Shown in pieces: positions 1-64,000 of a DNA stretch of 64,000 nt. Below the pieces are notes generated by a model that ran no database searches, was not told the origin of the DNA, and saw nothing but the letters and a program-made list of their open reading frames with translations. The DNA is from Flavobacteriales bacterium. GTDB taxonomy: Bacteria; Bacteroidota; Bacteroidia; Flavobacteriales; JABDKJ01. The position numbers were made by a program, and so were the translations under genes. The DNA lies in contig JABDKJ010000076.1 of NCBI GenBank assembly GCA_013002285.1, positions 27,073 to 91,072 of the forward strand, read 5' to 3'. The first letter of the stretch is position 1; every line of letters starts with the position of its first letter.

Positions 1-1161
1 ATTACCCATTGACACAACAAGCGGCTTTACACCTTTCGTTAATGACATTTCTCTAAGAATCACATCACTGGCTAGCGCGCTTCCTCCGGGGCTATTTACC
101 CTTAAGACAATTGCTTGGATCGAAGAATCTTTTCTTGCCCTTCTAATACCTCTTGCAATACGTTCAGAGCCGATGGTAGCATCGTCACCTTCACCACTTT
201 CTATTGCACCTACAGCGTATACAACAGCGATCTTTTCACGCTTAGACCATCCTTTTTCTCCTTTGGATCTCTTTGTGTATTTTGAAAGGTTTACAAATGG
301 GATCTTGTCATCAGCATCAAGGCCCAATTTCTCTTTGATCATATCGATCACTTGGTCTTCATACCAAAGGCCATCAACCAATTTATACTTTAATGCGTCA
401 TCAGGTGATGTGGCCAACATGCCATCAGCGATCCTATTAAGTTCTTCAATGGAAATGTTCCTTCCCTTGGAAATATTCTTCAGCATATCACCCCAAATAC
501 CATCAACAAGTAACTTCATTTGCTCTCGATTGGCATCGCTCATCTTATCCAAAGTAAATGGCTCTACCGCACTCTTATATGTGTTGTTCTTAGGTCTGAT
601 AACTTGAAATTCAACACCAGCCTTTTCAAAAAAGCCTTTCATGAACAACAATTCAGAGAAAAGACCTTTGAATTCCATTGCTCCTTCAGGATATAAGAAA
701 ATGCTATCTGAAACAGTCGCCATATGGTAAGCACCCTGGCTCATAGATTCTGAATAAGTATAGATCCATTTGCCTGTCTCTTTGAACTCAACGAGTTTAT
801 CTCTGATCTCTTCCGCAGTAGTTCCTCCACCTGGCATAGAAACGATCTCCATATAGATCCCCTCGATATTGTCATCATTCTTTGCACGTTCTATTTGTTC
901 AAGAATATTATTGAGGCCATCACTCTTTTCAGAACCAAATCCACTTCCGCTAAAATTGAAGTCGTTCTTTGAATCTCTGTCTGTAATTGACCTGTCAAAT
1001 TCCAACAATAGTACAGAGCCATCGGAAATGCCTTTGTCATCATCTCCACCTCCGAAAATATTGCCGATCATTCCTATTATAAGGAACACCAAAGCTATCG
1101 CTACTAAGAATAGACCTGAACCCAAACAAGAAGCGAATACATATTTGAAAAATCCTTTCAT
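1..1161 (-). CDS. sppA: Signal peptide peptidase SppA, 67K type (3' part outside window)
   Basis: Membrane-bound Ser/Lys-dyad protease of the SppA family, which degrades cleaved signal peptides and other envelope peptides. The gene starts at ATG 1161 and stays open for 387 codons to the left edge, so its C-terminal part is missing. An N-terminal membrane helix (about residues 8-35) is followed by a Gly/Asp-rich linker and the first protease-like domain. The motif NTYKSAVEPF puts the family's general-base lysine at K196. The visible frame ends at VVSMGN, just before the place where the family carries its serine nucleophile, so that residue cannot be checked. It is divergent from folK across 111 bp. 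Confidence 0.93.
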   Translation of the reverse strand, partial: MKGFFKYVFASCLGSGLFLVAIALVFLIIGMIGNIFGGGDDDKGISDGSVLLLEFDRSITDRDSKNDFNFSGSGFGSEKSDGLNNILEQIERAKNDDNIEGIYMEIVSMPGGGTTAEEIRDKLVEFKETGKWIYTYSESMSQGAYHMATVSDSIFLYPEGAMEFKGLFSELLFMKGFFEKAGVEFQVIRPKNNTYKSAVEPFTLDKMSDANREQMKLLVDGIWGDMLKNISKGRNISIEELNRIADGMLATSPDDALKYKLVDGLWYEDQVIDMIKEKLGLDADDKIPFVNLSKYTKRSKGEKGWSKREKIAVVYAVGAIESGEGDDATIGSERIARGIRRARKDSSIQAIVLRVNSPGGSALASDVILREMSLTKGVKPLVVSMGN

Positions 1162-1272
1162 TTTTAATTATTTAATTGCGCATGCTTTTGCATGGTCTAA
1201 AGTATGAATTGTCACATGCATAAAATAAGCGAAATACACTAATGGTAACTTATTAGGACAAGCGGAAACGAA

Positions 1273-1773
1273 TTGAAAAAAGGGAATAGTAATAGGGTAT
1301 TCTTGGGATTGGGAAGTGATCTGGGCAACAGAATGGAACATCTGAATAAAGCTTGTATGGAGTTGGAGAAATTTGGTGCGATCAAAAAAAGGTCATCCAT
1401 TTATGAATCGGAAGCAATGGGATTTATATCAGGGCATAGTTTTTTGAATATGGCAGTAGAATATCAAACGGATCTGGAACCAAATGCTTTATTAAATAAT
1501 TGCAAGAAGATCGAAAAGAGTCAATTGCGTATTGAAAGTAAAGAAGGTTATAAAGATCGCACGCTAGATATTGACATTCTTTTTTTCAATGACGAGGTGT
1601 TCCATGATCAGAGCATCACAATTCCTCATATAGGTATACCTGAACGATCATTTGTTATGACACCACTTATGGAATTAGCTCCAAACTTTTTACACCCTAC
1701 AGAACAAAAAACTATTGCTGAATTATATCTAAATTGTGCCAAGCTCAATTACCTAAGTCTTTATCATCCTTGA
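1273..1773 (+). CDS. folK: 2-amino-4-hydroxy-6-hydroxymethyldihydropteridine diphosphokinase
   Basis: HPPK transfers pyrophosphate from ATP to 6-hydroxymethyl-dihydropterin in folate synthesis. The 166-residue protein has the usual family length, with an N-terminal GLGSDLGNR segment and the signature RTLDIDILFF (about residues 96-105), which holds the Mg-binding aspartates. TTG 1273 is taken as the start: the in-frame ATG at 1204 is closed by a stop, and the protein aligns from VFLGLGS. Its last codons overlap the kinase gene downstream, so the two are probably co-translated. The pterin genes queD and folE lie far away at 43-44 kb. Confidence 0.93.
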   Translation: MKKGNSNRVFLGLGSDLGNRMEHLNKACMELEKFGAIKKRSSIYESEAMGFISGHSFLNMAVEYQTDLEPNALLNNCKKIEKSQLRIESKEGYKDRTLDIDILFFNDEVFHDQSITIPHIGIPERSFVMTPLMELAPNFLHPTEQKTIAELYLNCAKLNYLSLYHP

Positions 1774-2423
1774 AATATAATTACATAGCTATAGAAGGCA
1801 ATATTGGCGCTGGAAAGACGACTTTGACAAACATGCTTTGCAAGAGTTTTTCTGCCCGTGTTTTGCACGAGGAATTTGAAGACAATCCGTTCTTGGCAAA
1901 GTTTTATGAAGATAGAGAACGTTATGGCTTTCAGGTAGAGCTTTCTTTTCTAGCAGATCGATATAAACAATTGGGTAAAATGGAGGCTGGACCCAACCTA
2001 TTTCAAGAAAAGATCATTGCTGATTTTGCATTGTTCAAGTCGCTAGTATTTGCACAACATAATTTAACTGGAGATGAATATTTGCTTTTCAAGAACCTTT
2101 TTCAGATCATGTTTGCTAATCTTCCCAAGCCAGAACTGGTCATTTACTTGCATTTGAACATTGAAAAACTCTTTCGGAATATTGCCATTCGCGGACGCAG
2201 CTTCGAGAAAACGATCAATTCAGATTACTTGATCAATGTTCAAAATTCATACATGGCGTTCTTAAAGTCACAGCGCGATTTTCCGGTTGTCATACTAGAT
2301 ATTTCTGAACTAGACTTCATAAATAATGAGCAGCATTATCAGCAAATAAAAGATCTCTTTGAGCAGGATTGGAAACCTGGCTTGAATTTTACTCAGGAAA
2401 ACCTCTCATTATCAATGATCTAG
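1770..2423 (+). CDS. Deoxynucleoside kinase family protein
   Basis: Salvage kinase of the dNK/dGK/dCK family, phosphorylating deoxynucleosides with ATP; the preferred base cannot be read from sequence. P-loop GNIGAGKTT at about residues 10-18; an acidic EEFEDNPFL segment at about residues 34-42 where the family has its substrate-contacting Glu; an RGRSFEKTI segment near residue 151 that fits the Arg-containing lid region. I choose TTG 1770, overlapping the folK TGA as TTGA, because it gives the N-terminus MKYNYIAIEGN typical of the family. A longer frame from TTG 1734 would add 12 unlikely residues inside folK. 217 residues. Confidence 0.86.
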   Translation: MKYNYIAIEGNIGAGKTTLTNMLCKSFSARVLHEEFEDNPFLAKFYEDRERYGFQVELSFLADRYKQLGKMEAGPNLFQEKIIADFALFKSLVFAQHNLTGDEYLLFKNLFQIMFANLPKPELVIYLHLNIEKLFRNIAIRGRSFEKTINSDYLINVQNSYMAFLKSQRDFPVVILDISELDFINNEQHYQQIKDLFEQDWKPGLNFTQENLSLSMI

Positions 2424-2507
2424 AATTGCAGATCTACTTTTTTTATTCAAAAAACTATAATTATCATTGCACCTTAATATATAGTTAGAGCATTAATTAC
2501 AACAAAA

Positions 2508-4187
2508 ATGAAATTCAATTCACTAAAATTCACGGCATTAATGATCCTTTTCGTAGGGATGTTCTCTAGTTGCACATTGTTCGAAGATGTAGCTTATGAG
2601 ATCACACCGAATCCATTAGAAGTACATGGAGATATGGTTGCATTAAATGCTAAAGCGACAATTGCAGAAAAGAAAATGCATAAGAACGCAATAGTTGAGA
2701 TCACACCTGTATTGAGATATGAGGGCGGTGAAACTCCTTTTAAAACAATTACGGTCCAGGGAGAGAACGCTGCTGGAAATGGTATAGTAATAAACAGTAA
2801 AACAGGTGGTTCATTCGACTATGCAGACGAGATCCCATTCACTCCGGAAATGATTAAGTCTGAAGTGTTCTTAAAAGTGAAAGCTGGTAAAGGAGCTCCG
2901 GACAAAGAATTGGATGAAGTTAAAATAGCGGATGGTGTTGTTGCAACTCCATATTTGGTTCAGTCTGATGATACTCCTATAGCTTCAAAAGATAATTTCG
3001 AAAGGATCACAAAGCACGATGTAAAAGCGGAGATAAATTTCCTTGTGAATCAGGCTAGAGTAAGAAGATCTGAAATGAGCCAAGAAGATATCAAAGCATT
3101 GGAGACATTTTTCTCTGATGTTGCTGAAAATCCGAGATGGGATATAAAGCAGATCTTGAATAGTGCCTTTGCTTCTCCGGAAGGAGAGATAGCCAAAAAT
3201 GATGCACTTGCCAATAAAAGAGCTGATGCAGGTGTTGCTACAGTTCAGAAATTAATGAAAAAAGCTGGTCTTACTGGCGATGCTCAAGTGAATAGCCAAG
3301 GAAAAGGCGAAGACTGGGAAGGTTTCAAACAAGCGATGATGGCCAGTGATATTGCAGACAAGGATATGATCATCAGGATATTGGAAAACGAAAAAGACCT
3401 AGACCAAAGAGAACGTGAGATCAGAAATCTTACGGCAACATATCGAGAGATCAAGAAAGAAGTACTTCCTGATCTTAGAAGAACTGCTCCTGTTGTGAAT
3501 TATGAGATCACTGGCTATTCAGATGATGAATTAAAGAAATTGGCTACTTCAGAGCCTGGGACTTTGAATGTAGAAGAACTTTTGAAAGCAGGAACTTTAA
3601 TTGAGGATCTTGATACTAAATTGGCCATATATTCTGCGGCTAGAAAAGGTTTTCCAGACGATGCTAGAACATGGAACAATGAAGGTTATGTTCTAATGTT
3701 GCAGAACAAGATGACAGAGGCAGCTTCTGCATTTGCAAAAGCAGACGAGCTATCTCCAAGTCCTGAGGTTACGAATAATATGGCCATAGGGACCAGGTTA
3801 AAAGGAGATAGAGAGCAAGCATACAAAATGTTCAAAGATGCCGTAGCTGCAGGCCCTGAGGTTAAGCACAATATGGCGATAATTGAGATCCAGAATGGAG
3901 ATTATGCAGATGCTGCAAGAAATCTTTCAGGAGTAAATAGTGTGAATGCTGCTCTTGCAAATGTCCTGAATGGTGATGCTAGTGGAGCAATGTCAATATT
4001 GAATGACGCTGCTGATGGAGACTCTGCTGTTGGAGATTATTTAAGAGCGATCATATCTGCAAGGACAGGAAATTCTGCTGCTATTGCTGGCCACTTAAAA
4101 AGCGCAATTGATAAAGACTCAAGTTTGAAAGATAGAGCAATGAAAGATGCTGAATTCTTGAAATTCATGGACGTTCTTGGATTCTAA
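2508..4187 (+). CDS. Lipoprotein with OmpA-like segment and C-terminal TPR region
   Basis: Probable outer-membrane lipoprotein of 559 residues. The N-terminal hydrophobic stretch ends in a lipobox (FSSC, Cys 22). Residues 30-155 match an N-terminal region I know from Bacteroidota proteins (EITPNPLEVHGD followed by ITPVLRYEGGET), which is probably beta-rich. The centre contains ASPEG and an N..L..KRA pattern near residues 222-242, resembling a diverged OmpA/MotB peptidoglycan-binding domain. Residues 365-559 form TPR-like helical repeats (WNNEGYVLMLQNKMTEAAS; VKHNMAIIEIQNGDYADAA). The exact role is unknown; an envelope scaffold is a reasonable inference. It stands alone, followed by a strong terminator. 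Confidence 0.8.
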   Translation: MKFNSLKFTALMILFVGMFSSCTLFEDVAYEITPNPLEVHGDMVALNAKATIAEKKMHKNAIVEITPVLRYEGGETPFKTITVQGENAAGNGIVINSKTGGSFDYADEIPFTPEMIKSEVFLKVKAGKGAPDKELDEVKIADGVVATPYLVQSDDTPIASKDNFERITKHDVKAEINFLVNQARVRRSEMSQEDIKALETFFSDVAENPRWDIKQILNSAFASPEGEIAKNDALANKRADAGVATVQKLMKKAGLTGDAQVNSQGKGEDWEGFKQAMMASDIADKDMIIRILENEKDLDQREREIRNLTATYREIKKEVLPDLRRTAPVVNYEITGYSDDELKKLATSEPGTLNVEELLKAGTLIEDLDTKLAIYSAARKGFPDDARTWNNEGYVLMLQNKMTEAASAFAKADELSPSPEVTNNMAIGTRLKGDREQAYKMFKDAVAAGPEVKHNMAIIEIQNGDYADAARNLSGVNSVNAALANVLNGDASGAMSILNDAADGDSAVGDYLRAIISARTGNSAAIAGHLKSAIDKDSSLKDRAMKDAEFLKFMDVLGF

Positions 4188-4206
4188 AATAAAAAGACAT
4201 TATTTG

Positions 4207-4239
4207 AAAAAAGTCTCGCTCTTGCGGGACTTTTTTTTT
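4207..4239 (+). terminator. Rho-independent terminator after the lipoprotein gene
   Basis: Stem AAAGTCTCGC / GCGGGACTTT with loop TCTT, followed by nine T residues. It begins about 20 bp after the stop at 4187 and is oriented for plus-strand transcription. Confidence 0.88.
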
Positions 4240-4462
4240 GACCCAAATTTTGTAGCTGTAACTATTCTTAGACCCTGTTCGTCAAATTCTTGTGAGATCT
4301 TTTGAAAGGTATATTAAACCATTCGAGATCTGCTTTGTCAAAAGGAGGAATGCTATTAAGAATGGATGGCTTAAATATTCAAAAGGATCATCACTGAAAA
4401 TGGGACGTTCTTTTTAACTTCAACACACAACACGTCTTTATTGCAGAACAAATATCTAACAC

Positions 4463-6274
4463 ATGCTACTATCACTAACCTCTCGTTCTTTTTTCTTAGC
4501 TTTTCTACTCGTGGCCACGTTTTCAAATGCTCAGGTATATGAAGACTATATTGGTGGAGGACACAGCCAAGGAATAAACGTATTAAGCAGCGATAATTTT
4601 GATCCACCTTTTATGCCAGGTGTTGCTTCTGCAGAGCAAACAATTAATGGCAGTGGTTTGGACGCAAGATCGTTCGAAACAGCACGCTTTCTTTCCCAGG
4701 CAACTCTAGGCGCTGACAGAGAAACCATCGAGCAAGTTGCGCAAATGGAATTTGAAGATTGGATCGATGATCAATTCAATATTCAAAGCGAGTCTATGTT
4801 AGCAGCTACAGACTCTGCATATAACGTGGGATATGATATTTTTGTGGGGAACGGAGGAAATCCTGAAGATTATTTTGGTCCATATTTTCCACATTTCAAT
4901 TATGGGGTCTGGCATTACAATATGTCCAATGAGGATCTCTTAAGACAGCGAGTAGCTTTGGCTTTAAGCGAGATCTTCGTTATTTCATTAAGGACCCAAC
5001 TTGGAGAATACGGAGATGGATTAGGTGATTATTATGATGTGCTTCTCAACAATGCTTTTGGAAATTATGAAGACCTTATGCTGGAGGTGTCCATGCACCC
5101 AATGATGGGTGCTTATTTAAGTCATTTCAATAATCCGTTAGAGATCGCGGCTTTAAACATCCATCCTGATGAAAATTATGCCCGTGAGATCATGCAATTG
5201 TTTTCGATCGGTCTATATGAACTTAATATTGATGGGTCACAGGTTTTGGATATGAATAATGATCCTATCCCAACTTACGACAATAACGATATTAAAGAAT
5301 TTGCTCAAGTGTTTACGGGTCTCGGACCTGGAGATATCATACCTAATCCATTTGTGAACGTGCCCTCATTCGGTCTTGATTTTATCATTGCGGATAAAAC
5401 AGTTCCTATGACCATGTATGATGAGTGGCACGATCAAAGTTCGAAGCAATTGTTGAATGGTTTTGTCATACCGGCATTTCAAGATGGTATGGATGATATT
5501 GAAATGACAATAGAACACTTGTTCCAGCATGATAATGTCGGTCCTTTTGTTGCATTGAGGCTCATTCAGAATTTGGTTAAATCAAATCCGACACCGGACT
5601 ATATAGAAAGAGTTGCCCTAAAGTTCAATGACAATGGAGCAGGTGTGAGGGGAGATATGAAAGCTGTGATAAAAGCCATCTTATTGGATGAGGAGGCTCG
5701 GACATGTGCCTGGATCAATGAATCTACTCACGGAAAGTTGAGAGAACCCATGCTCAGGTATTTCCAATTTGCTAGGGCAAATGACAAATTGGCTCCTTCA
5801 GGACTTTATTGGAATTCGGGATATGAGTTTCTGTTATTAACAGGTCAAGGCCCACTGGCTGCACCTTCGGTGTTCAACTTTTTTACTCCGGATTATCAGC
5901 CTCATGGCGACATAGCAGATGCTGAATTGGTGGCTCCAGAATTTCAAATACACAATTCAAGGACCAGTGTAGGATTCATGAATATGACTTACCTATGGAT
6001 CAATTTTAGTTTGCTTTGGTCATTTGAAGAAGTAGAAGAAGTCTACATTGATCAGTCAACTCTTGAACAAATGGCATATGACCCTGAAGTGTTGCTCAAT
6101 CACTTAGATGTGGTCTATACAAATGGTCAATTAACAGAAGAAACTAGGAATTTAATAAAGGAGAGTATGAACCAGATCAATGCGAACGAGTTCGGTGCTT
6201 TCTATTTGGATTTTAGAGTGAAAATGGCCCTTTATCTTATTATGATAAGCCCAGATTATGCTATTCTAAAATAA
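4463..6274 (+). CDS. DUF1800 family exported protein
   Basis: Member of the DUF1800 family (603 residues), usually paired with DUF1501. The biochemical role is unknown. An N-terminal signal peptide (about residues 1-23, ending SNAQ) is followed by a helical domain that opens with the family hallmark ARFLSQATLGAD (about residues 72-83). Other typical segments are LLRQRVALALSEIFV, YAREIMQLFSIGLYELN and the DEWHDQSSKQLL region near residue 325. DUF1501 follows after 11 bp, so they are almost certainly co-transcribed. No T9SS sorting domain is visible at the C-terminus. Confidence 0.88.
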   Translation: MLLSLTSRSFFLAFLLVATFSNAQVYEDYIGGGHSQGINVLSSDNFDPPFMPGVASAEQTINGSGLDARSFETARFLSQATLGADRETIEQVAQMEFEDWIDDQFNIQSESMLAATDSAYNVGYDIFVGNGGNPEDYFGPYFPHFNYGVWHYNMSNEDLLRQRVALALSEIFVISLRTQLGEYGDGLGDYYDVLLNNAFGNYEDLMLEVSMHPMMGAYLSHFNNPLEIAALNIHPDENYAREIMQLFSIGLYELNIDGSQVLDMNNDPIPTYDNNDIKEFAQVFTGLGPGDIIPNPFVNVPSFGLDFIIADKTVPMTMYDEWHDQSSKQLLNGFVIPAFQDGMDDIEMTIEHLFQHDNVGPFVALRLIQNLVKSNPTPDYIERVALKFNDNGAGVRGDMKAVIKAILLDEEARTCAWINESTHGKLREPMLRYFQFARANDKLAPSGLYWNSGYEFLLLTGQGPLAAPSVFNFFTPDYQPHGDIADAELVAPEFQIHNSRTSVGFMNMTYLWINFSLLWSFEEVEEVYIDQSTLEQMAYDPEVLLNHLDVVYTNGQLTEETRNLIKESMNQINANEFGAFYLDFRVKMALYLIMISPDYAILK

Positions 6275-6285
6275 CCCTAAGAATT

Positions 6286-7689
6286 ATGAGTAAAGAACAC
6301 AAAGATATTTCAAGAAGAAAGTTTTTAGGGCAGGCAAGTTGTGCAGCTTTAGGAACGACTACACTTTTTTCATCTCTATTGAATATGAAGGCGCTGAATG
6401 CAGCAGCCATAGATAATTCATCTCTTCAAATGGGCTACAAAGCGATGGTTTGTTTATTGCTGGGAGGCGGAAACGATTCATTCAATATGCTTATTCCGAG
6501 AGGAAATACCGAGTATGCGCAATATTCGCTTACAAGGTCAAACCTTGCGATCCCTCAAAACAATATTCTAGGGATAAACGCCCTTAACCCGGATGGGCAG
6601 CTTTATGGTGTCCATCCTTCAATGCCTCAAGTGCAACAACTTTTCGCTAGCGAGAGACTTGCGTTCCTGACCAATATTGGAACTTTGGTCGAGCCAACGA
6701 ATAAAGCACAATACTATAGTGGGATCCACCCATTACCATTAGGATTGTATTCACACTTTGATCAGACTCAACAATGGATGACAGGTAGACCGCATGAGAG
6801 ATCGAGCACGGGGTGGGGTGGTAAGATCGCAGATCTTGTACAATCTCTAAATTCTAGTCAGAACGTATCGATGAACATTTCACTAAGTGGAACAAATGTG
6901 TTTCAACAAGGGAATGATGTAATAGAGTATGTGATCGATCAGGAAGGTGCAACAGGTATTTTGGGATCTGATCCAGATGGTTGGTTGTTTGAGCAACTCA
7001 CTACCCAAGCCGTTGACAATATGTTGGATGCTTCCTATCAAGACATTTACAAAAAGACATATGTCAACACAATGAAACAGTCGAGGGACGCAACTGCAGA
7101 TTTCACAGAAGCTATTGAGGCAACGGATGATCTTTTGACAGTTTTCTCCGAGAATGACCTTTCCCAAAGTTTTAGGATGATCGCTAAATGTTTGCAGGCA
7201 AAGGATGATCTGGGTTTTGAACGTCAGATCTTCTTTATAAACTTTGATGGTTGGGACCATCATGATGAGGTGTTATTAGCTCAAGAGAATATGCTTGGAC
7301 AACTAGATGCGGCACTTGGAGAGTTCAACGCTGTATTGGAAGAGCTAGGAATGATAGATGAAGTAACAACCTTCACGATCTCTGATTTCGGAAGGACATT
7401 GACATCTAATGGCAATGGAACAGACCATGCCTGGGGTGGAAATGTGATGGCGATGGGGGGAGCTGTGAAAGGGGGAGATATCTACGGACAATATCCTTCA
7501 TTAGAATTGGACAACCCATTGGAAGTGGGTGGAGGAGTATTAATACCAACACTTTCGGCAGACCAATATTTCTCCGAATTAGGTCAGTGGTTCGGTGTGT
7601 CAAATTCAGACCTCAATGAGATCTTCCCTAACGTAATTCAGTTCTCAGACCTGAATGATGGACCACCAATTGGATTTATGAATATTTAA
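6286..7689 (+). CDS. DUF1501 family protein with Tat-like signal
   Basis: DUF1501 proteins belong to the alkaline-phosphatase-like/sulfatase-related superfamily; their substrate is not established. The N-terminus carries SRRKFLGQASCA, a twin-arginine export motif (residues about 9-20), followed by a hydrophobic h-region. The metal-site-like segments of the family are visible: LLLGGGNDSFNMLIP near residue 58, FINFDGWDHHDEV near 318, and TISDFGRTLTSNGNGTDHAWGGN near 365, including the conserved DFGR and the late His. 467 residues. It sits between DUF1800 and a T9SS cargo gene, the common Bacteroidota arrangement. Confidence 0.9.
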   Translation: MSKEHKDISRRKFLGQASCAALGTTTLFSSLLNMKALNAAAIDNSSLQMGYKAMVCLLLGGGNDSFNMLIPRGNTEYAQYSLTRSNLAIPQNNILGINALNPDGQLYGVHPSMPQVQQLFASERLAFLTNIGTLVEPTNKAQYYSGIHPLPLGLYSHFDQTQQWMTGRPHERSSTGWGGKIADLVQSLNSSQNVSMNISLSGTNVFQQGNDVIEYVIDQEGATGILGSDPDGWLFEQLTTQAVDNMLDASYQDIYKKTYVNTMKQSRDATADFTEAIEATDDLLTVFSENDLSQSFRMIAKCLQAKDDLGFERQIFFINFDGWDHHDEVLLAQENMLGQLDAALGEFNAVLEELGMIDEVTTFTISDFGRTLTSNGNGTDHAWGGNVMAMGGAVKGGDIYGQYPSLELDNPLEVGGGVLIPTLSADQYFSELGQWFGVSNSDLNEIFPNVIQFSDLNDGPPIGFMNI

Positions 7690-7700
7690 TATTAGAGACC

Positions 7701-8456
7701 ATGAAAAAGCTAGTATTCATCGCTTCGGCAATTCTAATGATCCAAGGCACTGCATATGCGCAATGCTTTGAAGACCGTCATAATGGAAATTGGTTTGATG
7801 GTTGGGTCTCTTGCACGCCCAGCGACAACCCCAATCCGGCTCGTGGTGAGAGTCATTGGATATTTTATGACCTACACCATACATACTCTCTGGGTGAGAG
7901 TAGATTTTGGAATTACAACGACCCGTCAAATACTGATCGCGGACTGGATCAGGTTGCGATAGACTATTCTACAGATGGTGTTAATTGGAATCAATTGGGT
8001 ATATATAATTTCCCAGAAGCACCTGGTATAAGTACTTATGAAGGTTTTGAAGGGCCAGATCTTGGTGGCGTGTTCGCCAAGTACATCTTAATTACCGCGG
8101 GGAGCAATCATGGCGGTGATTGCTATGGCTTAAGCGAATTACGGATACAGGTGGAGGATGTGATCATTTCAGATGTCACAGAGATCGAAGACAATGGTTG
8201 TATGAATGTGATCGTGTATCCAAACCCTTCTTCGATCGACTTTACTGCAAAGATCACTTCGCAATGCCCAGAGATCATCGTTTGGGATCTTTATGACGCT
8301 CAAGGTAAACTAGTCGTTAATGGAAGAACCAATGCCTCAGTAGAGGAAAACTTCATTGGGATCGATGCAAATGACTTTCCCGGTGGGCTTTATCATTTGG
8401 TATTGAGACAAGGAAATTCGATCGTTAGAAAACCGCTGATCAAATTGCCGGAATGA
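7701..8456 (+). CDS. Exported protein with T9SS type A sorting domain
   Basis: 251-residue surface or secreted protein. Signal peptide about residues 1-20 (ending AYAQ). Residues 22-155 look like a galactose-binding/discoidin-type beta sandwich (HWIFYDLHHTYSLGESRFWNYND, then a DGVNWNQLG turn), suggesting carbohydrate or surface binding. The last 80 residues are a T9SS type A sorting domain: VYPNPSS, LYDAQGKLV, and the FPGGLYHLVLRQGN strand near the end. It starts 11 bp after DUF1501, so it is the third gene of that operon. The 3' end is only 6 bp from the convergent gene at 8463. Confidence 0.82.
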   Translation: MKKLVFIASAILMIQGTAYAQCFEDRHNGNWFDGWVSCTPSDNPNPARGESHWIFYDLHHTYSLGESRFWNYNDPSNTDRGLDQVAIDYSTDGVNWNQLGIYNFPEAPGISTYEGFEGPDLGGVFAKYILITAGSNHGGDCYGLSELRIQVEDVIISDVTEIEDNGCMNVIVYPNPSSIDFTAKITSQCPEIIVWDLYDAQGKLVVNGRTNASVEENFIGIDANDFPGGLYHLVLRQGNSIVRKPLIKLPE

Positions 8457-8462
8457 TCGAGC

Positions 8463-8717
8463 CTAATATTTCTTCAAGACCTTGATCATTAGAATGAACA
8501 AGAACATTAAAAGGGGAATGGAGAATGCAAATGCCAAACCATAGGTTTTGGTAAATAGTACTCCAACTAAAACGAAGGCTAAAAAACCACCCACGAAAAT
8601 AATTGCTTTGTGAATGTTACTTTTTTTGTGATAGTCAAGGAATATCAACAGGACACTGAAAGCACCTACGATCGAACCAATAGCAGCAAAGATTTGTAAC
8701 AGGCCGGACATGGCCAT
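8463..8717 (-). CDS. Small three-helix membrane protein, unknown function
   Basis: 84 residues, almost all hydrophobic: three probable membrane helices (about 5-26, 37-56, 60-80), with a basic loop HKKSNIHK after the first and a C-terminal KVLKKY. No family recognised. It starts 14 bp after the stop of the exported protein upstream, so it is probably the last gene of the long minus-strand operon. It could alternatively be an independent small gene, but codon use and hydrophobicity are consistent with a real protein. Confidence 0.6.
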   Translation of the reverse strand: MAMSGLLQIFAAIGSIVGAFSVLLIFLDYHKKSNIHKAIIFVGGFLAFVLVGVLFTKTYGLAFAFSIPLLMFLFILMIKVLKKY

Positions 8718-8731
8718 AAGATACTAAGAGA

Positions 8732-9496
8732 TCAGAAACCGGTGCTAAATAAATTACGCGCTCCCTTCAATCCACATTTTTGAAATTTGTTGTAAGCCTG
8801 TGCAGCACTTTCTTTCAGGGATTTATTATTCAACCAAGCCCTGAGTGCGGCTTCCAAAGTATAAGCTTCAGGAGCCATTAAATGAGTGGTCCACAGAACG
8901 GGGATCGCTCCAGATCTTTTGAACTCAATCGCAAAATAGTCTTTGCTGAAACAGGCGAGAACTATTGCATCTATATCTTTTACTGGAGCATTGTATTTCA
9001 CGTTCACCGAAAAGTCCATCAATCCATCATGACCGATATAGGCTACAAGATCAGAATTACCGCCAAACATGAATTTATTAGACCTGTATTCTATCATTTT
9101 CTCTCCTTGACCATTGCTAGATCTTAAGAACTGCTCGGTGCATGACTTGATCTTTGAACCATCATATGCTTCTGCTAAAAGGTAAAAATCTTGCGAACTA
9201 TGTTTGTATAGAATGGCATCAAGTATTTCAGGATCTTTGGGTTCTATGTCCTTTATCTTTTGCCAATCATGTGAAATGTTCTTGAAGTATGATCGGAGGC
9301 CGAACATAGCTCCCCAATACAGATTTTTATCAGGGTCTTGACCATTTCCCAATTGGGTAGGTACGGGTACAATTCCTTGGTTATCATTGTGGCACAAGGC
9401 AACATAGACGTGAATGAACCGGGTTTGAGAAAAACTCTGGAGCGAAAGAAATAAAATGATAAAGAGTAGAATGGCGTCTTTGTACAAACTCTTCAT
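8732..9496 (-). CDS. Exported protein with possible caspase-like (clan CD) His/Cys dyad
   Basis: 254 residues; signal peptide about 1-23 (hydrophobic, ending SFSQ), so exported. No named family recognised. Three features resemble the caspase/legumain/CHAT fold: a first strand RFIHVYVALCHNDNQG (26-41), a strand ending VAYIGHDG with H156, and a strand IDAIVLACFSKDY with C182. The spacing and order, GH-x-G then hydrophobic-A-C-x-S, are those of the clan CD catalytic dyad. The tail (IPVLWTTHLMAPEAYTLEAA) also resembles the helix region of that fold. This is a motif-level inference. It starts 35 bp after the GT4 gene. Confidence 0.62.
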   Translation of the reverse strand: MKSLYKDAILLFIILFLSLQSFSQTRFIHVYVALCHNDNQGIVPVPTQLGNGQDPDKNLYWGAMFGLRSYFKNISHDWQKIKDIEPKDPEILDAILYKHSSQDFYLLAEAYDGSKIKSCTEQFLRSSNGQGEKMIEYRSNKFMFGGNSDLVAYIGHDGLMDFSVNVKYNAPVKDIDAIVLACFSKDYFAIEFKRSGAIPVLWTTHLMAPEAYTLEAALRAWLNNKSLKESAAQAYNKFQKCGLKGARNLFSTGF

Positions 9497-9531
9497 ATAA
9501 CTATAACGCTGTTGATCATCCGCGTTACAGC

Positions 9532-10623
9532 TTATAGCTCAAGAAATGTTATAAGCTCATCAATGACAACAGAAAGCTGAAATTTCGCCTCTACTCTCGT
9601 GCGTCCAGCTTTGCCCATCTCATTCATCAAAGTATTATTTGAGATGAGTTTTTCTATCCCATCTGCAAGGTCTTGTGCTTTGGTTTGCTTTATTAATATA
9701 CCAGTTTCCCCATCTGAAATGATCTCTGGATTGCTAGAGCAGTCAAATGCGACAACTGCTTTGGATGCTGCCATAGCCTCGACAATAGCGTATCCAAATC
9801 CTTCCCAAAGAGATGGAAGAACAAATAGATCTATGCTTTTTAAGAAGCCTTCTATCTCAGTAACGAATCCTTTTAATTCTATTCTATCTTGCAAGCCAAG
9901 TGATATTATCTGTTCTTTGACCTGTTTTGCTAAAGGACCTGTCCCTGCAATAAGTACTTTCAAGTCATGACCTTTGTCGACAAGTATCTTTGTGGCATTG
10001 ATCAGATGATACTGTCCTTTTTGTTCGGTTAGTCTTCCTGCAGTTCCGATCACGATCTCATTACCTTTCTTGATGTATGCTGCTTTTTGTTGCTCGGCTG
10101 CATGATCATATGCACCAAGGTCTATACCATGATAGATCACACCCGTTTTGTTCTTTATGGTGTCCTCATTAAAATTACCCAAGATCATTCGTTTGGTCTC
10201 TTGAGAATTCGCGATCAAGTGGGTCATGGCTCTTTTGAGCAAGTATGAATTGATGAAATTCTTTTTTATTGGAACGGCAAGCCCTCTTAAGTAGATGACT
10301 CGTTCGACATCAACTTTATGTGCAGAGATGCCACCGACTTTGGCATCTTGCGAGGTCGTAAAAAATACCGTGTCTATTTTTTCATTTTTAAAAAAGCGTT
10401 TGACTTTTCTGTATTTAAAAGGGTTTAGAAATGAAAGGTTCTTTAACTTCAGACTATGAGTTTTGATCTTGTGAGCATTTGCTTCCATTTCCAGGGGAGA
10501 TTTGGGAGCGCAAACCATATAGACATTGTATCCTCTTTCTTTGAATTCAAGGGCGTATTCCAAGTGTAGTTTTTCACCTCCACCCCAAAAAGAAACTGTA
10601 TTAAAGAAACAGATGTTTTTCAC
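9532..10623 (-). CDS. Glycosyltransferase family 4 (GT-B fold)
   Basis: 363-residue retaining glycosyltransferase, presumably cytoplasmic and transferring a sugar to a lipid or polysaccharide acceptor that cannot be read from sequence. N-terminal Rossmann domain (FFNTVSFWGGGEKLH, residues 6-20). C-terminal donor domain with IGTAGRLTEQKGQYHLI near residue 192 and the EX7E-type motif in LWEGFGYAIVEAMAASKAV near residue 273. Placed 42 bp after the UbiA prenyltransferase gene. The pair could build a prenyl-linked glycolipid, but that is inference. Confidence 0.88.
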   Translation of the reverse strand: MKNICFFNTVSFWGGGEKLHLEYALEFKERGYNVYMVCAPKSPLEMEANAHKIKTHSLKLKNLSFLNPFKYRKVKRFFKNEKIDTVFFTTSQDAKVGGISAHKVDVERVIYLRGLAVPIKKNFINSYLLKRAMTHLIANSQETKRMILGNFNEDTIKNKTGVIYHGIDLGAYDHAAEQQKAAYIKKGNEIVIGTAGRLTEQKGQYHLINATKILVDKGHDLKVLIAGTGPLAKQVKEQIISLGLQDRIELKGFVTEIEGFLKSIDLFVLPSLWEGFGYAIVEAMAASKAVVAFDCSSNPEIISDGETGILIKQTKAQDLADGIEKLISNNTLMNEMGKAGRTRVEAKFQLSVVIDELITFLEL

Positions 10624-10665
10624 CTTGGCGAATATAGAGCAATAATGGAAATTCTCTTTTTAGTA

Positions 10666-11532
10666 TCAGGGGATGTGTACGAGACACCCGCTCCACCACA
10701 CATAGATCATGCTAGCAATTGCTATTCCATTGGAAGCATACGCGAATAGTTTCATTTGAGCAAGGGTGTACATCTTGGTCTTAAAAAGTACGAGAAGATC
10801 TAAGATCAACCATAACAATGCAGCACTTAAGAACAAAGCAAACCAAAATTCCTTGAAGTAGTATCCAACAATAATGATCTCGGATAGAACCACAGCCATG
10901 ATCAATACTTTGGTCTTGCTCATTCCCAATTGTGTGGCTGTCGTTTTTCTACCGCTTTGCATGTCGGGTTCAATGTCCATTACCTCGCCCATTAGATGGG
11001 ATTGCATTGCGAACAAGAAAAGATAGAGATAGGTCAAGAACGGAAGTGGATCGGTTTCATTCAATGTGATGCTTAATGGAACGATGAGCAGATAACCTAT
11101 TTGTGCGATCAGTTCTAAAGGCGGTCTTGAACGTAAGCCATTCTTCGGAAGATTATATAGTGCGTTCACCAAAATAAACAGTGCGAAGATCAAGAGCACT
11201 TTCCAATTGCTCATAAAAACAAGGGGTGTGAAGAAGAGTATCTGGCTCCAGACAATGGGTTTCCAGAGAACGCTTAATTGACTTTCCATTCCTTTCGCTC
11301 CAAACCAAAAATTACCCTTTCGTTTGTTTGCCTTATCGATCTCTCTATCTACAATGTCATTCCACCCATAGACGACAAAATTCAGTGGGAAACTAACGTA
11401 AAAAATACCATACCAGAATTCAAAATTGCTCCAAACGCTTTGTATCTGACTAGTAGGAAGAAGATATAGCCAAAGTGCTGCAAACCAGAGGCCTGGGCGT
11501 GAAACTTGCAGGAAGAATAGGAATTTTTTCAT
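10666..11532 (-). CDS. UbiA-family prenyltransferase
   Basis: 288-residue integral membrane prenyltransferase with about eight helices. First Mg-diphosphate motif NDIVDREID (N58, D59, D62, D66). The second motif, MDIEPDMQSGRKTTATQLG, lies at about residues 184-202. UbiA members attach isoprenoid chains to aromatic or other acceptors (ubiquinone, menaquinone, carotenoid, chlorophyll pathways). The acceptor here is unknown, since no quinone or carotenoid genes are adjacent. It follows EcsC with 3 bp between, so co-transcription is likely. Confidence 0.88.
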   Translation of the reverse strand: MKKFLFFLQVSRPGLWFAALWLYLLPTSQIQSVWSNFEFWYGIFYVSFPLNFVVYGWNDIVDREIDKANKRKGNFWFGAKGMESQLSVLWKPIVWSQILFFTPLVFMSNWKVLLIFALFILVNALYNLPKNGLRSRPPLELIAQIGYLLIVPLSITLNETDPLPFLTYLYLFLFAMQSHLMGEVMDIEPDMQSGRKTTATQLGMSKTKVLIMAVVLSEIIIVGYYFKEFWFALFLSAALLWLILDLLVLFKTKMYTLAQMKLFAYASNGIAIASMIYVWWSGCLVHIP

Positions 11533-11535
11533 GGA

Positions 11536-12336
11536 TCAGACCTCATCAAAAGCTTGTTCGATGATTTTTTTTCCGTACTTCCTTTCTAATCTTCTCACTA
11601 CAAAGTGTCCCCTAGCGATGTCTTGAAAATGAGAAATAAAAAGTGTGTTCACGACAGCACCACCGACAGCACCAACAACAGGTATTGCCTGTGCGGCTGC
11701 TTTCTCTGTGATCACGATAGAGAACCTTTCAGCAATAGAGCTAATGAACTTTACGATTATAGGAGCACTTGAGCCTTTTAGTCCATGTTCTGCTACAAAC
11801 TTTGCAGCAGCATTTATAGAGCTGTTCAAAGCTGCTCGAACCGCGAAATACCCAGATTCTGTGCCGTCATCTCCGGCCGTTGGTCCGCCTAAAGCGAATA
11901 CTTCCATGCAGGCCAATTTGGTTCCAATGTCAGATATATTTTCCCCTTCGCTTCTCGCAATGTCTGCTATCGAGCGTATCATAAGAGTTGTGGATATCGG
12001 AAGTTCTACTGCTAAGGCGGCAAGTCCAAATGTTCCACCGACCCCACCTGAGACAGCAACCGAAAGTTTATGAAGGATATCAGAAGACTTTTGGGTGCTC
12101 TTGTCTTTCATCGTGAACACAGCTGCGTCAGCAGCTTTTGTGAGAGCAAGAGTAGACGCTTCCATTATCTTATTGGATACCTTGTCCGGTAAATTGGTCA
12201 TAAAGGCTTCAATAGGAGTTCCTATTAAGCTAGAGATACGAGCTGCTAAGCTCATACGAGTCAACTGTTTCTTGGCTAAGGTCAGATCTTCAAGGTCCCT
12301 GGAACTTAGATCATTTTTCTTTACCTCTGAACTCAT
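11536..12336 (-). CDS. EcsC family protein
   Basis: 266 residues matching the EcsC family, first known from Bacillus EcsC; its molecular function is unresolved. The body is rich in Ala/Gly helical stretches (SVAVSGGVGGTFGLAALAVELPI, near residue 90, and AAAQAIPVVGAVGGAVVNTL near 213) that look membrane-inserting or amphipathic rather than classical TM helices, plus ISTTLMIRSIADIARSEGE typical of the family. Its ATG overlaps the TGA of the 3-TM protein gene (12333-12336), so translation is coupled. Confidence 0.85.
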   Translation of the reverse strand: MSSEVKKNDLSSRDLEDLTLAKKQLTRMSLAARISSLIGTPIEAFMTNLPDKVSNKIMEASTLALTKAADAAVFTMKDKSTQKSSDILHKLSVAVSGGVGGTFGLAALAVELPISTTLMIRSIADIARSEGENISDIGTKLACMEVFALGGPTAGDDGTESGYFAVRAALNSSINAAAKFVAEHGLKGSSAPIIVKFISSIAERFSIVITEKAAAQAIPVVGAVGGAVVNTLFISHFQDIARGHFVVRRLERKYGKKIIEQAFDEV

Positions 12337-14072
12337 TGAGATAAGCTATCAGTTGTGAGCAAACTATCACTCTCGTTCAATTGAATAGGCTCTGTGCTTT
12401 CGTTCAAGATACCTTCTTGTCCCTGCATGTCTCTCCTCATTAATTTTCGTTGGGTGATCACTCTTTGCTGGATCTTTGGAAGCCATCTTTCGGGATACAC
12501 ATCTTCACCTTTTAAAAGAATAATTATGTCATCATATTTAGCATGGATCAAATAGAGTTCGGCTTTAGTAGAAGTGCTCTCCCTATTCTGACCTCTCACG
12601 GTCAATATATTAGCCAAATAGAACATCTCTGGTTCCGGGTCATCTGGAAAAACATAGGTATAATAGGGCCTTTCGCCACCTGGAATAAACGTTCCGCCTT
12701 CCTTTCCGCCAACCCAATTATAGCTTTTGTCGTCTTCCATTATCTTCTCTACTACTACACTCATTCCTTTGTAACCGCTTCGTTCTATATTGTCCACTCT
12801 GTCATAAACATAAATGGTGTCCGTGTTAGAACCAGGAATGAAAACGTCCATGGAAAGCCCATATTTGGTTGAATCATATGGCTCTAATTCTAACCAATAG
12901 AAAAGTCCTGACCCCGCTTGTGGAGAGCCGGTTTTTTCAAAATTGAATTGCTCAATAACTGGAAGACTGCTGAAAGCATTTTTTAGTTGAGGGATCCTGT
13001 GGTCATTCTCATGATTACCAGGAAGTCCGGATGTGAATCCATATTTAAATCGGAGCGACTCACCAAAATAGAACACGGTTTTATCGTCTAACAATGCTTG
13101 TTCCTTTAGCCATGGAGTGGCCTTTACTTCATCAGCATTCAAGAATTTTCCCTTACCGGCAAATACCAATTCCAAATATGGAGTTGTACTATTGTCGAAT
13201 ATCATAACCCCGCCAAAACTAGGTTGAGGAAAAAGGAACCCTTTCCATGTGAGAATAGGAACTACCTGATAAAGTTTTCCTTTATTGTCTTTCATCCCGA
13301 TCACCATATCTGATACTTCACTGTTGAACATTTGAAGTAAGGATAATTTCTTACGAGCTGCTTTTTGGATATTGTATGAAAAGATCAGGTTGTTTCCCAC
13401 CTGAAAATCTACCGGTTCGCGTTCATATTGATCCAAAACAGGTGCCGGATTCTGAACATTTGTATGAATGAACTCTTCTACCTTTCCGCCAAATTGTTGG
13501 AAGAAATAATTTCCCGGTTCTGTCCAACCTGTCCAATATTGTTCACCCGTTACCGGGTCTAGCCAGGTCCTTGGAGAAGTTGGTTGCCTGTTGTTGTTCA
13601 TGGTCTCCTGAAAATAGGATTCCACAACGAATTGCGGTTGGAGTTTTGGGTGGATCGAGATCGGTGGTTTGTCCAGTTCTATGATCGTTACACGATTCTT
13701 ATACACGTAATAGGAACTGATGTAATTGTAGATGCCATTGCCAAACTGATATATGAATAAGCAGAACAAAGCGAATACTGCTATCCAAATACCCCTGGCA
13801 TACCATTCAGAAGCCTTTTTGAACCTTCGATAGAAAAAATAGATGATCAGTAAACTTATAATGATCAAGGGCCAATAGATCCTGACATAGACTAACAAAG
13901 GTTGATAGTCTCCACGTCCCGCAATGATGCCGTAAAGAAGTAAAAAGGGAAGTAGTCCAAAAAAGATCTTGCCCCAAGTTCCTCTTTCCTTAAATTGCCT
14001 TACATACCACTTGAAAGGTTTGAAAGATCTTTTTTTTTCTTCTATTTGTTCTCCATGGATACTCACTTTCAT
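12333..14072 (-). CDS. 3-TM protein with large predicted periplasmic domain, unknown
   Basis: 579 residues, family not recognised. A basic cytoplasmic N-terminus (KKRSFKPFKW, residues 13-22) precedes three membrane helices at about 35-52, 60-81 and 94-116. The YRRFKK loop between helices 2 and 3 is positive, so residues 117-579 should face the periplasm. That domain is mixed alpha/beta with many Trp, Tyr and Pro; no motif recognised. The C-terminus ends in a Ser/Thr/acidic tail. The gene abuts the 191-residue membrane protein upstream and overlaps ecsC by 4 bp. It is likely the outward-facing component of the cluster. Confidence 0.78.
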   Translation of the reverse strand: MKVSIHGEQIEEKKRSFKPFKWYVRQFKERGTWGKIFFGLLPFLLLYGIIAGRGDYQPLLVYVRIYWPLIIISLLIIYFFYRRFKKASEWYARGIWIAVFALFCLFIYQFGNGIYNYISSYYVYKNRVTIIELDKPPISIHPKLQPQFVVESYFQETMNNNRQPTSPRTWLDPVTGEQYWTGWTEPGNYFFQQFGGKVEEFIHTNVQNPAPVLDQYEREPVDFQVGNNLIFSYNIQKAARKKLSLLQMFNSEVSDMVIGMKDNKGKLYQVVPILTWKGFLFPQPSFGGVMIFDNSTTPYLELVFAGKGKFLNADEVKATPWLKEQALLDDKTVFYFGESLRFKYGFTSGLPGNHENDHRIPQLKNAFSSLPVIEQFNFEKTGSPQAGSGLFYWLELEPYDSTKYGLSMDVFIPGSNTDTIYVYDRVDNIERSGYKGMSVVVEKIMEDDKSYNWVGGKEGGTFIPGGERPYYTYVFPDDPEPEMFYLANILTVRGQNRESTSTKAELYLIHAKYDDIIILLKGEDVYPERWLPKIQQRVITQRKLMRRDMQGQEGILNESTEPIQLNESDSLLTTDSLSQ

Positions 14073-14073
14073 C

Positions 14074-14649
14074 TTAATTCAAGTAATCGTTTATGATATC
14101 GTTTGGATCGTCCTTTTCTTTGGCTTTTGTCTCGGGGTCAGGTTTTTCTTTTGGGGCCTCTTTCGAAGGTCCAGAACCTTTAGTCTTCTCCCTCAATTCT
14201 TCAAATCCTTTTTCACTTTCAGAGATCACCTTGTCTCCCTTTTTAAGTGCATCGTCTTTAAGGTCCACGATCTTGTTCTTGACCTTCGGCCACATGTATG
14301 ACATGATCATTGCTAAGAAAATAGCTCCTGAATGCAGAAGCCAAGCCATAGGGCCAGTGAAAATATCGAATGTGCCGGATGCCCATTTAAAATCAAAAAT
14401 GAGATCATAGACACCTCTTATCACCAGAGCAGCTAGCAATGCCAATAAGATCTTGATCCAAATAGGTTGGCGAAAGAGGATGCCTCTTGGTCCGCGATCG
14501 TCTGCAAATTCCCATCCTTTGACCTTATTCAAAATTGAGGCCAATGGCCCCTTGGGTGAGGTCTTTCTTATAGCATCCCTATATCCTAGGAACATGAAAA
14601 GTAAGAAAGATCCACCTGCGATCATTATAAATTCTATTAGTGCGTTCAT
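14074..14649 (-). CDS. 3-TM membrane protein with charged cytoplasmic tail, unknown
   Basis: 191 residues, not recognised. Helices at about 4-22, 63-85 and 100-120. The loop after helix 1 (RDAIRKT) and the region after helix 3 (KVKNK) are basic, placing both in the cytoplasm. The tail from about 121 is a charged helix followed by a low-complexity Lys/Glu/Pro stretch, ending NDIINDYLN. Such a tail could dock a soluble partner such as the AAA+ ATPase (inference). It lies between the 428-residue protein (9 bp gap) and the 579-residue membrane protein (1 bp gap). Confidence 0.75.
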   Translation of the reverse strand: MNALIEFIMIAGGSFLLFMFLGYRDAIRKTSPKGPLASILNKVKGWEFADDRGPRGILFRQPIWIKILLALLAALVIRGVYDLIFDFKWASGTFDIFTGPMAWLLHSGAIFLAMIMSYMWPKVKNKIVDLKDDALKKGDKVISESEKGFEELREKTKGSGPSKEAPKEKPDPETKAKEKDDPNDIINDYLN

Positions 14650-14658
14650 TGCGTAAGT

Positions 14659-15945
14659 TTAAATTTTGTCCATATCCAGATAGTTCTTGTATCTGGGAGC
14701 TATATAATTCACGGCCCATTGTTTTTTTGCTTGAGGCCATGTTTTGTATTGATTGAAGAATTCCTCTTTATCATAGATGTATAATCTGAATACATCGTAA
14801 GGGTCGATCTTTAAGAGTATGCGCCAAATGATCCTGGTTATTCTTTTAGAGAACTCTGGGTTGGGGCGGATCAAGCGGTTGAATATTGGTTTAGGGAGTT
14901 TCCCCAGTTTGATGATCTGGCCTTTTTTGAGTTTGTTAACTACATCCTCAAACTCGAAATAATTCTCAGTTAAAAGACCAGCTTTGGTATAACGGTTCAC
15001 TCGCTGCCTGATCTGAGGTGCAGTTAATGCGCTAACATCAACATCTGGCTCTTCTTTGAAAATGACATTAGCTAATTCTAGGAACATCAATCTTTCAATG
15101 TCCTCGACTTGCCTAAAAATCGTGTCTGCATAAACACCAATGATATTCTTGTCAATGAGGTAGTTTTTTAGTTTAGGGTCTTCAAGATTGTATTCCATGT
15201 GGTGAGCAGCTTGCCCTCTGATCTCATCTCCTTTCTGTGAATATTTCTCGTAAATCAGCACAGGCTGTCTGAGTCCTGCAAGTTTTCGAAGCAGAAATAT
15301 CCCATCAAATGCCCTCGTGTAAAAGCTATCGACCTCCATGAACGTAATATCAGGGAGAAGGAATTTCTTGTTTGCAAGCACCCCATATTCTTGATAACTG
15401 TTACGCAGTTTATTTCTCAAAGAGGTATCAGCCCAGGCATATTCTTCATCATAGAACTTTCGTTCCATTTGCAATTGCAGTTCTTTTGCTTCCGAAAGCT
15501 TATCTACAGTTGAGAAACGCATCGTAAAATATTCTATGCCCAAAAGATCTTCAGGCGATCTATAAGATGAGATCTCCTGATCACATTCCACAACTATCGC
15601 TGTGCGCATAGTAAGCTCATGTATCTGATCTTCTAACTCATCAAAGATCATTTGAATAATGTACTTGTCGAAAGAATGATATGGCATGTAAACAGGCACA
15701 TTCTTTTGTTTAGGAGTTATGATCAAAGCATATGGATTTGCCAAGCCATGCGATAGGTAAAAGTCATCTTCCTTTTCTATCGCCACTTCTGGAGACCACC
15801 CCCAACCGTCAATAGAAAAGCTCTTGAGCTTTGTTGGTTCAATTCCTAGAGACTCCAACGCACCATTGTATCGATCGATCTGGGTCTTTGTCCTGATCTC
15901 GATCATACCCTTGCGGTAAAGGTCATATTCCTTGAGTAGCTCCAT
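14659..15945 (-). CDS. Conserved-looking cytoplasmic protein of the AAA+ cluster, unknown
   Basis: 428 residues, no signal peptide or membrane helix; not recognised. The middle (about residues 195-290) alternates strands and helices, with LLPDITFMEVDSFYTRAFDG and RQPVLIYEKY. A segment near residues 310-335 (APQIRQRVNRYTKAGLLTENYF) looks like a winged-helix-type recognition element, but this is only shape. The C-terminus is rich in aromatic and basic residues. Its start codon immediately follows the AAA+ stop codon (15946), so the two are probably made in fixed ratio. Confidence 0.72.
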   Translation of the reverse strand: MELLKEYDLYRKGMIEIRTKTQIDRYNGALESLGIEPTKLKSFSIDGWGWSPEVAIEKEDDFYLSHGLANPYALIITPKQKNVPVYMPYHSFDKYIIQMIFDELEDQIHELTMRTAIVVECDQEISSYRSPEDLLGIEYFTMRFSTVDKLSEAKELQLQMERKFYDEEYAWADTSLRNKLRNSYQEYGVLANKKFLLPDITFMEVDSFYTRAFDGIFLLRKLAGLRQPVLIYEKYSQKGDEIRGQAAHHMEYNLEDPKLKNYLIDKNIIGVYADTIFRQVEDIERLMFLELANVIFKEEPDVDVSALTAPQIRQRVNRYTKAGLLTENYFEFEDVVNKLKKGQIIKLGKLPKPIFNRLIRPNPEFSKRITRIIWRILLKIDPYDVFRLYIYDKEEFFNQYKTWPQAKKQWAVNYIAPRYKNYLDMDKI

Positions 15946-17928
15946 TTATGATGAGAAAAGCTTTGGTTCTATTTCTTCGGCTTTCTCAATAGCCTTTCTA
16001 TTTACAATGTATTGTTCTGTCTGTTCTTTGATCTTTCTATCTACTTCAGAATTTTTTATGGAGATCAATGAAGAAGCCTGTTTTACCATTTCCTGATACC
16101 AGATCTTATATAGGTTTACCTTCTTTGCTCGTTCTCTTTTTAGGTCTGTCAATATCCCAAGTCTATCATCATAGGCTTTGTCAAAGAACAAAGATCTCTT
16201 TTCGAAAAAGTCCGTTGGAATATCAAAATCCATCAATATGAAATCTACTGCACTATGCACATTTCTGTCTTCACGTGCAGTCCAGTATTCGTATTTGTCG
16301 CTCATGAGATCTTGGAACATAGCAAAGAACCTTGGGTCGCTTTCTTTGTCGTATCTCGCGGATGCTTTTTCTACGATCTCACGCACTTCTGGTCTGATGA
16401 TCGTTTCGTCAAATTTGATCTCGCTCAAATATTCTGGAATATCCATGGAGTCTTCATATTCTTTTCTTTCTGGAAGTTTTTTTCCAAGGATCCCTGGTAC
16501 TTGCTTCTCGTGCGATCTCCACCAGAGATAGTCCAAAGCAAGAAAGTCTTCATACGTTTTAGGGCCTCCGAGCAAAACACGTGATTGCACTCTGGATAGA
16601 ATAGCAGCATCTAGAACCTCAGGCAGGTTAGTGAAGATCTGGATAAAGTAATTTCCATTGTTCACAGCTGTCGCCCCTTCAGTCATTGTAAGGACTGAAC
16701 TTACTACGTGCCCTTGTCCTTCTGAACTTCCTTGCCTTGCCCTATCACCCAATAGATTCTCGCAGTCATCCCAAGGAGAGTAGGTGATCACATTTGGGTT
16801 TTTCAATCTGCGATCGAAGACTTCCATCTTTTTGGCAGTCTCACCTTGCAGGCTAGAGATGACCGTTCGAGGCAATGGAAGCATTACAAAAGGAACACCG
16901 ATATTATCAGCCCTTTCTTTTCCATAGTTGAAAGAAGCAGCGATCAACATGGATTTTCCAGTTCCTGGAGGTCCATATTTCATTGTAAAACCTGGGAGAC
17001 CTCCCAATTCCATCCAAGGGTTTTTCTTCAATTCTATGTCATAGCAAAGAAGACGGTCAATCTGTCTCATGTTGCTTTTTCTTCCTTCGGAGTTTGCAAC
17101 GATGTCTGACATTTGGATGTTCTTGACCTCAACTTGAGAATGGCTTCCAAATGAAGCGCGTTCAAAGCCTTCGATGATGAAACCAGTATCTCCGTACTTG
17201 TATCTCTTGGTCGTGAAAAAATCTATGTACTGACTTACCTCTATCTCAGATTCAATGATGTCCAGGATGCGTTCGTAATAGATCAATGCTGCCTTTACAA
17301 ATGCTTTTGTGTCGTTTACCTTGTTGGATTCTTTTACGAATTTCCCAAAATGATAAAGCGAAGAGTTCATTGCATTGACACTCCCGTTCAAACTTATGGC
17401 TGGGTTTTCATCCAGGCTCATCACAAGAGCAGCAACATCGTCTTGTTTATATTGATCTAGTTTCCAAACGATGTAATTGGCAGATACATGAAGTAGTATT
17501 CTTGCTTGAGTAACTTTCTTTTCTTCTAATTCATTCTTGTCGTCTTCGTTCAGGTCGCCCTCGGCTTTTGCTTCAATTTTTAGAAGGCCTGAAGACTTTC
17601 TGTATTGCTTTGCGACATAGGTGCCAAGAGCTAGTCCGTTTTGAATTGCATTTAAAACGATACTTGCATCTTCATTTAGGAGATTCGTGTTTTGACTAAG
17701 TGTCTTTCCTAGACCTATCATTGAAATACTCGCTTGGCCTATCGCACCTGTTCCGCCAAAGACCTTTCTTCTGGCGAGAATGCTGCTTCCTACATCATCA
17801 GCCGAACTCACCATGCTGGCAGCTTTTTTTGCATCTGTCCATTTTACTTCATGCAATAAGCTCCCGACAACCTCCTTGATCTGGTCCAGGTCCGCGTCTG
17901 TAATGGGTATGAATGATCTGTCTGCCAT
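15946..17928 (-). CDS. AAA+ ATPase with altered Walker B, cluster motor protein
   Basis: 660 residues. A helical N-terminal region of about 290 residues, of unknown family, precedes one AAA+ module. Walker A is GPPGTGKS at 319-326. The Walker B region reads VITYSPWDDCENLLGDR: aligned to the classical form, D387-D388 replace the usual Asp-Glu and the preceding strand is broken by Pro. The sensor-1 Asn is N434 in IFTNLPE, and R446/R450 in ILSRVQSR fall where arginine-finger residues lie. This matches classical (FtsH/Cdc48/Vps4-like) AAA proteins more than ClpX types. No membrane helix or protease domain is seen. Nucleotide binding is likely; hydrolysis may be slow or use Asp. Confidence 0.85.
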   Translation of the reverse strand: MADRSFIPITDADLDQIKEVVGSLLHEVKWTDAKKAASMVSSADDVGSSILARRKVFGGTGAIGQASISMIGLGKTLSQNTNLLNEDASIVLNAIQNGLALGTYVAKQYRKSSGLLKIEAKAEGDLNEDDKNELEEKKVTQARILLHVSANYIVWKLDQYKQDDVAALVMSLDENPAISLNGSVNAMNSSLYHFGKFVKESNKVNDTKAFVKAALIYYERILDIIESEIEVSQYIDFFTTKRYKYGDTGFIIEGFERASFGSHSQVEVKNIQMSDIVANSEGRKSNMRQIDRLLCYDIELKKNPWMELGGLPGFTMKYGPPGTGKSMLIAASFNYGKERADNIGVPFVMLPLPRTVISSLQGETAKKMEVFDRRLKNPNVITYSPWDDCENLLGDRARQGSSEGQGHVVSSVLTMTEGATAVNNGNYFIQIFTNLPEVLDAAILSRVQSRVLLGGPKTYEDFLALDYLWWRSHEKQVPGILGKKLPERKEYEDSMDIPEYLSEIKFDETIIRPEVREIVEKASARYDKESDPRFFAMFQDLMSDKYEYWTAREDRNVHSAVDFILMDFDIPTDFFEKRSLFFDKAYDDRLGILTDLKRERAKKVNLYKIWYQEMVKQASSLISIKNSEVDRKIKEQTEQYIVNRKAIEKAEEIEPKLFSS

Positions 17929-17935
17929 ATCTAAA

Positions 17936-19057
17936 TTATATTGCTACTAAATTGTCTCGAAGAGGGGTTATTATTTTAATCATTTTTGGATCGTCTAAAA
18001 GCAACTGTACAACAGTATGAGGAGCTATCAGGTATTTATTGATGTCCGATACTTTTCGCCTACTACATTCAGGGTCATCTTTGTTGATGTGGAATTTTTG
18101 CAATGGAGTTTTAGAGCTGATCCAATTGGCCTTTATCAATTCTTCTTTAACTGATGCTATTACCTCTTCCTCGTAATAAACGATGAAATGATCTTTTGTT
18201 AATTTATGACGTTTATGGAACTTGCTAAACGCATGCTCATCTTTTGAATATGCTCCATATAAAGGCCCGATATCATATTTCTTTAGGAGTTTTGGATGCA
18301 AGAATGGCATTTCCTGATCCATAAAAGAGATGATCTCATAACAACTCTTGGACCCCATTGCAACACTTTCTAAAATGTCTACAAATAGTTTGAAATGCTC
18401 GTTGGTTTTATCAAATTTTTCAGCTCCTCCGCTATATTCAAAGTCCAATACATAGACCATTGGCCTGTTAGTGGCCATGTCATAGGTAGACCAGGAATAG
18501 ATCAGTGAACGTCTTCCATTTTCTTTTATTCCTATTTCCATCATCTTTCCAGTGTTGTACATCAAATAGATCGCAGAAGGGATCAGATTATTGAAGTACT
18601 TCCTCTTTGAAAGAGCATCTAGTATTTCGTATGGTTCTTCTTTTTGGCTGCGAAGTTTAGATATCAAACGGTCTTTCAAGACGAGAGCATTCGGTAGATT
18701 GGCAATGAATTGTTCCTTGAGGTTATAGTCAGCTTTCATCTGCCTCAATTCAGCATGATTGGGAAAGCTTGAATCCGTAAGATCTATGCGAACGCTATGA
18801 GAGAGGTCGTACTGATATTTTAGATTGAGAAGTTCAATGCTCCGCTGCAAACGGGTTATGAAGAAAGTTATAACTGAACGTTCGACCTTTTTGTTTGAAG
18901 TCTCATTGAGTCTGGTCACAAAATGTTCGTTAAGCGCTTTGAATGCTTTCTTTACATAAATGAAATAGTCTAAGTATTCTTCCTTCCTCTCAAATTCTGT
19001 GCTGTCCAGTTCGCCAAAACCAGCATTGCCCATAATTTCTTCAAGCTCACTGACCAT
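17936..19057 (-). CDS. Cytoplasmic protein of the AAA+ cluster, unknown
   Basis: 373 residues; no signal, membrane helix or motif recognised. The first 150 residues are mostly helical (YFIYVKKAFKALNEHF; FFITRLQRSIELLNLKYQY). The central part has strand-rich segments (NGRRSLIYSWSTYDM; RPMVYVLDFEYSGG). Near 285 comes HKLTKDHFIVYYEEEV, and the end is Pro/Asp rich. It starts at ATG 19057, 32 bp after the coiled-coil gene, and ends 7 bp before the AAA+ gene, so it is very likely an adaptor or partner of one of them (inference from position only). Confidence 0.72.
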   Translation of the reverse strand: MVSELEEIMGNAGFGELDSTEFERKEEYLDYFIYVKKAFKALNEHFVTRLNETSNKKVERSVITFFITRLQRSIELLNLKYQYDLSHSVRIDLTDSSFPNHAELRQMKADYNLKEQFIANLPNALVLKDRLISKLRSQKEEPYEILDALSKRKYFNNLIPSAIYLMYNTGKMMEIGIKENGRRSLIYSWSTYDMATNRPMVYVLDFEYSGGAEKFDKTNEHFKLFVDILESVAMGSKSCYEIISFMDQEMPFLHPKLLKKYDIGPLYGAYSKDEHAFSKFHKRHKLTKDHFIVYYEEEVIASVKEELIKANWISSKTPLQKFHINKDDPECSRRKVSDINKYLIAPHTVVQLLLDDPKMIKIITPLRDNLVAI

Positions 19058-19089
19058 ATTTCAATTTTCTAGTATTCAGCATTTAAATA

Positions 19090-20466
19090 TTAACCGAGCA
19101 TATCGCTTAACTCTTCATTCGTACTCTTTTTTCCACTATCAGCAGAATCTTCAGAACTTGCTGCTTCCCCTTTTCTATTGTCGACTATATAGTTGCCATC
19201 GGAGTCTATACCATAGTGGTCCTTAAGTTTTTCATTTGCTTCTATACTCCGCCTTGCAAACTCCCTTTGCTTGTCCATTAAGACTTTTGCAACTTCATCC
19301 AAAGTTTGTAGCCTTGCACCTTGTGATTCTACTCTTTCTAACCTTGCTCTTTGCGAACCAACAGTAGCTTGAGCTAACATTTCTGCACTTCTTTCATCTG
19401 TCTTAACTCCAGCTTTTTCAAATGTGCTTGTCACTTTCTGATATGCTGCTGCTCGCAAAGATGTTATTGTAGCTGCATAGAATGATTCTCTCTCTTTAGT
19501 ATCCGACTTAAGTGCTGCAAGATCTGCCTTTAAGTTCTTCTTCTGGGTTTCAAGTGCTTCTATTGCAATAGAGTGTAATTCCACGAATCGTTCTTTAGAG
19601 TTGTAGATGGAACGAGCTACTTCAAAATTCCCTTGCTGTTCTGTTATGCTTTTCTGAACCTCTTCTACATCTCTTTGCTTAGAGGTATGCTCAGGGGTGC
19701 CAGGTGTCAATTCTGCCAATTCTTCCAATTTAGACTGGAGTAGTGACTTTAATTTTTCAATGTCGGCTTCAACCGTTTTCATTGCAGTTGCAGCTTGCTC
19801 TTGCAATTCAAAGGCATCTTTTTGTGATACTGTTACAGCCTGTAATTCCTCATCCACACTAGACATTTTGCCTTGAACAAAATTGGTGATCATCGTTACG
19901 ATGGTGATCATCCTTTCAAGATGTTTTTCCAAAGGCTCATTTTCCAAACGTTCCTGGTGATGCGCTCTTGCTCTTACTCCCTCACTTTCTAGAAGCTTTG
20001 TTGCCGCATCAACTTCTTCTTTTGCTTTAAGGATCTTGTTCTTTCTTCCCCATAGATTGTTCCACCAATTGTCTTTAACGCCTTCTTTTTGTTCGAGTTC
20101 TTCTTTGGCGGCATCTAAAGCGCGTTGCGCTTTATCTATCCAACCTTGCTCTTCGTCATTGAGGTCGCGAATATCTTCAAAACCAACACCTATTTCATCT
20201 AGAAGGTTTTGCAGCGCAGACATGACCTTAGCCAAATTAGACCCGAATTTCTTCTCGTTCTGTAAAACAGAATCAGTGGTTGCATTAATGATGGCTTCCG
20301 CATCTACTGCGCTTTCTATCTTTTCTAATTGTTCCTTGGTTTTGCTCATGACGCTTCCAACACCGATCTCCGCTTCGTCAAGAGTCTTTTTAACTCGAGA
20401 AGCTAAACTTCCAGCGTCAGAACTGCTGTTCTTAATTTCATCAAATAGGTCATTAATATCACTCAT
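19090..20466 (-). CDS. Long coiled-coil protein, first gene of the AAA+ cluster
   Basis: 458 residues, almost entirely charged helix with heptad character from about 90 to 420; no signal peptide or membrane helix. A short Trp-rich break (DNWWNNLWGRK) sits near residue 132 and a loop (ELTPGTPEHTSK) near 255. The C-terminal 30 residues are a Ser/Asp/Glu linker ending NEELSDMLG. The shape resembles polymerising long-helix families (PspA/ESCRT-III, TelA), but I see no specific signature of any of them. ATG 20466 (MSDINDLF) is chosen over an upstream in-frame TTG/ATG because the extra 19 residues are not protein-like. Confidence 0.75.
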   Translation of the reverse strand: MSDINDLFDEIKNSSSDAGSLASRVKKTLDEAEIGVGSVMSKTKEQLEKIESAVDAEAIINATTDSVLQNEKKFGSNLAKVMSALQNLLDEIGVGFEDIRDLNDEEQGWIDKAQRALDAAKEELEQKEGVKDNWWNNLWGRKNKILKAKEEVDAATKLLESEGVRARAHHQERLENEPLEKHLERMITIVTMITNFVQGKMSSVDEELQAVTVSQKDAFELQEQAATAMKTVEADIEKLKSLLQSKLEELAELTPGTPEHTSKQRDVEEVQKSITEQQGNFEVARSIYNSKERFVELHSIAIEALETQKKNLKADLAALKSDTKERESFYAATITSLRAAAYQKVTSTFEKAGVKTDERSAEMLAQATVGSQRARLERVESQGARLQTLDEVAKVLMDKQREFARRSIEANEKLKDHYGIDSDGNYIVDNRKGEAASSEDSADSGKKSTNEELSDMLG

Positions 20467-20583
20467 ATTTATATTTTGGTTTAGTCCGATCCAACGATTA
20501 CAATAACTTGAGGGGAGGAGCATAGGTTATATCTTCTGTAGCCCTTAAAGTCAGGTAAGATCGTTCAATTTTTACCTTGCTAA

Positions 20584-20591
20584 CAAATGTA
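20584..20591 (-). promoter_or_regulatory. Candidate -7 element for the AAA+ cluster operon
   Basis: On the minus strand the sequence is TACATTTG, a perfect match to the Bacteroidota -7 consensus TAnnTTTG, about 118 bp upstream of ATG 20466. No convincing -33 TTTG is seen at the usual distance. It is the only good candidate upstream of the eleven-gene run. Confidence 0.45.
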
Positions 20592-20691
20592 TAATTTATA
20601 TTGAATTTTGGGCTTTGAATAGGATGAACGGGGTGAAAATATTATAAGTGCGTTTAAAGAGCAATTCATTTGCGAATGAGGAACTTTAGGG

Positions 20692-20724
20692 CAAAAAAAA
20701 ACCGCTCTCTTTTCAGAAAGCGGT
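20692..20724 (-). terminator. Rho-independent terminator of the gene at 20746
   Basis: Read on the minus strand, the stem AACCGCTTTC / GAGAGCGGTT with a short loop is followed by nine T residues. It lies about 22 bp downstream of the stop at 20746. It also separates that gene from the AAA+ cluster promoter region. Confidence 0.88.
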
Positions 20725-20745
20725 TCTCATTTTTTTAGTGTTAGA

Positions 20746-22074
20746 TCATCTTTGACGATCCACTAGGATCTTTTCAGTTTTAACTGTGATCCCGTTGCTA
20801 ATAGATAGGATGTAGAATCCTTCCTCTAATTCAGAAGTGTTCAATTTTATTCTATTCATAAAGTTCATGTGCTTTTCTATCATGAGGTTTCCTTCAAGAT
20901 CGCTCAATTGAACTGTAATTTCTTCCTCTTGTCCGCTTCCTACTTCTACAAAGATCTGTCCATTTGTAGGATTTGGATAAATGTGTGTATCTACAATACT
21001 AGGAACATCCAAGAAAGTGTCTGCCAGAATGTTCGAGAATTGGTCCGTACCGATCGCTGTTAGTCGATAATACGTGTCTCCAGTTACGTTATGTGCATCA
21101 GTAACTTTATAAGTTTGAAGAAAGTCTCCGCCTTTAGCATCAGATCTTGCAGCTCTACTCCAGGTTACTTGATCCATTGATCGTTCAACGATAAAATGCT
21201 CACAGTTTTGTTCATTACCTGTTTTGAAATTGATCGTTGCTTTCTTTCCAGATCTAATTATGTCAAAACTCATTATTGAAGCGTCAGGACCGAATGTATT
21301 TCTCAAGGTTGTGACTTCGGCTTCATCAGTTGATACAATCTCTGACGAAAGATCTATGATCGCATTAGCTAATATATTTGTGCTGTTATCCGTGAATACC
21401 ACATCTATTTGATATTGAACAACGGCCTCTGGCGATGTGTGATCTACAAATGAATAATCAGTTTTCATTTCAATATTTCCAGTTGCTCTTTGCTTCACCA
21501 ATGGCATCCAATCACCTGGACTAACCCTACGTTTAATAACGAAGTGATCTGCGAAATTTTCGCTTGTCGTTTGCCAAGTTAGACTAACCATTCCGTTTTT
21601 CTCTTTTGCAGTGAATGAAGCTACATCGCAGATAGCAAGTGCTCTAGAGCTTCCCATTTCTGGGCTTGGTCTTGTAGAAAGAACTTCGCTAAAAGTTCCT
21701 GTATTTTCGTTTGAAACTGTATAAATGGATTCAGTGGCAAGCTCTGTTTTTTGATCATTGCCATTCAGGTAACTTAATCTGTAAGAAACCATGTTAGAAA
21801 AACTTCCTTGGTCAAAGAATTCATAAGAAGTTACCATGTCGATCCCACCCGTGGCGTCCACTTTTCCAAGCTTCACCCAGTTTTGTCCTTTGTTTGCTCT
21901 TTCTATGACAAACATGACACAATCTGATTCAGACATTGTTGTCCAGTTCAACCAAACTGCACCTTGTTGTTTCTCAACTCTAAAATCGGCTAAGTCGACA
22001 GCAGCATAGGAAACAGTGGTCATTAAAATGGCGATAGCGCCAATAAATAGTTTTTGAGTAATTGTTTTCATCAT
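20746..22074 (-). CDS. Exported protein with three FN3-like repeats and T9SS type A sorting domain
   Basis: 442 residues from ATG 22074 (MMKTITQ); a longer frame from TTG 22095 is less likely because the signal peptide begins here. Signal peptide about 1-25 (ending SYAA). Three similar beta-sandwich units start near residues 27, 155 and 271, each with the pattern V-x-L-x-W-x-T...FVIERS...W, as in FN3/Ig-like surface repeats. The last 85 residues form a type A T9SS sorting domain (IYPNPTNGQIFVEV, LSDLEGNLMIEK, EEGFYILSISNGITVKTEKI). Probably a surface-attached or released protein; function unknown. Confidence 0.85.
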   Translation of the reverse strand: MMKTITQKLFIGAIAILMTTVSYAAVDLADFRVEKQQGAVWLNWTTMSESDCVMFVIERANKGQNWVKLGKVDATGGIDMVTSYEFFDQGSFSNMVSYRLSYLNGNDQKTELATESIYTVSNENTGTFSEVLSTRPSPEMGSSRALAICDVASFTAKEKNGMVSLTWQTTSENFADHFVIKRRVSPGDWMPLVKQRATGNIEMKTDYSFVDHTSPEAVVQYQIDVVFTDNSTNILANAIIDLSSEIVSTDEAEVTTLRNTFGPDASIMSFDIIRSGKKATINFKTGNEQNCEHFIVERSMDQVTWSRAARSDAKGGDFLQTYKVTDAHNVTGDTYYRLTAIGTDQFSNILADTFLDVPSIVDTHIYPNPTNGQIFVEVGSGQEEEITVQLSDLEGNLMIEKHMNFMNRIKLNTSELEEGFYILSISNGITVKTEKILVDRQR

Positions 22075-22184
22075 CTGTTTTTTCGTTCTACACAAAGTGT
22101 TTTGCTCTTATGTACGAACATGCCCAACGAATGTTTCGATGGATAACAGATAAAACTCTACGAATTGATCAAAAAATTTGACAA

Positions 22185-22200
22185 AACCCTTAAGGGGGTT
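22185..22200 (-). terminator. Weak terminator-like hairpin after clpX
   Basis: The minus strand reads AACCCCCTTAAGGGTT, a short stem, followed by TTGTCAAATTTTTT. The T tract is interrupted, so termination here is uncertain. Confidence 0.35.
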
Positions 22201-22207
22201 GATGGTT

Positions 22208-23440
22208 CTAGGCAACCTTGAGTTTAGAGATCTTCGAAGAAGAAAACTTTTCTTCGGCATATTCTAATGAGATATTCAATTCAGATACCGACCCATCGCT
22301 AGGTAATTCATACATTGCATCTCTTAATATGGCCTCGCAAATAGATCTTAATCCCCTAGCGCCCAATTTGAATGTCATGGCCTTTTCTACAATGTAATCC
22401 AATACATTATCATCGAAGGTTAGCTGTACACTGTCTATTTCAAATAGCTTTTGGTATTGCTTGATCAATGCATTCTTCGGCTCTATCAATATCCTGCGTA
22501 ATACATCAGGTGTAAGTGGTTTTAAGTGAGTGAGCACCGGGAAACGACCTATAAGTTCTGGTATGAGTCCAAAGGACCTTAGGTCTTGAGGAGCTACATA
22601 TTCCAAAATGTTCTCACCTACAACCGCATTCTCCAAACTTGCTGAATAACCAATGCTACTTGTGTTGATCCTTCTTTTGATCATCCTGTCAATACCGTCA
22701 AATGCTCCTCCGGCTATGAATAGAATATTCTTAGTATTCACCTGGATCAGTTTTTGTTCAGGGTGTTTTCTTCCACCTTGAGGTGGGACATTTATTTCAG
22801 AGCCTTCCAATAGCTTCAGTAGTGCTTGTTGCACGCCTTCTCCGGACACATCTCGAGTGATCGAGGCATTGTCACTTTTTCTAGAGATCTTATCGATCTC
22901 ATCAATGAATACGATACCTCTTTCAGCAAGCGCTACATCGAAATCCGCAGCCTGCAGGAGCTTGGATAATATGCTTTCCACATCTTCTCCGACATATCCA
23001 GCTTCGGTGAGAATGGTGGCATCAGCAATGCAAAATGGCACATTCAGCATTTTTGCAATGGTGCGTGCAAGAAGAGTTTTCCCAGTCCCCGTTTCACCTA
23101 CCATTACAATATTCGACTTCTCAATTTCGACATCATCACGAATAGATGGGTCATGAAGAAGTCTTTTATAGTGATTGTAAACTGCAACTGAGAGCACTTT
23201 TTTTGCCTCATCCTGACCGATCACGAATTCATCTAAATAGGTCTTGATGTCTTTTGGTTTTTGCAATGTGAAGCTAGAGTCGAGTGACCCAACGGTCTTT
23301 TGCTCCATTTCTTCGCGCATGATAGAACTTGCTTGTCCGATACAGTTATCACAGATGTGACCTGAAATACCGGCAATCAGCACGTTCACCTCATTCTTTT
23401 TGCGACCGCAAAAAGAGCAGTTGATCTCATTTTTCCCCAT
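22208..23440 (-). CDS. clpX: ATP-dependent Clp protease ATP-binding subunit ClpX
   Basis: AAA+ unfoldase that feeds substrates to ClpP. The zinc-binding domain has cysteines at 8, 11, 30 and 33. Walker A GETGTGKT at 115-122; pore loop GYVG at 148-151; Walker B IVFIDE at 176-181; [12 protein letters not shown] near 273 is a substrate-contact region. 410 residues, the usual length. It lies 52 bp after clpP on the same strand, and tig is upstream, the classic tig-clpP-clpX order. Confidence 0.97.
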
Positions 23441-23492
23441 TGCTTACTCTTAAAGAATATGTAAAATACTGATTATCGAGGTCTTATTCAAA

Positions 23493-24173
23493 TTACTTCT
23501 TGTCCTTACCTCTAGCTAGTACTTCATCGATCATACCATATTTCTTGGCCTCATCGCTTTTCATCCAATAATCTCGGTCCCCATCTTCCCATACCTGTTT
23601 GTATTCTTTTCCAGTATGACTTGCGATGATCTCGTACAATTCTTTCTTTAACTTCTGGATCTCTCTAGCGGTGATCTCAATATCTGAAGCTTGTCCTTGG
23701 GCGCCACCTAATGGTTGGTGGATCATAACTCTACTGTGAGTAAGTGCGGTTCTTTTCCCTTTTGTGCCAGCACATAAAAGTACAGCTCCCATAGATGCTG
23801 CCATACCTGTGCAGATCGTTGCGACATCAGGGTTTATGTATTGCATGGTGTCGTATATACCTAATCCTGCATAAACACCTCCTCCTGGAGTGTTCAAATA
23901 TATCTGAATGTCTTTCTTAGCGTCAGATGATTCCAGAAAGAGCAGCTGGGCCTGAATAATGTTTGCTACGTAATCATTGATAGGTACACCCAAGAAAATA
24001 ATTCTATCCATCATCAATCTAGAGAATACATCCATTGATGCAACGTTCAACTGACGTTCTTCGATAATGGTAGGCGAGATGTAATTATTGGTAACTGAAG
24101 TATATTGGTCTAGTGTCATGCTGCTGATCCCAGCATGTTTAATAGCGTATTTTCTGAATTCGTTTGCGTCCAT
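23493..24173 (-). CDS. clpP: ATP-dependent Clp protease proteolytic subunit
   Basis: Serine peptidase of the ClpXP complex. Catalytic Ser in TGMAASMGA (S127) and His in RVMIHQPLGG (H152); the third residue, an Asp, falls in the GDRDYWM segment near 199. The 226-residue protein carries an N-terminal extension of about 30 residues before the core, as expected for a propeptide. Upstream of clpX with a 52 bp gap. Confidence 0.97.
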   Translation of the reverse strand: MDANEFRKYAIKHAGISSMTLDQYTSVTNNYISPTIIEERQLNVASMDVFSRLMMDRIIFLGVPINDYVANIIQAQLLFLESSDAKKDIQIYLNTPGGGVYAGLGIYDTMQYINPDVATICTGMAASMGAVLLCAGTKGKRTALTHSRVMIHQPLGGAQGQASDIEITAREIQKLKKELYEIIASHTGKEYKQVWEDGDRDYWMKSDEAKKYGMIDEVLARGKDKK

Positions 24174-24229
24174 TTTTATTTTTTTGTGTATAACATCGAT
24201 CTATTCGGAATGTCCTTATTTAGGAATTC

Positions 24230-24237
24230 GAAATATA
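24230..24237 (-). promoter_or_regulatory. Candidate -7 element for clpP-clpX
   Basis: Minus-strand TATATTTC, seven of eight matches to TAnnTTTG, lies 57 bp upstream of the clpP start in the 132 bp gap after tig. clpPX may therefore be transcribed both from here and from the tig promoter. Confidence 0.35.
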
Positions 24238-24305
24238 CATTTTTTCCCATGCCAGAGTGACTGGAAAAAGTTAAGTTTTTATAAAGGCTTGTTGGAAAAA
24301 GAGAA

Positions 24306-25655
24306 CTACTTTTTTGCCAATTCTACGAACTTATCGAAAGACACTTCTTTTTCAGAGAGTTTCATGTTCTCTTTCAAATAGTCCTTGATCTTTCTATCAA
24401 AAATTGCATCAACCAATTTTTTTCTTTCGTCTTGGTTTTGAAGCACTCTTACAGCAGTTTCTTGCAATTCCTCATCTGCAGGAGATGGATAACCGTATTG
24501 TGCATAGTTTCTTACGATCAAAGACTTTGCTTCATTCAATACTTCGTCTTCTTCTAGCTTTAGTCCAAAGTTCTTGATCATTTCATTAGTGATCAACTGC
24601 CATTTAAGGCTCATCGCGTAGTTGTTGTAATCTTGCTCTACTTGTTCAGGAGTAACAGGCTTTTCTGAAGAACGCTGTATCCATCTTTTTAGGAATTCAT
24701 CTGGAAGTTGCACCTTGTGTTTTGAGATAAAGTGATCAGATGCATCTCTCATGAACATCCTGTCGCTTTCTGTCACATATGCATCATCTAATTGAGCCTT
24801 GATCTTCGCCTTCATCTCATCGATCGAATTTACGTTTCCTTCTCCGTAGATCTTGTCAAAAAGTTCTTGGTTGATCTCAGACAATTCCACATGCTTGATC
24901 TCTTTGATCGTGAACTTGAATTTTGTATTAAGGTCGTGAACCTGGTCATGGGTAATATTCAATATCCTTCCCAATTCACCGTGGTTGCTTGTAATATGTT
25001 CCGGGTCGAGATCAACCGTGTCACCGATCTTGATGCCTGTTAGCTGTTTCTTAAGGTCTTCATTCTCAATATAGTTAAGCCCCACAGATGACTCATTCAT
25101 TATACCGCCTTCTTTAATATCGCCATTCTCGTCCAACTCCACAAAAACACCTTTGATCACATCTTCATCACTTGATACCTCAGCATCCATAAGTTTTCCG
25201 TACATCTTTTGCATACGTTCCACTTCCTGATCGATCATTTTGTCATCCACTTTGATGATATAGTATTTGACCTTGTCTTTTGAACTTACTTTGACATCCA
25301 ATTCTGGAGCTAAACCTAATTCATATTCGAATTCAAAGTCTTTTGGATCATCCCAGTCACCTTTTTCACCTTCAGCTAGTGGAAGAGGAGTTCCTAGAAC
25401 ATCGATCTTGTTCTCAGTGATGTACTTGTAAATGCTTTCGCTAAGGACTTTGTTGATCTCTTCAGCTAATAAATGTCTACCAACTTTCTTTTTTACAACA
25501 CCCATAGGGATAGTCCCAGGTCTGAAACCAGGCATATTCATTTGCTTTCTGTAAGATCTTAACGCAGTATCGTACTGTGTTGCATAATCATCAGGGCTAA
25601 GGACTATCTTTAACTTAGCGTTGAGCCTGTCAATATTTTCTTGAACAATATTCAT
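24306..25655 (-). CDS. tig: Trigger factor, ribosome-associated chaperone
   Basis: 449 residues. The N-terminal ribosome-binding domain carries the signature PGFRPGTIPMGVVKK (residues about 43-57). The middle domain is a diverged FKBP/PPIase type, as is usual in Bacteroidota, and the C-terminal part is the long helical chaperone arm (from about residue 250). It binds nascent chains at the ribosome exit tunnel. Heads the tig-clpP-clpX group; tRNA-Leu(UAG) lies 68 bp upstream on the same strand. Confidence 0.95.
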   Translation of the reverse strand: MNIVQENIDRLNAKLKIVLSPDDYATQYDTALRSYRKQMNMPGFRPGTIPMGVVKKKVGRHLLAEEINKVLSESIYKYITENKIDVLGTPLPLAEGEKGDWDDPKDFEFEYELGLAPELDVKVSSKDKVKYYIIKVDDKMIDQEVERMQKMYGKLMDAEVSSDEDVIKGVFVELDENGDIKEGGIMNESSVGLNYIENEDLKKQLTGIKIGDTVDLDPEHITSNHGELGRILNITHDQVHDLNTKFKFTIKEIKHVELSEINQELFDKIYGEGNVNSIDEMKAKIKAQLDDAYVTESDRMFMRDASDHFISKHKVQLPDEFLKRWIQRSSEKPVTPEQVEQDYNNYAMSLKWQLITNEMIKNFGLKLEEDEVLNEAKSLIVRNYAQYGYPSPADEELQETAVRVLQNQDERKKLVDAIFDRKIKDYLKENMKLSEKEVSFDKFVELAKK

Positions 25656-25723
25656 ATGTAAAAGGGTCTTTTGAAAATTAGCGTTTAGTCGTGTTAACTA
25701 AAGAATTTCGCTTGAAAAAAATG

Positions 25724-25805
25724 TGCGGATAGAGGGAGTCGAACCCCCACACCTTGCGGCACTAGATCCTAAGTCTAGCGTGTCTACCAATTCCACCATA
25801 TCCGC
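25724..25805 (-). tRNA. tRNA-Leu (anticodon UAG)
   Basis: 82 nt including discriminator A; acceptor GCGGATA/TATCCGC, T arm GGGGGTTCGACTCCC, long variable arm as expected for Leu. Anticodon loop CTTAGGA gives UAG. CCA is not encoded. Confidence 0.97.
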
Positions 25806-25860
25806 ATTTTTTAATGCCATCTTTTGTTCGAGTTCCGTTGAACCTTTCTAAAAAGGAGTG

Positions 25861-25868
25861 CAAAGATA
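25861..25868 (-). promoter_or_regulatory. Candidate -7 element for tRNA-Leu(UAG)
   Basis: Minus-strand TATCTTTG, a perfect TAnnTTTG match, about 55 bp upstream of the tRNA 5' end. The -33 half is not obvious. Confidence 0.55.
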
Positions 25869-25948
25869 CTTTTTTTATCTTTTTTCCTAAGTAATTATCA
25901 TCGAAAATAAACCAATAACTTCTATTTTCGTCAGCCTTTAATTCAGCT

Positions 25949-26842
25949 ATGAAAAGCATAGATCCAAAAGAAACAACCCTTGCTAAGATGCACGGCTATT
26001 TGCTGGGCGCTATAGGCCCTAGACCAATAGCACTTGCTAGCACAATTAATGAGAATGGAGACCCCAATTTGGCTCCGTTCAGTTTTTTTAATGTATTCAG
26101 CACAGTACCACCAATTTTGGTCTTTTCACCAGCAAGAAGGGGAAGAGACAACACCACTAAGCACACCTATGAGAATGCTAAAGCAACTAAGGAATGTGTG
26201 ATAAATGTTGTAACATATGACATTGTGCAGCAGACGTCTCTTTCAAGTACTGAATATGCTGAAGGTGTGAGCGAATTTGAGAAGGCTGGATTTACCCCAG
26301 TTCCTTCTGATATTGTGGCACCCTATAGAGTTAAAGAATCTCCAGTTCAATTTGAGTGTATAGTCAAAGATATCATCGAAATGGGAGATCATGGAGGAGC
26401 AGGAAATCTGATCATGTGCGAAGTCGTAAAAATGCACATAGACGAGTCGATCTTGGATGAGGAAGGTAGGATCGACCAAAGAAAGATCGACCTTGTAGCC
26501 AGAATGGGAGGGAACTACTACTGCCGTGCTCAGGGAGAGGCCCTGTTCGAAGTTCCTAAGCCATTACGCAATTTAGGAATAGGGGTAGATGCCCTTCCTG
26601 AAGATGTGCGAATGAGTAAAATATTAACTGGTAACGACCTTGGTCTATTGGGTAATGTAGAAGAGGTCCCCAATGAGACAGATGTCAATGATTTTAAACT
26701 CATTGAATTAAGTGATATCTTTGTAGAGTTGCAGGATGAAGCAGGAGAGTTGGAAAAGAAATTGCATCAAAGGGCCCATGACTACCTAGAAAAAGGTCAG
26801 GTTGATGAGGCTTGGAAAACTTTACTTTCTTACAATAATTAA
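25949..26842 (+). CDS. Flavin reductase family protein (DIM6/NTAB-like)
   Basis: 297 residues of the split-barrel flavin reductase-like family, which binds FMN and often serves as the reductase partner of a monooxygenase. The N-terminal FMN-site segment GPRPIALASTINENGDPNLAPFSFFN (residues about 23-48) and SPARRGRDNTTKHTYENA (about 71-88) are clear family marks, as is RMGGNYYCR near 181. A C-terminal extension of about 90 residues, with an EEVPNETDVNDF stretch and a helical end, lies beyond the usual core. It shares a strand with the DUF3127 gene 12 bp downstream. Substrate unknown. Confidence 0.88.
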   Translation: MKSIDPKETTLAKMHGYLLGAIGPRPIALASTINENGDPNLAPFSFFNVFSTVPPILVFSPARRGRDNTTKHTYENAKATKECVINVVTYDIVQQTSLSSTEYAEGVSEFEKAGFTPVPSDIVAPYRVKESPVQFECIVKDIIEMGDHGGAGNLIMCEVVKMHIDESILDEEGRIDQRKIDLVARMGGNYYCRAQGEALFEVPKPLRNLGIGVDALPEDVRMSKILTGNDLGLLGNVEEVPNETDVNDFKLIELSDIFVELQDEAGELEKKLHQRAHDYLEKGQVDEAWKTLLSYNN

Positions 26843-26854
26843 TACTTTTTTTAG

Positions 26855-27226
26855 ATGTTTACAATAGAGGGAAAATTAAAGAGGATCAGTGAAACACAGC
26901 AGGTGACTGACTCATTCAAGAAAAGAGAATTTGTGATCACTCAGGACTCAGGACCATATCCACAATACATTTCATTTCAGTTGGTACAAGACAACTGTGG
27001 ACTAATTGATGGAATGCAAGAAGGAGACGAAGTAAAAATAAATTTTGATGTTAGAGGTCGCGAATGGACGGCTCCTGATGGACAAGTTAAATACTTCAAT
27101 TCTTTGAATGCATGGAGAATGGAAAAAGTAGGTGGTGGTGCTGATCAACCTCCCTTACCAGAAGTGGCTCCACCACCCGCAGAAGAACCAGCTCTACCTG
27201 AAGAAGAGGACGATCTTCCATTTTAG
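26855..27226 (+). CDS. DUF3127 domain protein (OB-fold, SSB-like)
   Basis: 123 residues. The core (MFTIEGKLKRISETQQVTDSFKKREFVI, then QLVQDNCGLIDGMQEGDEVKINFDVRGREW) matches DUF3127, a Bacteroidota family with an OB-fold related to single-stranded DNA-binding proteins. The C-terminus is a Pro/Glu tail ending in acidic residues (EEEDDLPF), just as in SSB tails that recruit partner proteins. Role in replication or repair is plausible but unproven. The stop overlaps the convergent ABC permease stop by 4 bp. Confidence 0.88.
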   Translation: MFTIEGKLKRISETQQVTDSFKKREFVITQDSGPYPQYISFQLVQDNCGLIDGMQEGDEVKINFDVRGREWTAPDGQVKYFNSLNAWRMEKVGGGADQPPLPEVAPPPAEEPALPEEEDDLPF

Positions 27227-28362
27227 GTTTTTGCAGAGCGCACGTCCAGTGCATCTCTCAAGCCATTTCCAACCAGCGTAAAAGCGAGGACTAAAAGCAT
27301 TATACAAAGACCTGGTAAAATTGCAAGGTAAGCGAGATCCGTGGTGATGTAAGAATAATGCTCTTTGATCATATAGCCCCAAGAGGGCATAGGAACCTGT
27401 GTTCCAATTCCTAAGAAACTCAGACCAGCTTCTAATAGAATAGCCGTAGCAAAGTTTGCTGCAGATATGACGATAACAGGGTCAATGGAATTGGGCAACA
27501 CATGTTTACTGATGATCCGCCAATTTGAATAGCCTAAAGCTTTTGCGGCTTCTACATATTCTTTTTCCTTTATGCTCAGTATTTCTCCTCTGACAACACG
27601 AGCAACTTCCACCCACATGGTAAGTCCAACGGCAATGAAAACTTGAATGAAGCCTTTGCCGAAAAGTAAAGTAAGCGCAATGACGATAAGAAGAGTAGGT
27701 ATAGACCAAATGACATTGATAAACCACATGACGATATTATCAACCCAACCTCCGAAATATCCGGCAATACTTCCTAGAGTAAGGCCAATAATAAGCGATA
27801 TGAGAACTGCAATAAGACCCACTGATAGTGAAATTATAGTGCCCCCGAGTAAACGGCTGAGCATGTCCCTTCCAAACTTATCAGTACCTAGAACATAGCG
27901 TTTGGAAATGATGAGTTCCTGAGTAATATATGTCTGAGGATCTCCCTTGAAATTGGGACCTACGACTTCCTCAAATGAATAGGCAGTCAGTCTTCCTTGT
28001 TTTTCATTGTTCTTTCCGTTAATTTCTTCTAGGATCACAGTTCCGTTCTCGATCTTATATGAGTGAAAAGGGTATAGGTCGTATTCACTTGAAAGACCTC
28101 CAAAAAAAAGCCCCTTTCCGAACAAAGATCCTTCAGTGAGTGTAGAACTATGGACTTTTAGGAAATGTCCTACAAAACCAGGTTTCTTTTGAGCATAGGG
28201 CAGTGTCTTAAGGTCTGCATTATGAGTGCTGTCTGGCCGTATATAAGCTCCAAGGATTGAAATAAGAATAGCCCCAAAAATGATGAAAGTTCCAAAAATG
28301 GTTGCTTTGTCTCGTTTCAATTTCTTGAAAATGCCTCCCCAATATGTGTCTTGTTCGCTCAA
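27223..28362 (-). CDS. Peptide-type ABC transporter permease (OppC/DppC family)
   Basis: 379 residues. A short cytoplasmic N-terminus and first helix (about 16-38), then a long periplasmic stretch to about residue 165, then five helices with the BPD permease EAA loop (EAAKALGYSNWRIISKHVLPNS, near 275). The family forms the inner-membrane channel of oligopeptide/nickel importers. Its partners (OppA/B/D/F) are not in this window, so it is an orphan here, in an operon with GT2 and a flippase-like gene whose coding ends overlap by 4 bp. The long periplasmic insert is larger than in the classic OppC. Confidence 0.85.
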   Translation of the reverse strand: MSEQDTYWGGIFKKLKRDKATIFGTFIIFGAILISILGAYIRPDSTHNADLKTLPYAQKKPGFVGHFLKVHSSTLTEGSLFGKGLFFGGLSSEYDLYPFHSYKIENGTVILEEINGKNNEKQGRLTAYSFEEVVGPNFKGDPQTYITQELIISKRYVLGTDKFGRDMLSRLLGGTIISLSVGLIAVLISLIIGLTLGSIAGYFGGWVDNIVMWFINVIWSIPTLLIVIALTLLFGKGFIQVFIAVGLTMWVEVARVVRGEILSIKEKEYVEAAKALGYSNWRIISKHVLPNSIDPVIVISAANFATAILLEAGLSFLGIGTQVPMPSWGYMIKEHYSYITTDLAYLAILPGLCIMLLVLAFTLVGNGLRDALDVRSAKT

Positions 28363-29486
28363 TTAATTTTAATCTCCCTTTCTTTCCAAGCGCTAGTCTT
28401 TTTAAAACTGAGAATCAATATTAAAAGAACATAAAAAGGATAAGCGATGGCCAAAATGGGGTAGAATAATATCAAAGATCGCTTTCTGAAATACGAAAGT
28501 GCAGGCCATAAAAAGAAAATATCCAGAAAGACTTTTGATGACGCAAAAACATGAAATAGAGGAACGGGTGCAGAGTATCCCTTAAATATCTGAACTAAGG
28601 AAATAGCAAAAAGCACATTGACCAAGATCGCAAAAAGTCCTGCTAGAAGTGAAGTAATGGTGCCGTTGACCCTAGTTTTACCGGCCCATCTTAGGCGTTG
28701 GGTAAACAGCTCTTTAAGTGTGGTAGCTGATCGTGTGCTCACTTTTAGCCAAGGTCTGAGAAAGGCCTTGACTTTTCCAGTTTTCGAGAAATGCTCCACC
28801 AATTTCATGTCATCTCCCGATGCGGTTTTGGTCCATGAGTTACTCGCAGCCAGGTCAGAAAGTCCTTCTTTTTTGTAAATGAGATGAGCTCCATTGGCCA
28901 ATATGGCTTTTCCAAGGCCCGCACTTCCAAAAGTGGTCATAGAGAGGGCCATGAATTCTAATGAGGAAATGGCCTGCCATATACTCTTGTATTCGAATTC
29001 GATCGGTAAAATGCACAGATCCGCTTTTCCGATCAGGGGAGAAATGCTTTCAGCCCATTTATCATGCAAGAAGACGTCTGCATCTAGTTGAACGATATAA
29101 CCTGTATCTAGCCGAGACCATGCCTTTTTTAATGCGTCTTTCTTTCCTTTTTCTTGAGGACCTAGATCGATCAGTTCAACAGGCAAATGACCACTGTAGT
29201 TTTTTATGATCTCAACTGAAGGGACATCTGAGTGGTCGTTTACAAATAGGATCTTCTGGAGTCCTTTGCTAAAGTTCTGCCCTTCTAAACTAGAAAGCAA
29301 AAGAGGCAGAGTATCTTTCTCATTTCGAAATGGGATGAGGACGCTGTAACTGTGTTCCTGTGGTCCATCCTCCAAGCGTTGCCCTTTCACTTTGTACCAT
29401 CCCCACACCAAGAAAATGATCAATAGCCCATAAGCGAAAATGATCAAATGCATGATCACGGATATTTCAGGTGAAATTGAGGTCAT
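28359..29486 (-). CDS. Glycosyltransferase family 2 membrane protein
   Basis: 375 residues. N-terminal helix (about 8-27), GT-A domain with YSVLIPFRNEKDTLPLLL near 47 and the nucleotide-metal motif DADVFLHDKW near 135, then TQRLRWAGK (QxxRW) near 264, followed by three or four C-terminal helices. This is a processive-type GT2 of the membrane-anchored class. Acceptor unknown. It overlaps the permease gene by 4 bp at its 3' end and the flippase-like gene by 4 bp at its start; the neighbours suggest a membrane glycolipid. Confidence 0.86.
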   Translation of the reverse strand: MTSISPEISVIMHLIIFAYGLLIIFLVWGWYKVKGQRLEDGPQEHSYSVLIPFRNEKDTLPLLLSSLEGQNFSKGLQKILFVNDHSDVPSVEIIKNYSGHLPVELIDLGPQEKGKKDALKKAWSRLDTGYIVQLDADVFLHDKWAESISPLIGKADLCILPIEFEYKSIWQAISSLEFMALSMTTFGSAGLGKAILANGAHLIYKKEGLSDLAASNSWTKTASGDDMKLVEHFSKTGKVKAFLRPWLKVSTRSATTLKELFTQRLRWAGKTRVNGTITSLLAGLFAILVNVLFAISLVQIFKGYSAPVPLFHVFASSKVFLDIFFLWPALSYFRKRSLILFYPILAIAYPFYVLLILILSFKKTSAWKEREIKIN

Positions 29487-30457
29487 GTTCTCACTCGTTT
29501 AGCAAGTAAAAAAAAGCTACCCATAAGCGCTGGTATACAGAGATTTACAACCCATAGAACAAGGGATGGCCATATAACTTGGAATTGTTCATCTGTTCCA
29601 AGATCTCCCGGATAAAAAGAAGAAATGACCATGATAGAGATCAATTCTCTTGGGCCCAAATTTCCCAACCATAAAGAGGGGAGAAGCCCCATGATAAAAT
29701 AAATGATGAATACACATAATAACAATTGCATCAGTGGCATTTGCAATGATGAAATAGATAGGAGCAAGGCGAATTGAAGGCTAAAAACCAAATAGCGAAG
29801 AACACTGAGCGAGATCACCTTAATGCGCTGTTCGTTACGTATTTCCTGGAAGGGTTGAGCGATCTCTTTGAAAACAGTTTTTTTAAGATCTATCCTTGCA
29901 AACCACTGAGACTTGAAGTAAAGAAGGAAGAAGACTGCGCTTGCTGCGATCCCTAAAGTAATAATGAGTGTTTTATGCTCTATAAAGTTTTTAGGAAAAA
30001 GGCAAATGCTTAAGGCAAGAAGCCCTGTGATCAATGATACTAAAGTCTGTGCAAAGCCTCCAAGGATGGACATTCCGGTGCCTTGCCCTCGATTTCTGCT
30101 TTCCAGGAAAAGTACGCGACCTATGAACGATCCACTTCGATTTGGACTTACAAAGCTCACTGCACTTCCAGCTAGCACTGAACGGAATGCTTTACTGTAT
30201 TCCAGTTGTTCGTACGGCTTCATTAATATCTGCCATTTGCGCGTTTCGAGATCCCAGTTTAAAAAGGACATTGCCCCAACTAGTAGAAAGACTAGCAGTG
30301 AGTTTGTACTGCTGAACAAGGTGCCTAGAAAAGTAGAAATATCCTTATGCTCGCTGTGTGAAAGTTTTTGGTAGATGACGTAAATAGCAGCAAGGAAAAT
30401 GAGAAATTTAAACGCAATAATGAAGGGCCGTAAACGAGTTGTTTTTATCGGAGGCAT
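29483..30457 (-). CDS. Lysylphosphatidylglycerol synthase TM/flippase-like membrane protein
   Basis: 324 residues from ATG 30457 ([10 protein letters not shown]); an upstream in-frame extension of 78 residues is not membrane-like and is rejected as a start. About seven membrane helices. NLGPRELI near residue 275 matches the family motif (GxGxRE), and [14 protein letters not shown] near 120 is another conserved segment. The family moves or modifies membrane lipids (MprF-type flippase domains) and often pairs with glycosyltransferases, as here. Divergent from ruvC across 42 bp. Confidence 0.85.
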
Positions 30458-30499
30458 TTTGTTGTTGACATGGCTAGACTCAAATATAGTCAAAGATCT

Positions 30500-31057
30500 A
30501 TGAAGAGAGAGAAGATCATATTGGGCGTGGATCCTGGAACCACGATAATGGGTTACGGGCTTATGTGCGTTTCCGGAAAAAAGACCGAAATGCTGAACAT
30601 GGGTGTGATACGATTGAGCAAATTGGAAACACATTCGGAAAAATTGGAGCGTATTTTTTCTCGTATTGCAGGTATCATAGACGAATTTCAACCCAATGAA
30701 ATGGCGATAGAGGCTCCTTTTTTTGGGAAGAACGTCCAGAGTATGTTGAAATTAGGAAGGGCCCAGGGAGTTGCAATAGCTGCGGCATTGAGTAAGAATG
30801 TACCTTACATCGAATATGCACCTCGAAGGATAAAACAAGCCATTACTGGAAATGGTAATGCTTCTAAGGAACAGGTAGCAGCTATGCTCCAGAATATTTT
30901 CAAGATCGTTGAAATGCCAAAAGAACATGATGCTACAGATGGCTTAGCTGTTGCTTTATGTCACCATTTTTCTGCTGGAAAGGTTTTGGGGAATGGGAAA
31001 AGCTTTACTGGCTGGAAGGCTTTTGTTCAGGATCAGAAGCACAGAGTAAAGGAATGA
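30500..31057 (+). CDS. ruvC: Holliday junction resolvase RuvC
   Basis: Structure-specific endonuclease that resolves recombination intermediates with RuvAB. 185 residues from ATG 30500; an in-frame ATG at 30470 would add 10 residues and is less typical. Catalytic acids: D11 in GVDPGTT, the Glu of MAIEAPFF near 71, and Asp residues in the [14 protein letters not shown] segment near 146. The C-terminus abuts the convergent HIT gene (stop codons at 31057 and 31058). No ruvA or ruvB is adjacent. Confidence 0.96.
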
Positions 31058-31447
31058 TCAGTTAGCGTTTATCCGATCAGCGATGCTTTTCAATTCCTCT
31101 TGTTCTAATTTAAGTTTGGGTTTGGAAAAATTCATATCCTCTAAAGAATTGATGGGGATGAGATGAATGTGTGCATGCGGCACTTCCAAACCAATTACTG
31201 AAACGCCAATGCGTTCGCAATGAATGGCCTTCTCTATTTTCTTTGCCACTTGTTTAGCGAAAACATGCATTCTTGAGAGCAGATCATCATCGATGTCAAA
31301 AATGTAGTCTACTTCTTTTTTTGGAATGACCAAAGTATGGCCTTTAGCCAAAGGCATAATGTCTAAGAATGCCAAAAAGTCTTCGTCTTCGGCAATTTTA
31401 AATGCAGGAATTTCTCCCTTTACTATTTGAGTAAAAATGGTAGCCAT
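31058..31447 (-). CDS. HIT family protein (HinT-type nucleotide hydrolase)
   Basis: 129 residues with the histidine triad HAHIHLIPI near residue 100 and the ITL-type core KGHTLVIPKKEV near 36-46. HinT-like enzymes cleave phosphoramidates such as aminoacyl-AMP. It begins where greA ends (31447 shared), so the two are co-transcribed. The stop abuts that of ruvC. Confidence 0.94.
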   Translation of the reverse strand: MATIFTQIVKGEIPAFKIAEDEDFLAFLDIMPLAKGHTLVIPKKEVDYIFDIDDDLLSRMHVFAKQVAKKIEKAIHCERIGVSVIGLEVPHAHIHLIPINSLEDMNFSKPKLKLEQEELKSIADRINAN

Positions 31448-31935
31448 TAGCGGCTGATATTCAAGATCTTGAATTTGATCTTTCCTGCTGGTATTTCAAT
31501 TTCTGCAATATCACCAACTTCCTTTCCGATCAGTCCTTTTCCGATAGGAGAGTCCACAGAGATCTTCTTTGCCGCTAGGTTTGCTTCATTCTCTGCAACC
31601 AGCGTATATTCCATCTCCATTTTATTGGACATGTTCAAGATCTTGACCTTAGAGAGTATCAGGACTTTGGAATTATCCATCTGAGATTCATCGATCAAAC
31701 GTGCATTAGCCATGAGCGATTCCAGCTGGCCTATTTTCAGCTCTAAAAGGCCCTGAGCCTCTTTAGCAGCATCGTATTCAGCATTCTCAGAAAGATCGCC
31801 TTTATCACGTGCATCTGCGATCTGTTGAGAGATCTTTGGTCTTTCAACGCTTTTCAGCTGATGCAATTCTTCCTTTAAATTATTTAAGCCCTCTTCAGTA
31901 TAATATGTTATCTGGCTCGACATAATAGTTGACAT
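31447..31935 (-). CDS. greA: Transcription elongation factor GreA
   Basis: GreA/GreB-type factor stimulating transcript cleavage in stalled RNA polymerase. The N-terminal coiled coil carries the tip signature GDLSENAEYDAAKEAQG near residue 51 (the acidic D/E pair). The C-terminal globular domain has SPIGKGLIGKEVGD near 129. 162 residues from ATG 31935; ATG 31923 (MSSQITYY) is an equally good start. No separate Gre factor is seen here. Confidence 0.96.
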   Translation of the reverse strand: MSTIMSSQITYYTEEGLNNLKEELHQLKSVERPKISQQIADARDKGDLSENAEYDAAKEAQGLLELKIGQLESLMANARLIDESQMDNSKVLILSKVKILNMSNKMEMEYTLVAENEANLAAKKISVDSPIGKGLIGKEVGDIAEIEIPAGKIKFKILNISR

Positions 31936-31956
31936 TTATAGTGTTCAGTTTAAACC

Positions 31957-31990
31957 AAAAAAAAATAGACCCTCATAAAGAGGGTACTAT
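31957..31990 (-). terminator. Rho-independent terminator after the PorV-like gene
   Basis: Read on the minus strand: stem AGTACCCTC / GAGGGTCT with loop TTTAT, then ten T residues; about 40 bp after the stop at 32029. It ends the three-gene TonB-receptor operon and insulates greA. Confidence 0.88.
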
Positions 31991-32028
31991 TCAATCTTCA
32001 AATATAAGAAAATTTGAGAATTTCTTGT

Positions 32029-33075
32029 CTAGAGGTCTAGCCTTAAGCCAATTGAGTGTACTCCGTCAAATGGATTAGTGACCTGATAAGAATAATCGAA
32101 ACCAAGGGATCCACCTTCATCACCTATGGGCAATGCCAATGAAGCACCAAAAGCAGGTCCGCTTAAAGCATTCGTGTCTTCGTCTATTAATTTGCTTTCT
32201 GGTTCCAATGAATATCCACCTCTTAGGTTGAAGTATTCTTTGAAAGAATACTCAAGTCCTACTTTGTATTGGTCTTTTGAGAATGAATTCGAAGTGAAAC
32301 TCACCATTCCCGTAAGGTCATGGTCTTCGGCCAATACGAAATCGTATCCAACACCAATATTCACAAGAGAAGGCAATTCAAAAGAAGCTGATCTTTGCTC
32401 TACATTAAGTGAACTTCCGTTTCCTGTTGTTACACCTTCCGTAAGTCCAGTTCCGCTGTATTTCATTCCAGGGCCAACATTTTTCAAAGCGATCCCGAAT
32501 TTCACCTGATCCCTTTCACCTGAAACATATTTGATACCTGCATCCAACGCAAAGCCACTGGCGTTGATATCGGCTATTCCTTCTGAAACGATCTTCAAAC
32601 TCATTCCTCCATAAATACTATTAGAGAATTCTTTTGCAAAAGATAGCGCCAGATTCGAGAAATTAGGCGAGAATGTCGTTCCATCTCCTTCGGGTAAAGC
32701 AGTTGTGGATCTTGCAAGTTCACCCCAATCGATTGAAACAACAGAAATTCCTATTACGCTAGATTCTCCCAATCTTTGAGAAAGACCTATGGCGTTAATA
32801 CTGATATCTGCTCCGCTCAACCAAGTTGTATTGGTGAACATGATCTCTGACTTTCTAGTAAAGGCTATGCCGGCAGGATTTAGGAATGACCCCATTATCC
32901 CTTCTACATTGGCGATATTCGCGCCAGCAAGACCGGTACTTCTGGCCCAAGGGTTTATCAATAATTGTGTCCCTCCCGCAGAACCCACTCTGTCTTCATT
33001 TCCAGCAAACATATCGGCCGTGCTGAAAGTGAAAAGGGCTATTAGTATAATTGAGATATTTTTCATCTTTTTCAA
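32029..33075 (-). CDS. PorV/PorQ family outer-membrane protein
   Basis: 348 residues of the FadL-like barrel family that includes PorV and PorQ, T9SS shuttle and attachment components. Signal peptide about 1-24. The N-terminus has the family stretch RVGSAGGTQLLINPWARS and GLAGANIANVEG, then a barrel of repeated strands. A paralogue rather than the housekeeping PorV is likely, since it lies downstream of a TonB receptor and a giant exported protein (27 bp gap). It may chaperone or display that protein. Confidence 0.85.
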   Translation of the reverse strand: MKKMKNISIILIALFTFSTADMFAGNEDRVGSAGGTQLLINPWARSTGLAGANIANVEGIMGSFLNPAGIAFTRKSEIMFTNTTWLSGADISINAIGLSQRLGESSVIGISVVSIDWGELARSTTALPEGDGTTFSPNFSNLALSFAKEFSNSIYGGMSLKIVSEGIADINASGFALDAGIKYVSGERDQVKFGIALKNVGPGMKYSGTGLTEGVTTGNGSSLNVEQRSASFELPSLVNIGVGYDFVLAEDHDLTGMVSFTSNSFSKDQYKVGLEYSFKEYFNLRGGYSLEPESKLIDEDTNALSGPAFGASLALPIGDEGGSLGFDYSYQVTNPFDGVHSIGLRLDL

Positions 33076-33102
33076 TTCTTTGGCTTTGGTTAATAGTTCT
33101 AC

Positions 33103-36100
33103 TTAGAAGTTTTCGAGGTCTGTTGGTCTAATTACACCAAAGAACTTCACAACCTTTTCTCCAATTCCAGGAGCATCTACATGTATAATGTACATACCAC
33201 CTGAGATAGGAATATTCACAGAGTTCTTCATATCCCACTCTATATATGTATTCGGGTTATCCTTGTCGAACTTCCTGATCAATGTGCCCGAGGCATCATA
33301 GATTCGCACAACACATCTTTCTGGCACATTTACGATCTTCACTCTATTGTCCAATCTATCTTGTACATAGTTAGAGAATGCATAGTATGGATTAGGAACG
33401 ACATTGATCAAGTCGAGAGCCTCTTGTGCTGCATCAACATCGTTGGTTACGGTCTTTACACCTTCTGTGTTGAACCTGTATTTTGGGTGCCATCTATTCT
33501 CTGCATCATCATACTGAGGAATGAATGGTGAAGAACCATTTACCTCCTGAGGATCATCAGAAAATGGATCGAATTCATCATAGTCTACACCTGCTCCGTC
33601 ATAATACTCTGGAAACTTGTATGCATACGTTGGCATCCTTTTATATTCTGTGGAGATGTTGATCCCTATAGTAACGTCTGTTGGTATCAATCCATCTTCA
33701 ACACTTAGCAATTCATATCCATCATTTAGTAGAGGGAAGGCCACCCACATGCATGATCTCCAAACCCTTCTTTTCTCTGTGCTACTACCTTCTACGAAAT
33801 TGTAGAGATATGTACCACCATCATAAACTGGCATTCTATCATTAGAAAGGGCATCTCTTCTGTCATTTCTAAAGACATAGACGTAGTGGAATCCTCCACC
33901 TCTTTCCTGGAATGTTTGAGAGAATCTTGTACTTGTTGGGTTCCAGATCATGTCACGGCCATTTTCGCCAGCTAACCAAGAGTTTTCTCCGAAGGCCATA
34001 TTCAGACGTTCTCCAGATTCTATATCTATGGCATATCCAGGGAACCATCCCATTCCATAAGAATTACCATCACCATCTACTTGTGTGCCATTAAAGGTAG
34101 CTTCACTTTGATTGTGGTTTGGGTGATCTTGGTTCCTTCCATTTTTATCTACAGATAAGGCACCCCTTAATTCGCATTTATCCGCATTATCTTCTGCAAG
34201 ATCATCTTCCTCTTGTATCTCCAGTACAGCACATCTGGTCCATTTGGATTTGTCAGATGTGAACACTAAATGCACACTGCTCAAGTCATCTGAACTTGTG
34301 AGCCCGTGAGCAGCAGAAAGCCCTTCTGCAGATGGACCATGATTGTTCCTTGCTGTCATATACCAAGGAGCAACTACACCTCCACCTAAATTTTCATAAA
34401 CTTCATCATCATCTTTTCCGCTGTAATCGTTGAAGTCTGTTTCATCAAATGGAGTAGCGGGATTATCTTCATCTACTACCGTTCCTGAACGTATCCAGTT
34501 ATAGTCTGTCTGTCCATCTTGGTCAGGCACACCACTTAACCATTGTATATCCGGGTCTTCAAATTCTAAAGTGACTCCTAAAGGTTCGGCCACAGGCTGT
34601 GCAGCACTACCATCAAATTCATATTGCTCGATGAGAACCGAGATCCCATATTCAGGCACTACTTGTTCGTTCCTGTCATCAATTGACACTTCAGAAATAA
34701 TGTCCGGAATACTTGGGTCAGATAGGTTACTTATCCTCCAGAAAGTCTCTCCTTCGTCTAATTTTTCATCTTCATCTACACTAAACTCTTCTGGAACGAA
34801 GAAGGAAAGCTCAAGTGCTGCATCCGTAACGTTCAATGGGTCAACGATCCTTACGTTTACCGGACCGAAATTCGGCAAGTATTTCAAGTCATCTGCTCTC
34901 CATGGCTCACCGCTCATGATCTCATCAATGGTTTCATCGCTTAGTCTTAACTCAAGTCCACCGTTTCCTTCTCCTTCTATCCTTATCATTTCAAATGAAT
35001 CTCCATACTCTGCAGGTTGGATCGTTCCACCTGCTTCTGGTGATGTGATATGAGGAATACCACAAAGTGTTTTTACATCACCTACAGCAGCCTTTCTACT
35101 TTCAATATACGGCAATGCCATACCTGATTGGGTAAGGTAATTATAGTCTTCATAGTTATTGTAACCATATGCCGTTACTATGAAATAGTATTTTGTGTGG
35201 TTCACTAATTTGCCAGATTCACTAGCAAACAGATCTTCCGTAACATGGAAAGTATGGCTAAGACCTTCATTTGCTCCATTCACTTTTTCAGTTGGAACAA
35301 CTAGACCTAGTGCCGGGTCAAATTCCCAGTTTATGATCTGATCGATCGGATTTCCGTTTTCGTCATTGTCTTCAATATCACACTGGAAAGCCAATCTCGC
35401 AAGGTCAGGATTATCAAGGTCATTGGCAGAAACAGAACCATCTCTTACCTGGAAAACCTTGTAGCCTTGGAATTTATAATTCTTTTCATCTTCTGGTATT
35501 TCTGAACCATCAGTATAAGTATCTGGAATAGTTGGGTCGAATTCTTCATAATCCTCAATATTCCCGCCCGTAATAGGATTGTTCGTGTTGATATAAAGCA
35601 CCAATTGCTGATCCAATTCTTGAATGGTCACTTCAGGTGCAGTCGGTCCATTCAATATTCTGAAGCAGTTATCGAATAAAGATTGTGCTTTGTCATCTGC
35701 CCTTTGAAGTTCTTTTACAGATTCTAATGGACCACCACTCAAGGCTCTAGCCCAAACAACACCTACGGTAATGTTATTGAATTCCCCAGGTTCAAGGATG
35801 AAAGGTCCTGCAGATTGCAAGAAACGTCTATCCGCTGGCACATTGTCCACTCCCGCTTCTGTCCAGTCTGTGCTCAATTCAACTCCTCCTGTTGCCCAAC
35901 CTAAAGGATCAGTGTCTCCAGGGAACATGTAATCTGTTGGCGTGTTATTCGCATTCGTACCGTCTTCTCCCCATGTCATTCTCTGACCATTTCTCCAGAA
36001 ACCTCTTAGGTAATTATAAACCTCAACTGCAATGTCCGGGTTTCCATTCACTGGGTTGTTGTCATTGTTATAATAAACGAACTTACGCATTCCAAAACGC

Positions 36101-37362
36101 TCATTGTCACAACACTCAGGGTCAACACAAAATGCAGGGTCACCTACACCATCTCCGTATCCGATCCCTAAACCAGGGTAAGGAATACCACCTTCTGCTA
36201 TCGCAGTTGCAATATCAGTCGTATCTGGATTGTCCTTAAAATCCGGGTCTTGGAAAGGTCCTTCAAAGAAGTCGACACCAACTGCAGGCGGTTGAATACC
36301 ATATCCATTTGCACCGGAACAGTTTTCATCCTCAGCATCACCATTGTAGCAATAACCTAATCCCCTTTGCACGTCACAACCAACATAATCATCATCGAAA
36401 CAACCAAGGTCTGGGTCTACCCATTGACCAAAATATGTATCTATCAATGTTTGTGTTCCTCTGTTGATCAAGGTATAGTTACAGAAGGTCATGTTATTGA
36501 TCTCATCATTAGAGGTAAAGGCAAAAGCTTGCGCTTTTACTTCCATACCAATTGGCGCACCACCGAATTCTGTGTGGATACTACCTTTATCATTGAAGAC
36601 CCACCAAAGTGTTTCATCTCCAAATAATGGGATGGCATCTTTAGCACATTTTGCATTACAATCTATATCTCCATCAAGGTCATAACCCGGATAATCCCCG
36701 TCATCTGGATTATAGAAATTGTCTCCATTGTAATCGAAATATGGGGCAAGGTTATAATCAGATAATGGATCTAAATTGATCGCAGGATAATCATAGAAGT
36801 ATTGCGGCACTGAATAACCTTGTTCAAATGGTTCTTCAGATAAAACACTTTCAGGGAGGGTTCCGTCTGCTACTTGCTGAACACGGTTAAACCACAATCT
36901 GTGAAGCTCAGAATCTTGTCTTCTTATATAATAATGTGTATCGAATTGCTCACATACCTCAGGTTCTACTGTTGCAGAGTTTAATGTTAATGGTCCAGGC
37001 CAAAAATCTGTTCCGCTCTGACGATATGTGATCGCAGCCAATTTCAACTGCTGATCTGGGGAGGTTCCACCCATCCAAAGACCACCTGCAAATATGGAAT
37101 GCGTATCACTTCCTTTCGGAACTTCATAATCAGGAACACTACCACCTGGTCTGTTTTCCCAAAGTAAACCAGCCGTTTCAATTCCGAAACGAACATTGTT
37201 CAATTCGAATTGACGATAGCCAGTAGGAGGGACACAGTCAGCCACTTTAGCTTGCACTTTGCTTGGCTTAGCGCTCTTTCCTTCAACTTCTTTTGCTTGA
37301 ACATTTACGGACATAAGGAGCCCTGCAATGAAAAGCGCTGTATAAGAAAATGTTGTCTTCAT
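33103..37362 (-). CDS. Giant exported surface protein paired with PorV-like barrel
   Basis: 1419 residues from ATG 37362 (MKTTFSYTAL; the frame could start at 37377). Signal peptide about 1-23 (ending VQA). Long run of beta-rich Asp/Asn/Gly-rich modules; near residues 211-240 the run of Asp spaced by Asn/Gly (DYNGDNFYNPDDGDYPG) looks like calcium-binding turns. The C-terminal 100 residues include VVPNPYYAFSN, CVVRIYDASGTLIRKF and GGMYIIHVDAPGIGEKVVKFFG, a T9SS/FlgD-like terminal beta-sandwich; a type A-like sorting tail is likely but not textbook, because the frame continues with IRPTDLENF. Function unknown. Confidence 0.78.
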   Translation of the reverse strand: MKTTFSYTALFIAGLLMSVNVQAKEVEGKSAKPSKVQAKVADCVPPTGYRQFELNNVRFGIETAGLLWENRPGGSVPDYEVPKGSDTHSIFAGGLWMGGTSPDQQLKLAAITYRQSGTDFWPGPLTLNSATVEPEVCEQFDTHYYIRRQDSELHRLWFNRVQQVADGTLPESVLSEEPFEQGYSVPQYFYDYPAINLDPLSDYNLAPYFDYNGDNFYNPDDGDYPGYDLDGDIDCNAKCAKDAIPLFGDETLWWVFNDKGSIHTEFGGAPIGMEVKAQAFAFTSNDEINNMTFCNYTLINRGTQTLIDTYFGQWVDPDLGCFDDDYVGCDVQRGLGYCYNGDAEDENCSGANGYGIQPPAVGVDFFEGPFQDPDFKDNPDTTDIATAIAEGGIPYPGLGIGYGDGVGDPAFCVDPECCDNERFGMRKFVYYNNDNNPVNGNPDIAVEVYNYLRGFWRNGQRMTWGEDGTNANNTPTDYMFPGDTDPLGWATGGVELSTDWTEAGVDNVPADRRFLQSAGPFILEPGEFNNITVGVVWARALSGGPLESVKELQRADDKAQSLFDNCFRILNGPTAPEVTIQELDQQLVLYINTNNPITGGNIEDYEEFDPTIPDTYTDGSEIPEDEKNYKFQGYKVFQVRDGSVSANDLDNPDLARLAFQCDIEDNDENGNPIDQIINWEFDPALGLVVPTEKVNGANEGLSHTFHVTEDLFASESGKLVNHTKYYFIVTAYGYNNYEDYNYLTQSGMALPYIESRKAAVGDVKTLCGIPHITSPEAGGTIQPAEYGDSFEMIRIEGEGNGGLELRLSDETIDEIMSGEPWRADDLKYLPNFGPVNVRIVDPLNVTDAALELSFFVPEEFSVDEDEKLDEGETFWRISNLSDPSIPDIISEVSIDDRNEQVVPEYGISVLIEQYEFDGSAAQPVAEPLGVTLEFEDPDIQWLSGVPDQDGQTDYNWIRSGTVVDEDNPATPFDETDFNDYSGKDDDEVYENLGGGVVAPWYMTARNNHGPSAEGLSAAHGLTSSDDLSSVHLVFTSDKSKWTRCAVLEIQEEDDLAEDNADKCELRGALSVDKNGRNQDHPNHNQSEATFNGTQVDGDGNSYGMGWFPGYAIDIESGERLNMAFGENSWLAGENGRDMIWNPTSTRFSQTFQERGGGFHYVYVFRNDRRDALSNDRMPVYDGGTYLYNFVEGSSTEKRRVWRSCMWVAFPLLNDGYELLSVEDGLIPTDVTIGINISTEYKRMPTYAYKFPEYYDGAGVDYDEFDPFSDDPQEVNGSSPFIPQYDDAENRWHPKYRFNTEGVKTVTNDVDAAQEALDLINVVPNPYYAFSNYVQDRLDNRVKIVNVPERCVVRIYDASGTLIRKFDKDNPNTYIEWDMKNSVNIPISGGMYIIHVDAPGIGEKVVKFFGVIRPTDLENF

Positions 37363-37389
37363 CTTTAATGTGATCATAATTCTTTTGTA

Positions 37390-40300
37390 TTAAAAGTCTA
37401 GCCTTACACCCAATTGGATCGTTCTGGCCTGGCTAAAATTAAATGGATTTGCAAGTCTCGTGTTGTAAAGATTTACAAAGGACTCTGAATCGTTTTTGTT
37501 GTCTATATCTTGTACTGCAAGATCTGTAACTAAGTAACCATCGTCATCCGGGCTACCTGTTGTGGAATATACACCTATGACGTTCTGAGTATTGAACAGA
37601 TTATTGACCAATAAATAAACATTCAGGTTTCCAGAGCTTGCTTTTTCTTTATCGTCCTTTTTGAAGTTTAGGCTCATTGTCTTGTCCAGAACAGCATTCA
37701 CCGTAAACTGCCATGGGTAACGCGCACTGTTAGGTGCACCACCTACAAGACCAGCGAAACCAACTCCTGTTAAACTAGATGCTCCTTCACGCTGGGTATA
37801 AGGAGTTCCGGATCCTAAATTTCCTACAATGTTCAAACCAGCATTTGCCAATATCTGACTATTTCCAATGACAGGTCCGTTGTAGTCTTTTCCTTCTCCA
37901 TATCTATAATCCATGGTCAATTGTAAAGCATGACGTTGATCAAAGTCCAATGGAATTACTGTTCTGAAGTTAGGTGAACCCGTTCTTGCAAGGTCTATAT
38001 TGGATGTAGCATTAGAACCAGTTCCACTTGCAAATTGAAGCGTATAGTTTGCTTTCAACCAAACATTTCCAGTCTGCCTTAGGTCATAAGAAAGCGTAAC
38101 CCCTTTTGAGGTACCAAAATCAATGTTTCTGAACGTGATATATTGCCTTGGGAAAGACTGAGCCAGGAAACGAGTAGTAACCATGTCTCTCATCTCTCTA
38201 TAGAATGCTGCGATCTTCAATGCAGAAGTCCGTGTTAATTCTTGTTGGAAACCAAGTTCGTAATCTATAGTCTTTGTAGGCTGAAGGTTAGGGTTGTTAA
38301 CTTCATTGGTTCTAGATTGTATGAAGTAATAATCGATAGGGTTCAACCTGTTCCCAGCTGTTGGTCTTTGTGACAATACATCATAGTGAGCAAAGAATAC
38401 CGCTTGATCAGAAATGGGGAATGAGAATGAAACCCTAGGCATCACTACGATCGCTGGGTCATAATCCTTAAATGAATTTGAAGTCAAATTCGTACCGGTT
38501 TCTTCCGGGTTGATCAATGCAGGGGCAATTCCCTGAGGCCCTCTTATCGCAGCAGGATTGTCTATTGCAACACCTTGAGCATTGAACCACTGATCACCAT
38601 CTCTATAACCATTGATCTGACCTGGGTTAAAAATGTCATCAACATAAACAACATAATCGTCACCGATATTTCCAGGGTGTTCTCCTAGATCTCCATATTC
38701 ACCTGCAGTATAGAATTCACCTACTACATAATCATCCTTCAATACTTTTTGGTTGGCATCAAATCTATCTACACGAAGCCCAACATTAAAGATGATATCA
38801 TCAAATGCAAATTTGTCCATGACATATCCTGCCATATAAATAGGTTCATATGCTCCAATTGGTCGTGTTTTGAATCCATTCTCGTCTGTCTCGGTAAAGA
38901 AATCGTCAAAGCTCGGCTTTCCCGTAGTTTTATTTCCTAAATGGTCGTAACCAAAGTAATTGACAAGGCTAGAACCACCATTAAAAAGGTCATCCGCACT
39001 GAAATAATCAAGTGAGAGCTGAGAAGGGTCCAATGCATCTATATATAATGTAGCATCTTCGGCCGCTCCTAGAGATTCTCTTAAATTTTTATCGAACGCA
39101 GTTTGATCATCGAAAGAGATCAAAGCAGGATAGTCGTGATAGAAATCATTGTTGAAATAAGTGATCGTTGGGTTTGCATCAAAGTCGATCTCTGAATTAT
39201 GGAAATTGGTTAACAATCTTCCAAGATTCCATAGTCCTCTTGGGGCTAATCCATAACCTCTGTCTACCCTTTGTTCATATTCAAATCCTATTTGGATCGC
39301 ATGATCTCCAACATCTGCTGAACCCGCAGCTGTCAATCTGAACTGTGCATTATCTACAATATTATAGGTGTTATTCTGAGCATCTCCGCCAAGTGCACTA
39401 CCGGCATTATTAATGAAAAGATTGTAAACTGTTGGAGCAGCATCACCATTCAAAAGACCACCTGCTTGTATTTGCTCAAAATTATTGTAATTGCCTTCAG
39501 CATCTAATAGGTCGAAGTATGCTGAAGATACTTGAGCAAGATCAGGATTAAGGTCTCCTGGAGTAAATTGGATCAAAGTATCAAGAAATCCGTCTTCCTG
39601 AAGGAAACTTGTCCCATTGGGATTGAATTCTCTCGTATAATTCGTTTCTCCGAATGTTTCATATTTTCCGATATGGCCGTAATTAAAGAAATCTTCACCA
39701 TGTCTTTCATGTTGGGTCTTTGCAAATCGCTTCGAGTAATCCACACTTACCGTATAGTATGCATTCTTGATAGATGCAGGACTATCTTGTGTTTGTTTCT
39801 CATCAGTATCCTGAGAAAATCTCTGTGTAAACCTTACAAAGGTTCTCCAAGTAAGATCTTTTGTATTGGAATTGTTCTGATAATTAAAAACTGAACCTAA
39901 TCTGCTATAGTTCAATCTGTCTACATAATCAGCAGAACCTCCGAGAGACAATGAAACTAAACTAGAAGGAGTGATATCTATCTTAGTTGCTAGTGAAACA
40001 CCTAAAAGATCTGAATTCTTTCTAGCCTTTACATTTTCAAAATCATCTGCTCTCAAAAAGTCTGAATTATATACTGGGAAATCGTTCCCAGCAATACTTT
40101 GGATCCTGATCGGATTAGCTTGAAGATCTTGCTTTACATCTTCCTTTAAGTACCAATTTCCAATGGCTGAAGGTCGCGTATCTTCAAATTTTCTGAAGTT
40201 TCCAGAAACGAAGAAGCCCATGAACGGATCCAATTTATTTCCTTCTGCATCTTTTCTGAATGCTAGCGGACCACCAAATGAACCTTCAATTTGAGTTTGA

Positions 40301-41070
40301 CCATAGGCATCCAATCCAACAATATCATCACCTACTCTGAATCCAGATGAGATAATATCTATACCTCCGAAGAACTTAGGTATCGTGCTTGATCTTGTAG
40401 AGATGTTAATGGCTCCACCTGCAACGTCACCGACATTTGCAGGTATACCTCCAGTTAATACTTGCACTTCTGCTATAGCACTCTTTGGTAGGTTTAAGCT
40501 ACCTCTTACTTTAATACCATCGATAAAGTAAACCGTTCCAGATGTTCTAGAACCCCTGATGGAAACTCCTCCACCAGTTCCTGCTTGAGATACGCCTCCA
40601 ACAGTGGTTGCTACGGATAGCGCAGAACGCCCCGGCATTTTAGCAATGTCTTCTCTTGTTACAGTGCCACCAGAAGCACCGCCATCCTTATCGATCAATG
40701 GAACTTTATATCCGGTAATGATCACTTCTTCAAGGTCCACTGATCCTGAAGACATGTCCATGTCGAGGAAAGTAATTTTATTGTTATTGATCTTAACTCC
40801 AGAGATCTGTCTGTCGGTGTACCCAACGAAAAAACATTTTACGTCATAGGTCCCAGGTGGGATAGGCTTGATCGTGTAGTTCCCATCAAAATCGGTAGTG
40901 GCCCCACCAATTTGCTGAGTTCCCTGAAGTATGACCACATTTGCAAATGGAAGTGGTTCCTTACTGCCCTTGTCAAAAACTTTTCCCTTAAGTGTACCAG
41001 AGCTAAGCTGTGCTGAAAGCCCCAATGACATGAAAAATGATAGAAATAATAAAGTAGATTTTCTCAACAT
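37390..41070 (-). CDS. TonB-dependent receptor with CarboxypepD_reg-like domain
   Basis: 1226-residue outer-membrane receptor. Signal peptide about 1-20 (LSAQ), N-terminal Ig-like carboxypeptidase-regulatory-like domain (LKGKVFDKGSKEPLPFANVVI...), then a TonB-box-like VEEVIITGY near 115, a plug (GVSIRGSRTSGTVYFIDG near 173; GGAINISTRS near 217), then a long 22-strand-type barrel. Substrate unknown; no SusD-like partner is nearby, so it is not a typical polysaccharide utilisation pair. It heads a three-gene operon with the giant exported protein (27 bp gap) and PorV-like protein. Confidence 0.92.
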   Translation of the reverse strand: MLRKSTLLFLSFFMSLGLSAQLSSGTLKGKVFDKGSKEPLPFANVVILQGTQQIGGATTDFDGNYTIKPIPPGTYDVKCFFVGYTDRQISGVKINNNKITFLDMDMSSGSVDLEEVIITGYKVPLIDKDGGASGGTVTREDIAKMPGRSALSVATTVGGVSQAGTGGGVSIRGSRTSGTVYFIDGIKVRGSLNLPKSAIAEVQVLTGGIPANVGDVAGGAINISTRSSTIPKFFGGIDIISSGFRVGDDIVGLDAYGQTQIEGSFGGPLAFRKDAEGNKLDPFMGFFVSGNFRKFEDTRPSAIGNWYLKEDVKQDLQANPIRIQSIAGNDFPVYNSDFLRADDFENVKARKNSDLLGVSLATKIDITPSSLVSLSLGGSADYVDRLNYSRLGSVFNYQNNSNTKDLTWRTFVRFTQRFSQDTDEKQTQDSPASIKNAYYTVSVDYSKRFAKTQHERHGEDFFNYGHIGKYETFGETNYTREFNPNGTSFLQEDGFLDTLIQFTPGDLNPDLAQVSSAYFDLLDAEGNYNNFEQIQAGGLLNGDAAPTVYNLFINNAGSALGGDAQNNTYNIVDNAQFRLTAAGSADVGDHAIQIGFEYEQRVDRGYGLAPRGLWNLGRLLTNFHNSEIDFDANPTITYFNNDFYHDYPALISFDDQTAFDKNLRESLGAAEDATLYIDALDPSQLSLDYFSADDLFNGGSSLVNYFGYDHLGNKTTGKPSFDDFFTETDENGFKTRPIGAYEPIYMAGYVMDKFAFDDIIFNVGLRVDRFDANQKVLKDDYVVGEFYTAGEYGDLGEHPGNIGDDYVVYVDDIFNPGQINGYRDGDQWFNAQGVAIDNPAAIRGPQGIAPALINPEETGTNLTSNSFKDYDPAIVVMPRVSFSFPISDQAVFFAHYDVLSQRPTAGNRLNPIDYYFIQSRTNEVNNPNLQPTKTIDYELGFQQELTRTSALKIAAFYREMRDMVTTRFLAQSFPRQYITFRNIDFGTSKGVTLSYDLRQTGNVWLKANYTLQFASGTGSNATSNIDLARTGSPNFRTVIPLDFDQRHALQLTMDYRYGEGKDYNGPVIGNSQILANAGLNIVGNLGSGTPYTQREGASSLTGVGFAGLVGGAPNSARYPWQFTVNAVLDKTMSLNFKKDDKEKASSGNLNVYLLVNNLFNTQNVIGVYSTTGSPDDDGYLVTDLAVQDIDNKNDSESFVNLYNTRLANPFNFSQARTIQLGVRLDF

Positions 41071-41095
41071 ATACCAGTCGTTTGTTTAGGTTATA

Positions 41096-41111
41096 GTAAA
41101 CCTCGGTTTAC
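41096..41111. promoter_or_regulatory. Palindrome in the leader of the TonB-receptor operon
   Basis: GTAAACC-TC-GGTTTAC, a perfect 7+2+7 inverted repeat 25 bp upstream of ATG 41070 and just downstream of the candidate -7 element at 41120-41127. Position and symmetry suggest an operator or a short leader hairpin. No regulator gene is adjacent. Confidence 0.5.
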
Positions 41112-41119
41112 CAAGGGCG

Positions 41120-41127
41120 TAAATATA
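41120..41127 (-). promoter_or_regulatory. Candidate -7 element of the TonB-receptor operon
   Basis: Minus-strand TATATTTA, seven of eight matches to TAnnTTTG, with the transcription start expected a few bases downstream, at or inside the palindrome. Confidence 0.4.
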
Positions 41128-41305
41128 TAATTTTTTCATAGTTGGGCATTAACATTCATTAACAATACAAGAGTCCAATGTAATTGAGTTTCCCATATTG
41201 AAATGACTTTTTCATGACGCTGAATTTACGTTCGAAAATGGGCCTTAGCCAGAAAATGATAATAAGGATATTTTAAAAATTACAGGTCTGAACAGCTGTT
41301 TTGGA

Positions 41306-41590
41306 TCAACCCAAGATCCTTCTGAAAATGTTGTCTTTACGTTCACGGTGATTTTTCGACCGTTTCTTGTTCTTACTCATACTTTTACGGGTATTCTTGG
41401 TTTGGATCTTTTTGTGCTTTTTTATGGCTTTTTCAAGGTCTTTCATGCCTTGTTTTTCGTTCTGCTCTTGCTTCTTGATCTGTTCTTTGGCTGCTTTTTT
41501 TGGGTTTTGGCCCTTCTTTTTTTGTGCGTCCATAGCCATAGGACTACTAAGTATGATCAAAACGAATATTCTTGAAAGCCATTTCTGCAT
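41306..41590 (-). CDS. Small exported Lys/Gln-rich protein, unknown
   Basis: 94 residues: signal peptide about 1-22 (ending MDAQ), then almost pure Lys, Gln, Asn and Glu (KKKGQNPKKAAKEQIKKQEQ), net strongly basic, ending in a helix-like KDNIFRRILG. Not recognised; similar short basic exported proteins occur in Bacteroidota and may bind RNA, DNA or polyanionic envelope polymers. Two plus-strand frames overlap it but lack a plausible start or protein character. Divergent from the gene at 41644 by 53 bp. Confidence 0.6.
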   Translation of the reverse strand: MQKWLSRIFVLIILSSPMAMDAQKKKGQNPKKAAKEQIKKQEQNEKQGMKDLEKAIKKHKKIQTKNTRKSMSKNKKRSKNHRERKDNIFRRILG

Positions 41591-41643
41591 TCTGCACTCT
41601 TTTTCAATAAATGAGTCTAAATTTGCGTTAATTCTTCTATTAA

Positions 41644-42078
41644 ATGAGGTACGGACGTATAATATTGTTCACGAAATTCATGTTCATTGCATTGCTGATC
41701 TTGTTCACGAATTGCAAGGACCAGGAAGATCGAGTTCCATTTGTTGTTGTTGATACACAATTGAATTTGGCATTGCCGATCTATCAAGACCTTAATATCG
41801 TGGGCAATTGGATATATGTCAGTGGTGGCTCTCAAGGGATAATCGTTTATCGTTTTTCTACAGATGAATTTCGAGCATTCGACAGGCACTGCACCTTTAA
41901 CGTACCTGATCAATGCAGAATTGAAGTGGATAACAGTAACATTCAAGCTGAAGATGTGCAGTGCTGTAATTCTGTCTTTTCAATAATAGATGGAACCGTG
42001 CAAAGTGGTGATGCTTTTGTAGGTCTTACACAGTATCAGACCAGCTTTTTCAATAATGTGGTTTCGATCACCAATTAA
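41644..42078 (+). CDS. Small lipoprotein with Rieske-like fold and altered ligand residues
   Basis: 144 residues. The N-terminus carries a lipobox (LFTNC, Cys 24), so a lipoprotein. The remainder has the strand order of Bacteroidota Rieske-like lipoproteins (LNIVGNWIYVSGGSQGIIVYR, DEFRAFDRHCTF, then CRIEV, CCNSVFSIIDGTVQSGDA and LTQYQTSF). In true Rieske proteins C-x-H and C-x2-H bind a [2Fe-2S] cluster; here the corresponding positions read HCTF and CCNS, so the His ligands are missing. It may bind a different cofactor or none. The stop overlaps convergent hldD by 4 bp. Confidence 0.7.
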   Translation: MRYGRIILFTKFMFIALLILFTNCKDQEDRVPFVVVDTQLNLALPIYQDLNIVGNWIYVSGGSQGIIVYRFSTDEFRAFDRHCTFNVPDQCRIEVDNSNIQAEDVQCCNSVFSIIDGTVQSGDAFVGLTQYQTSFFNNVVSITN

Positions 42079-43040
42079 TAGTAAAGACCTTTTTCCAGAT
42101 ATTTTTTGACATAGTCTTGAGCTCCTCCATCAAGGCTCATGAAAGGTTTGATATAACCAATGGAACGAAGTTTGGTCATATTGGCTTCAGTGAAATATTG
42201 GTATTTGTCCCTTATATCTTCAGGTGTGGGAATGAACTCGATGTTCTCTTCTTTTCCCATGGCTTTGAACGTGCTTTTTGCTAATTGCAAGAAAGGAGCA
42301 GCTTGACCTGTGCCTAAATTGTACAATCCAGAGTGCTTTCTGTGATGCATCAAAAAGTAACATACGTCAATAAGATCTTTTACATAGATGAAATCTCGCA
42401 GTTGCATTCCATCGTCATACTTTGGGTTATGGGACTGGAAGAGTTTGACCATACCAGTTTCCTTTATTTGTTTATGGGCATGTAAAATTACCGAAGCCAT
42501 CCTTCCTTTATGATATTCATTCGGGCCATATACATTGAAGAATTTTAAACCAGCCCAATAGAAAGGTGCTTTTTCCTGAGCAAGGGCCCATTTGTCAAAA
42601 TCATTCTTAGAACGACCGTAAGGATTGAGCGGTTCAAGGTCATTTACTATTTCATGAGAATCTTCATAACCATGTTCACCCAAACCGTATGTAGCTGCAG
42701 AACTTGCATAGACTAGTGGCAAAGCGTGTTCGATGCACTTGTTCCACATGGTTTTAGAATATTCCAGATTGAGTTCATTGAAAATGCTCTCGTCCATCTC
42801 TGTCGTATCCGTCCTTGCACCAATGTGAAAAATGAATTGTGTGAATCGCTGATTCTTGTCTAACCAATCGAAGAATTCTTTTCGGTCTATTTTTTCCTTG
42901 TAAGTCTTTCCTTCAAGGTTTTTGTTTTTCTCTTCGTTGGAATGGTCATCTACCAGTACCAGATCATAAAATCTGTTCTCATTCAATTTTTGAACGAGAC
43001 AACTACCAATGAAACCTGCTGCTCCGGTTATTACGATCAT
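42075..43040 (-). CDS. hldD: ADP-L-glycero-D-manno-heptose 6-epimerase
   Basis: NADP-dependent SDR enzyme that converts ADP-D,D-heptose to the L,D form used in the LPS core. Rossmann motif GAAGFIGS near residue 6, SSAATYG near 112, catalytic NPYGRSK (Tyr-x3-Lys) near 141, and FNVYGPNEYHKGRMAS near 168 as in the family. 321 residues. No heptose kinase or transferase is adjacent. It is transcribed from a strong Bacteroidota promoter at 43069-43098. Confidence 0.94.
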   Translation of the reverse strand: MIVITGAAGFIGSCLVQKLNENRFYDLVLVDDHSNEEKNKNLEGKTYKEKIDRKEFFDWLDKNQRFTQFIFHIGARTDTTEMDESIFNELNLEYSKTMWNKCIEHALPLVYASSAATYGLGEHGYEDSHEIVNDLEPLNPYGRSKNDFDKWALAQEKAPFYWAGLKFFNVYGPNEYHKGRMASVILHAHKQIKETGMVKLFQSHNPKYDDGMQLRDFIYVKDLIDVCYFLMHHRKHSGLYNLGTGQAAPFLQLAKSTFKAMGKEENIEFIPTPEDIRDKYQYFTEANMTKLRSIGYIKPFMSLDGGAQDYVKKYLEKGLYY

Positions 43041-43068
43041 ACCTTGATAATGATGGAAAATTGGGTTC

Positions 43069-43098
43069 CAAAGATATTTATTTTAAACTCTGTTCAAA
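43069..43098 (-). promoter_or_regulatory. hldD promoter (-33 TTTG, -7 TATCTTTG)
   Basis: On the minus strand, TTTG at 43098-43095, an 18 bp spacer, then TATCTTTG at 43076-43069: a textbook Bacteroidota sigma-A promoter. The 5' UTR before ATG 43040 is about 20 nt. Confidence 0.8.
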
Positions 43099-43143
43099 GT
43101 GGAATGCAACTTGCGAAAAGCGCCTTTGAAAGGTTCATTATTT

Positions 43144-43151
43144 TATCTTTG
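43144..43151 (+). promoter_or_regulatory. -7 element of queD-folE; implies near-leaderless mRNA
   Basis: TATCTTTG, a perfect -7 match, ends only 8 bp before ATG 43160, so the transcript would begin within about 5 nt of the start codon. A TTTG at 43125-43128 lies 15 bp upstream, slightly close for a -33. Confidence 0.6.
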
Positions 43152-43159
43152 CGCCTGCT

Positions 43160-43573
43160 ATGATCTATATTACAAGGAAAGAACACTTCAACGCGGCACA
43201 TAAATTGTGGAACGAGAGCTGGTCTGCAGAAAAGAACCACGAAGTTTTTGGAAAATGTGCGAATGAAAATTGGCATGGACACAACTATTACATCCATGTG
43301 ACTGTTAAAGGAGAGGTGGATCGGGAAACTGGATATTTAATGGACCTGAAAATTCTCAGAGATATTATAAAAGAAAGAGTAACGGATAAATTGGATCACA
43401 AAAACCTGAATTTAGATGTTCCATTTCTAAAAGGTGTGATACCATCAACAGAGAACGTTACTATTGCGATCTGGGATCAGATAAAGAACGATATAGAAAA
43501 ACTTGGCGCGATCTTGCATTGTGTAAAGGTTTATGAGACCGAGAACAACTATGTAGAATATTATGGAGAATAA
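43160..43573 (+). CDS. queD: 6-carboxytetrahydropterin synthase / PTPS family
   Basis: 137 residues. Zinc histidines in HFNAAHKL (H14) and WHGHNYY (H39, H41); catalytic-type Cys at C33 (FGKCANENW); DHKNLN near 75 and the C-terminal Glu-containing [13 protein letters not shown]. QueD converts dihydroneopterin triphosphate in queuosine synthesis, while PTPS relatives serve tetrahydropterin synthesis; sequence alone does not separate them. The next gene, folE, makes the substrate. Confidence 0.92.
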
Positions 43574-44198
43574 CATGAATGGTATAACAGAAATGAAAGA
43601 GGCTTATTCAAAGAATGAAGTTTATGATGATGAAATAGTAGAGAAGATCGCTTCTCATTGTCAACAAATATTAGAGCTCGTTGGAGAAGACCCTCAGCGA
43701 GAGGGCCTTCAAAAAACTCCATTACGATATGCTAAAGCCATGCAATTCCTGACTCAGGGATATGAAATGGAACCTGCGGAGATCTTAAAAGGTGCCATGT
43801 TCGCAGAAGACTACCAGCAAATGGTATTAGTCAAAGACATAGAAGTTTACTCTATGTGCGAACACCATTTATTGCCATTCTTTGGGAAGGCACATATTGC
43901 TTATATTCCAAATGGGCACATTGTAGGTTTAAGTAAAATTCCACGGATCGTTGATGCCTTTTCCAGAAGGCTTCAAGTTCAGGAGAGACTTTCAGACAAT
44001 ATTCGAGATTGCATTCAAGAAACGTTGAAACCACTTGGAGTAGCTGTAGTTATTGAAGCTAGACATTTATGCATGCAGATGCGAGGTGTGGAAAAACAAA
44101 ACTCTGTTACAACCACTTCTTCTTTCGTAGGCGAATTCATGGACAATTCGAAAACGCGAAGGGAGTTCATTAATTTAATATCTTCAAATTTATCATAA
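43563..44198 (+). CDS. folE: GTP cyclohydrolase I (FolE)
   Basis: Converts GTP to dihydroneopterin triphosphate, first step of folate and substrate of QueD. Zn motif [11 protein letters not shown] near residue 95, [15 protein letters not shown] near 121 and the distal Cys in [15 protein letters not shown] near 166. 211 residues from ATG 43563, overlapping queD by 11 nt; ATG 43575 just after the queD stop is an alternative. The overlap argues for a fixed FolE:QueD ratio. Confidence 0.96.
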
Positions 44199-44210
44199 AA
44201 CACATTGCAC

Positions 44211-44948
44211 ATGAATGATCAATTAAATGAGTACGAAACACATGGACAGATATCTTATGAGTTAGACGAAAAAGTCTTGGCCAAGGATTTTATGTCACAA
44301 GTTTTCGGATTCATGTCTGCCGCCCTTGCCATCTCAGGGATCGCAGCATGGGCTTTTGGAGCCTCGGCAAAATTAATGAGCTATTTATATAATCCACTTA
44401 CTGGAATGACCATGCTGGGTTGGGTAACTATGTTAGCTCCTTTGGGTTTTGTTATTGTAATGGGCGTTAGATACCACAAATTGTCACTTTCTGCATTAGC
44501 GACTTCTTTCTTGTTGTTCGCTCTGATCAATGGCATTAGTCTTTCATTTATTTTTCTGGTTTATACTGACGCTTCTATCGTAGCCACCTTCTTTATTACT
44601 GCAGGAACATTTGCAACAATGGCGGTTCTTGGATGGAGAACTAGAACTGACCTTACGAAATTTGGAAGCATGCTCTATATGGCACTCATCGGGATCATAA
44701 TAGCTATGGTCGTAAACTACTTTTTCTTGAAAAGTGGGACGATGGATTATGTGATCTCATTCATTGGGGTTTTGATATTCACAGGTCTTACGGCCTATGA
44801 TGTCCAAAAATTAAAGAGAATAGGAGCATCAGTACAATTTGGAACAGAACTAGCATCTAAGGCAGCAGTCATGGGAGCCTTGAGTTTGTATCTGGACTTC
44901 ATCAACTTGTTCTTATTCTTGCTGCGTTTTTTAGGAAGCAGAGATTGA
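44211..44948 (+). CDS. Bax inhibitor-1/YccA family membrane protein
   Basis: 245 residues from ATG 44211 (MNDQLNEY; an upstream TTG is less likely). Seven membrane helices, with the family end region YDVQKLKRIG and LYLDFINLFLFLLR near the C-terminus. BI-1/YbhL relatives are proton or calcium-leak membrane proteins; the substrate here is unknown. Sits between folE (12 bp gap) and fabD (18 bp). Confidence 0.9.
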   Translation: MNDQLNEYETHGQISYELDEKVLAKDFMSQVFGFMSAALAISGIAAWAFGASAKLMSYLYNPLTGMTMLGWVTMLAPLGFVIVMGVRYHKLSLSALATSFLLFALINGISLSFIFLVYTDASIVATFFITAGTFATMAVLGWRTRTDLTKFGSMLYMALIGIIIAMVVNYFFLKSGTMDYVISFIGVLIFTGLTAYDVQKLKRIGASVQFGTELASKAAVMGALSLYLDFINLFLFLLRFLGSRD

Positions 44949-44966
44949 TATCATTAAAAGAAAATT

Positions 44967-45839
44967 ATGAAAGCATACATATTCCCTGGACAGGGTTCAC
45001 AATTCCCAGGTATGGGAAAGGATCTATTTGAAAGCAATTCGAAAGCAAAAGAAAGGTTTTTATCTGCGAATGAGATCCTTGGATTTGATATCACAGATAT
45101 CATGTTCAATGGGGAAGCAGAAGACTTAAAACAAACCAAAGTAACACAGCCTGCGATCTTTTTACATTCCGTGATCCTTGCAGAAACCATAAACGATCTG
45201 TCGCCAGATATGGTAGCTGGTCATTCATTGGGAGAATTCTCGGCTCTGGTTGCAAATGGTACTTTGAATTTTGAGGATGGTCTGAGGTTGGTGTCCAAAA
45301 GAGCGATGGCTATGCAAAAAGCCTGCGAAGTGCAAGAGTCTACAATGGCTGCAGTGCTTGCTTTGGACGATGAGGTAGTAGAACAGATCTGCAATGAAAT
45401 AGATGATATTGTGGTACCGGCAAATTACAATTGCCCTGGACAGTTGGTTATATCTGGAAGTATCCCAGGTATAAATACGGCCTGTGAAAGAATGACAGAA
45501 GCAGGAGCAAGAAGAGCTCTAGTGCTTCCTGTAGGAGGTGCTTTCCATTCTCCTTTAATGGAGCCGGCAAAGGCAGAGTTGGAAGAGGCTATAATGAGCA
45601 CAACTTTTAGTCAGCCATCATGTCCAGTCTATCAAAACGTTACCGCTACGGGAGTCATTGACCCTGCAGAGATCCAAACAAACCTTATCAAACAATTGAC
45701 GTCACCTGTTCGTTGGACCCAGTCTGTAAGACAAATGATCGCTGATGGAGCCACTTCATTTACCGAAGTAGGTCCAGGAAAGGTCCTTCAAGGGTTAGTG
45801 AAGAAGATAGAACGTGAAGTAGAAACGGCTAGTGCATAG
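44967..45839 (+). CDS. fabD: Malonyl-CoA:ACP transacylase
   Basis: Loads malonate onto acyl carrier protein for fatty-acid synthesis. Oxyanion GQGSQFPGMG near residue 8, nucleophile S87 in GHSLGEFSAL, the family's Arg in LVSKRAMAMQ near 112 and the His of GGAFHSPLM near 196. 290 residues. Stops 1 bp before the convergent CpsB gene. Confidence 0.96.
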   Translation: MKAYIFPGQGSQFPGMGKDLFESNSKAKERFLSANEILGFDITDIMFNGEAEDLKQTKVTQPAIFLHSVILAETINDLSPDMVAGHSLGEFSALVANGTLNFEDGLRLVSKRAMAMQKACEVQESTMAAVLALDDEVVEQICNEIDDIVVPANYNCPGQLVISGSIPGINTACERMTEAGARRALVLPVGGAFHSPLMEPAKAELEEAIMSTTFSQPSCPVYQNVTATGVIDPAEIQTNLIKQLTSPVRWTQSVRQMIADGATSFTEVGPGKVLQGLVKKIEREVETASA

Positions 45840-45840
45840 G

Positions 45841-46590
45841 TTATAGGATCTTGTTCAACAAGTCCTTTTCCAACAATTTATGGCAGTAGGGCATTCTGGA
45901 AGTTCTGTGCTCAAGAAAATCTAAATGATCTATTCTGTGGCAATCCGTACCAACCATATCTACCAGATCGTTGTCAACCATCCATTCAGAAATAGCCCGA
46001 ACGTCAGGGGAATAAAATCCACCCAGAGAGTTCAGGTTCAATTGCAACAATACCCCTTTGTCTCTCATTTTCTGATATTTCTCTTTATCGCTATGCCAAA
46101 AGGTGTAGCGTTCTGGATGCGCCAGAATAGGCGTTAGGCCATGACTTTGCATTTTGAAAATGGCCTGACCTAAGTTTAATGGTTCGCTTATAAAAGGTAA
46201 TTCAAAGAGAATGTATTTGCTGTGAATGGGCAAGATCTCTTTGTTCTCGATCTTTCTTTCCAGATCATCATCCAGATAGTACTCAGCCGATGCTTCTAAA
46301 GACATGTTGATCTTTCTTTCATCTAATTCTTTGTTGACATTATTTTTCCCCTCGGTGATATTGACCGCAGTGTTCCGATAAAAATCACTCATCACATGTG
46401 GGGTGGTGATCAATTTTTTGAAGCCCAATTTTTTGAACCTAATTATCATGTTCACAGAATCTTCAATGCTTTTTGAACCATCATCAATTGCAGGGATCAA
46501 GTGAGAATGAACGTCTGTGTGGAGCACAGAAAGATCGACTGGGTCTAATAGCTCTTCTTTCTTGCGAAGGAATTTGGAGAAAAACCCCAC
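45841..46590 (-). CDS. CpsB/YwqE-type PHP-family protein tyrosine phosphatase
   Basis: 249 residues. PHP metal motif HTDVHSHLIPAIDDG near residue 24 (HxH), TTPHVM near 62, AHPERYTFWHSD near 157 and a late TDCHRIDHL near 215, as in manganese-dependent capsule phosphatases. These enzymes dephosphorylate BY-kinases that control polysaccharide chain length. No BY-kinase or Wzx/Wzy gene is visible here, so the partner must lie elsewhere. Last gene of the sugar-nucleotide operon. Confidence 0.9.
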   Translation of the reverse strand: MGFFSKFLRKKEELLDPVDLSVLHTDVHSHLIPAIDDGSKSIEDSVNMIIRFKKLGFKKLITTPHVMSDFYRNTAVNITEGKNNVNKELDERKINMSLEASAEYYLDDDLERKIENKEILPIHSKYILFELPFISEPLNLGQAIFKMQSHGLTPILAHPERYTFWHSDKEKYQKMRDKGVLLQLNLNSLGGFYSPDVRAISEWMVDNDLVDMVGTDCHRIDHLDFLEHRTSRMPYCHKLLEKDLLNKIL

Positions 46591-46594
46591 TTAA

Positions 46595-47653
46595 CTATGC
46601 TTTGTATTGTTCATCATAGTATCTCTGGTACGTACCTGTGGTCACATGATCCAGCCATTCTTCATTGTTCAAGTACCAATCAATGGTCAACTCGAGACCT
46701 TTGTTGAAATCCATTTCAGGTTTCCAACCTAATTGTGCTTCTGCTTTTCGAGCATCAATTGCATAGCGCTTGTCGTGTCCTTTTCGGTCTTCCACAAATT
46801 GGATCAAACCTTGAGAGTAATTTTGGGGGCGACCTAGTTTTTCATCCATTATGTGGCAGATCTTTTTCACAAGGTCGATGTTTTTCCATTCGGTGTTTCC
46901 CCCAATGTTGTATGTCTCTTTGCTTTTCCCATTGTGGAAGATATTGTCAATAGCTTTAACGTGATCACCTACCCAAAGCCAATCTCTTACGTTAGTGCCG
47001 TCACCATAGACCGGAAGTGGCAGCTCTTTTTTTATGTTGTTGATCATCAAAGGGATCAGCTTTTCGGGGAACTGATATGGACCATAATTGTTAGAACAAT
47101 TGGAAAGAACGACAGGGATCTTGAATGTATGATTGTAAGCTCTCACTAAATGGTCTGCACTCGCTTTACTCGCGGAATAGGGGCTTTTTGGGTCATATGG
47201 AGTCTTTTCCGTGAAGTATCCATCATCTCCCAAGGAGCCATAGACTTCGTCCGTTGAGACTTGATAAAAGAGTTTTCCTTCATAATTCCCATCCCATATT
47301 TCTAAGCAAGCAGCGATCAAATTGACCGTTCCCACAATGTTGGTCTGCACAAAATCATCAGGCGATGCAATGGATCTGTCTACATGGGATTCGGCAGCTA
47401 AATGTATCACTCCATCAAACTGATGTTTTTCGAAAAGGTTTTTGACATCCTCTTTATTACCGACATCTCCTTTCTCAAAAACGTAATTGTCGGCTTTTTC
47501 TATATCGGACAAATTTTCCAGATTACCGGCATAAGTAAGTTTGTCGAAATTAACGACCAAGTATTTTGGGTATTTATTTACGAAATGTCTAACGGTATGT
47601 GATCCAATAAAACCAGCTCCTCCGGTGATCAATATGGTCTTTGAATATGTCAC
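46595..47653 (-). CDS. rfbB: dTDP-glucose 4,6-dehydratase
   Basis: 352 residues from GTG 47653, which overlaps the upstream TGA as GTGA and starts MTYSKTILITGGAGFIGSH; a TTG at 47662 would add three residues. NAD motif GGAGFIGS near 11, STDEVYG near 131, catalytic YSASK (Tyr, Lys) near 158 and SNNYGPYQFPEKLIPL near 190. Produces dTDP-4-keto-6-deoxyglucose. No rfbA, rfbC or rfbD is in the window, so which final sugar it feeds is open. Confidence 0.94.
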   Translation of the reverse strand: MTYSKTILITGGAGFIGSHTVRHFVNKYPKYLVVNFDKLTYAGNLENLSDIEKADNYVFEKGDVGNKEDVKNLFEKHQFDGVIHLAAESHVDRSIASPDDFVQTNIVGTVNLIAACLEIWDGNYEGKLFYQVSTDEVYGSLGDDGYFTEKTPYDPKSPYSASKASADHLVRAYNHTFKIPVVLSNCSNNYGPYQFPEKLIPLMINNIKKELPLPVYGDGTNVRDWLWVGDHVKAIDNIFHNGKSKETYNIGGNTEWKNIDLVKKICHIMDEKLGRPQNYSQGLIQFVEDRKGHDKRYAIDARKAEAQLGWKPEMDFNKGLELTIDWYLNNEEWLDHVTTGTYQRYYDEQYKA

Positions 47654-48942
47654 AAGCTCCAATAATTCAAGGAAGGGAACTTTCTTTTGAAAATACCCTT
47701 TATGTCTACTAAAATTCCTTTGTCTGTCATCAATGCTTTAAAGTCTTCTTCATTTAGGTCTGAATATTCATTATGATTAACAGCTACGATCACTGCGTCA
47801 TATTTACCATTGGGTTTTTCAGCAAGTTCATAATTATATTCATGCTTTACTTCGGCTTTATCTGCATATGGATCGATCACATCTACATCTACCCCAAAGG
47901 AAGTGAGTTCCGTGATCACATCAATTACTTTAGAATTCCTGATGTCTGAAACATTCTCTTTGAAAGTCGCTCCCATGATCAAGACCTTTGCATCCTGACT
48001 ATTCACACCTTCTGCTATCATTTTTTTTACAGTTTGCTTACCTACATAAAAGCCCATAGAATCATTTACATAACGACCAGAACCTATGATCTTGGTATGG
48101 TATCCCATTTGCTTTGCCTTATGAGCAAGGTAATAGGGGTCGACACCAATGCAATGACCACCAACCAAACCCGGTCTGAAATTAAGGAAATTCCATTTTG
48201 TGCCCGCTGCTTCAAGGACATCGTAAGTGTTTACGTCCAGCCTATTGAAGATAATGGACAACTCATTTATCAAAGCAATATTTACATCTCTCTGTGTATT
48301 CTCAATGATCTTTGCTGCTTCAGCAACTTTGATAGATGCTGCTCTATGCACGCCAGCATCAACAACCAATTCATAGGTCTTTGCTATTTCATCCAGAGAC
48401 TCTTCAGTGTCACCAGAGACGACTTTAATGATCGACCTTAGTGTGTGTTCTTTATCACCCGGATTTATTCTCTCGGGAGAGTATCCTACAGAGAAATCTT
48501 CTTTCCATTTTAGACCAGATACTTCTTCAAGTACTGGAACGCAGTCTTCTTCTGTACATCCAGGGTAAACCGTTGATTCGTAAACTACGTAGTCTCCTTT
48601 TTTCAATGCAGCACCTACAGTCTTTGAAGCGCCAATTACAGGCCCAAGATCAGGCAAATTACTTTCGTCAATGGGTGTTGGTACGGCTATAATAAAGAAG
48701 CTCACATCTTTCAGGTCTTCCGGATCTGCACTAAAGTGTATATCTGTTCCTTCAAAGTCTGAACTCTCGAGCTCGTTACTGGGGTCGATGTTGTTTTTCA
48801 TTAATTCAACCCTATCGCTATTGATGTCAAAGCCGACCACTTTGATCTTCTTCGCAAACTCCAAAGCGATGGGTAATCCCACGTATCCGAGGCCTATAAC
48901 TGCAAGTTTAGACTCTTTCGTGAGTAATTTTTGGTATATCAT
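47650..48942 (-). CDS. Nucleotide-sugar 6-dehydrogenase, UDP-GlcNAc/GalNAc type (TviB/WbpO-like)
   Basis: 430 residues, UDP-glucose/GDP-mannose dehydrogenase superfamily. NAD motif GLGYVGLP near residue 17, ESTVYPGCT near 122, catalytic C264 in GLVGGHCIGVDPYYL. This form of the active site, with GHCIGVDPYYL, points to UDP-N-acetyl-hexosamine dehydrogenases rather than UDP-glucose. Product would be UDP-GlcNAcA (or GalNAcA), substrate of the neighbouring 3-dehydrogenase. Overlaps that gene by 35 bp and the downstream rfbB by 4 bp. Confidence 0.88.
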   Translation of the reverse strand: MIYQKLLTKESKLAVIGLGYVGLPIALEFAKKIKVVGFDINSDRVELMKNNIDPSNELESSDFEGTDIHFSADPEDLKDVSFFIIAVPTPIDESNLPDLGPVIGASKTVGAALKKGDYVVYESTVYPGCTEEDCVPVLEEVSGLKWKEDFSVGYSPERINPGDKEHTLRSIIKVVSGDTEESLDEIAKTYELVVDAGVHRAASIKVAEAAKIIENTQRDVNIALINELSIIFNRLDVNTYDVLEAAGTKWNFLNFRPGLVGGHCIGVDPYYLAHKAKQMGYHTKIIGSGRYVNDSMGFYVGKQTVKKMIAEGVNSQDAKVLIMGATFKENVSDIRNSKVIDVITELTSFGVDVDVIDPYADKAEVKHEYNYELAEKPNGKYDAVIVAVNHNEYSDLNEEDFKALMTDKGILVDIKGIFKRKFPSLNYWSL

Positions 48943-49966
48943 GTTGCCTGTTTCTTACTTCGTATATTCTTTCGATTATATCTACCACTTTTAATCCTTC
49001 CATTACGTTGGTCGTAGCAACGGTCTTGTTTTTTAAAGTGTCTATAACGTTTTCTATTATGTAGTGATGATTTGCTGCGCTTCCTTTGTAATCTCCATAA
49101 TCGTTTGGTGGATTTCCTTCAGGCAGTTCTGGCATCACATAATTCTCGATATCGCAATAAATGACCTCATTCATATATTGTCCTCCAACCTTTACTGTGC
49201 CTTTACTTCCGATCACTGTTAAACTGCTCTCAAAGTTCTTGTTCCATACTGCTGTAGAGTAATTGATACTTCCCATTCCACCTCGAATAAGATCAAAAAG
49301 AACTGTTCCTGTATCCTCAAAATCGGTAAGGTCTTTATGTGCAAAATCCCTGAACTTTCCTTGAATATTCTTAACATCCCCAAAAAGCCAGAACATAAGA
49401 TCAACAAAGTGAGAGAACTGTGTATATAGCGTTCCTCCATCCAGTTCTTGAGTACCTTTCCACCCCCCTTTTTTATAATATCGTTCATCTCTGTTCCAAT
49501 AACAATTCACATTAACCATGTAAATGTCTCCGAGCATTTTTTTATCTACGATCTCTTTCAACCAAACTGATGGAGGTGAGTAGCGATTTTGCATTACGCA
49601 GAAAACTTTCCTGTCTTTCTGCAAAGAAATATGGATCATCTCTTCACAGTGATTTTTTGAAAGTCCTATAGGCTTTTCAACAACCACATGCTTATTTGCC
49701 TTCAATGCGATGATCGCTTGGTCTGCGTGCATACCATTAGGAGTGCAGATGCAAACCACATCAATTTCTGGCGTTTTGTTCAGCATCTCGTCCAGATCAT
49801 TATAAAAAGGAACTTCAAATGCATCGAGGCCTAGTTCATTTTCGGCTCTTGTGTCACACATAGCCAATAACTCAGAACTTGGGTTGTTTTGGACCATGGT
49901 AGCATGGCGCTTTCCTATATGTCCAGCTCCTACGATCGCAAAGTTGATCTTGTCAGTTTTACTCAT
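48908..49966 (-). CDS. Gfo/Idh/MocA oxidoreductase, WlbA/WbpB-type 3-dehydrogenase
   Basis: 352 residues. NAD motif VGAGHIGKRH near residue 12, EKPIG (catalytic Lys 98), then CYWNRDERYYKKGGWKGTQELDGGTLYTQFSHFVDLMFWL near 155-195, as in UDP-GlcNAcA 3-dehydrogenases. It would make the 3-keto sugar needed by the aminotransferase at 52862. Start ATG 49966 overlaps the acetyltransferase stop by 4 bp. Confidence 0.88.
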   Translation of the reverse strand: MSKTDKINFAIVGAGHIGKRHATMVQNNPSSELLAMCDTRAENELGLDAFEVPFYNDLDEMLNKTPEIDVVCICTPNGMHADQAIIALKANKHVVVEKPIGLSKNHCEEMIHISLQKDRKVFCVMQNRYSPPSVWLKEIVDKKMLGDIYMVNVNCYWNRDERYYKKGGWKGTQELDGGTLYTQFSHFVDLMFWLFGDVKNIQGKFRDFAHKDLTDFEDTGTVLFDLIRGGMGSINYSTAVWNKNFESSLTVIGSKGTVKVGGQYMNEVIYCDIENYVMPELPEGNPPNDYGDYKGSAANHHYIIENVIDTLKNKTVATTNVMEGLKVVDIIERIYEVRNRQHDIPKITHERV

Positions 49967-50535
49967 CCTATCTTGCTAACAGTGTCGTTTTCGAGTTTGT
50001 ACTTTTCTCCGCTTTCTTTACAAGTGGCTTCATTTTCTTTGTCAAATTCCAGTCGATGGCCATACTCGCTCATCCATCCTATCTGCTGGCCCGGGTTGCC
50101 CACGATCAATGCATATGCAGGAACTGCTTTGGTCACAACAGTTCCAGCTCCTATAAAGGCAAATTTACCAATGTCATTGCCGCACACTATGGTGGCATTC
50201 GCTCCGATCGATGCCCCTCTCATCACCTTGGTTTTTTCATATTGTCCTCTGCGCACTATAGCACTTCTCGGATTTGTGATATTCGTAAAGACCATGCTTG
50301 GCCCCAGGAATACATCATCCTCACAAGTGACGCCAGAATAGATGGAAACGTTATTTTGGACTTTTACATTATCACCCAGTTTAACATCGGGTGACACGAC
50401 AACATTCTGTCCAATATTGCAGTTTTCTCCAATAGAACAATTTGGCATCACATGGCTGAAATGCCAGATCTTAGTCCCATGTCCTATGGAACAACCTTCA
50501 TCAATTACTGCTGTTTCGTGCGCAAAAAATTCCAT
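49963..50535 (-). CDS. Sugar N-acetyltransferase, left-handed beta helix (WlbB/WbpD type)
   Basis: 190 residues with hexapeptide repeats (IGHGTKIWHFSHVMPNCSIG; IGENCNIGQNVVVS; GDNVKVQNNVSIYSGVTC), the LbH fold. WbpD-like members acetylate UDP-2-acetamido-3-amino uronic acid. It completes the set UDP-GlcNAc 6-dehydrogenase, 3-dehydrogenase, aminotransferase, acetyltransferase, giving UDP-GlcNAc(3NAc)A. Shares its first base with the stop of the UDP-xylose gene. Confidence 0.88.
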   Translation of the reverse strand: MEFFAHETAVIDEGCSIGHGTKIWHFSHVMPNCSIGENCNIGQNVVVSPDVKLGDNVKVQNNVSIYSGVTCEDDVFLGPSMVFTNITNPRSAIVRRGQYEKTKVMRGASIGANATIVCGNDIGKFAFIGAGTVVTKAVPAYALIVGNPGQQIGWMSEYGHRLEFDKENEATCKESGEKYKLENDTVSKIG

Positions 50536-51521
50536 TACCTTCTTATGTATGCATCAAAATTTGAATGGTCTTTTTTATATAGTTCCTCCTCGGGTAGGCT
50601 TTTGAAATAATCATAGGTCTGTTTCAAGCCATCTTGTCTACTTACCTGTGGTTCCCAATCCAATATGGCCTTGGCCTTGCTAATATCTGGTCTTCTTTGT
50701 TTCGGGTCGTCTTCTGGTAGCTCTAGATAAACGATCTTTTGATCGGTTCCTGTAAGCTTAATGATCTCTTCAGCAAATTCCTTAATACTGATCTCATCAG
50801 GATTACCGATATTAACGGGGTCTGAACAATCGCTCATAAGTAAACGGTATATGCCTTCTACTTGGTCATCAACAAAACAGAAAGAACGTGTTTGTTCACC
50901 ATTCCCAAAAACGGTGATGTCTTCTCCTCTCAATGCCTGGCCAATAAAGGCCGGCAAAGCACGTCCATCATTGAGTCTCATTCGAGGTCCATACGTATTG
51001 AATATCCTTACGATCCTTGTTTCCAAGCCATGAAAACGATGATATGCCATTGTGATCGCTTCTTGGAATCTCTTAGCCTCATCGTAAACTCCTCTTGGGC
51101 CAATTGGGTTTACATTGCCCCAATAATCCTCTGTTTGTGGATGCACCAATGGGTCACCATAGATCTCTGAAGTAGAGGCGACCAATATCCTCGCACCCTT
51201 GGCTTTTGCCAATCCAAGAAGATTGTGAGTTCCGAGAGACCCAACCTTAAGCGTTTGAATAGGGATCTTTAAATAATCGATAGGACTGGCAGGACTTGCA
51301 AAATGAAGAATGTAGTCTAACTCTCCAGGAACATGAACATATTTGGAAACATCGTGATGATAGAATTCAAAATTCTTATGCGGCATTAAATGCTGAATAT
51401 TGTTCATTCTTCCGGTGATCAAATTATCCATGGCAAGTACTTCCATGCCCTCATTGATGAATCTGTCACAAAGATGGGATCCAAGGAATCCGGCTGCTCC
51501 TGTTATAAGTACTCTCTTCAT
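50535..51521 (-). CDS. UDP-glucuronate decarboxylase (UDP-xylose synthase)
   Basis: 328-residue SDR enzyme. [14 protein letters not shown] near residue 8, [14 protein letters not shown] near 116-129 (the E-x-Y-G-D-P of UXS enzymes) and catalytic Y146/K150 in GVYDEAK, followed by [10 protein letters not shown] near 172. It decarboxylates UDP-glucuronate made by the adjacent Ugd, with which it overlaps by 4 bp, giving UDP-xylose. UDP-arabinose epimerase is not visible. Confidence 0.92.
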
Positions 51522-52858
51522 TTCGTTACGGAGCTTCTAATGCTTTCGTTAATGACCTTTCTACCTATACTTTCGTAATAGAGGCCTTTTTTCATCATGG
51601 ATTCTAGATCATACAGATTTCGACCATCGAAAATGACTTTCTCATTCAAGAGTTCTTCCATTCTAGGAAAATCTGGGTTCCTGAATACAGACCATTCTGT
51701 AGCAATGATCAGGGCATCTGCGCCAACTAAGGCATCGTACATGTTCTCAGCGAAAGACACCAGTCCGGGATATTGTACTTCAGTGTTGTTCATGGCCTCT
51801 GGATCGAATGCAACGATCGAAGCACCTAAGTCTTTCAGGGCTTTTGCCATATGAATGGCCGGTGCTTCTCTAATGTCATCCGTATCTGGTTTAAATGACA
51901 ATCCCCACAAAGCAAATTTCTTTCCACTGAGGTCATTCCCATAAAACCGTTTGATCTTCTCGACCAATATCAATTTTTGTCTATCGTTGATCTGTAATAC
52001 TGCATCAAGGATACCAAAATGGTATTCACTATCTTTCCCAGACTTATGAAGTGCTTTGACATCTTTAGGGAAACAACTTCCTCCATAACCAATGCCGGGA
52101 AATAAGAATCTCTTGCCAATTCTTTGGTCTGTTCCCATGCCCAATCTTACTTTGTCAACGTCAGCGCCTACCATTTCACAAAAGTTAGCGATCTCATTCA
52201 TGAAAGTGATCTTCGTAGCTAAGAAAGAGTTGGCTGCATATTTCGTTAATTCAGCTGAACGCTCATCCATGAAAATGATAGGATTTCCTTGACGAATAAA
52301 GGGTTTGTAAAGATCTTCCATGATCTCCCTTGCCTTTGCAGAGGTTGTTCCTATAACTACCCTTTCAGGTTTTAGGAAATCGTCTACAGCAAATCCTTCA
52401 CGCAAGAATTCGGGGTTGGAGACAACATCGAATTGGACATTGCAATTCTTTGCGATGGTCTCCTTCACGAGGTCTGCCGTACCTACCGGTACTGTGCTTT
52501 TGTCCACTATGACTTTATACTCTTCAATGATATGTCCGATATTCTCAGCAACATTCAAAATATAGGATAGATCTGCAGACCCATCTTCTCCAGGTGGAGT
52601 AGGCAGGGCTAGAAATATGATCTCAGCAAAGTCTAGCGCGTATTTTAAGTCTGTTGTGAACGAAAGTCTCTTCTGCTTGATGTTTCTCTCGAAGATCACA
52701 TCCAGATGAGGTTCATAAATGGGTATCTCACCATTTTTCATCTTAGCTACTTTCTGCTCGTCAATGTCTACACAGATCACCTCATTCCCTGTTTCAGCAA
52801 AGCATGTTCCTGTAACCAAGCCCACATATCCTGATCCTATTACGGCTATTTTTTTCAT
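51518..52858 (-). CDS. ugd: UDP-glucose 6-dehydrogenase
   Basis: 446 residues. NAD motif [13 protein letters not shown] near 8, DKSTVPVGT near 119, NPEFLREG near 148, and catalytic C262 in [10 protein letters not shown], the form typical of Ugd rather than of UDP-HexNAc dehydrogenases. Oxidises UDP-glucose to UDP-glucuronate, used by the adjacent UDP-xylose synthase. Two distinct dehydrogenases in one operon imply two separate uronic acid branches. Confidence 0.94.
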
Positions 52859-52861
52859 TCT

Positions 52862-53989
52862 TTAATTTACAAATTCTTTTACACTGGAACTGATATAACC
52901 GAGTTGCTCTCCAGACAAATGTGTATGCATTGGTAAAGAGAAAACACCTTTACAAAGCTCTTCGGTAACTGGGAAATCTCCGTCTTTGTATCTGTCGTCC
53001 TTATATGCTTTTTGAAAATGAAGTGGCACAGGATAATAGATCATCGCTGGCACATCTTTTTCCTTCAAAAATTCGATCAATGCATTTCGATCGATATTTC
53101 TTGACTTAAGCGTGTATTGATGAAAAACATGTGTCGAATTTTTGGCTCTGAAAGGGATCGACAGATCATTCATTCCTGCAAATACGGTGTCGTACATATC
53201 TGCAGCTTTGTTCCTCCGCGCGGCATAATCATCCAGATGCTTGAGTTTAGTTCTCAGAATGGCAGCCTGTATACTATCCAATCTTGAATTTACTCCTACA
53301 AAATCGTGATAATACCTTTTTACCTGACCATGATTTGCGACCATTCGCATCCTCTCCGCAAGGCTGTCATTGTTCGTGAAAATGGCCCCGCCATCACCAT
53401 AACAACCCAGGTTTTTGGAGGGAAAGAACGATGTTGTTCCGACATCACCTATGGTTCCGGCTTTCTGTGTTCTTCCGTCAGAGAAAACATAATCTGCCCC
53501 AATAGCCTGTGCGGTATCTTCAATAACGAACAAGCCGTGTTCTTTAGCCACGTTCATTATGGGCTCCATATCTGCAGATTGCCCGAATAGATGAACAGGA
53601 ACAATTGCTTTTGTTTTTGGAGTAATAGCTCTTTGGATGGCCTCTACATCAATATTGAAGGTGTCGGGGTCCACGTCTACAAGAACCGGAGTCAGTCCTA
53701 ATAGGGCTATAACTTCTGCAGTTGCAACATAAGTAAAGCTTGCAGTGATGACTTCGTTACCAGGTTTCAGGCCAAGAGCCATCATTGCTACCTGCAATGC
53801 ATCTGTTCCATTGGCGCAGGGGACTACATGCTTCACACCCATGTATTCTTCCAGCTCTTTTTGGAATGACTTCACTTCTGGACCATTGATATAAGCCGAA
53901 GAACGAATGACGTCCAAAACCGCTGAATCTACCTCCTTTTGAATGTCCTCATACTGGGCGATGAGGTCTACCATTTGAATTTTTTTCAT
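52862..53989 (-). CDS. DegT/DnrJ/EryC1/StrS sugar aminotransferase (WbpE/WlbC-like)
   Basis: 375 residues. PLP Lys K192 in SFFPSKNLGCYGDGGA, PLP-ring Asp D158 in VIEDTAQAIGA, and CANGTDALQVAM near 58. Together with the 3-dehydrogenase and acetyltransferase genes of this operon it should add the 3-amino group of UDP-GlcNAc(3NAc)A. First gene of the operon, preceded by a candidate promoter at 54008-54015. Confidence 0.9.
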   Translation of the reverse strand: MKKIQMVDLIAQYEDIQKEVDSAVLDVIRSSAYINGPEVKSFQKELEEYMGVKHVVPCANGTDALQVAMMALGLKPGNEVITASFTYVATAEVIALLGLTPVLVDVDPDTFNIDVEAIQRAITPKTKAIVPVHLFGQSADMEPIMNVAKEHGLFVIEDTAQAIGADYVFSDGRTQKAGTIGDVGTTSFFPSKNLGCYGDGGAIFTNNDSLAERMRMVANHGQVKRYYHDFVGVNSRLDSIQAAILRTKLKHLDDYAARRNKAADMYDTVFAGMNDLSIPFRAKNSTHVFHQYTLKSRNIDRNALIEFLKEKDVPAMIYYPVPLHFQKAYKDDRYKDGDFPVTEELCKGVFSLPMHTHLSGEQLGYISSSVKEFVN

Positions 53990-54007
53990 CTCTGATAAAA
54001 AGGACTG

Positions 54008-54015
54008 CGAATATA
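54008..54015 (-). promoter_or_regulatory. Candidate -7 element of the sugar-nucleotide operon
   Basis: Minus-strand TATATTCG, seven of eight matches to TAnnTTTG, 18 bp upstream of the first gene of the operon. The -33 half is weak. Confidence 0.4.
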
Positions 54016-54103
54016 GATAATAAAGCTCCTTTTATAAGGTGTAGATCGATCAATTCTAAGGGCATTACACGAAATTCTTAATATTGCACGTTCAGACCCA
54101 GAT

Positions 54104-54865
54104 ATGAGATCCATTCGACTATATATTTTACTGATCTGTATGTTTTCCTATGCTTCGGCAAATGCTCAGAAAAACGTTCGGGATTCTTTGGTGGCTTTAA
54201 ATCTCATCGGATTTAATGGGGCCTTTCAATTACCCTTCGGGGATTTGGGTGATCGTTTTGGCAACAACGGTCTGGCAGGCATTTCATATCATTTCAAAAC
54301 AAAGAAAAACTTGATCCTGGGAGTAGAGGGTAACCTGATCTTTGGTCCTAGCGTCAAGAATAGTTCTGAATTGGCTGCGGATATCAGAACAAGTGATGGA
54401 TTTTTCATAGATAATTTTGGAATGTTGGCTACAGTCCTCATTCAGGAAAGAGGTTTGGATATAAGAGCAGTGGGCGGAAAGATCATTCCTCTTTTTGGTC
54501 CTAATGAAAACTCTGGGCTATTAATAAAACTGGGCGTTGGGCTTTTACAGCACAGGATAAGGTTTGAAGCAAGAGAGAATGAAGTCCCACAAATAGAGGG
54601 TGATTCACAGAAAGGATATGATAGGTTGACCAACGGCTTATCAGTCTCACAATTCATTGGCTATCAGCATTTAGGCAACAAGAACAAGGTCAATTTTTCG
54701 GTTGGGATAGAGTTTATCGAAGCGTTTACCCAAAGTAGGAGAGACATCAATTTCGATCTTATGATGAAGGACGAGACAAAAAGGCTAGATGGACTCATGG
54801 GCTTGAAAGCATCTTGGTACATTCCGATCTATCAGCGTACTTCCGACAAGTATTTCATTTATTGA
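54104..54865 (+). CDS. Exported protein, possible outer-membrane beta-barrel
   Basis: 253 residues; signal peptide about 1-21 (ANAQ). The rest alternates short amphipathic strands (GFNGAFQLPFGDLGDRFGNNGLAGISYHF; LLIKLGVGLLQHRIRFEA; VNFSVGIEFIEAF), a pattern of small 8-strand barrels, with an aromatic C-terminus (YFIY). No specific family recognised. Its stop codon overlaps the waaA start (TTGA), so it is translationally coupled to LPS-core synthesis and may be an LPS-related envelope protein. Confidence 0.72.
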   Translation: MRSIRLYILLICMFSYASANAQKNVRDSLVALNLIGFNGAFQLPFGDLGDRFGNNGLAGISYHFKTKKNLILGVEGNLIFGPSVKNSSELAADIRTSDGFFIDNFGMLATVLIQERGLDIRAVGGKIIPLFGPNENSGLLIKLGVGLLQHRIRFEARENEVPQIEGDSQKGYDRLTNGLSVSQFIGYQHLGNKNKVNFSVGIEFIEAFTQSRRDINFDLMMKDETKRLDGLMGLKASWYIPIYQRTSDKYFIY

Positions 54866-56100
54866 AAACGCTTTACAATATATCCATTGCTCTTTATGGT
54901 ATAGCGATCAAGGTCGCTGCAGCATTTGGTTCTTCTAAAGCCAAACTTTGGGTGAGGGGCCGGAAAGACCTATGGTCCAGACTTGAAAATGAGATAGGAC
55001 CCAATGACAGACCTCTTGTTTGGATCCATGCGGCCTCTTTGGGAGAATATGAAATGGCCAAACCGATCATTGAATTGTATCGCAAAGAACATTCTTCTTA
55101 CCGTATTCTCTTGACCCTTTTCTCACCTTCTGGATACGAGTATTTGAAGAACAAAAAAGTAGCAGACCATATTTTTTATTTGCCTTTAGATACCAGGTCC
55201 AATGCCAGGAAATTCTTGAAGATCACTCAACCAAGCAAAGCCATTTTCATAAAGAATGAGATCTGGCTGAACCATTTGGCCGAACTTGAGAACAATGCTA
55301 TCCCCAGGTATTTGGTTTCAGGGATATTCAGGGTTGATCAGATCTATTTTAGACCTTACGGAAGCTTATTCAAAAATGCATTGTCACGATTCGATCACAT
55401 TTTTGTTCAGGACGAGGCATCTGCCGATCTTCTGAAAAAGAATAGTCTTGAAAATGTTCTAGTTACAGGCGATACCCGAATGGACCGGACATTCCAAAAC
55501 TCCCGGGAAACGGAGTTTCCTCCATTTTTAAGATGGCTTAAAAATGACAAGATCACTTTGATCTTGGGGAGTTCCTGGGAAAAGGAAGAAGAATTGGCGT
55601 ATCAATTTTATATGGAGAAAAAAGACCAGATCTCTTTGATCATTGCTCCGCACGACATTTCTGAAAAAAGGATCAATTCTATAATAGAAAAATTTAAGGA
55701 GGTCACTTTGCTTTCTGAATTGACTGATGGCGATCAAAAGGTCAAGAATGTGATAATTGTCGATACTATGGGAGACCTGATGATGTTGTATCGCATTGCT
55801 GATCTTGCATTTATTGGAGGTGGCTGGCGTAATGGATTACACAATATACTGGAACCAGCCGCATTCGGACTGCCAGTGATCTTCGGACCCATGGTACGTA
55901 AATTCCCTGAGGCCGAGCGCTTGATCCAAGGTGAAGCTGCTTTTAAAGTGAAAGATCAGGAGGACTTCAACAAGACCATGAAAAGACTTATTTCAGACTC
56001 AGAATTAAGGCTGGGTATGGGTGAGAGGGCAAAAGCCTTCATTGCATCCAACTTAGGTGCTGCCGAGAAAACAATGTCTTTCATTGAGAGAAAGAATTAG
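54862..56100 (+). CDS. waaA: 3-deoxy-D-manno-octulosonic acid (Kdo) transferase
   Basis: Inner-membrane GT-B enzyme that adds Kdo to lipid IVA. 412 residues from TTG 54862, which overlaps the TGA of the previous gene and gives MKTLYNISIALYGIAI, the family N-terminus; the longer frame from TTG 54814 adds 16 residues. Family marks: HAASLGEYE near residue 54 (catalytic Glu), NEIWLN near 129, DTRMDRTF near 200, GGGWRNGLHNILEPAAFGLPV near 321. Ends 88 bp before tRNA-Gly. Confidence 0.94.
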   Translation: MKTLYNISIALYGIAIKVAAAFGSSKAKLWVRGRKDLWSRLENEIGPNDRPLVWIHAASLGEYEMAKPIIELYRKEHSSYRILLTLFSPSGYEYLKNKKVADHIFYLPLDTRSNARKFLKITQPSKAIFIKNEIWLNHLAELENNAIPRYLVSGIFRVDQIYFRPYGSLFKNALSRFDHIFVQDEASADLLKKNSLENVLVTGDTRMDRTFQNSRETEFPPFLRWLKNDKITLILGSSWEKEEELAYQFYMEKKDQISLIIAPHDISEKRINSIIEKFKEVTLLSELTDGDQKVKNVIIVDTMGDLMMLYRIADLAFIGGGWRNGLHNILEPAAFGLPVIFGPMVRKFPEAERLIQGEAAFKVKDQEDFNKTMKRLISDSELRLGMGERAKAFIASNLGAAEKTMSFIERKN

Positions 56101-56154
56101 ATCGAGGTTATTGACTTGAGTGCATGAAAAGGCGGTCTGTAAAAAGAAATTTTT

Positions 56155-56162
56155 TACATTTG
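56155..56162 (+). promoter_or_regulatory. Candidate -7 element of the tRNA-Gly/tRNA-Leu unit
   Basis: TACATTTG, a perfect TAnnTTTG match, 26 bp upstream of tRNA-Gly. Between them lies a small hairpin TCCTCA / TGAGGA (56165-56184) that may aid processing. Confidence 0.55.
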
Positions 56163-56188
56163 CCGTCCTCAATTTTTTCTGAGGAAAA

Positions 56189-56261
<73 letters not shown>

Positions 56262-56272
56262 CTTTTTTTTTT

Positions 56273-56356
56273 ACCCTGGTGGTGGAATTGGTAGACACGC
56301 AAGACTTAAAATCTTGTGAGCAGCTGCTCGTGCGGGTTCAAGTCCCGCCCGGGGTA
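56273..56356 (+). tRNA. tRNA-Leu (anticodon UAA)
   Basis: 84 nt; acceptor ACCCTGG/CCGGGGT, long variable arm (GTGAGCAGCTGCTCGT), anticodon loop CTTAAAA. 11 bp after tRNA-Gly, so a shared transcript. CCA not encoded. Confidence 0.97.
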
Positions 56357-56366
56357 CAAGAGGATG

Positions 56367-56396
56367 AAAGCCGAAGCTTTAGCTTGGGCTTTTTTA
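56367..56396 (+). terminator. Terminator after the tRNA pair
   Basis: Stem AAGCCgAAGC / GCTTgGGCTT with loop TTTA followed by a T tract; begins 11 bp after tRNA-Leu(UAA). Confidence 0.85.
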
Positions 56397-56736
56397 TTGA
56401 GCAAACCGAATGAAAGAATTTCAAAAAGGTGAGCGAGATCAAAAAGTGGCCGCATAGAGGCCGGCTTTCATTTCGACCCTGGCCAATAGGTACTCAGCTT
56501 AGCTAACCCCGCCCGGAGTGCTACAACCCTTGGATCCATAGCGGATAGAAGGCTTTTTTAATAGGGCATTTTATTTTGACATTCTGGGGTCTAGAGATTC
56601 GATCTCCGGCATTTGTTCATACATACTACATAACTATCACCAATTCTGAAACCCCATATCTGAAGTTCATATCGACCAATGTCGTTTTAGGGATCAAGCT
56701 GAAATAAGAAAGAAATGTTTTTTAAACCTTTTGCGT
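56397..56736. other. Non-coding gap between the tRNA pair and the barrel gene
   Basis: About 340 bp without a supported gene. It contains CCCGCCCGGAGTGC (56505-56518), a near copy of the tRNA-Leu 3' end, which may be chance or a degraded integration site. Otherwise I see no repeat or RNA fold. Confidence 0.5.
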
Positions 56737-56744
56737 TAATTTTG
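56737..56744 (+). promoter_or_regulatory. Candidate -7 element of the barrel gene at 56825
   Basis: TAATTTTG, a perfect TAnnTTTG match, about 80 bp upstream of the start. The -33 half is weak. Confidence 0.45.
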
Positions 56745-56824
56745 GTTTAATCAAAGAATGTACAGCATGACAGAATTGAATTATACATCCTAAGCTTGTT
56801 GTGCAAAACGAAAAAACCAAGTTC

Positions 56825-59203
56825 ATGTCACCTAAATGGATACTATTGCTATTATCCTTAATCCATTTTTTAGGCCTCGATTCACAGGAAAGTTCCATTG
56901 ATATTGAAATACGTGGGAAGATCATCGATGATCGATCGAATGAACCGATCTCTTATGCGACTGTGGCCGCCTATAGGGTTTCCAAAAAAGAATTGATCTC
57001 TGGTACGACCACGAATGATTATGGCGAATTCTCTTTAAAGGTCAGGGATCCAAATGTCTTTGTAGTAGTTAGTTTTCTGGGTTATCAGAATGACACATTG
57101 CAAAATTTAGTGCCCGTCAATAAGGTGATCGATATTGGTGTTCACAGTATTTCCGCAAACACAGAAATGCTTGATGAGGTAGTGGTGACCGGAGAAGTCT
57201 CCAAAACAACTTTTGAGTTAGATAAGAGGGTGTTTAATGTTGGAAAGGACTTAAGCACATCAGGTGCGAGTGCATTAGAAGTGTTGAATAATGTCCCTTC
57301 TGTAAATGTGAATATTGAAGGTGAGATCACTCTAAGAGGAAATTCGGGAGTACAGATACTTATTGATGGCAAGCCATCGGTTCTTGCTGACGACCCTTCA
57401 AATGCTCTGGGTACGATAACCGCTGATATGATCCAGAAAATAGAAGTGATCACAAATCCTTCTGCGAAGTATGATGCCTCAGGAACTTCAGGAATATTGA
57501 ATATTGTGCTGAAGAAAGATGAAAAAGAAGGGCTGAATGGTTCGGTTTCGATCAACACAGGTATTCCTGATAATCATAGTTTTGGCATTAGTCTGAACAG
57601 GAGAACCCAAAAGTTCAATCTCTTTACCCAATTAGGAGTGGGACATCGTTCATTGCCGAGGTATTCTGATAATGTAAACCTCGATCGCATTTCTGGAACT
57701 AGCCTGCTAAGTGAAGGAGTGTCTTACAGAAATGAGACCTTTTACAATATTACGCTGGGGACAGACTATCATATAAACAAGAAAAATGTCTTGACCCTAT
57801 CTGGAAGATATGCATTTGAAAAAGAGAACAATCCTTCTGAGACAGACTTTCGTCAAGAAGACCTTGACGGTGAATTGATCAACGCCTGGAATAGAAAGGA
57901 AGAAACCAACGCTGACAATCCAAAGTGGCGATTTGACCTGCAGTACAAAAAAGAATTTGCTGACCATAAGGACCATGCTTTATTGATAAGTGCCTTGGGG
58001 AGTTATTTTCAAAAAGATCAGAATTCTGAATTCACGAATTCCACATCTGAAGGGATCAGTTTGTCCAATGAACAACTTACGGAAACTGATTTTGGTAGAG
58101 CGGATTATACATTCAAATTGGATTATACCCGTCCCTTGAATGAAAATTTTGAGATCGAGGCGGGTGCACAATATGAGATGAACGATGTGAACAATGATTT
58201 TGCGGTCAAAGATCTGGTCGATGGAACTTTTGAGATCGATTCTGACCTGACCAATGATTTCAGTTATGATCAAAAAGTACTCGGTGTGTATGCTACCGGA
58301 GCCTATGAAAAAAATAGAATGGGCCTAAAGATAGGACTGAGGGTTGAAGACACCGACCTTCAAACGCTCTTGGCTACGACCAATAAAAAGAACTCACAAC
58401 ACTTTACCAATTTGTTTCCGAGTTTTCACAGCTCCTTTAAATTCACGGAAAAACTTTCTGTTCAAATAGGATATTCCAGGAGGATCAATAGACCTCGCTT
58501 ATGGGACCTCAATCCATTTTTTAACGTAACCAACGATTTCAATATTCGCACCGGTAATCCTGATCTGCTCCCGGAATATACAGACAGCTACGAATTGACT
58601 TCGGTTTATATTTTGCAAAAGATCAGCCTGAGCGCTAGTCTATATCACCGATATACAAACGATGTCATTGAACGCATCTCATTGTTTGAGAACAACGTGA
58701 ATACAATCACCCCTTTGAACATTGGGACAAATGCAACAACTGGTTTTGAGTTGACGGGAAAATATACTGCCTATAAATGGCTCACGTTTAACGGAGACTT
58801 CAATCTAAATGCTTTCCAAAGAATGGGTGAATTTGAAGAAGAAAATTTTGATTTCGAAGGAGATCAATGGTCAGGAAGATTAGCTTCCAAAATAAAATTG
58901 ACGAAAGATCTGGAATTAGAATTGACCGGTAATTATCGATCAAAGTACAAAACTGTTCAAGGTCTGGCTTCGGCTTCTCCTTCATTGGACATTGGGGTTC
59001 GACAGAAGATCTCAAAAGGAAAATTAGTGGCCAATATTGGAGTGAGAGACCTCTTCAAGAGTCGCATTTCTGAGACGATCATAGACCAGGACGAGTTTTA
59101 TTTGCGTTCATGGGGTCAACGCGGTCGTTTTATCACCTTCGGTCTAAGCTATGGCTTCGGTAAAGGTGAGGCCATGACCTACTCTGGAGGTAGAAGGCGA
59201 TAA
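56825..59203 (+). CDS. TonB-receptor-like outer-membrane protein, OMP_b-brl_3 type
   Basis: 792 residues from ATG 56825 (MSPKWILLLL; GTG 56801 is a poorer start). Signal peptide, CarboxypepD_reg-like domain (GKIIDDRSNEPISYATV, near 32), linker EVVVTGEVSK, then plug-like LEVLNNVPSVNV and VQILIDGKPS, then a 14-16 strand barrel (GYSRRINRPRLWDLNPFFNV near 560 is a family mark). Members often lack a TonB box and their substrate is unknown. Stands alone; its stop is 12 bp from the broken convergent gene. Confidence 0.88.
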   Translation: MSPKWILLLLSLIHFLGLDSQESSIDIEIRGKIIDDRSNEPISYATVAAYRVSKKELISGTTTNDYGEFSLKVRDPNVFVVVSFLGYQNDTLQNLVPVNKVIDIGVHSISANTEMLDEVVVTGEVSKTTFELDKRVFNVGKDLSTSGASALEVLNNVPSVNVNIEGEITLRGNSGVQILIDGKPSVLADDPSNALGTITADMIQKIEVITNPSAKYDASGTSGILNIVLKKDEKEGLNGSVSINTGIPDNHSFGISLNRRTQKFNLFTQLGVGHRSLPRYSDNVNLDRISGTSLLSEGVSYRNETFYNITLGTDYHINKKNVLTLSGRYAFEKENNPSETDFRQEDLDGELINAWNRKEETNADNPKWRFDLQYKKEFADHKDHALLISALGSYFQKDQNSEFTNSTSEGISLSNEQLTETDFGRADYTFKLDYTRPLNENFEIEAGAQYEMNDVNNDFAVKDLVDGTFEIDSDLTNDFSYDQKVLGVYATGAYEKNRMGLKIGLRVEDTDLQTLLATTNKKNSQHFTNLFPSFHSSFKFTEKLSVQIGYSRRINRPRLWDLNPFFNVTNDFNIRTGNPDLLPEYTDSYELTSVYILQKISLSASLYHRYTNDVIERISLFENNVNTITPLNIGTNATTGFELTGKYTAYKWLTFNGDFNLNAFQRMGEFEEENFDFEGDQWSGRLASKIKLTKDLELELTGNYRSKYKTVQGLASASPSLDIGVRQKISKGKLVANIGVRDLFKSRISETIIDQDEFYLRSWGQRGRFITFGLSYGFGKGEAMTYSGGRRR

Positions 59204-59215
59204 AATAACTCTGCA

Positions 59216-61082
59216 TTAATCTTGAATAATGATCTTTTGAGATCTATTCTTACCATTCTCTTTTAAAGATCGGATGATGTAATTACCACTCGCTATTTTG
59301 GAAGTATTAATGGTTAAGTCACTCTCCTTGTTCCTAAGTTTTCTCGAAAGAATGATCTTCCCATTAGAACTTATTATTTCGACCCTATTCACATCGTTTT
59401 CTACATTGTGCAAATTGAGAATATTGTCTGATCTAACTGGATTGGGAAAGATAGTTATCTGACTTCCTTCTAAGTCAAAGGTCCCGGTCATATCATCCGT
59501 TGTGAATGACCATACATCTGAGTAGGGAGAACTCCCAACTGCATTATTTCCTTTTACACGCCAATAATAGGTAGTGCTTGCCTCCAAGCCTTCAACATTG
59601 GTTGTTGTACCATTCATCGTTTCAGTTATCGGAGAAATGAAAGCATTTGATGTGCTGTATTCCATCGTGTAGTCGCTGGCTCCAACTAGAGCAGACCAAG
59701 TCAAAGGAACGGATGCCGTAGACAGGCCCGTAGCTCCATTCGCTGGGCTTACTAAATTTGGAGCTAATGTTAAAGGAGCGATGGTCGTGAAAGACCAAAT
59801 GGCTGAATAAGGTGAAATGCCAAGGACATTTTCACCATTCACACGCCAGTGATAGGTGGTGTTGGGATCAAGGCCAGATACAATTTGAGAATTTGAATTT
59901 GCTATGACAGCGGTCGGTGCAGAAAACGCAACGTCAGAGTCATATTCTAAATTATAGCTGCTTGCATCGCTAAGCGCATTCCAAGTGAACATCACAGAAC
60001 CAGGGTCTACCTCTTGTGCATTGTCAACCGGTAAGGTTAAAATTGGAGCGTCCTCTAATTCACCCAATGTTGTGAAAGACCAAGTCTCAGAGAAATTTGA
60101 ATTGCCCGAAGGACTAACACTTCTTACTCGCCAAAAATAGGTTGTAGAAGGCTCCAAAGTCGTAATATTCAATGAATTGGTAAATACAGGAACAGACGTG
60201 GTGCTTGAAAAAGCGGGGTCGCTATCTATCTCAAGTTCATATTCAGAAATACCCGAGATAGATTGCCACATAAGATCGGTATTTCCTGGATCGATCGAGC
60301 TTGATGAGTTCAAAGGACTTTGAAGTTGTGGCGTTACAATAAAGCTATTTGCGTAAAAAGTTGCAATGTCATCCAAAGAGATCAATGTTCCAAAGCCCAT
60401 GATCTCGTCAAGTCCACCAAGCATGTTGTCCCCTAATGTGGTCAGGTTGGGGTTGTCTTCGTTTGCATTAAAGTTGCAACCCGCAATACTTATCTCATTT
60501 CCTGATACAGGATCTCCACAGATCATCCCTTCTAATTCGCTTTGAACTCCATCTATAAAAATACGGATGGTCAAATTCGTTTTGTCCACTAAAAGGGCGG
60601 CTTGATGCCATGCATTATCGTTGTAGGTATTTACTGTATGGATACTGATGTATTCATCTGGTTGGCCAAGTCCAGGTTCGTCCCCAGCCTCGAACGTAAT
60701 ATATCCTGTGCTGTTCAATATCCCGATCTACCATCCATTTCCTTTGGTCAGGAGGTCCCTGAAAAAATATTGTGTTGCGCTGGAAACGGTTTTGAAATCC
60801 GTTACGAAAGAAAAGCTGGTAGTTAGCCCAAAATCTATCATGTCTCCGCTGTCTATCCATAGCTCTGAACCAGAACCACTGAAATTCAACGCACTATTCA
60901 CATTGCCCAAAAGCATCTGAGGTTGGGTTTGTACTTTGTGCGAATATGGTACTGAATGTCGTCCCTGATCGGTTGTCGGTGTTCCCGTTATTGAGAGGAT
61001 AATAGAATATTGGATCTGGTTGAGCAAAAGTGCTGGAGCCCAAGAATAAAAGGGTCATTAGGGAAAGAAATAGCTTCTTCAT
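59216..61082 (-). pseudogene. Broken LamG/FN3 surface protein gene with T9SS sorting domain
   Basis: Reads from ATG 61082 as signal peptide (MKKLFLSLMT..., ending TFAQ), LamG-like domain (ALNFSGSGSELWIDSG; FIDGVQSELEG), three FN3 repeats and a type A sorting domain (TIFPNPVRSDN, GNYIIRSLKENGK). Two lesions: an extra base in the ccc at 60906-60908 (GGGC where GGC continues the frame DAFGNVNSALNF), and an in-frame TAG at 60728-60730 after KGNGW. The total length, 1867 bp, is 3n+1, as one insertion predicts. Repaired, it would encode 621 residues. Either a pseudogene or two sequencing errors. Confidence 0.8.
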
Positions 61083-61292
61083 GTGGGATATTTTTTGTGC
61101 GGATCAATCATATCAAATGGAATTTTGCCTTAAAAGTGTCATTTAGACAATTGATCCTTCAATAGAAGGTGAATGGTGACTAATGACTATATGGAATAAT
61201 TACATCCTTGATTTTCAATGGGATAATTAGTGAGTTCATCATAGTAATTAACGATCCTGTCGACTTTGTTAATTATTTTTCTTCAAGATCTG

Positions 61293-61323
61293 TTTGTGTA
61301 TAAACTTTTTTGGCTTATATTCG
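61293..61323 (+). promoter_or_regulatory. Plus-strand promoter inside the 61.1-61.4 kb gap
   Basis: TTTG at 61293-61296, a 19 bp spacer, then TATATTCG at 61316-61323 (seven of eight -7 matches). Oriented away from both flanking minus-strand genes. Confidence 0.55.
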
Positions 61324-61329
61324 AATCAC

Positions 61330-61390
61330 ATTAAATGGTACACGTAAATAGTTTTTACCCCTGCTGGTTCGCTAGTAGGGGTTTTTTTTG
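61330..61390 (+). ncRNA. Putative short ncRNA (about 60 nt)
   Basis: Region between the promoter above and a terminator, with no protein-like gene. The only small reading frame (ATG 61335) runs through the terminator stem and is not credible. The transcript would be mostly an A/T-rich 5' arm plus the terminator hairpin. No known RNA family recognised. Confidence 0.4.
61357..61389 (+). terminator. Strong UUCG terminator on the plus strand
   Basis: Stem CCCCTGCTGG / CTAGTAGGGG (two G-U pairs) closed by a TTCG tetraloop, followed by eight T. The T tract lies on the plus strand only, so it does not terminate mutS-strand transcription. The flanking region 61083-61290 holds no other supported feature. 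Confidence 0.8.
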
Positions 61391-61435
61391 CTCGATACTT
61401 TAGCTTTCAATAATTGGGTATTGGCGAATAGGATC

Positions 61436-64000
61436 CTATCCTCCAACCATTTTTTTGATCTGATCTAATTTGAATAATGCCTCGACTGGCGTTAGTGAAT
61501 TAATGTCCGTTTTGATCAATTCTTCTTTGATGTTTTGAAGCACGGGGTCATCTAATTGAAAGAAGCTCAATTGCATATCATCTCCTAGGTCTATCTTTTG
61601 TTCGCTGTCGTGCATTTTTTCAAGGGACTTTAGTACCTCCTTTGCCCTAAAAACGATCTTCGAAGGTATTCCAGCCATCTTAGCCACTTCTATACCAAAA
61701 CTATGTGCAGAGCCTCCCGCTTTCAGTTTTCTTAGAAAAACGATCTTCTTGTCGATCTCTTTTACACTTACGTTATGGTTCCTTATCCGTTCGAATTTTG
61801 TGGCCATTTCATTCAGCTCATGATAGTGCGTAGCAAATAATGTCTTAGGTTGGAATTGGCCGTTTTCATGAAGGTATTCTGTGATCGCCCATGCGATCGA
61901 GATACCATCGTAAGTACTGGTTCCGCGACCTATCTCATCCAACAATATCAGGCTGCGCATTGAAAGATTGTTCAATATACTTGCAGTCTCGTTCATTTCA
62001 ACCATGAATGTAGACTCACCTGAAGAGATGTTGTCACTTGCACCTACACGCGTGAAGATCTTGTCGACCAAACCAATGCGCGCACTTTTTGCAGGAATGA
62101 ATGACCCCATTTGGGCCATGAGAACACACAGCGCAGTCTGTCTTAAAATGGCTGATTTACCAGACATGTTAGGGCCGGTTATCATGATGACTTGTTGTGT
62201 ATCATTGTCGAGATAGATGTCATTCGGCACATACTTCTCTCCCAAGGGAAGATTTTGTTCAATAACTGCATGCCTACTTTCCTTTAGGTCTATGACCAGA
62301 TCATCGCCTATCTGCGGTCTCGTATAACCATTCCGTATAGCGATCTTGGCGAATGAGACCAAGCAATCTAGTTTGGCAAGGGCCATAGATGTCTCTTGGA
62401 CTTCTGGAATGTGTACCTGAATATTTTCCATAAAAGACGCGAAGAGTTGGTTCTCAATGATCGATATCTTATCCTGTGCACCTAAGATCTTGGTCTCATA
62501 TTCTTTGAGCTCTGGCGTTATGTATCTTTCAGCTTGAGTAAGGGTTTGCTTCCTTATCCATTCCTCAGGGACTTTGTCTTTGTGCGTATTGCGTACTTCC
62601 AGATAATATCCGAAAACATTGTTGTATCCTATTTTGAGTGAAGGGATACCCGTATTCTCGATCTCCCTTTCCTGGAGTTTGATCAAATGGTCTTTTCCGG
62701 AAAATGCAATGGACCTCAACTCATCCAATTCCTCATTGAAACCATCATTGATGTAATTTCCTTTACTAAAAAGTGCAGGAGCTTCGGGGTGCAATGTGCT
62801 CACTATTTTTTCTCTGAGTTCTGAACAGTCACGGAGTTCATCTGAGATCTTCTTTAAAGCTTTTACCCCGCTGCTATTGCAGATCTCCTTAATGGGTTGA
62901 GTTATTTCCAATGCGCTGGCCAGATGTAAGATCTCTTTTGGATTGGCCTTTTTCACAGCTACTCTGGAAATGATCCGTTCTACATCTCCGATCTGTTTGA
63001 ACATAAGGGCGATGTCTGCTATTCGTTCTTCTTCTGAACTAAAGTAAGAAACGCCATCTAAGCGATCGTTTATACTTCTAAGGTCTTTCAATGGGAGTAG
63101 AATCCATCGCTTAAGCAGACGAGCCCCCATTGGGGAGCTTGTGTGGTCCATCACGCTCATTAATGACAAGCCATTGGAACTCAGAGGATGTATCAATTCT
63201 AAATTCCGGATCGTGAATGGGTCCAGCCATACATGTTCATTTTCATCAAGCCTGGAAATGGCCCTGATATGATTCAGGTCTGTATGGTGAGTATCTCTAA
63301 GGTATTGAAGAATGGCTCCGGCAGCAATAACCCCATCTTTCATTTCTGAAATGCCAAATCCTTTTAGGGTAAGCGTCTGAAATTGTTCCAACAATTTCTC
63401 TTCGGCAAAATCAGGTTCAAAGATCCAATCTTCTAATTCAAAATTGTTGAATGCATTTTTACTTATATCCTCAAATTCGTTATGCTTAGCTCTTGAATGA
63501 AGTACTTCACTCGGCTTGAATGCCTCAAGCAGTTTAAGGATATATGCCTCATCGCCTTCAGAGATCAAGAATTCTCCGGTGGAGATATCAAGGAATGAAA
63601 CACCGAGACGTTTTTGGTTGAAATGCAAAGCTGCAAGAAAATTGTTGGATTTATTGTCCAACACATTGTCATTGAGAGCCACTCCGGGGGTGATCAATTC
63701 CGTTACCCCTCTTTTTACGATCTTTTTGGTCTGCTTTGGATCCTCCAGTTGGTCGCAAATGGCTACGCGATATCCCGCCCTTACTAATTTGGGTAAATAG
63801 CTGTCCAATGAATGGTGTGGGAAGCCAGCAAGATCAATGAAAGCAGCTGCACCGTTCTTTCGTTTTGTCAAGACTATACCCAAGACCTTACTTGCTTTAA
63901 CAGCATCCTCTCCGAAAGTCTCATAAAAATCACCAACACGAAAAAGCAAAAGAGCATCAGGATACTTGGCCTTGATGCCATTATATTGCTTCATCAAAGG
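61436..64000 (-). CDS. mutS: DNA mismatch repair protein MutS (start outside window)
   Basis: The visible 854 residues run to the right edge and begin PLMKQYNGIKAKYPDA, so only about 10 N-terminal residues are missing. Mismatch-contact motif FRVGDFYETFGEDA near residue 20, then connector and lever domains, and the ATPase: Walker A TGPNMSGKSAIL, GASDNISSGESTFMVEM, Walker B LILLDEIGRGTSTYDG and THYHELNEM. A dimer that recognises mispairs. MutL is not adjacent. Confidence 0.96.
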   Translation of the reverse strand, partial: PLMKQYNGIKAKYPDALLLFRVGDFYETFGEDAVKASKVLGIVLTKRKNGAAAFIDLAGFPHHSLDSYLPKLVRAGYRVAICDQLEDPKQTKKIVKRGVTELITPGVALNDNVLDNKSNNFLAALHFNQKRLGVSFLDISTGEFLISEGDEAYILKLLEAFKPSEVLHSRAKHNEFEDISKNAFNNFELEDWIFEPDFAEEKLLEQFQTLTLKGFGISEMKDGVIAAGAILQYLRDTHHTDLNHIRAISRLDENEHVWLDPFTIRNLELIHPLSSNGLSLMSVMDHTSSPMGARLLKRWILLPLKDLRSINDRLDGVSYFSSEEERIADIALMFKQIGDVERIISRVAVKKANPKEILHLASALEITQPIKEICNSSGVKALKKISDELRDCSELREKIVSTLHPEAPALFSKGNYINDGFNEELDELRSIAFSGKDHLIKLQEREIENTGIPSLKIGYNNVFGYYLEVRNTHKDKVPEEWIRKQTLTQAERYITPELKEYETKILGAQDKISIIENQLFASFMENIQVHIPEVQETSMALAKLDCLVSFAKIAIRNGYTRPQIGDDLVIDLKESRHAVIEQNLPLGEKYVPNDIYLDNDTQQVIMITGPNMSGKSAILRQTALCVLMAQMGSFIPAKSARIGLVDKIFTRVGASDNISSGESTFMVEMNETASILNNLSMRSLILLDEIGRGTSTYDGISIAWAITEYLHENGQFQPKTLFATHYHELNEMATKFERIRNHNVSVKEIDKKIVFLRKLKAGGSAHSFGIEVAKMAGIPSKIVFRAKEVLKSLEKMHDSEQKIDLGDDMQLSFFQLDDPVLQNIKEELIKTDINSLTPVEALFKLDQIKKMVGG

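Follow-up and report, generated by a model that had tools for sequence, protein, structure and literature searches.

Within a 64,000-nucleotide stretch of a Flavobacteriales genome (hereafter the window), a run of eleven minus-strand genes begins with a six-gene operon that seems to encode an undescribed machine acting on the cytoplasmic side of the cell membrane. Our preferred reading, put forward tentatively at a probability of about 0.45, is that a coiled-coil scaffold at the inner membrane is remodelled by an AAA motor, which works through two adaptor proteins in the cytoplasm and through membrane anchors that can be exchanged. The initial annotation had described an AAA-centred cluster with a coiled-coil partner and membrane anchors that matched no named system, a description that our analysis supports, and its suggestion that the products remodel or sense the inner membrane is, putatively, the best reading. 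The genes are as follows.

19090..20466, minus strand: CC, a soluble coiled-coil protein of 458 aa whose gene opens the conserved core
17936..19057, minus strand: B373, a 373-aa cytoplasmic protein of no recognised family, conserved core
15946..17928, minus strand: AAA, a 660-aa AAA ATPase (PF00004, E 2.7e-11), conserved core
14659..15945, minus strand: DUF6638 protein, 428 aa (PF20343, 120.2 bits), conserved core
14074..14649, minus strand: M191, a 191-aa membrane protein, membrane module
12333..14072, minus strand: M579, a 579-aa membrane protein with 3 membrane segments, membrane module
11536..12336, minus strand: EcsC-family gene (PF12787), local attachment outside the conserved system
8463..11532, minus strand: UbiA, GT4, 254-aa exported and 84-aa membrane genes, local attachment outside the conserved system

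All eleven open reading frames were found where they had been annotated, with gaps that do not exceed the 42 bp reported (32, 7, 0, 9, 1, -4, 3, 42, 35 and 14 bp from first to last). The tight packing was also as described: the AAA and DUF6638 genes abut (0 bp), M191 and M579 are 1 bp apart and M579 overlaps EcsC by 4 bp. The AAA, EcsC, UbiA and GT4 assignments each exceeded the Pfam cut-off, and no Pfam family above cut-off was obtained for CC, B373, M191, M579 or the 254-aa and 84-aa proteins. An alternative start of the CC gene at 20523 would give 477 aa; the start at 20466 is likelier because its seven closest full-length relatives all measure between 457 and 460 aa. The GC content of the cluster genes (0.37-0.44) is close to that of the window (0.40). 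Scanning of positions 8000-20800 returned 29 sigma-70 promoter-like sites and 10 terminator-like sites, compared with 30.1 and 9.0, respectively, in shuffled sequences, which is chance level for both. The scan speaks neither for nor against the candidate promoter at 20584-20591; Bacteroidota promoters differ from the sigma-70 pattern.

An eleven-gene system had been proposed, with a neighbourhood survey named as the test that could refute it. The results of our survey were favourable for the first six genes, whose co-conservation is far beyond chance, and went against the last five (0/80 related loci). Family profiles, run on stop-to-stop frames, placed CC, B373, AAA, DUF6638, M191 and M579 together in 72/81 loci, these being the window and 80 relatives picked by their DUF6638; family members match by construction in this count because the profiles include the same loci. 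A second count, made with the window proteins alone in any frame against the 80 related loci, showed that the window's five proteins (M191 left out) match 72/81 loci. One order and one strand were observed for the six genes in 69/69 scored loci, and their pairwise distances were correlated (r 0.95-0.99), a value that common species history alone would also raise.

The four genes CC, B373, AAA and DUF6638 were recovered in 6/6 proteobacterial loci, with profile E values of 8e-17 to 3e-109 and an identical gene order in all six, and they were found without M191 and M579 in the Vibrio and rhizobial records and in Desulfonema. Both branches have this cytoplasmic core. In genomes with a broken operon, AAA and B373 remain neighbours, either on another contig (G005 and G010) or about 9-12 kb upstream of DUF6638 (G098 and G322). 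A DUF6638/AAA fusion at locus L019 was rejected, as the single ORF crosses a stretch of N. The operon records span Bacteroidota, Verrucomicrobiota, Desulfobacterota and Pseudomonadota, Sinorhizobium among them, and the distribution is patchy, with 5/395 Bacteroidota genomes carrying the system when the window's own genome is counted. The commonest flanking cluster is the housekeeping gene ettA (47 loci, with a full-length member in 42/80), an identity given by NCBIfam to a single representative of the cluster.

The AAA protein scored 44.5 bits against PF00004 (gathering score 21.2) and the window protein was matched in 77/80 related loci. Its Walker A is located at 319-326, pore loop 1 around 360-362, Walker B at D387-D388, sensor 1 at N434 and two arginines at R446 and R450, and these motifs were retained in all sequences reaching them (82-83 of 84 aligned). 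The p97-type ATPases have a catalytic glutamate in Walker B, whereas the AAA protein has an aspartate instead, present at position 388 in 83/83 sequences covering the site (84 aligned); when the Vibrio protein was aligned to a VCP-like ATPase, DD was placed over DE. The sequence of this motif suggests slow or gated ATP hydrolysis. Pore loop 1 is of the aromatic-Gln-Gly type in 81/83 sequences and can be aligned to its counterpart in a p97-type ATPase; residue 360 of the window protein is a non-aromatic leucine, which we counted against our proposal.

AAA is the sole protein of the six with solved relatives, of which the p97/VCP type was closest in sequence searches, Vps4 being also matched. 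The AAA alignment rests on single-sequence searches because the alignment-based profile search of the PDB gave nothing below 1e-6. A Pfam search of 30 family members (E 0.01) returned AAA in 30/30, a weak NPHP3_N match in 13/30 and nothing else; p97 N-domain or lid families were absent from 30/30, as were MIT and Vps4 C-terminal domains from these 30 members. The protein has a single AAA domain, and the approximately 300 residues ahead of it lie outside every Pfam family.

The CC protein of the window was matched in 74/80 related loci and the CC family profile in 6/6 proteobacterial loci; a membrane segment was predicted in 0/74 members. Its AlphaFold2 model is weak (pLDDT 61), which is also counted against the proposal, with long helices at 179-251 and 258-376 and generic long-helix proteins as structural neighbours, and profile search of the PDB gave weak or coiled-coil matches only. 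The CC tail is short or absent at loci L015, L016, L017, L039 and L062 and in the Vibrio and Sinorhizobium proteins, an observation that counts against a model in which CC is pulled by its tail. No PspA_IM30 or Snf7 match was obtained among 34 CC members (Pfam, E 0.01). Profile-profile comparison with PspA gave 60.4% at CC 179-393 and 56.1% at CC 57-121, two registers that disagree, the match having shifted to another CC region after the alignments were rebuilt; the proteobacterial CC gave 36%. The controls of this comparison reached at most 8.3% (57/60 shuffles yielded a result), and 32 unrelated families reached at most 0.4% against PspA. An identity with TelA (PF05816) was rejected, as Pfam gave no match among the 34 members and hhalign with a single TelA sequence gave 0.5% for CC and 0.2% for the proteobacterial CC; a literature search on TelA gave nothing relevant among the papers listed. 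We consider it unlikely that CC is a very divergent PspA/ESCRT-III relative that its own AAA motor remodels with the help of two new-fold adaptors and that exchangeable membrane proteins couple to the periplasm. If true, such a reading would make the system an independent bacterial counterpart of ESCRT-III/Vps4.

The B373 protein of the window was matched in 74/80 related loci and in 6/6 proteobacterial loci, and profile search of the PDB found no solved relative. The bit score of the DUF6638 protein compares with a cut-off of 27; its AlphaFold2 model is confident (pLDDT 91.6), and no PDB match via Foldseek/VIA was present among the matches listed. Its PDB profile search, too, yielded nothing beyond weak or coiled-coil matches.

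The two membrane proteins had been described as having three transmembrane segments each. A crude hydropathy count agreed for M579, while for M191 it gave two segments, the second of which is long enough for two. Topology calls rest on hydropathy and the positive-inside rule, a basis that we counted against the proposal; they predict that the charged tail of M191 is cytoplasmic and that the C-terminal domain of M579, of about 460 aa, is periplasmic. M579 of the window was matched in 76/80 related loci, with three segments in 75/76 members, and had no solved relative in the PDB profile search. M191 of the window was matched in just 8/80 loci and is 11-22% identical to its family, a same-position family of about 180 aa standing in its place at other loci; because it is so divergent, which also counts against the proposal, it is equated across loci mainly by its position and by a family profile. 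Its PDB profile search gave weak or coiled-coil matches only.

M191 and M579 follow the core in Bacteroidota, Verrucomicrobiota and one Desulfobacterota genome, and M191 is absent from the proteobacterial loci. In 3/4 rhizobial loci the pair is replaced by a DUF2333 membrane protein, a family found in 0/7 non-rhizobial genomes by a search that, having no positive control, is uninformative. For S. meliloti, we take choX to be locus number SMc02737. The complete genome of Desulfonema magnum (G002) contains AAA, B373 and DUF6638 with no M579 match genome-wide, so the membrane module is exchangeable. At two Vibrio loci and at L100 the core has no adjoining membrane protein of the M191, M579 or DUF2333 families, and this too was counted against the proposal. 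In the accessible part of PMC5256989, DUF2333 is the neighbour of a T6SS gene, which has no bearing on the operon.

In the mechanism that we propose, CC would build a coiled-coil scaffold beneath the membrane, which AAA hexamers would pull on or take apart, and B373 and DUF6638 would be adaptors that bring CC, or a client, to the motor. The membrane proteins M191 and M579 may anchor the machine and signal envelope conditions by way of the large periplasmic domain. The machine may serve in envelope stress, in division or in assembling an envelope complex. Slow or gated hydrolysis would make it a switch-like remodeller and not a fast unfoldase.

The same motor could instead serve quality control, pulling damaged or mis-inserted proteins from the inner membrane in the manner of Cdc48 or Msp1; M191/M579 or DUF2333 would then act as receptors, and CC and DUF6638 as cofactors. 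The p97/VCP-type solved relatives, the aromatic-Gln-Gly pore loop and the presence of membrane partners are consistent with such an unfoldase. However, p97 N-domain or lid families were seen in 0/30 AAA members, Pfam assigned none of the core genes to a protease or ubiquitin-like family, Walker B has an aspartate, and the invariant long coiled-coil partner would be left unexplained, so that we hold this explanation to be doubtful. Rather improbable is a role as assembly factor, in which the core would build one envelope structure encoded elsewhere (a surface or secretion complex) with AAA as its assembly chaperone: the patchy distribution and the exchangeable membrane partners fit a dedicated client, but no client gene was prominent in the fetched flanks, where ettA was commonest.

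An anti-phage defence system of an AAA ATPase and a coiled-coil protein, similar to IetAS, would fit the patchy distribution, and weak IetA matches were obtained with PADLOC (best E 3.3e-6) and NCBIfam. The IetA match was nevertheless confined to the AAA domain (20.4 bits, cut-off 510), PADLOC matches of the other five core proteins were no better than E 0.0048, and neither phage records nor viral contigs yielded DUF6638. The stable ettA neighbourhood and the parallel distances of the six genes also argue against defence, which we regard as very unlikely.

The EcsC, UbiA, GT4, 254-aa and 84-aa proteins were each absent from the 80 related loci in any frame, a set that leaves out the window's nearest relatives (DUF6638 57-82% identical). 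The 254-aa protein was found in 3/296 sampled Bacteroidota genomes, with none of the other ten genes within 5-6 kb on each side. Co-transcription of these genes with the core is likely in this organism because EcsC overlaps M579 by 4 bp and UbiA starts 3 bp further. A machine that builds and exports a lipid-linked product, as had also been suggested, draws on this close spacing and leaned on UbiA and GT4, and it loses its basis, becoming extremely improbable, because these genes are not in the conserved unit.

No account of this operon, nor any paper on DUF6638, came to light in the open-access literature, and such a gap beside a fixed-order operon in four phyla points to an overlooked envelope process. 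Since Sinorhizobium, which is easily handled in the laboratory, carries the operon, its function is open to direct test. If the motor acts on CC, the operon would show how membrane scaffolds are recycled in bacteria that have no Vps4, a step missing from the PspA/ESCRT-III story. The Asp-for-Glu Walker B, common to both branches, poses a mechanistic problem in AAA enzymology.

Comparison with known systems suggests a machine that is ESCRT- or PSP-like in logic, and we claim membership in neither. IetAS and related AAA defence systems have an AAA domain in common with it, but the partners are different and none of the core proteins matched IetS in PADLOC. In the accessible part of PMC11237479, the PSP system comprises PspA/Vipp1 with AAA, Toastrack and band-7 neighbours, and no DUF6638-like operon is described there; the likeness lies in a membrane-working coiled-coil protein and, in some PSP operons, in the AAA and membrane partners. 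The profile resemblance of CC to PspA is 56-60% in registers that disagree, while PspA_IM30 was matched in 0/34 CC members, and the system is no plain PspA replacement because 5/7 searched genomes that carry it also hold a PspA match. The accessible text of PMC11188069 states that ESCRT component homologs are identifiable in archaea 'but not in bacteria'. ESCRT-III/Vps4 and archaeal Cdv resemble the operon in having an AAA ATPase beside a coiled-coil protein, the AAA domain here being sequence-related to Vps4 and p97. In contrast to these systems, the AAA has no MIT or Vps4 C-terminal domain and scores 20.2 bits as CdvC (NCBIfam cut-off 650), Snf7 was matched in 0/34 CC members, and B373 and DUF6638 are additional core partners. 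With p97/Cdc48/VCP, the motor domain can be aligned over Walker A, the pore loop and sensor 1, but the AAA protein described here has a single AAA domain, an uncovered front of about 300 residues and an aspartate in Walker B in 83/83 sequences.

The ORFs of eleven closely packed minus-strand genes were present from 20466 to 8463, as the initial annotation had described, with intergenic gaps of 42 bp or less. Pfam families over the cut-off were obtained for the AAA ATPase (AAA, 660 residues), the 428-residue protein (DUF6638), EcsC, UbiA and GT4, and for none of the remaining cluster proteins. A pattern scan across the cluster gave no excess of promoter and terminator patterns over the chance level. 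Upstream, on the same strand, lie a Por_Secre_tail protein and a ClpX-like gene (20746-23440), and beside the operon end, on the plus strand (4463-8456), a trio consisting of DUF1800, DUF1501 and a third protein with Por_Secre_tail and a weak F5/8-like match.

The conservation of these genes was surveyed in the best 80 of 343 relatives found with a DUF6638 alignment in GTDB r220 (one genome per species), a sample biased towards similarity and mostly Flavobacteriaceae. Comparison of the window proteins with all frames of these loci showed matches for the 458-residue coiled-coil protein (CC) in 74, the 373-residue protein (B373) in 74, AAA in 77 and the 579-residue membrane protein (M579) in 76, DUF6638 being present in 80/80 by choice. 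The 191-residue membrane protein (M191) is weakly conserved (11-22% identity) and matched in 8/80 loci only; elsewhere its position is taken by a family of approximately 180-residue membrane proteins united by a common profile. By family profiles, all six genes were found in 72 of 81 loci, window included. EcsC, UbiA, GT4, the 254-residue exported protein and the 84-residue membrane protein were each found in 0/80 (window proteins, all frames). The proposal of one eleven-gene system is thus supported for the first six genes but not, in these loci, for the last five, among which is:

8732-9496, minus strand: 254-residue exported protein, with His/Cys residues pointed out in the initial annotation

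This protein belongs to no Pfam or NCBIfam family; a sample of 296 Bacteroidota genomes contained relatives in three, at 45-57% identity, and none of the other ten cluster genes was found within the 12-13 kb fetched around them.

Order and strand were identical in all 69 loci, window included, in which the gene caller called all six genes, with some intervals of up to 4 kb, and the six genes agree closely in their pairwise distances (correlations of 0.95-0.99). NUDIX genes belonging to a single cluster were present in 32/80 loci (many Flavobacteriaceae; for example locus L025:9326-9922), always between AAA and DUF6638, and four-helix-bundle genes in 16/80, mostly between core genes (L080:11321-11677 and like loci), each identity being named from one representative. 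Among the loci short of six genes, L009, L018, L019, L061 and L065 lie where a contig or locus ends, in L067 AAA is 8 kb ahead of DUF6638 and borders on the limit of the fetched sequence, L013 has DUF6638 alone, adjoining a contig end, L014 has no CC, B373 or AAA beside DUF6638, and L015 is without M191 and M579. In the genomes of L014 (G005) and L013 (G010), AAA and B373 are adjacent on another contig, to which assembly gaps possibly contribute, and in genomes G098 and G322 the pair is separated from DUF6638 by about 9-12 kb, on its upstream side; both genes are therefore kept in these four split-operon genomes (4/4).

A tblastn search with AAA gave 11 plasmid records, from Vibrio and Rhizobiaceae. 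CC, B373, AAA and DUF6638 occurred in the same order in all six examined (V. vulnificus, V. parahaemolyticus, S. meliloti Ak57, Sinorhizobium K101, Shinella and R. leguminosarum), with profile E values of at worst 8e-17, 2e-41, 9e-83 and 5e-39, respectively. M191 and M579 had no match in the examined stretches; DUF6638 is followed by a DUF2333 membrane protein in 3/4 rhizobial records, and the core by mfd in both Vibrio records. In S. meliloti Ak57 (L091, around 11392-13137), a small endonuclease-domain gene and ISRm16 lie between AAA and DUF6638. The PLSDB 'plasmid' records L091, L099 and L101 are chromosome-sized (3.5-4.6 Mb), and what is recorded as 'pSymB' of Ak57 probably represents the chromosome. 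Of three genomes labelled Desulfobacterota, the complete L039 has all six genes, and M579 had no genome-wide match in Desulfonema magnum (G002, complete) or in G010, the latter absence being weaker because G010 is a fragmented MAG. The operon is real and conserved, and consists of a four-gene core and an exchangeable membrane module.

A profile built from three DUF6638 proteins, including those of Sinorhizobium and Vibrio, matched at least 1,750 of 7,997 scored candidates at E 0.001, and most of those named among the 120 matches listed carry rhizobial names. Outside rhizobia DUF6638 is rare (5/395 genomes in a phylum sample around a Winogradskyella; only the centre genome in samples around Desulfonema, 297 genomes, and Pelagicoccus, 240), and none was found in phage records or viral contigs. 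The genome of L014, labelled Saccharospirillaceae, gave the same four other matches in its phylum sample as the Winogradskyella, and L001 is labelled Paceibacterota, yet its AAA is 58% identical to that of the window; both MAG labels look doubtful. The Patescibacteria labels of the MAGs L016 and L017 look doubtful too.

AAA matched p97, Vps4 and others over approximately residues 263-459. In 84 sequences spanning both branches, the proteobacterial one and that of the window, of which one or two are gapped at each site, we found Walker A GxPGTGK in 82, the Walker B Asp-Asp, sensor Asn434, and Arg446 and Arg450 in 83 each, and the pore loop 1 Gln-Gly in 83, preceded by an aromatic residue in 81; the exceptions are the window protein, with Leu, and that of L001, with Ile. 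None of 30 members had the MIT, Vps4 C-terminal or lid families. Alignment of the Vibrio protein with a VCP-like ATPase placed the second Asp over the Walker B Glu and the pore loop over that of p97; that of the window protein was gapped there, so the window alignment alone leaves both placements unsettled. The second Asp may take over catalysis, and ATP hydrolysis may be slow. The mechanism that we infer for the operon as a whole, an AAA-driven machine at the inner membrane, has a probability of roughly 0.45.

Within the open-access literature, we found no paper on DUF6638 and nothing relevant on DUF2333. ShmR, the heme receptor of S. meliloti 1021, carries the locus number SMc02726 (PMC8343143, PMC2848241), and a TonB-dependent heme-type receptor flanks the L091 operon; the operon may therefore correspond to about SMc02729-SMc02734, a weak lead whose numbering follows from gene order. 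PMC3687685 places a fragment to which the regulator ChvI binds within SMc02733, most fragments of that 27-clone screen being intragenic.

Open-access literature combining AAA with coiled-coil, operon or Vps4 concerned mainly PSP and ESCRT (among others PMC11237479 and PMC11188069). CC had no PspA/ESCRT-III Pfam match. Profile-profile comparison of CC with PspA gave 60.4% (E 8.4e-5) at CC 179-393, and the proteobacterial CC alone gave 36% in a compatible register, against at most 7.2% for reversed sequences, 8.3% for 57 heptad-block shuffles, 0.4% for 32 unrelated families and 0.8% for 11 coiled-coil controls, of which seven are single sequences and so weak as controls. After the alignments were rebuilt, the best match shifted to CC 57-121 (56%), so the comparison is no more than suggestive of a relationship to PspA/ESCRT-III. 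The CC proteins of the two branches gave 98.8% with each other and, judged by these profiles, are certainly relatives. As far as open-access literature and family searches reach, the operon is without earlier description, and taken as a whole the system matches none of the families tested; should CC turn out to be PspA-like, the system would count as a variant within the ESCRT/PSP kind.
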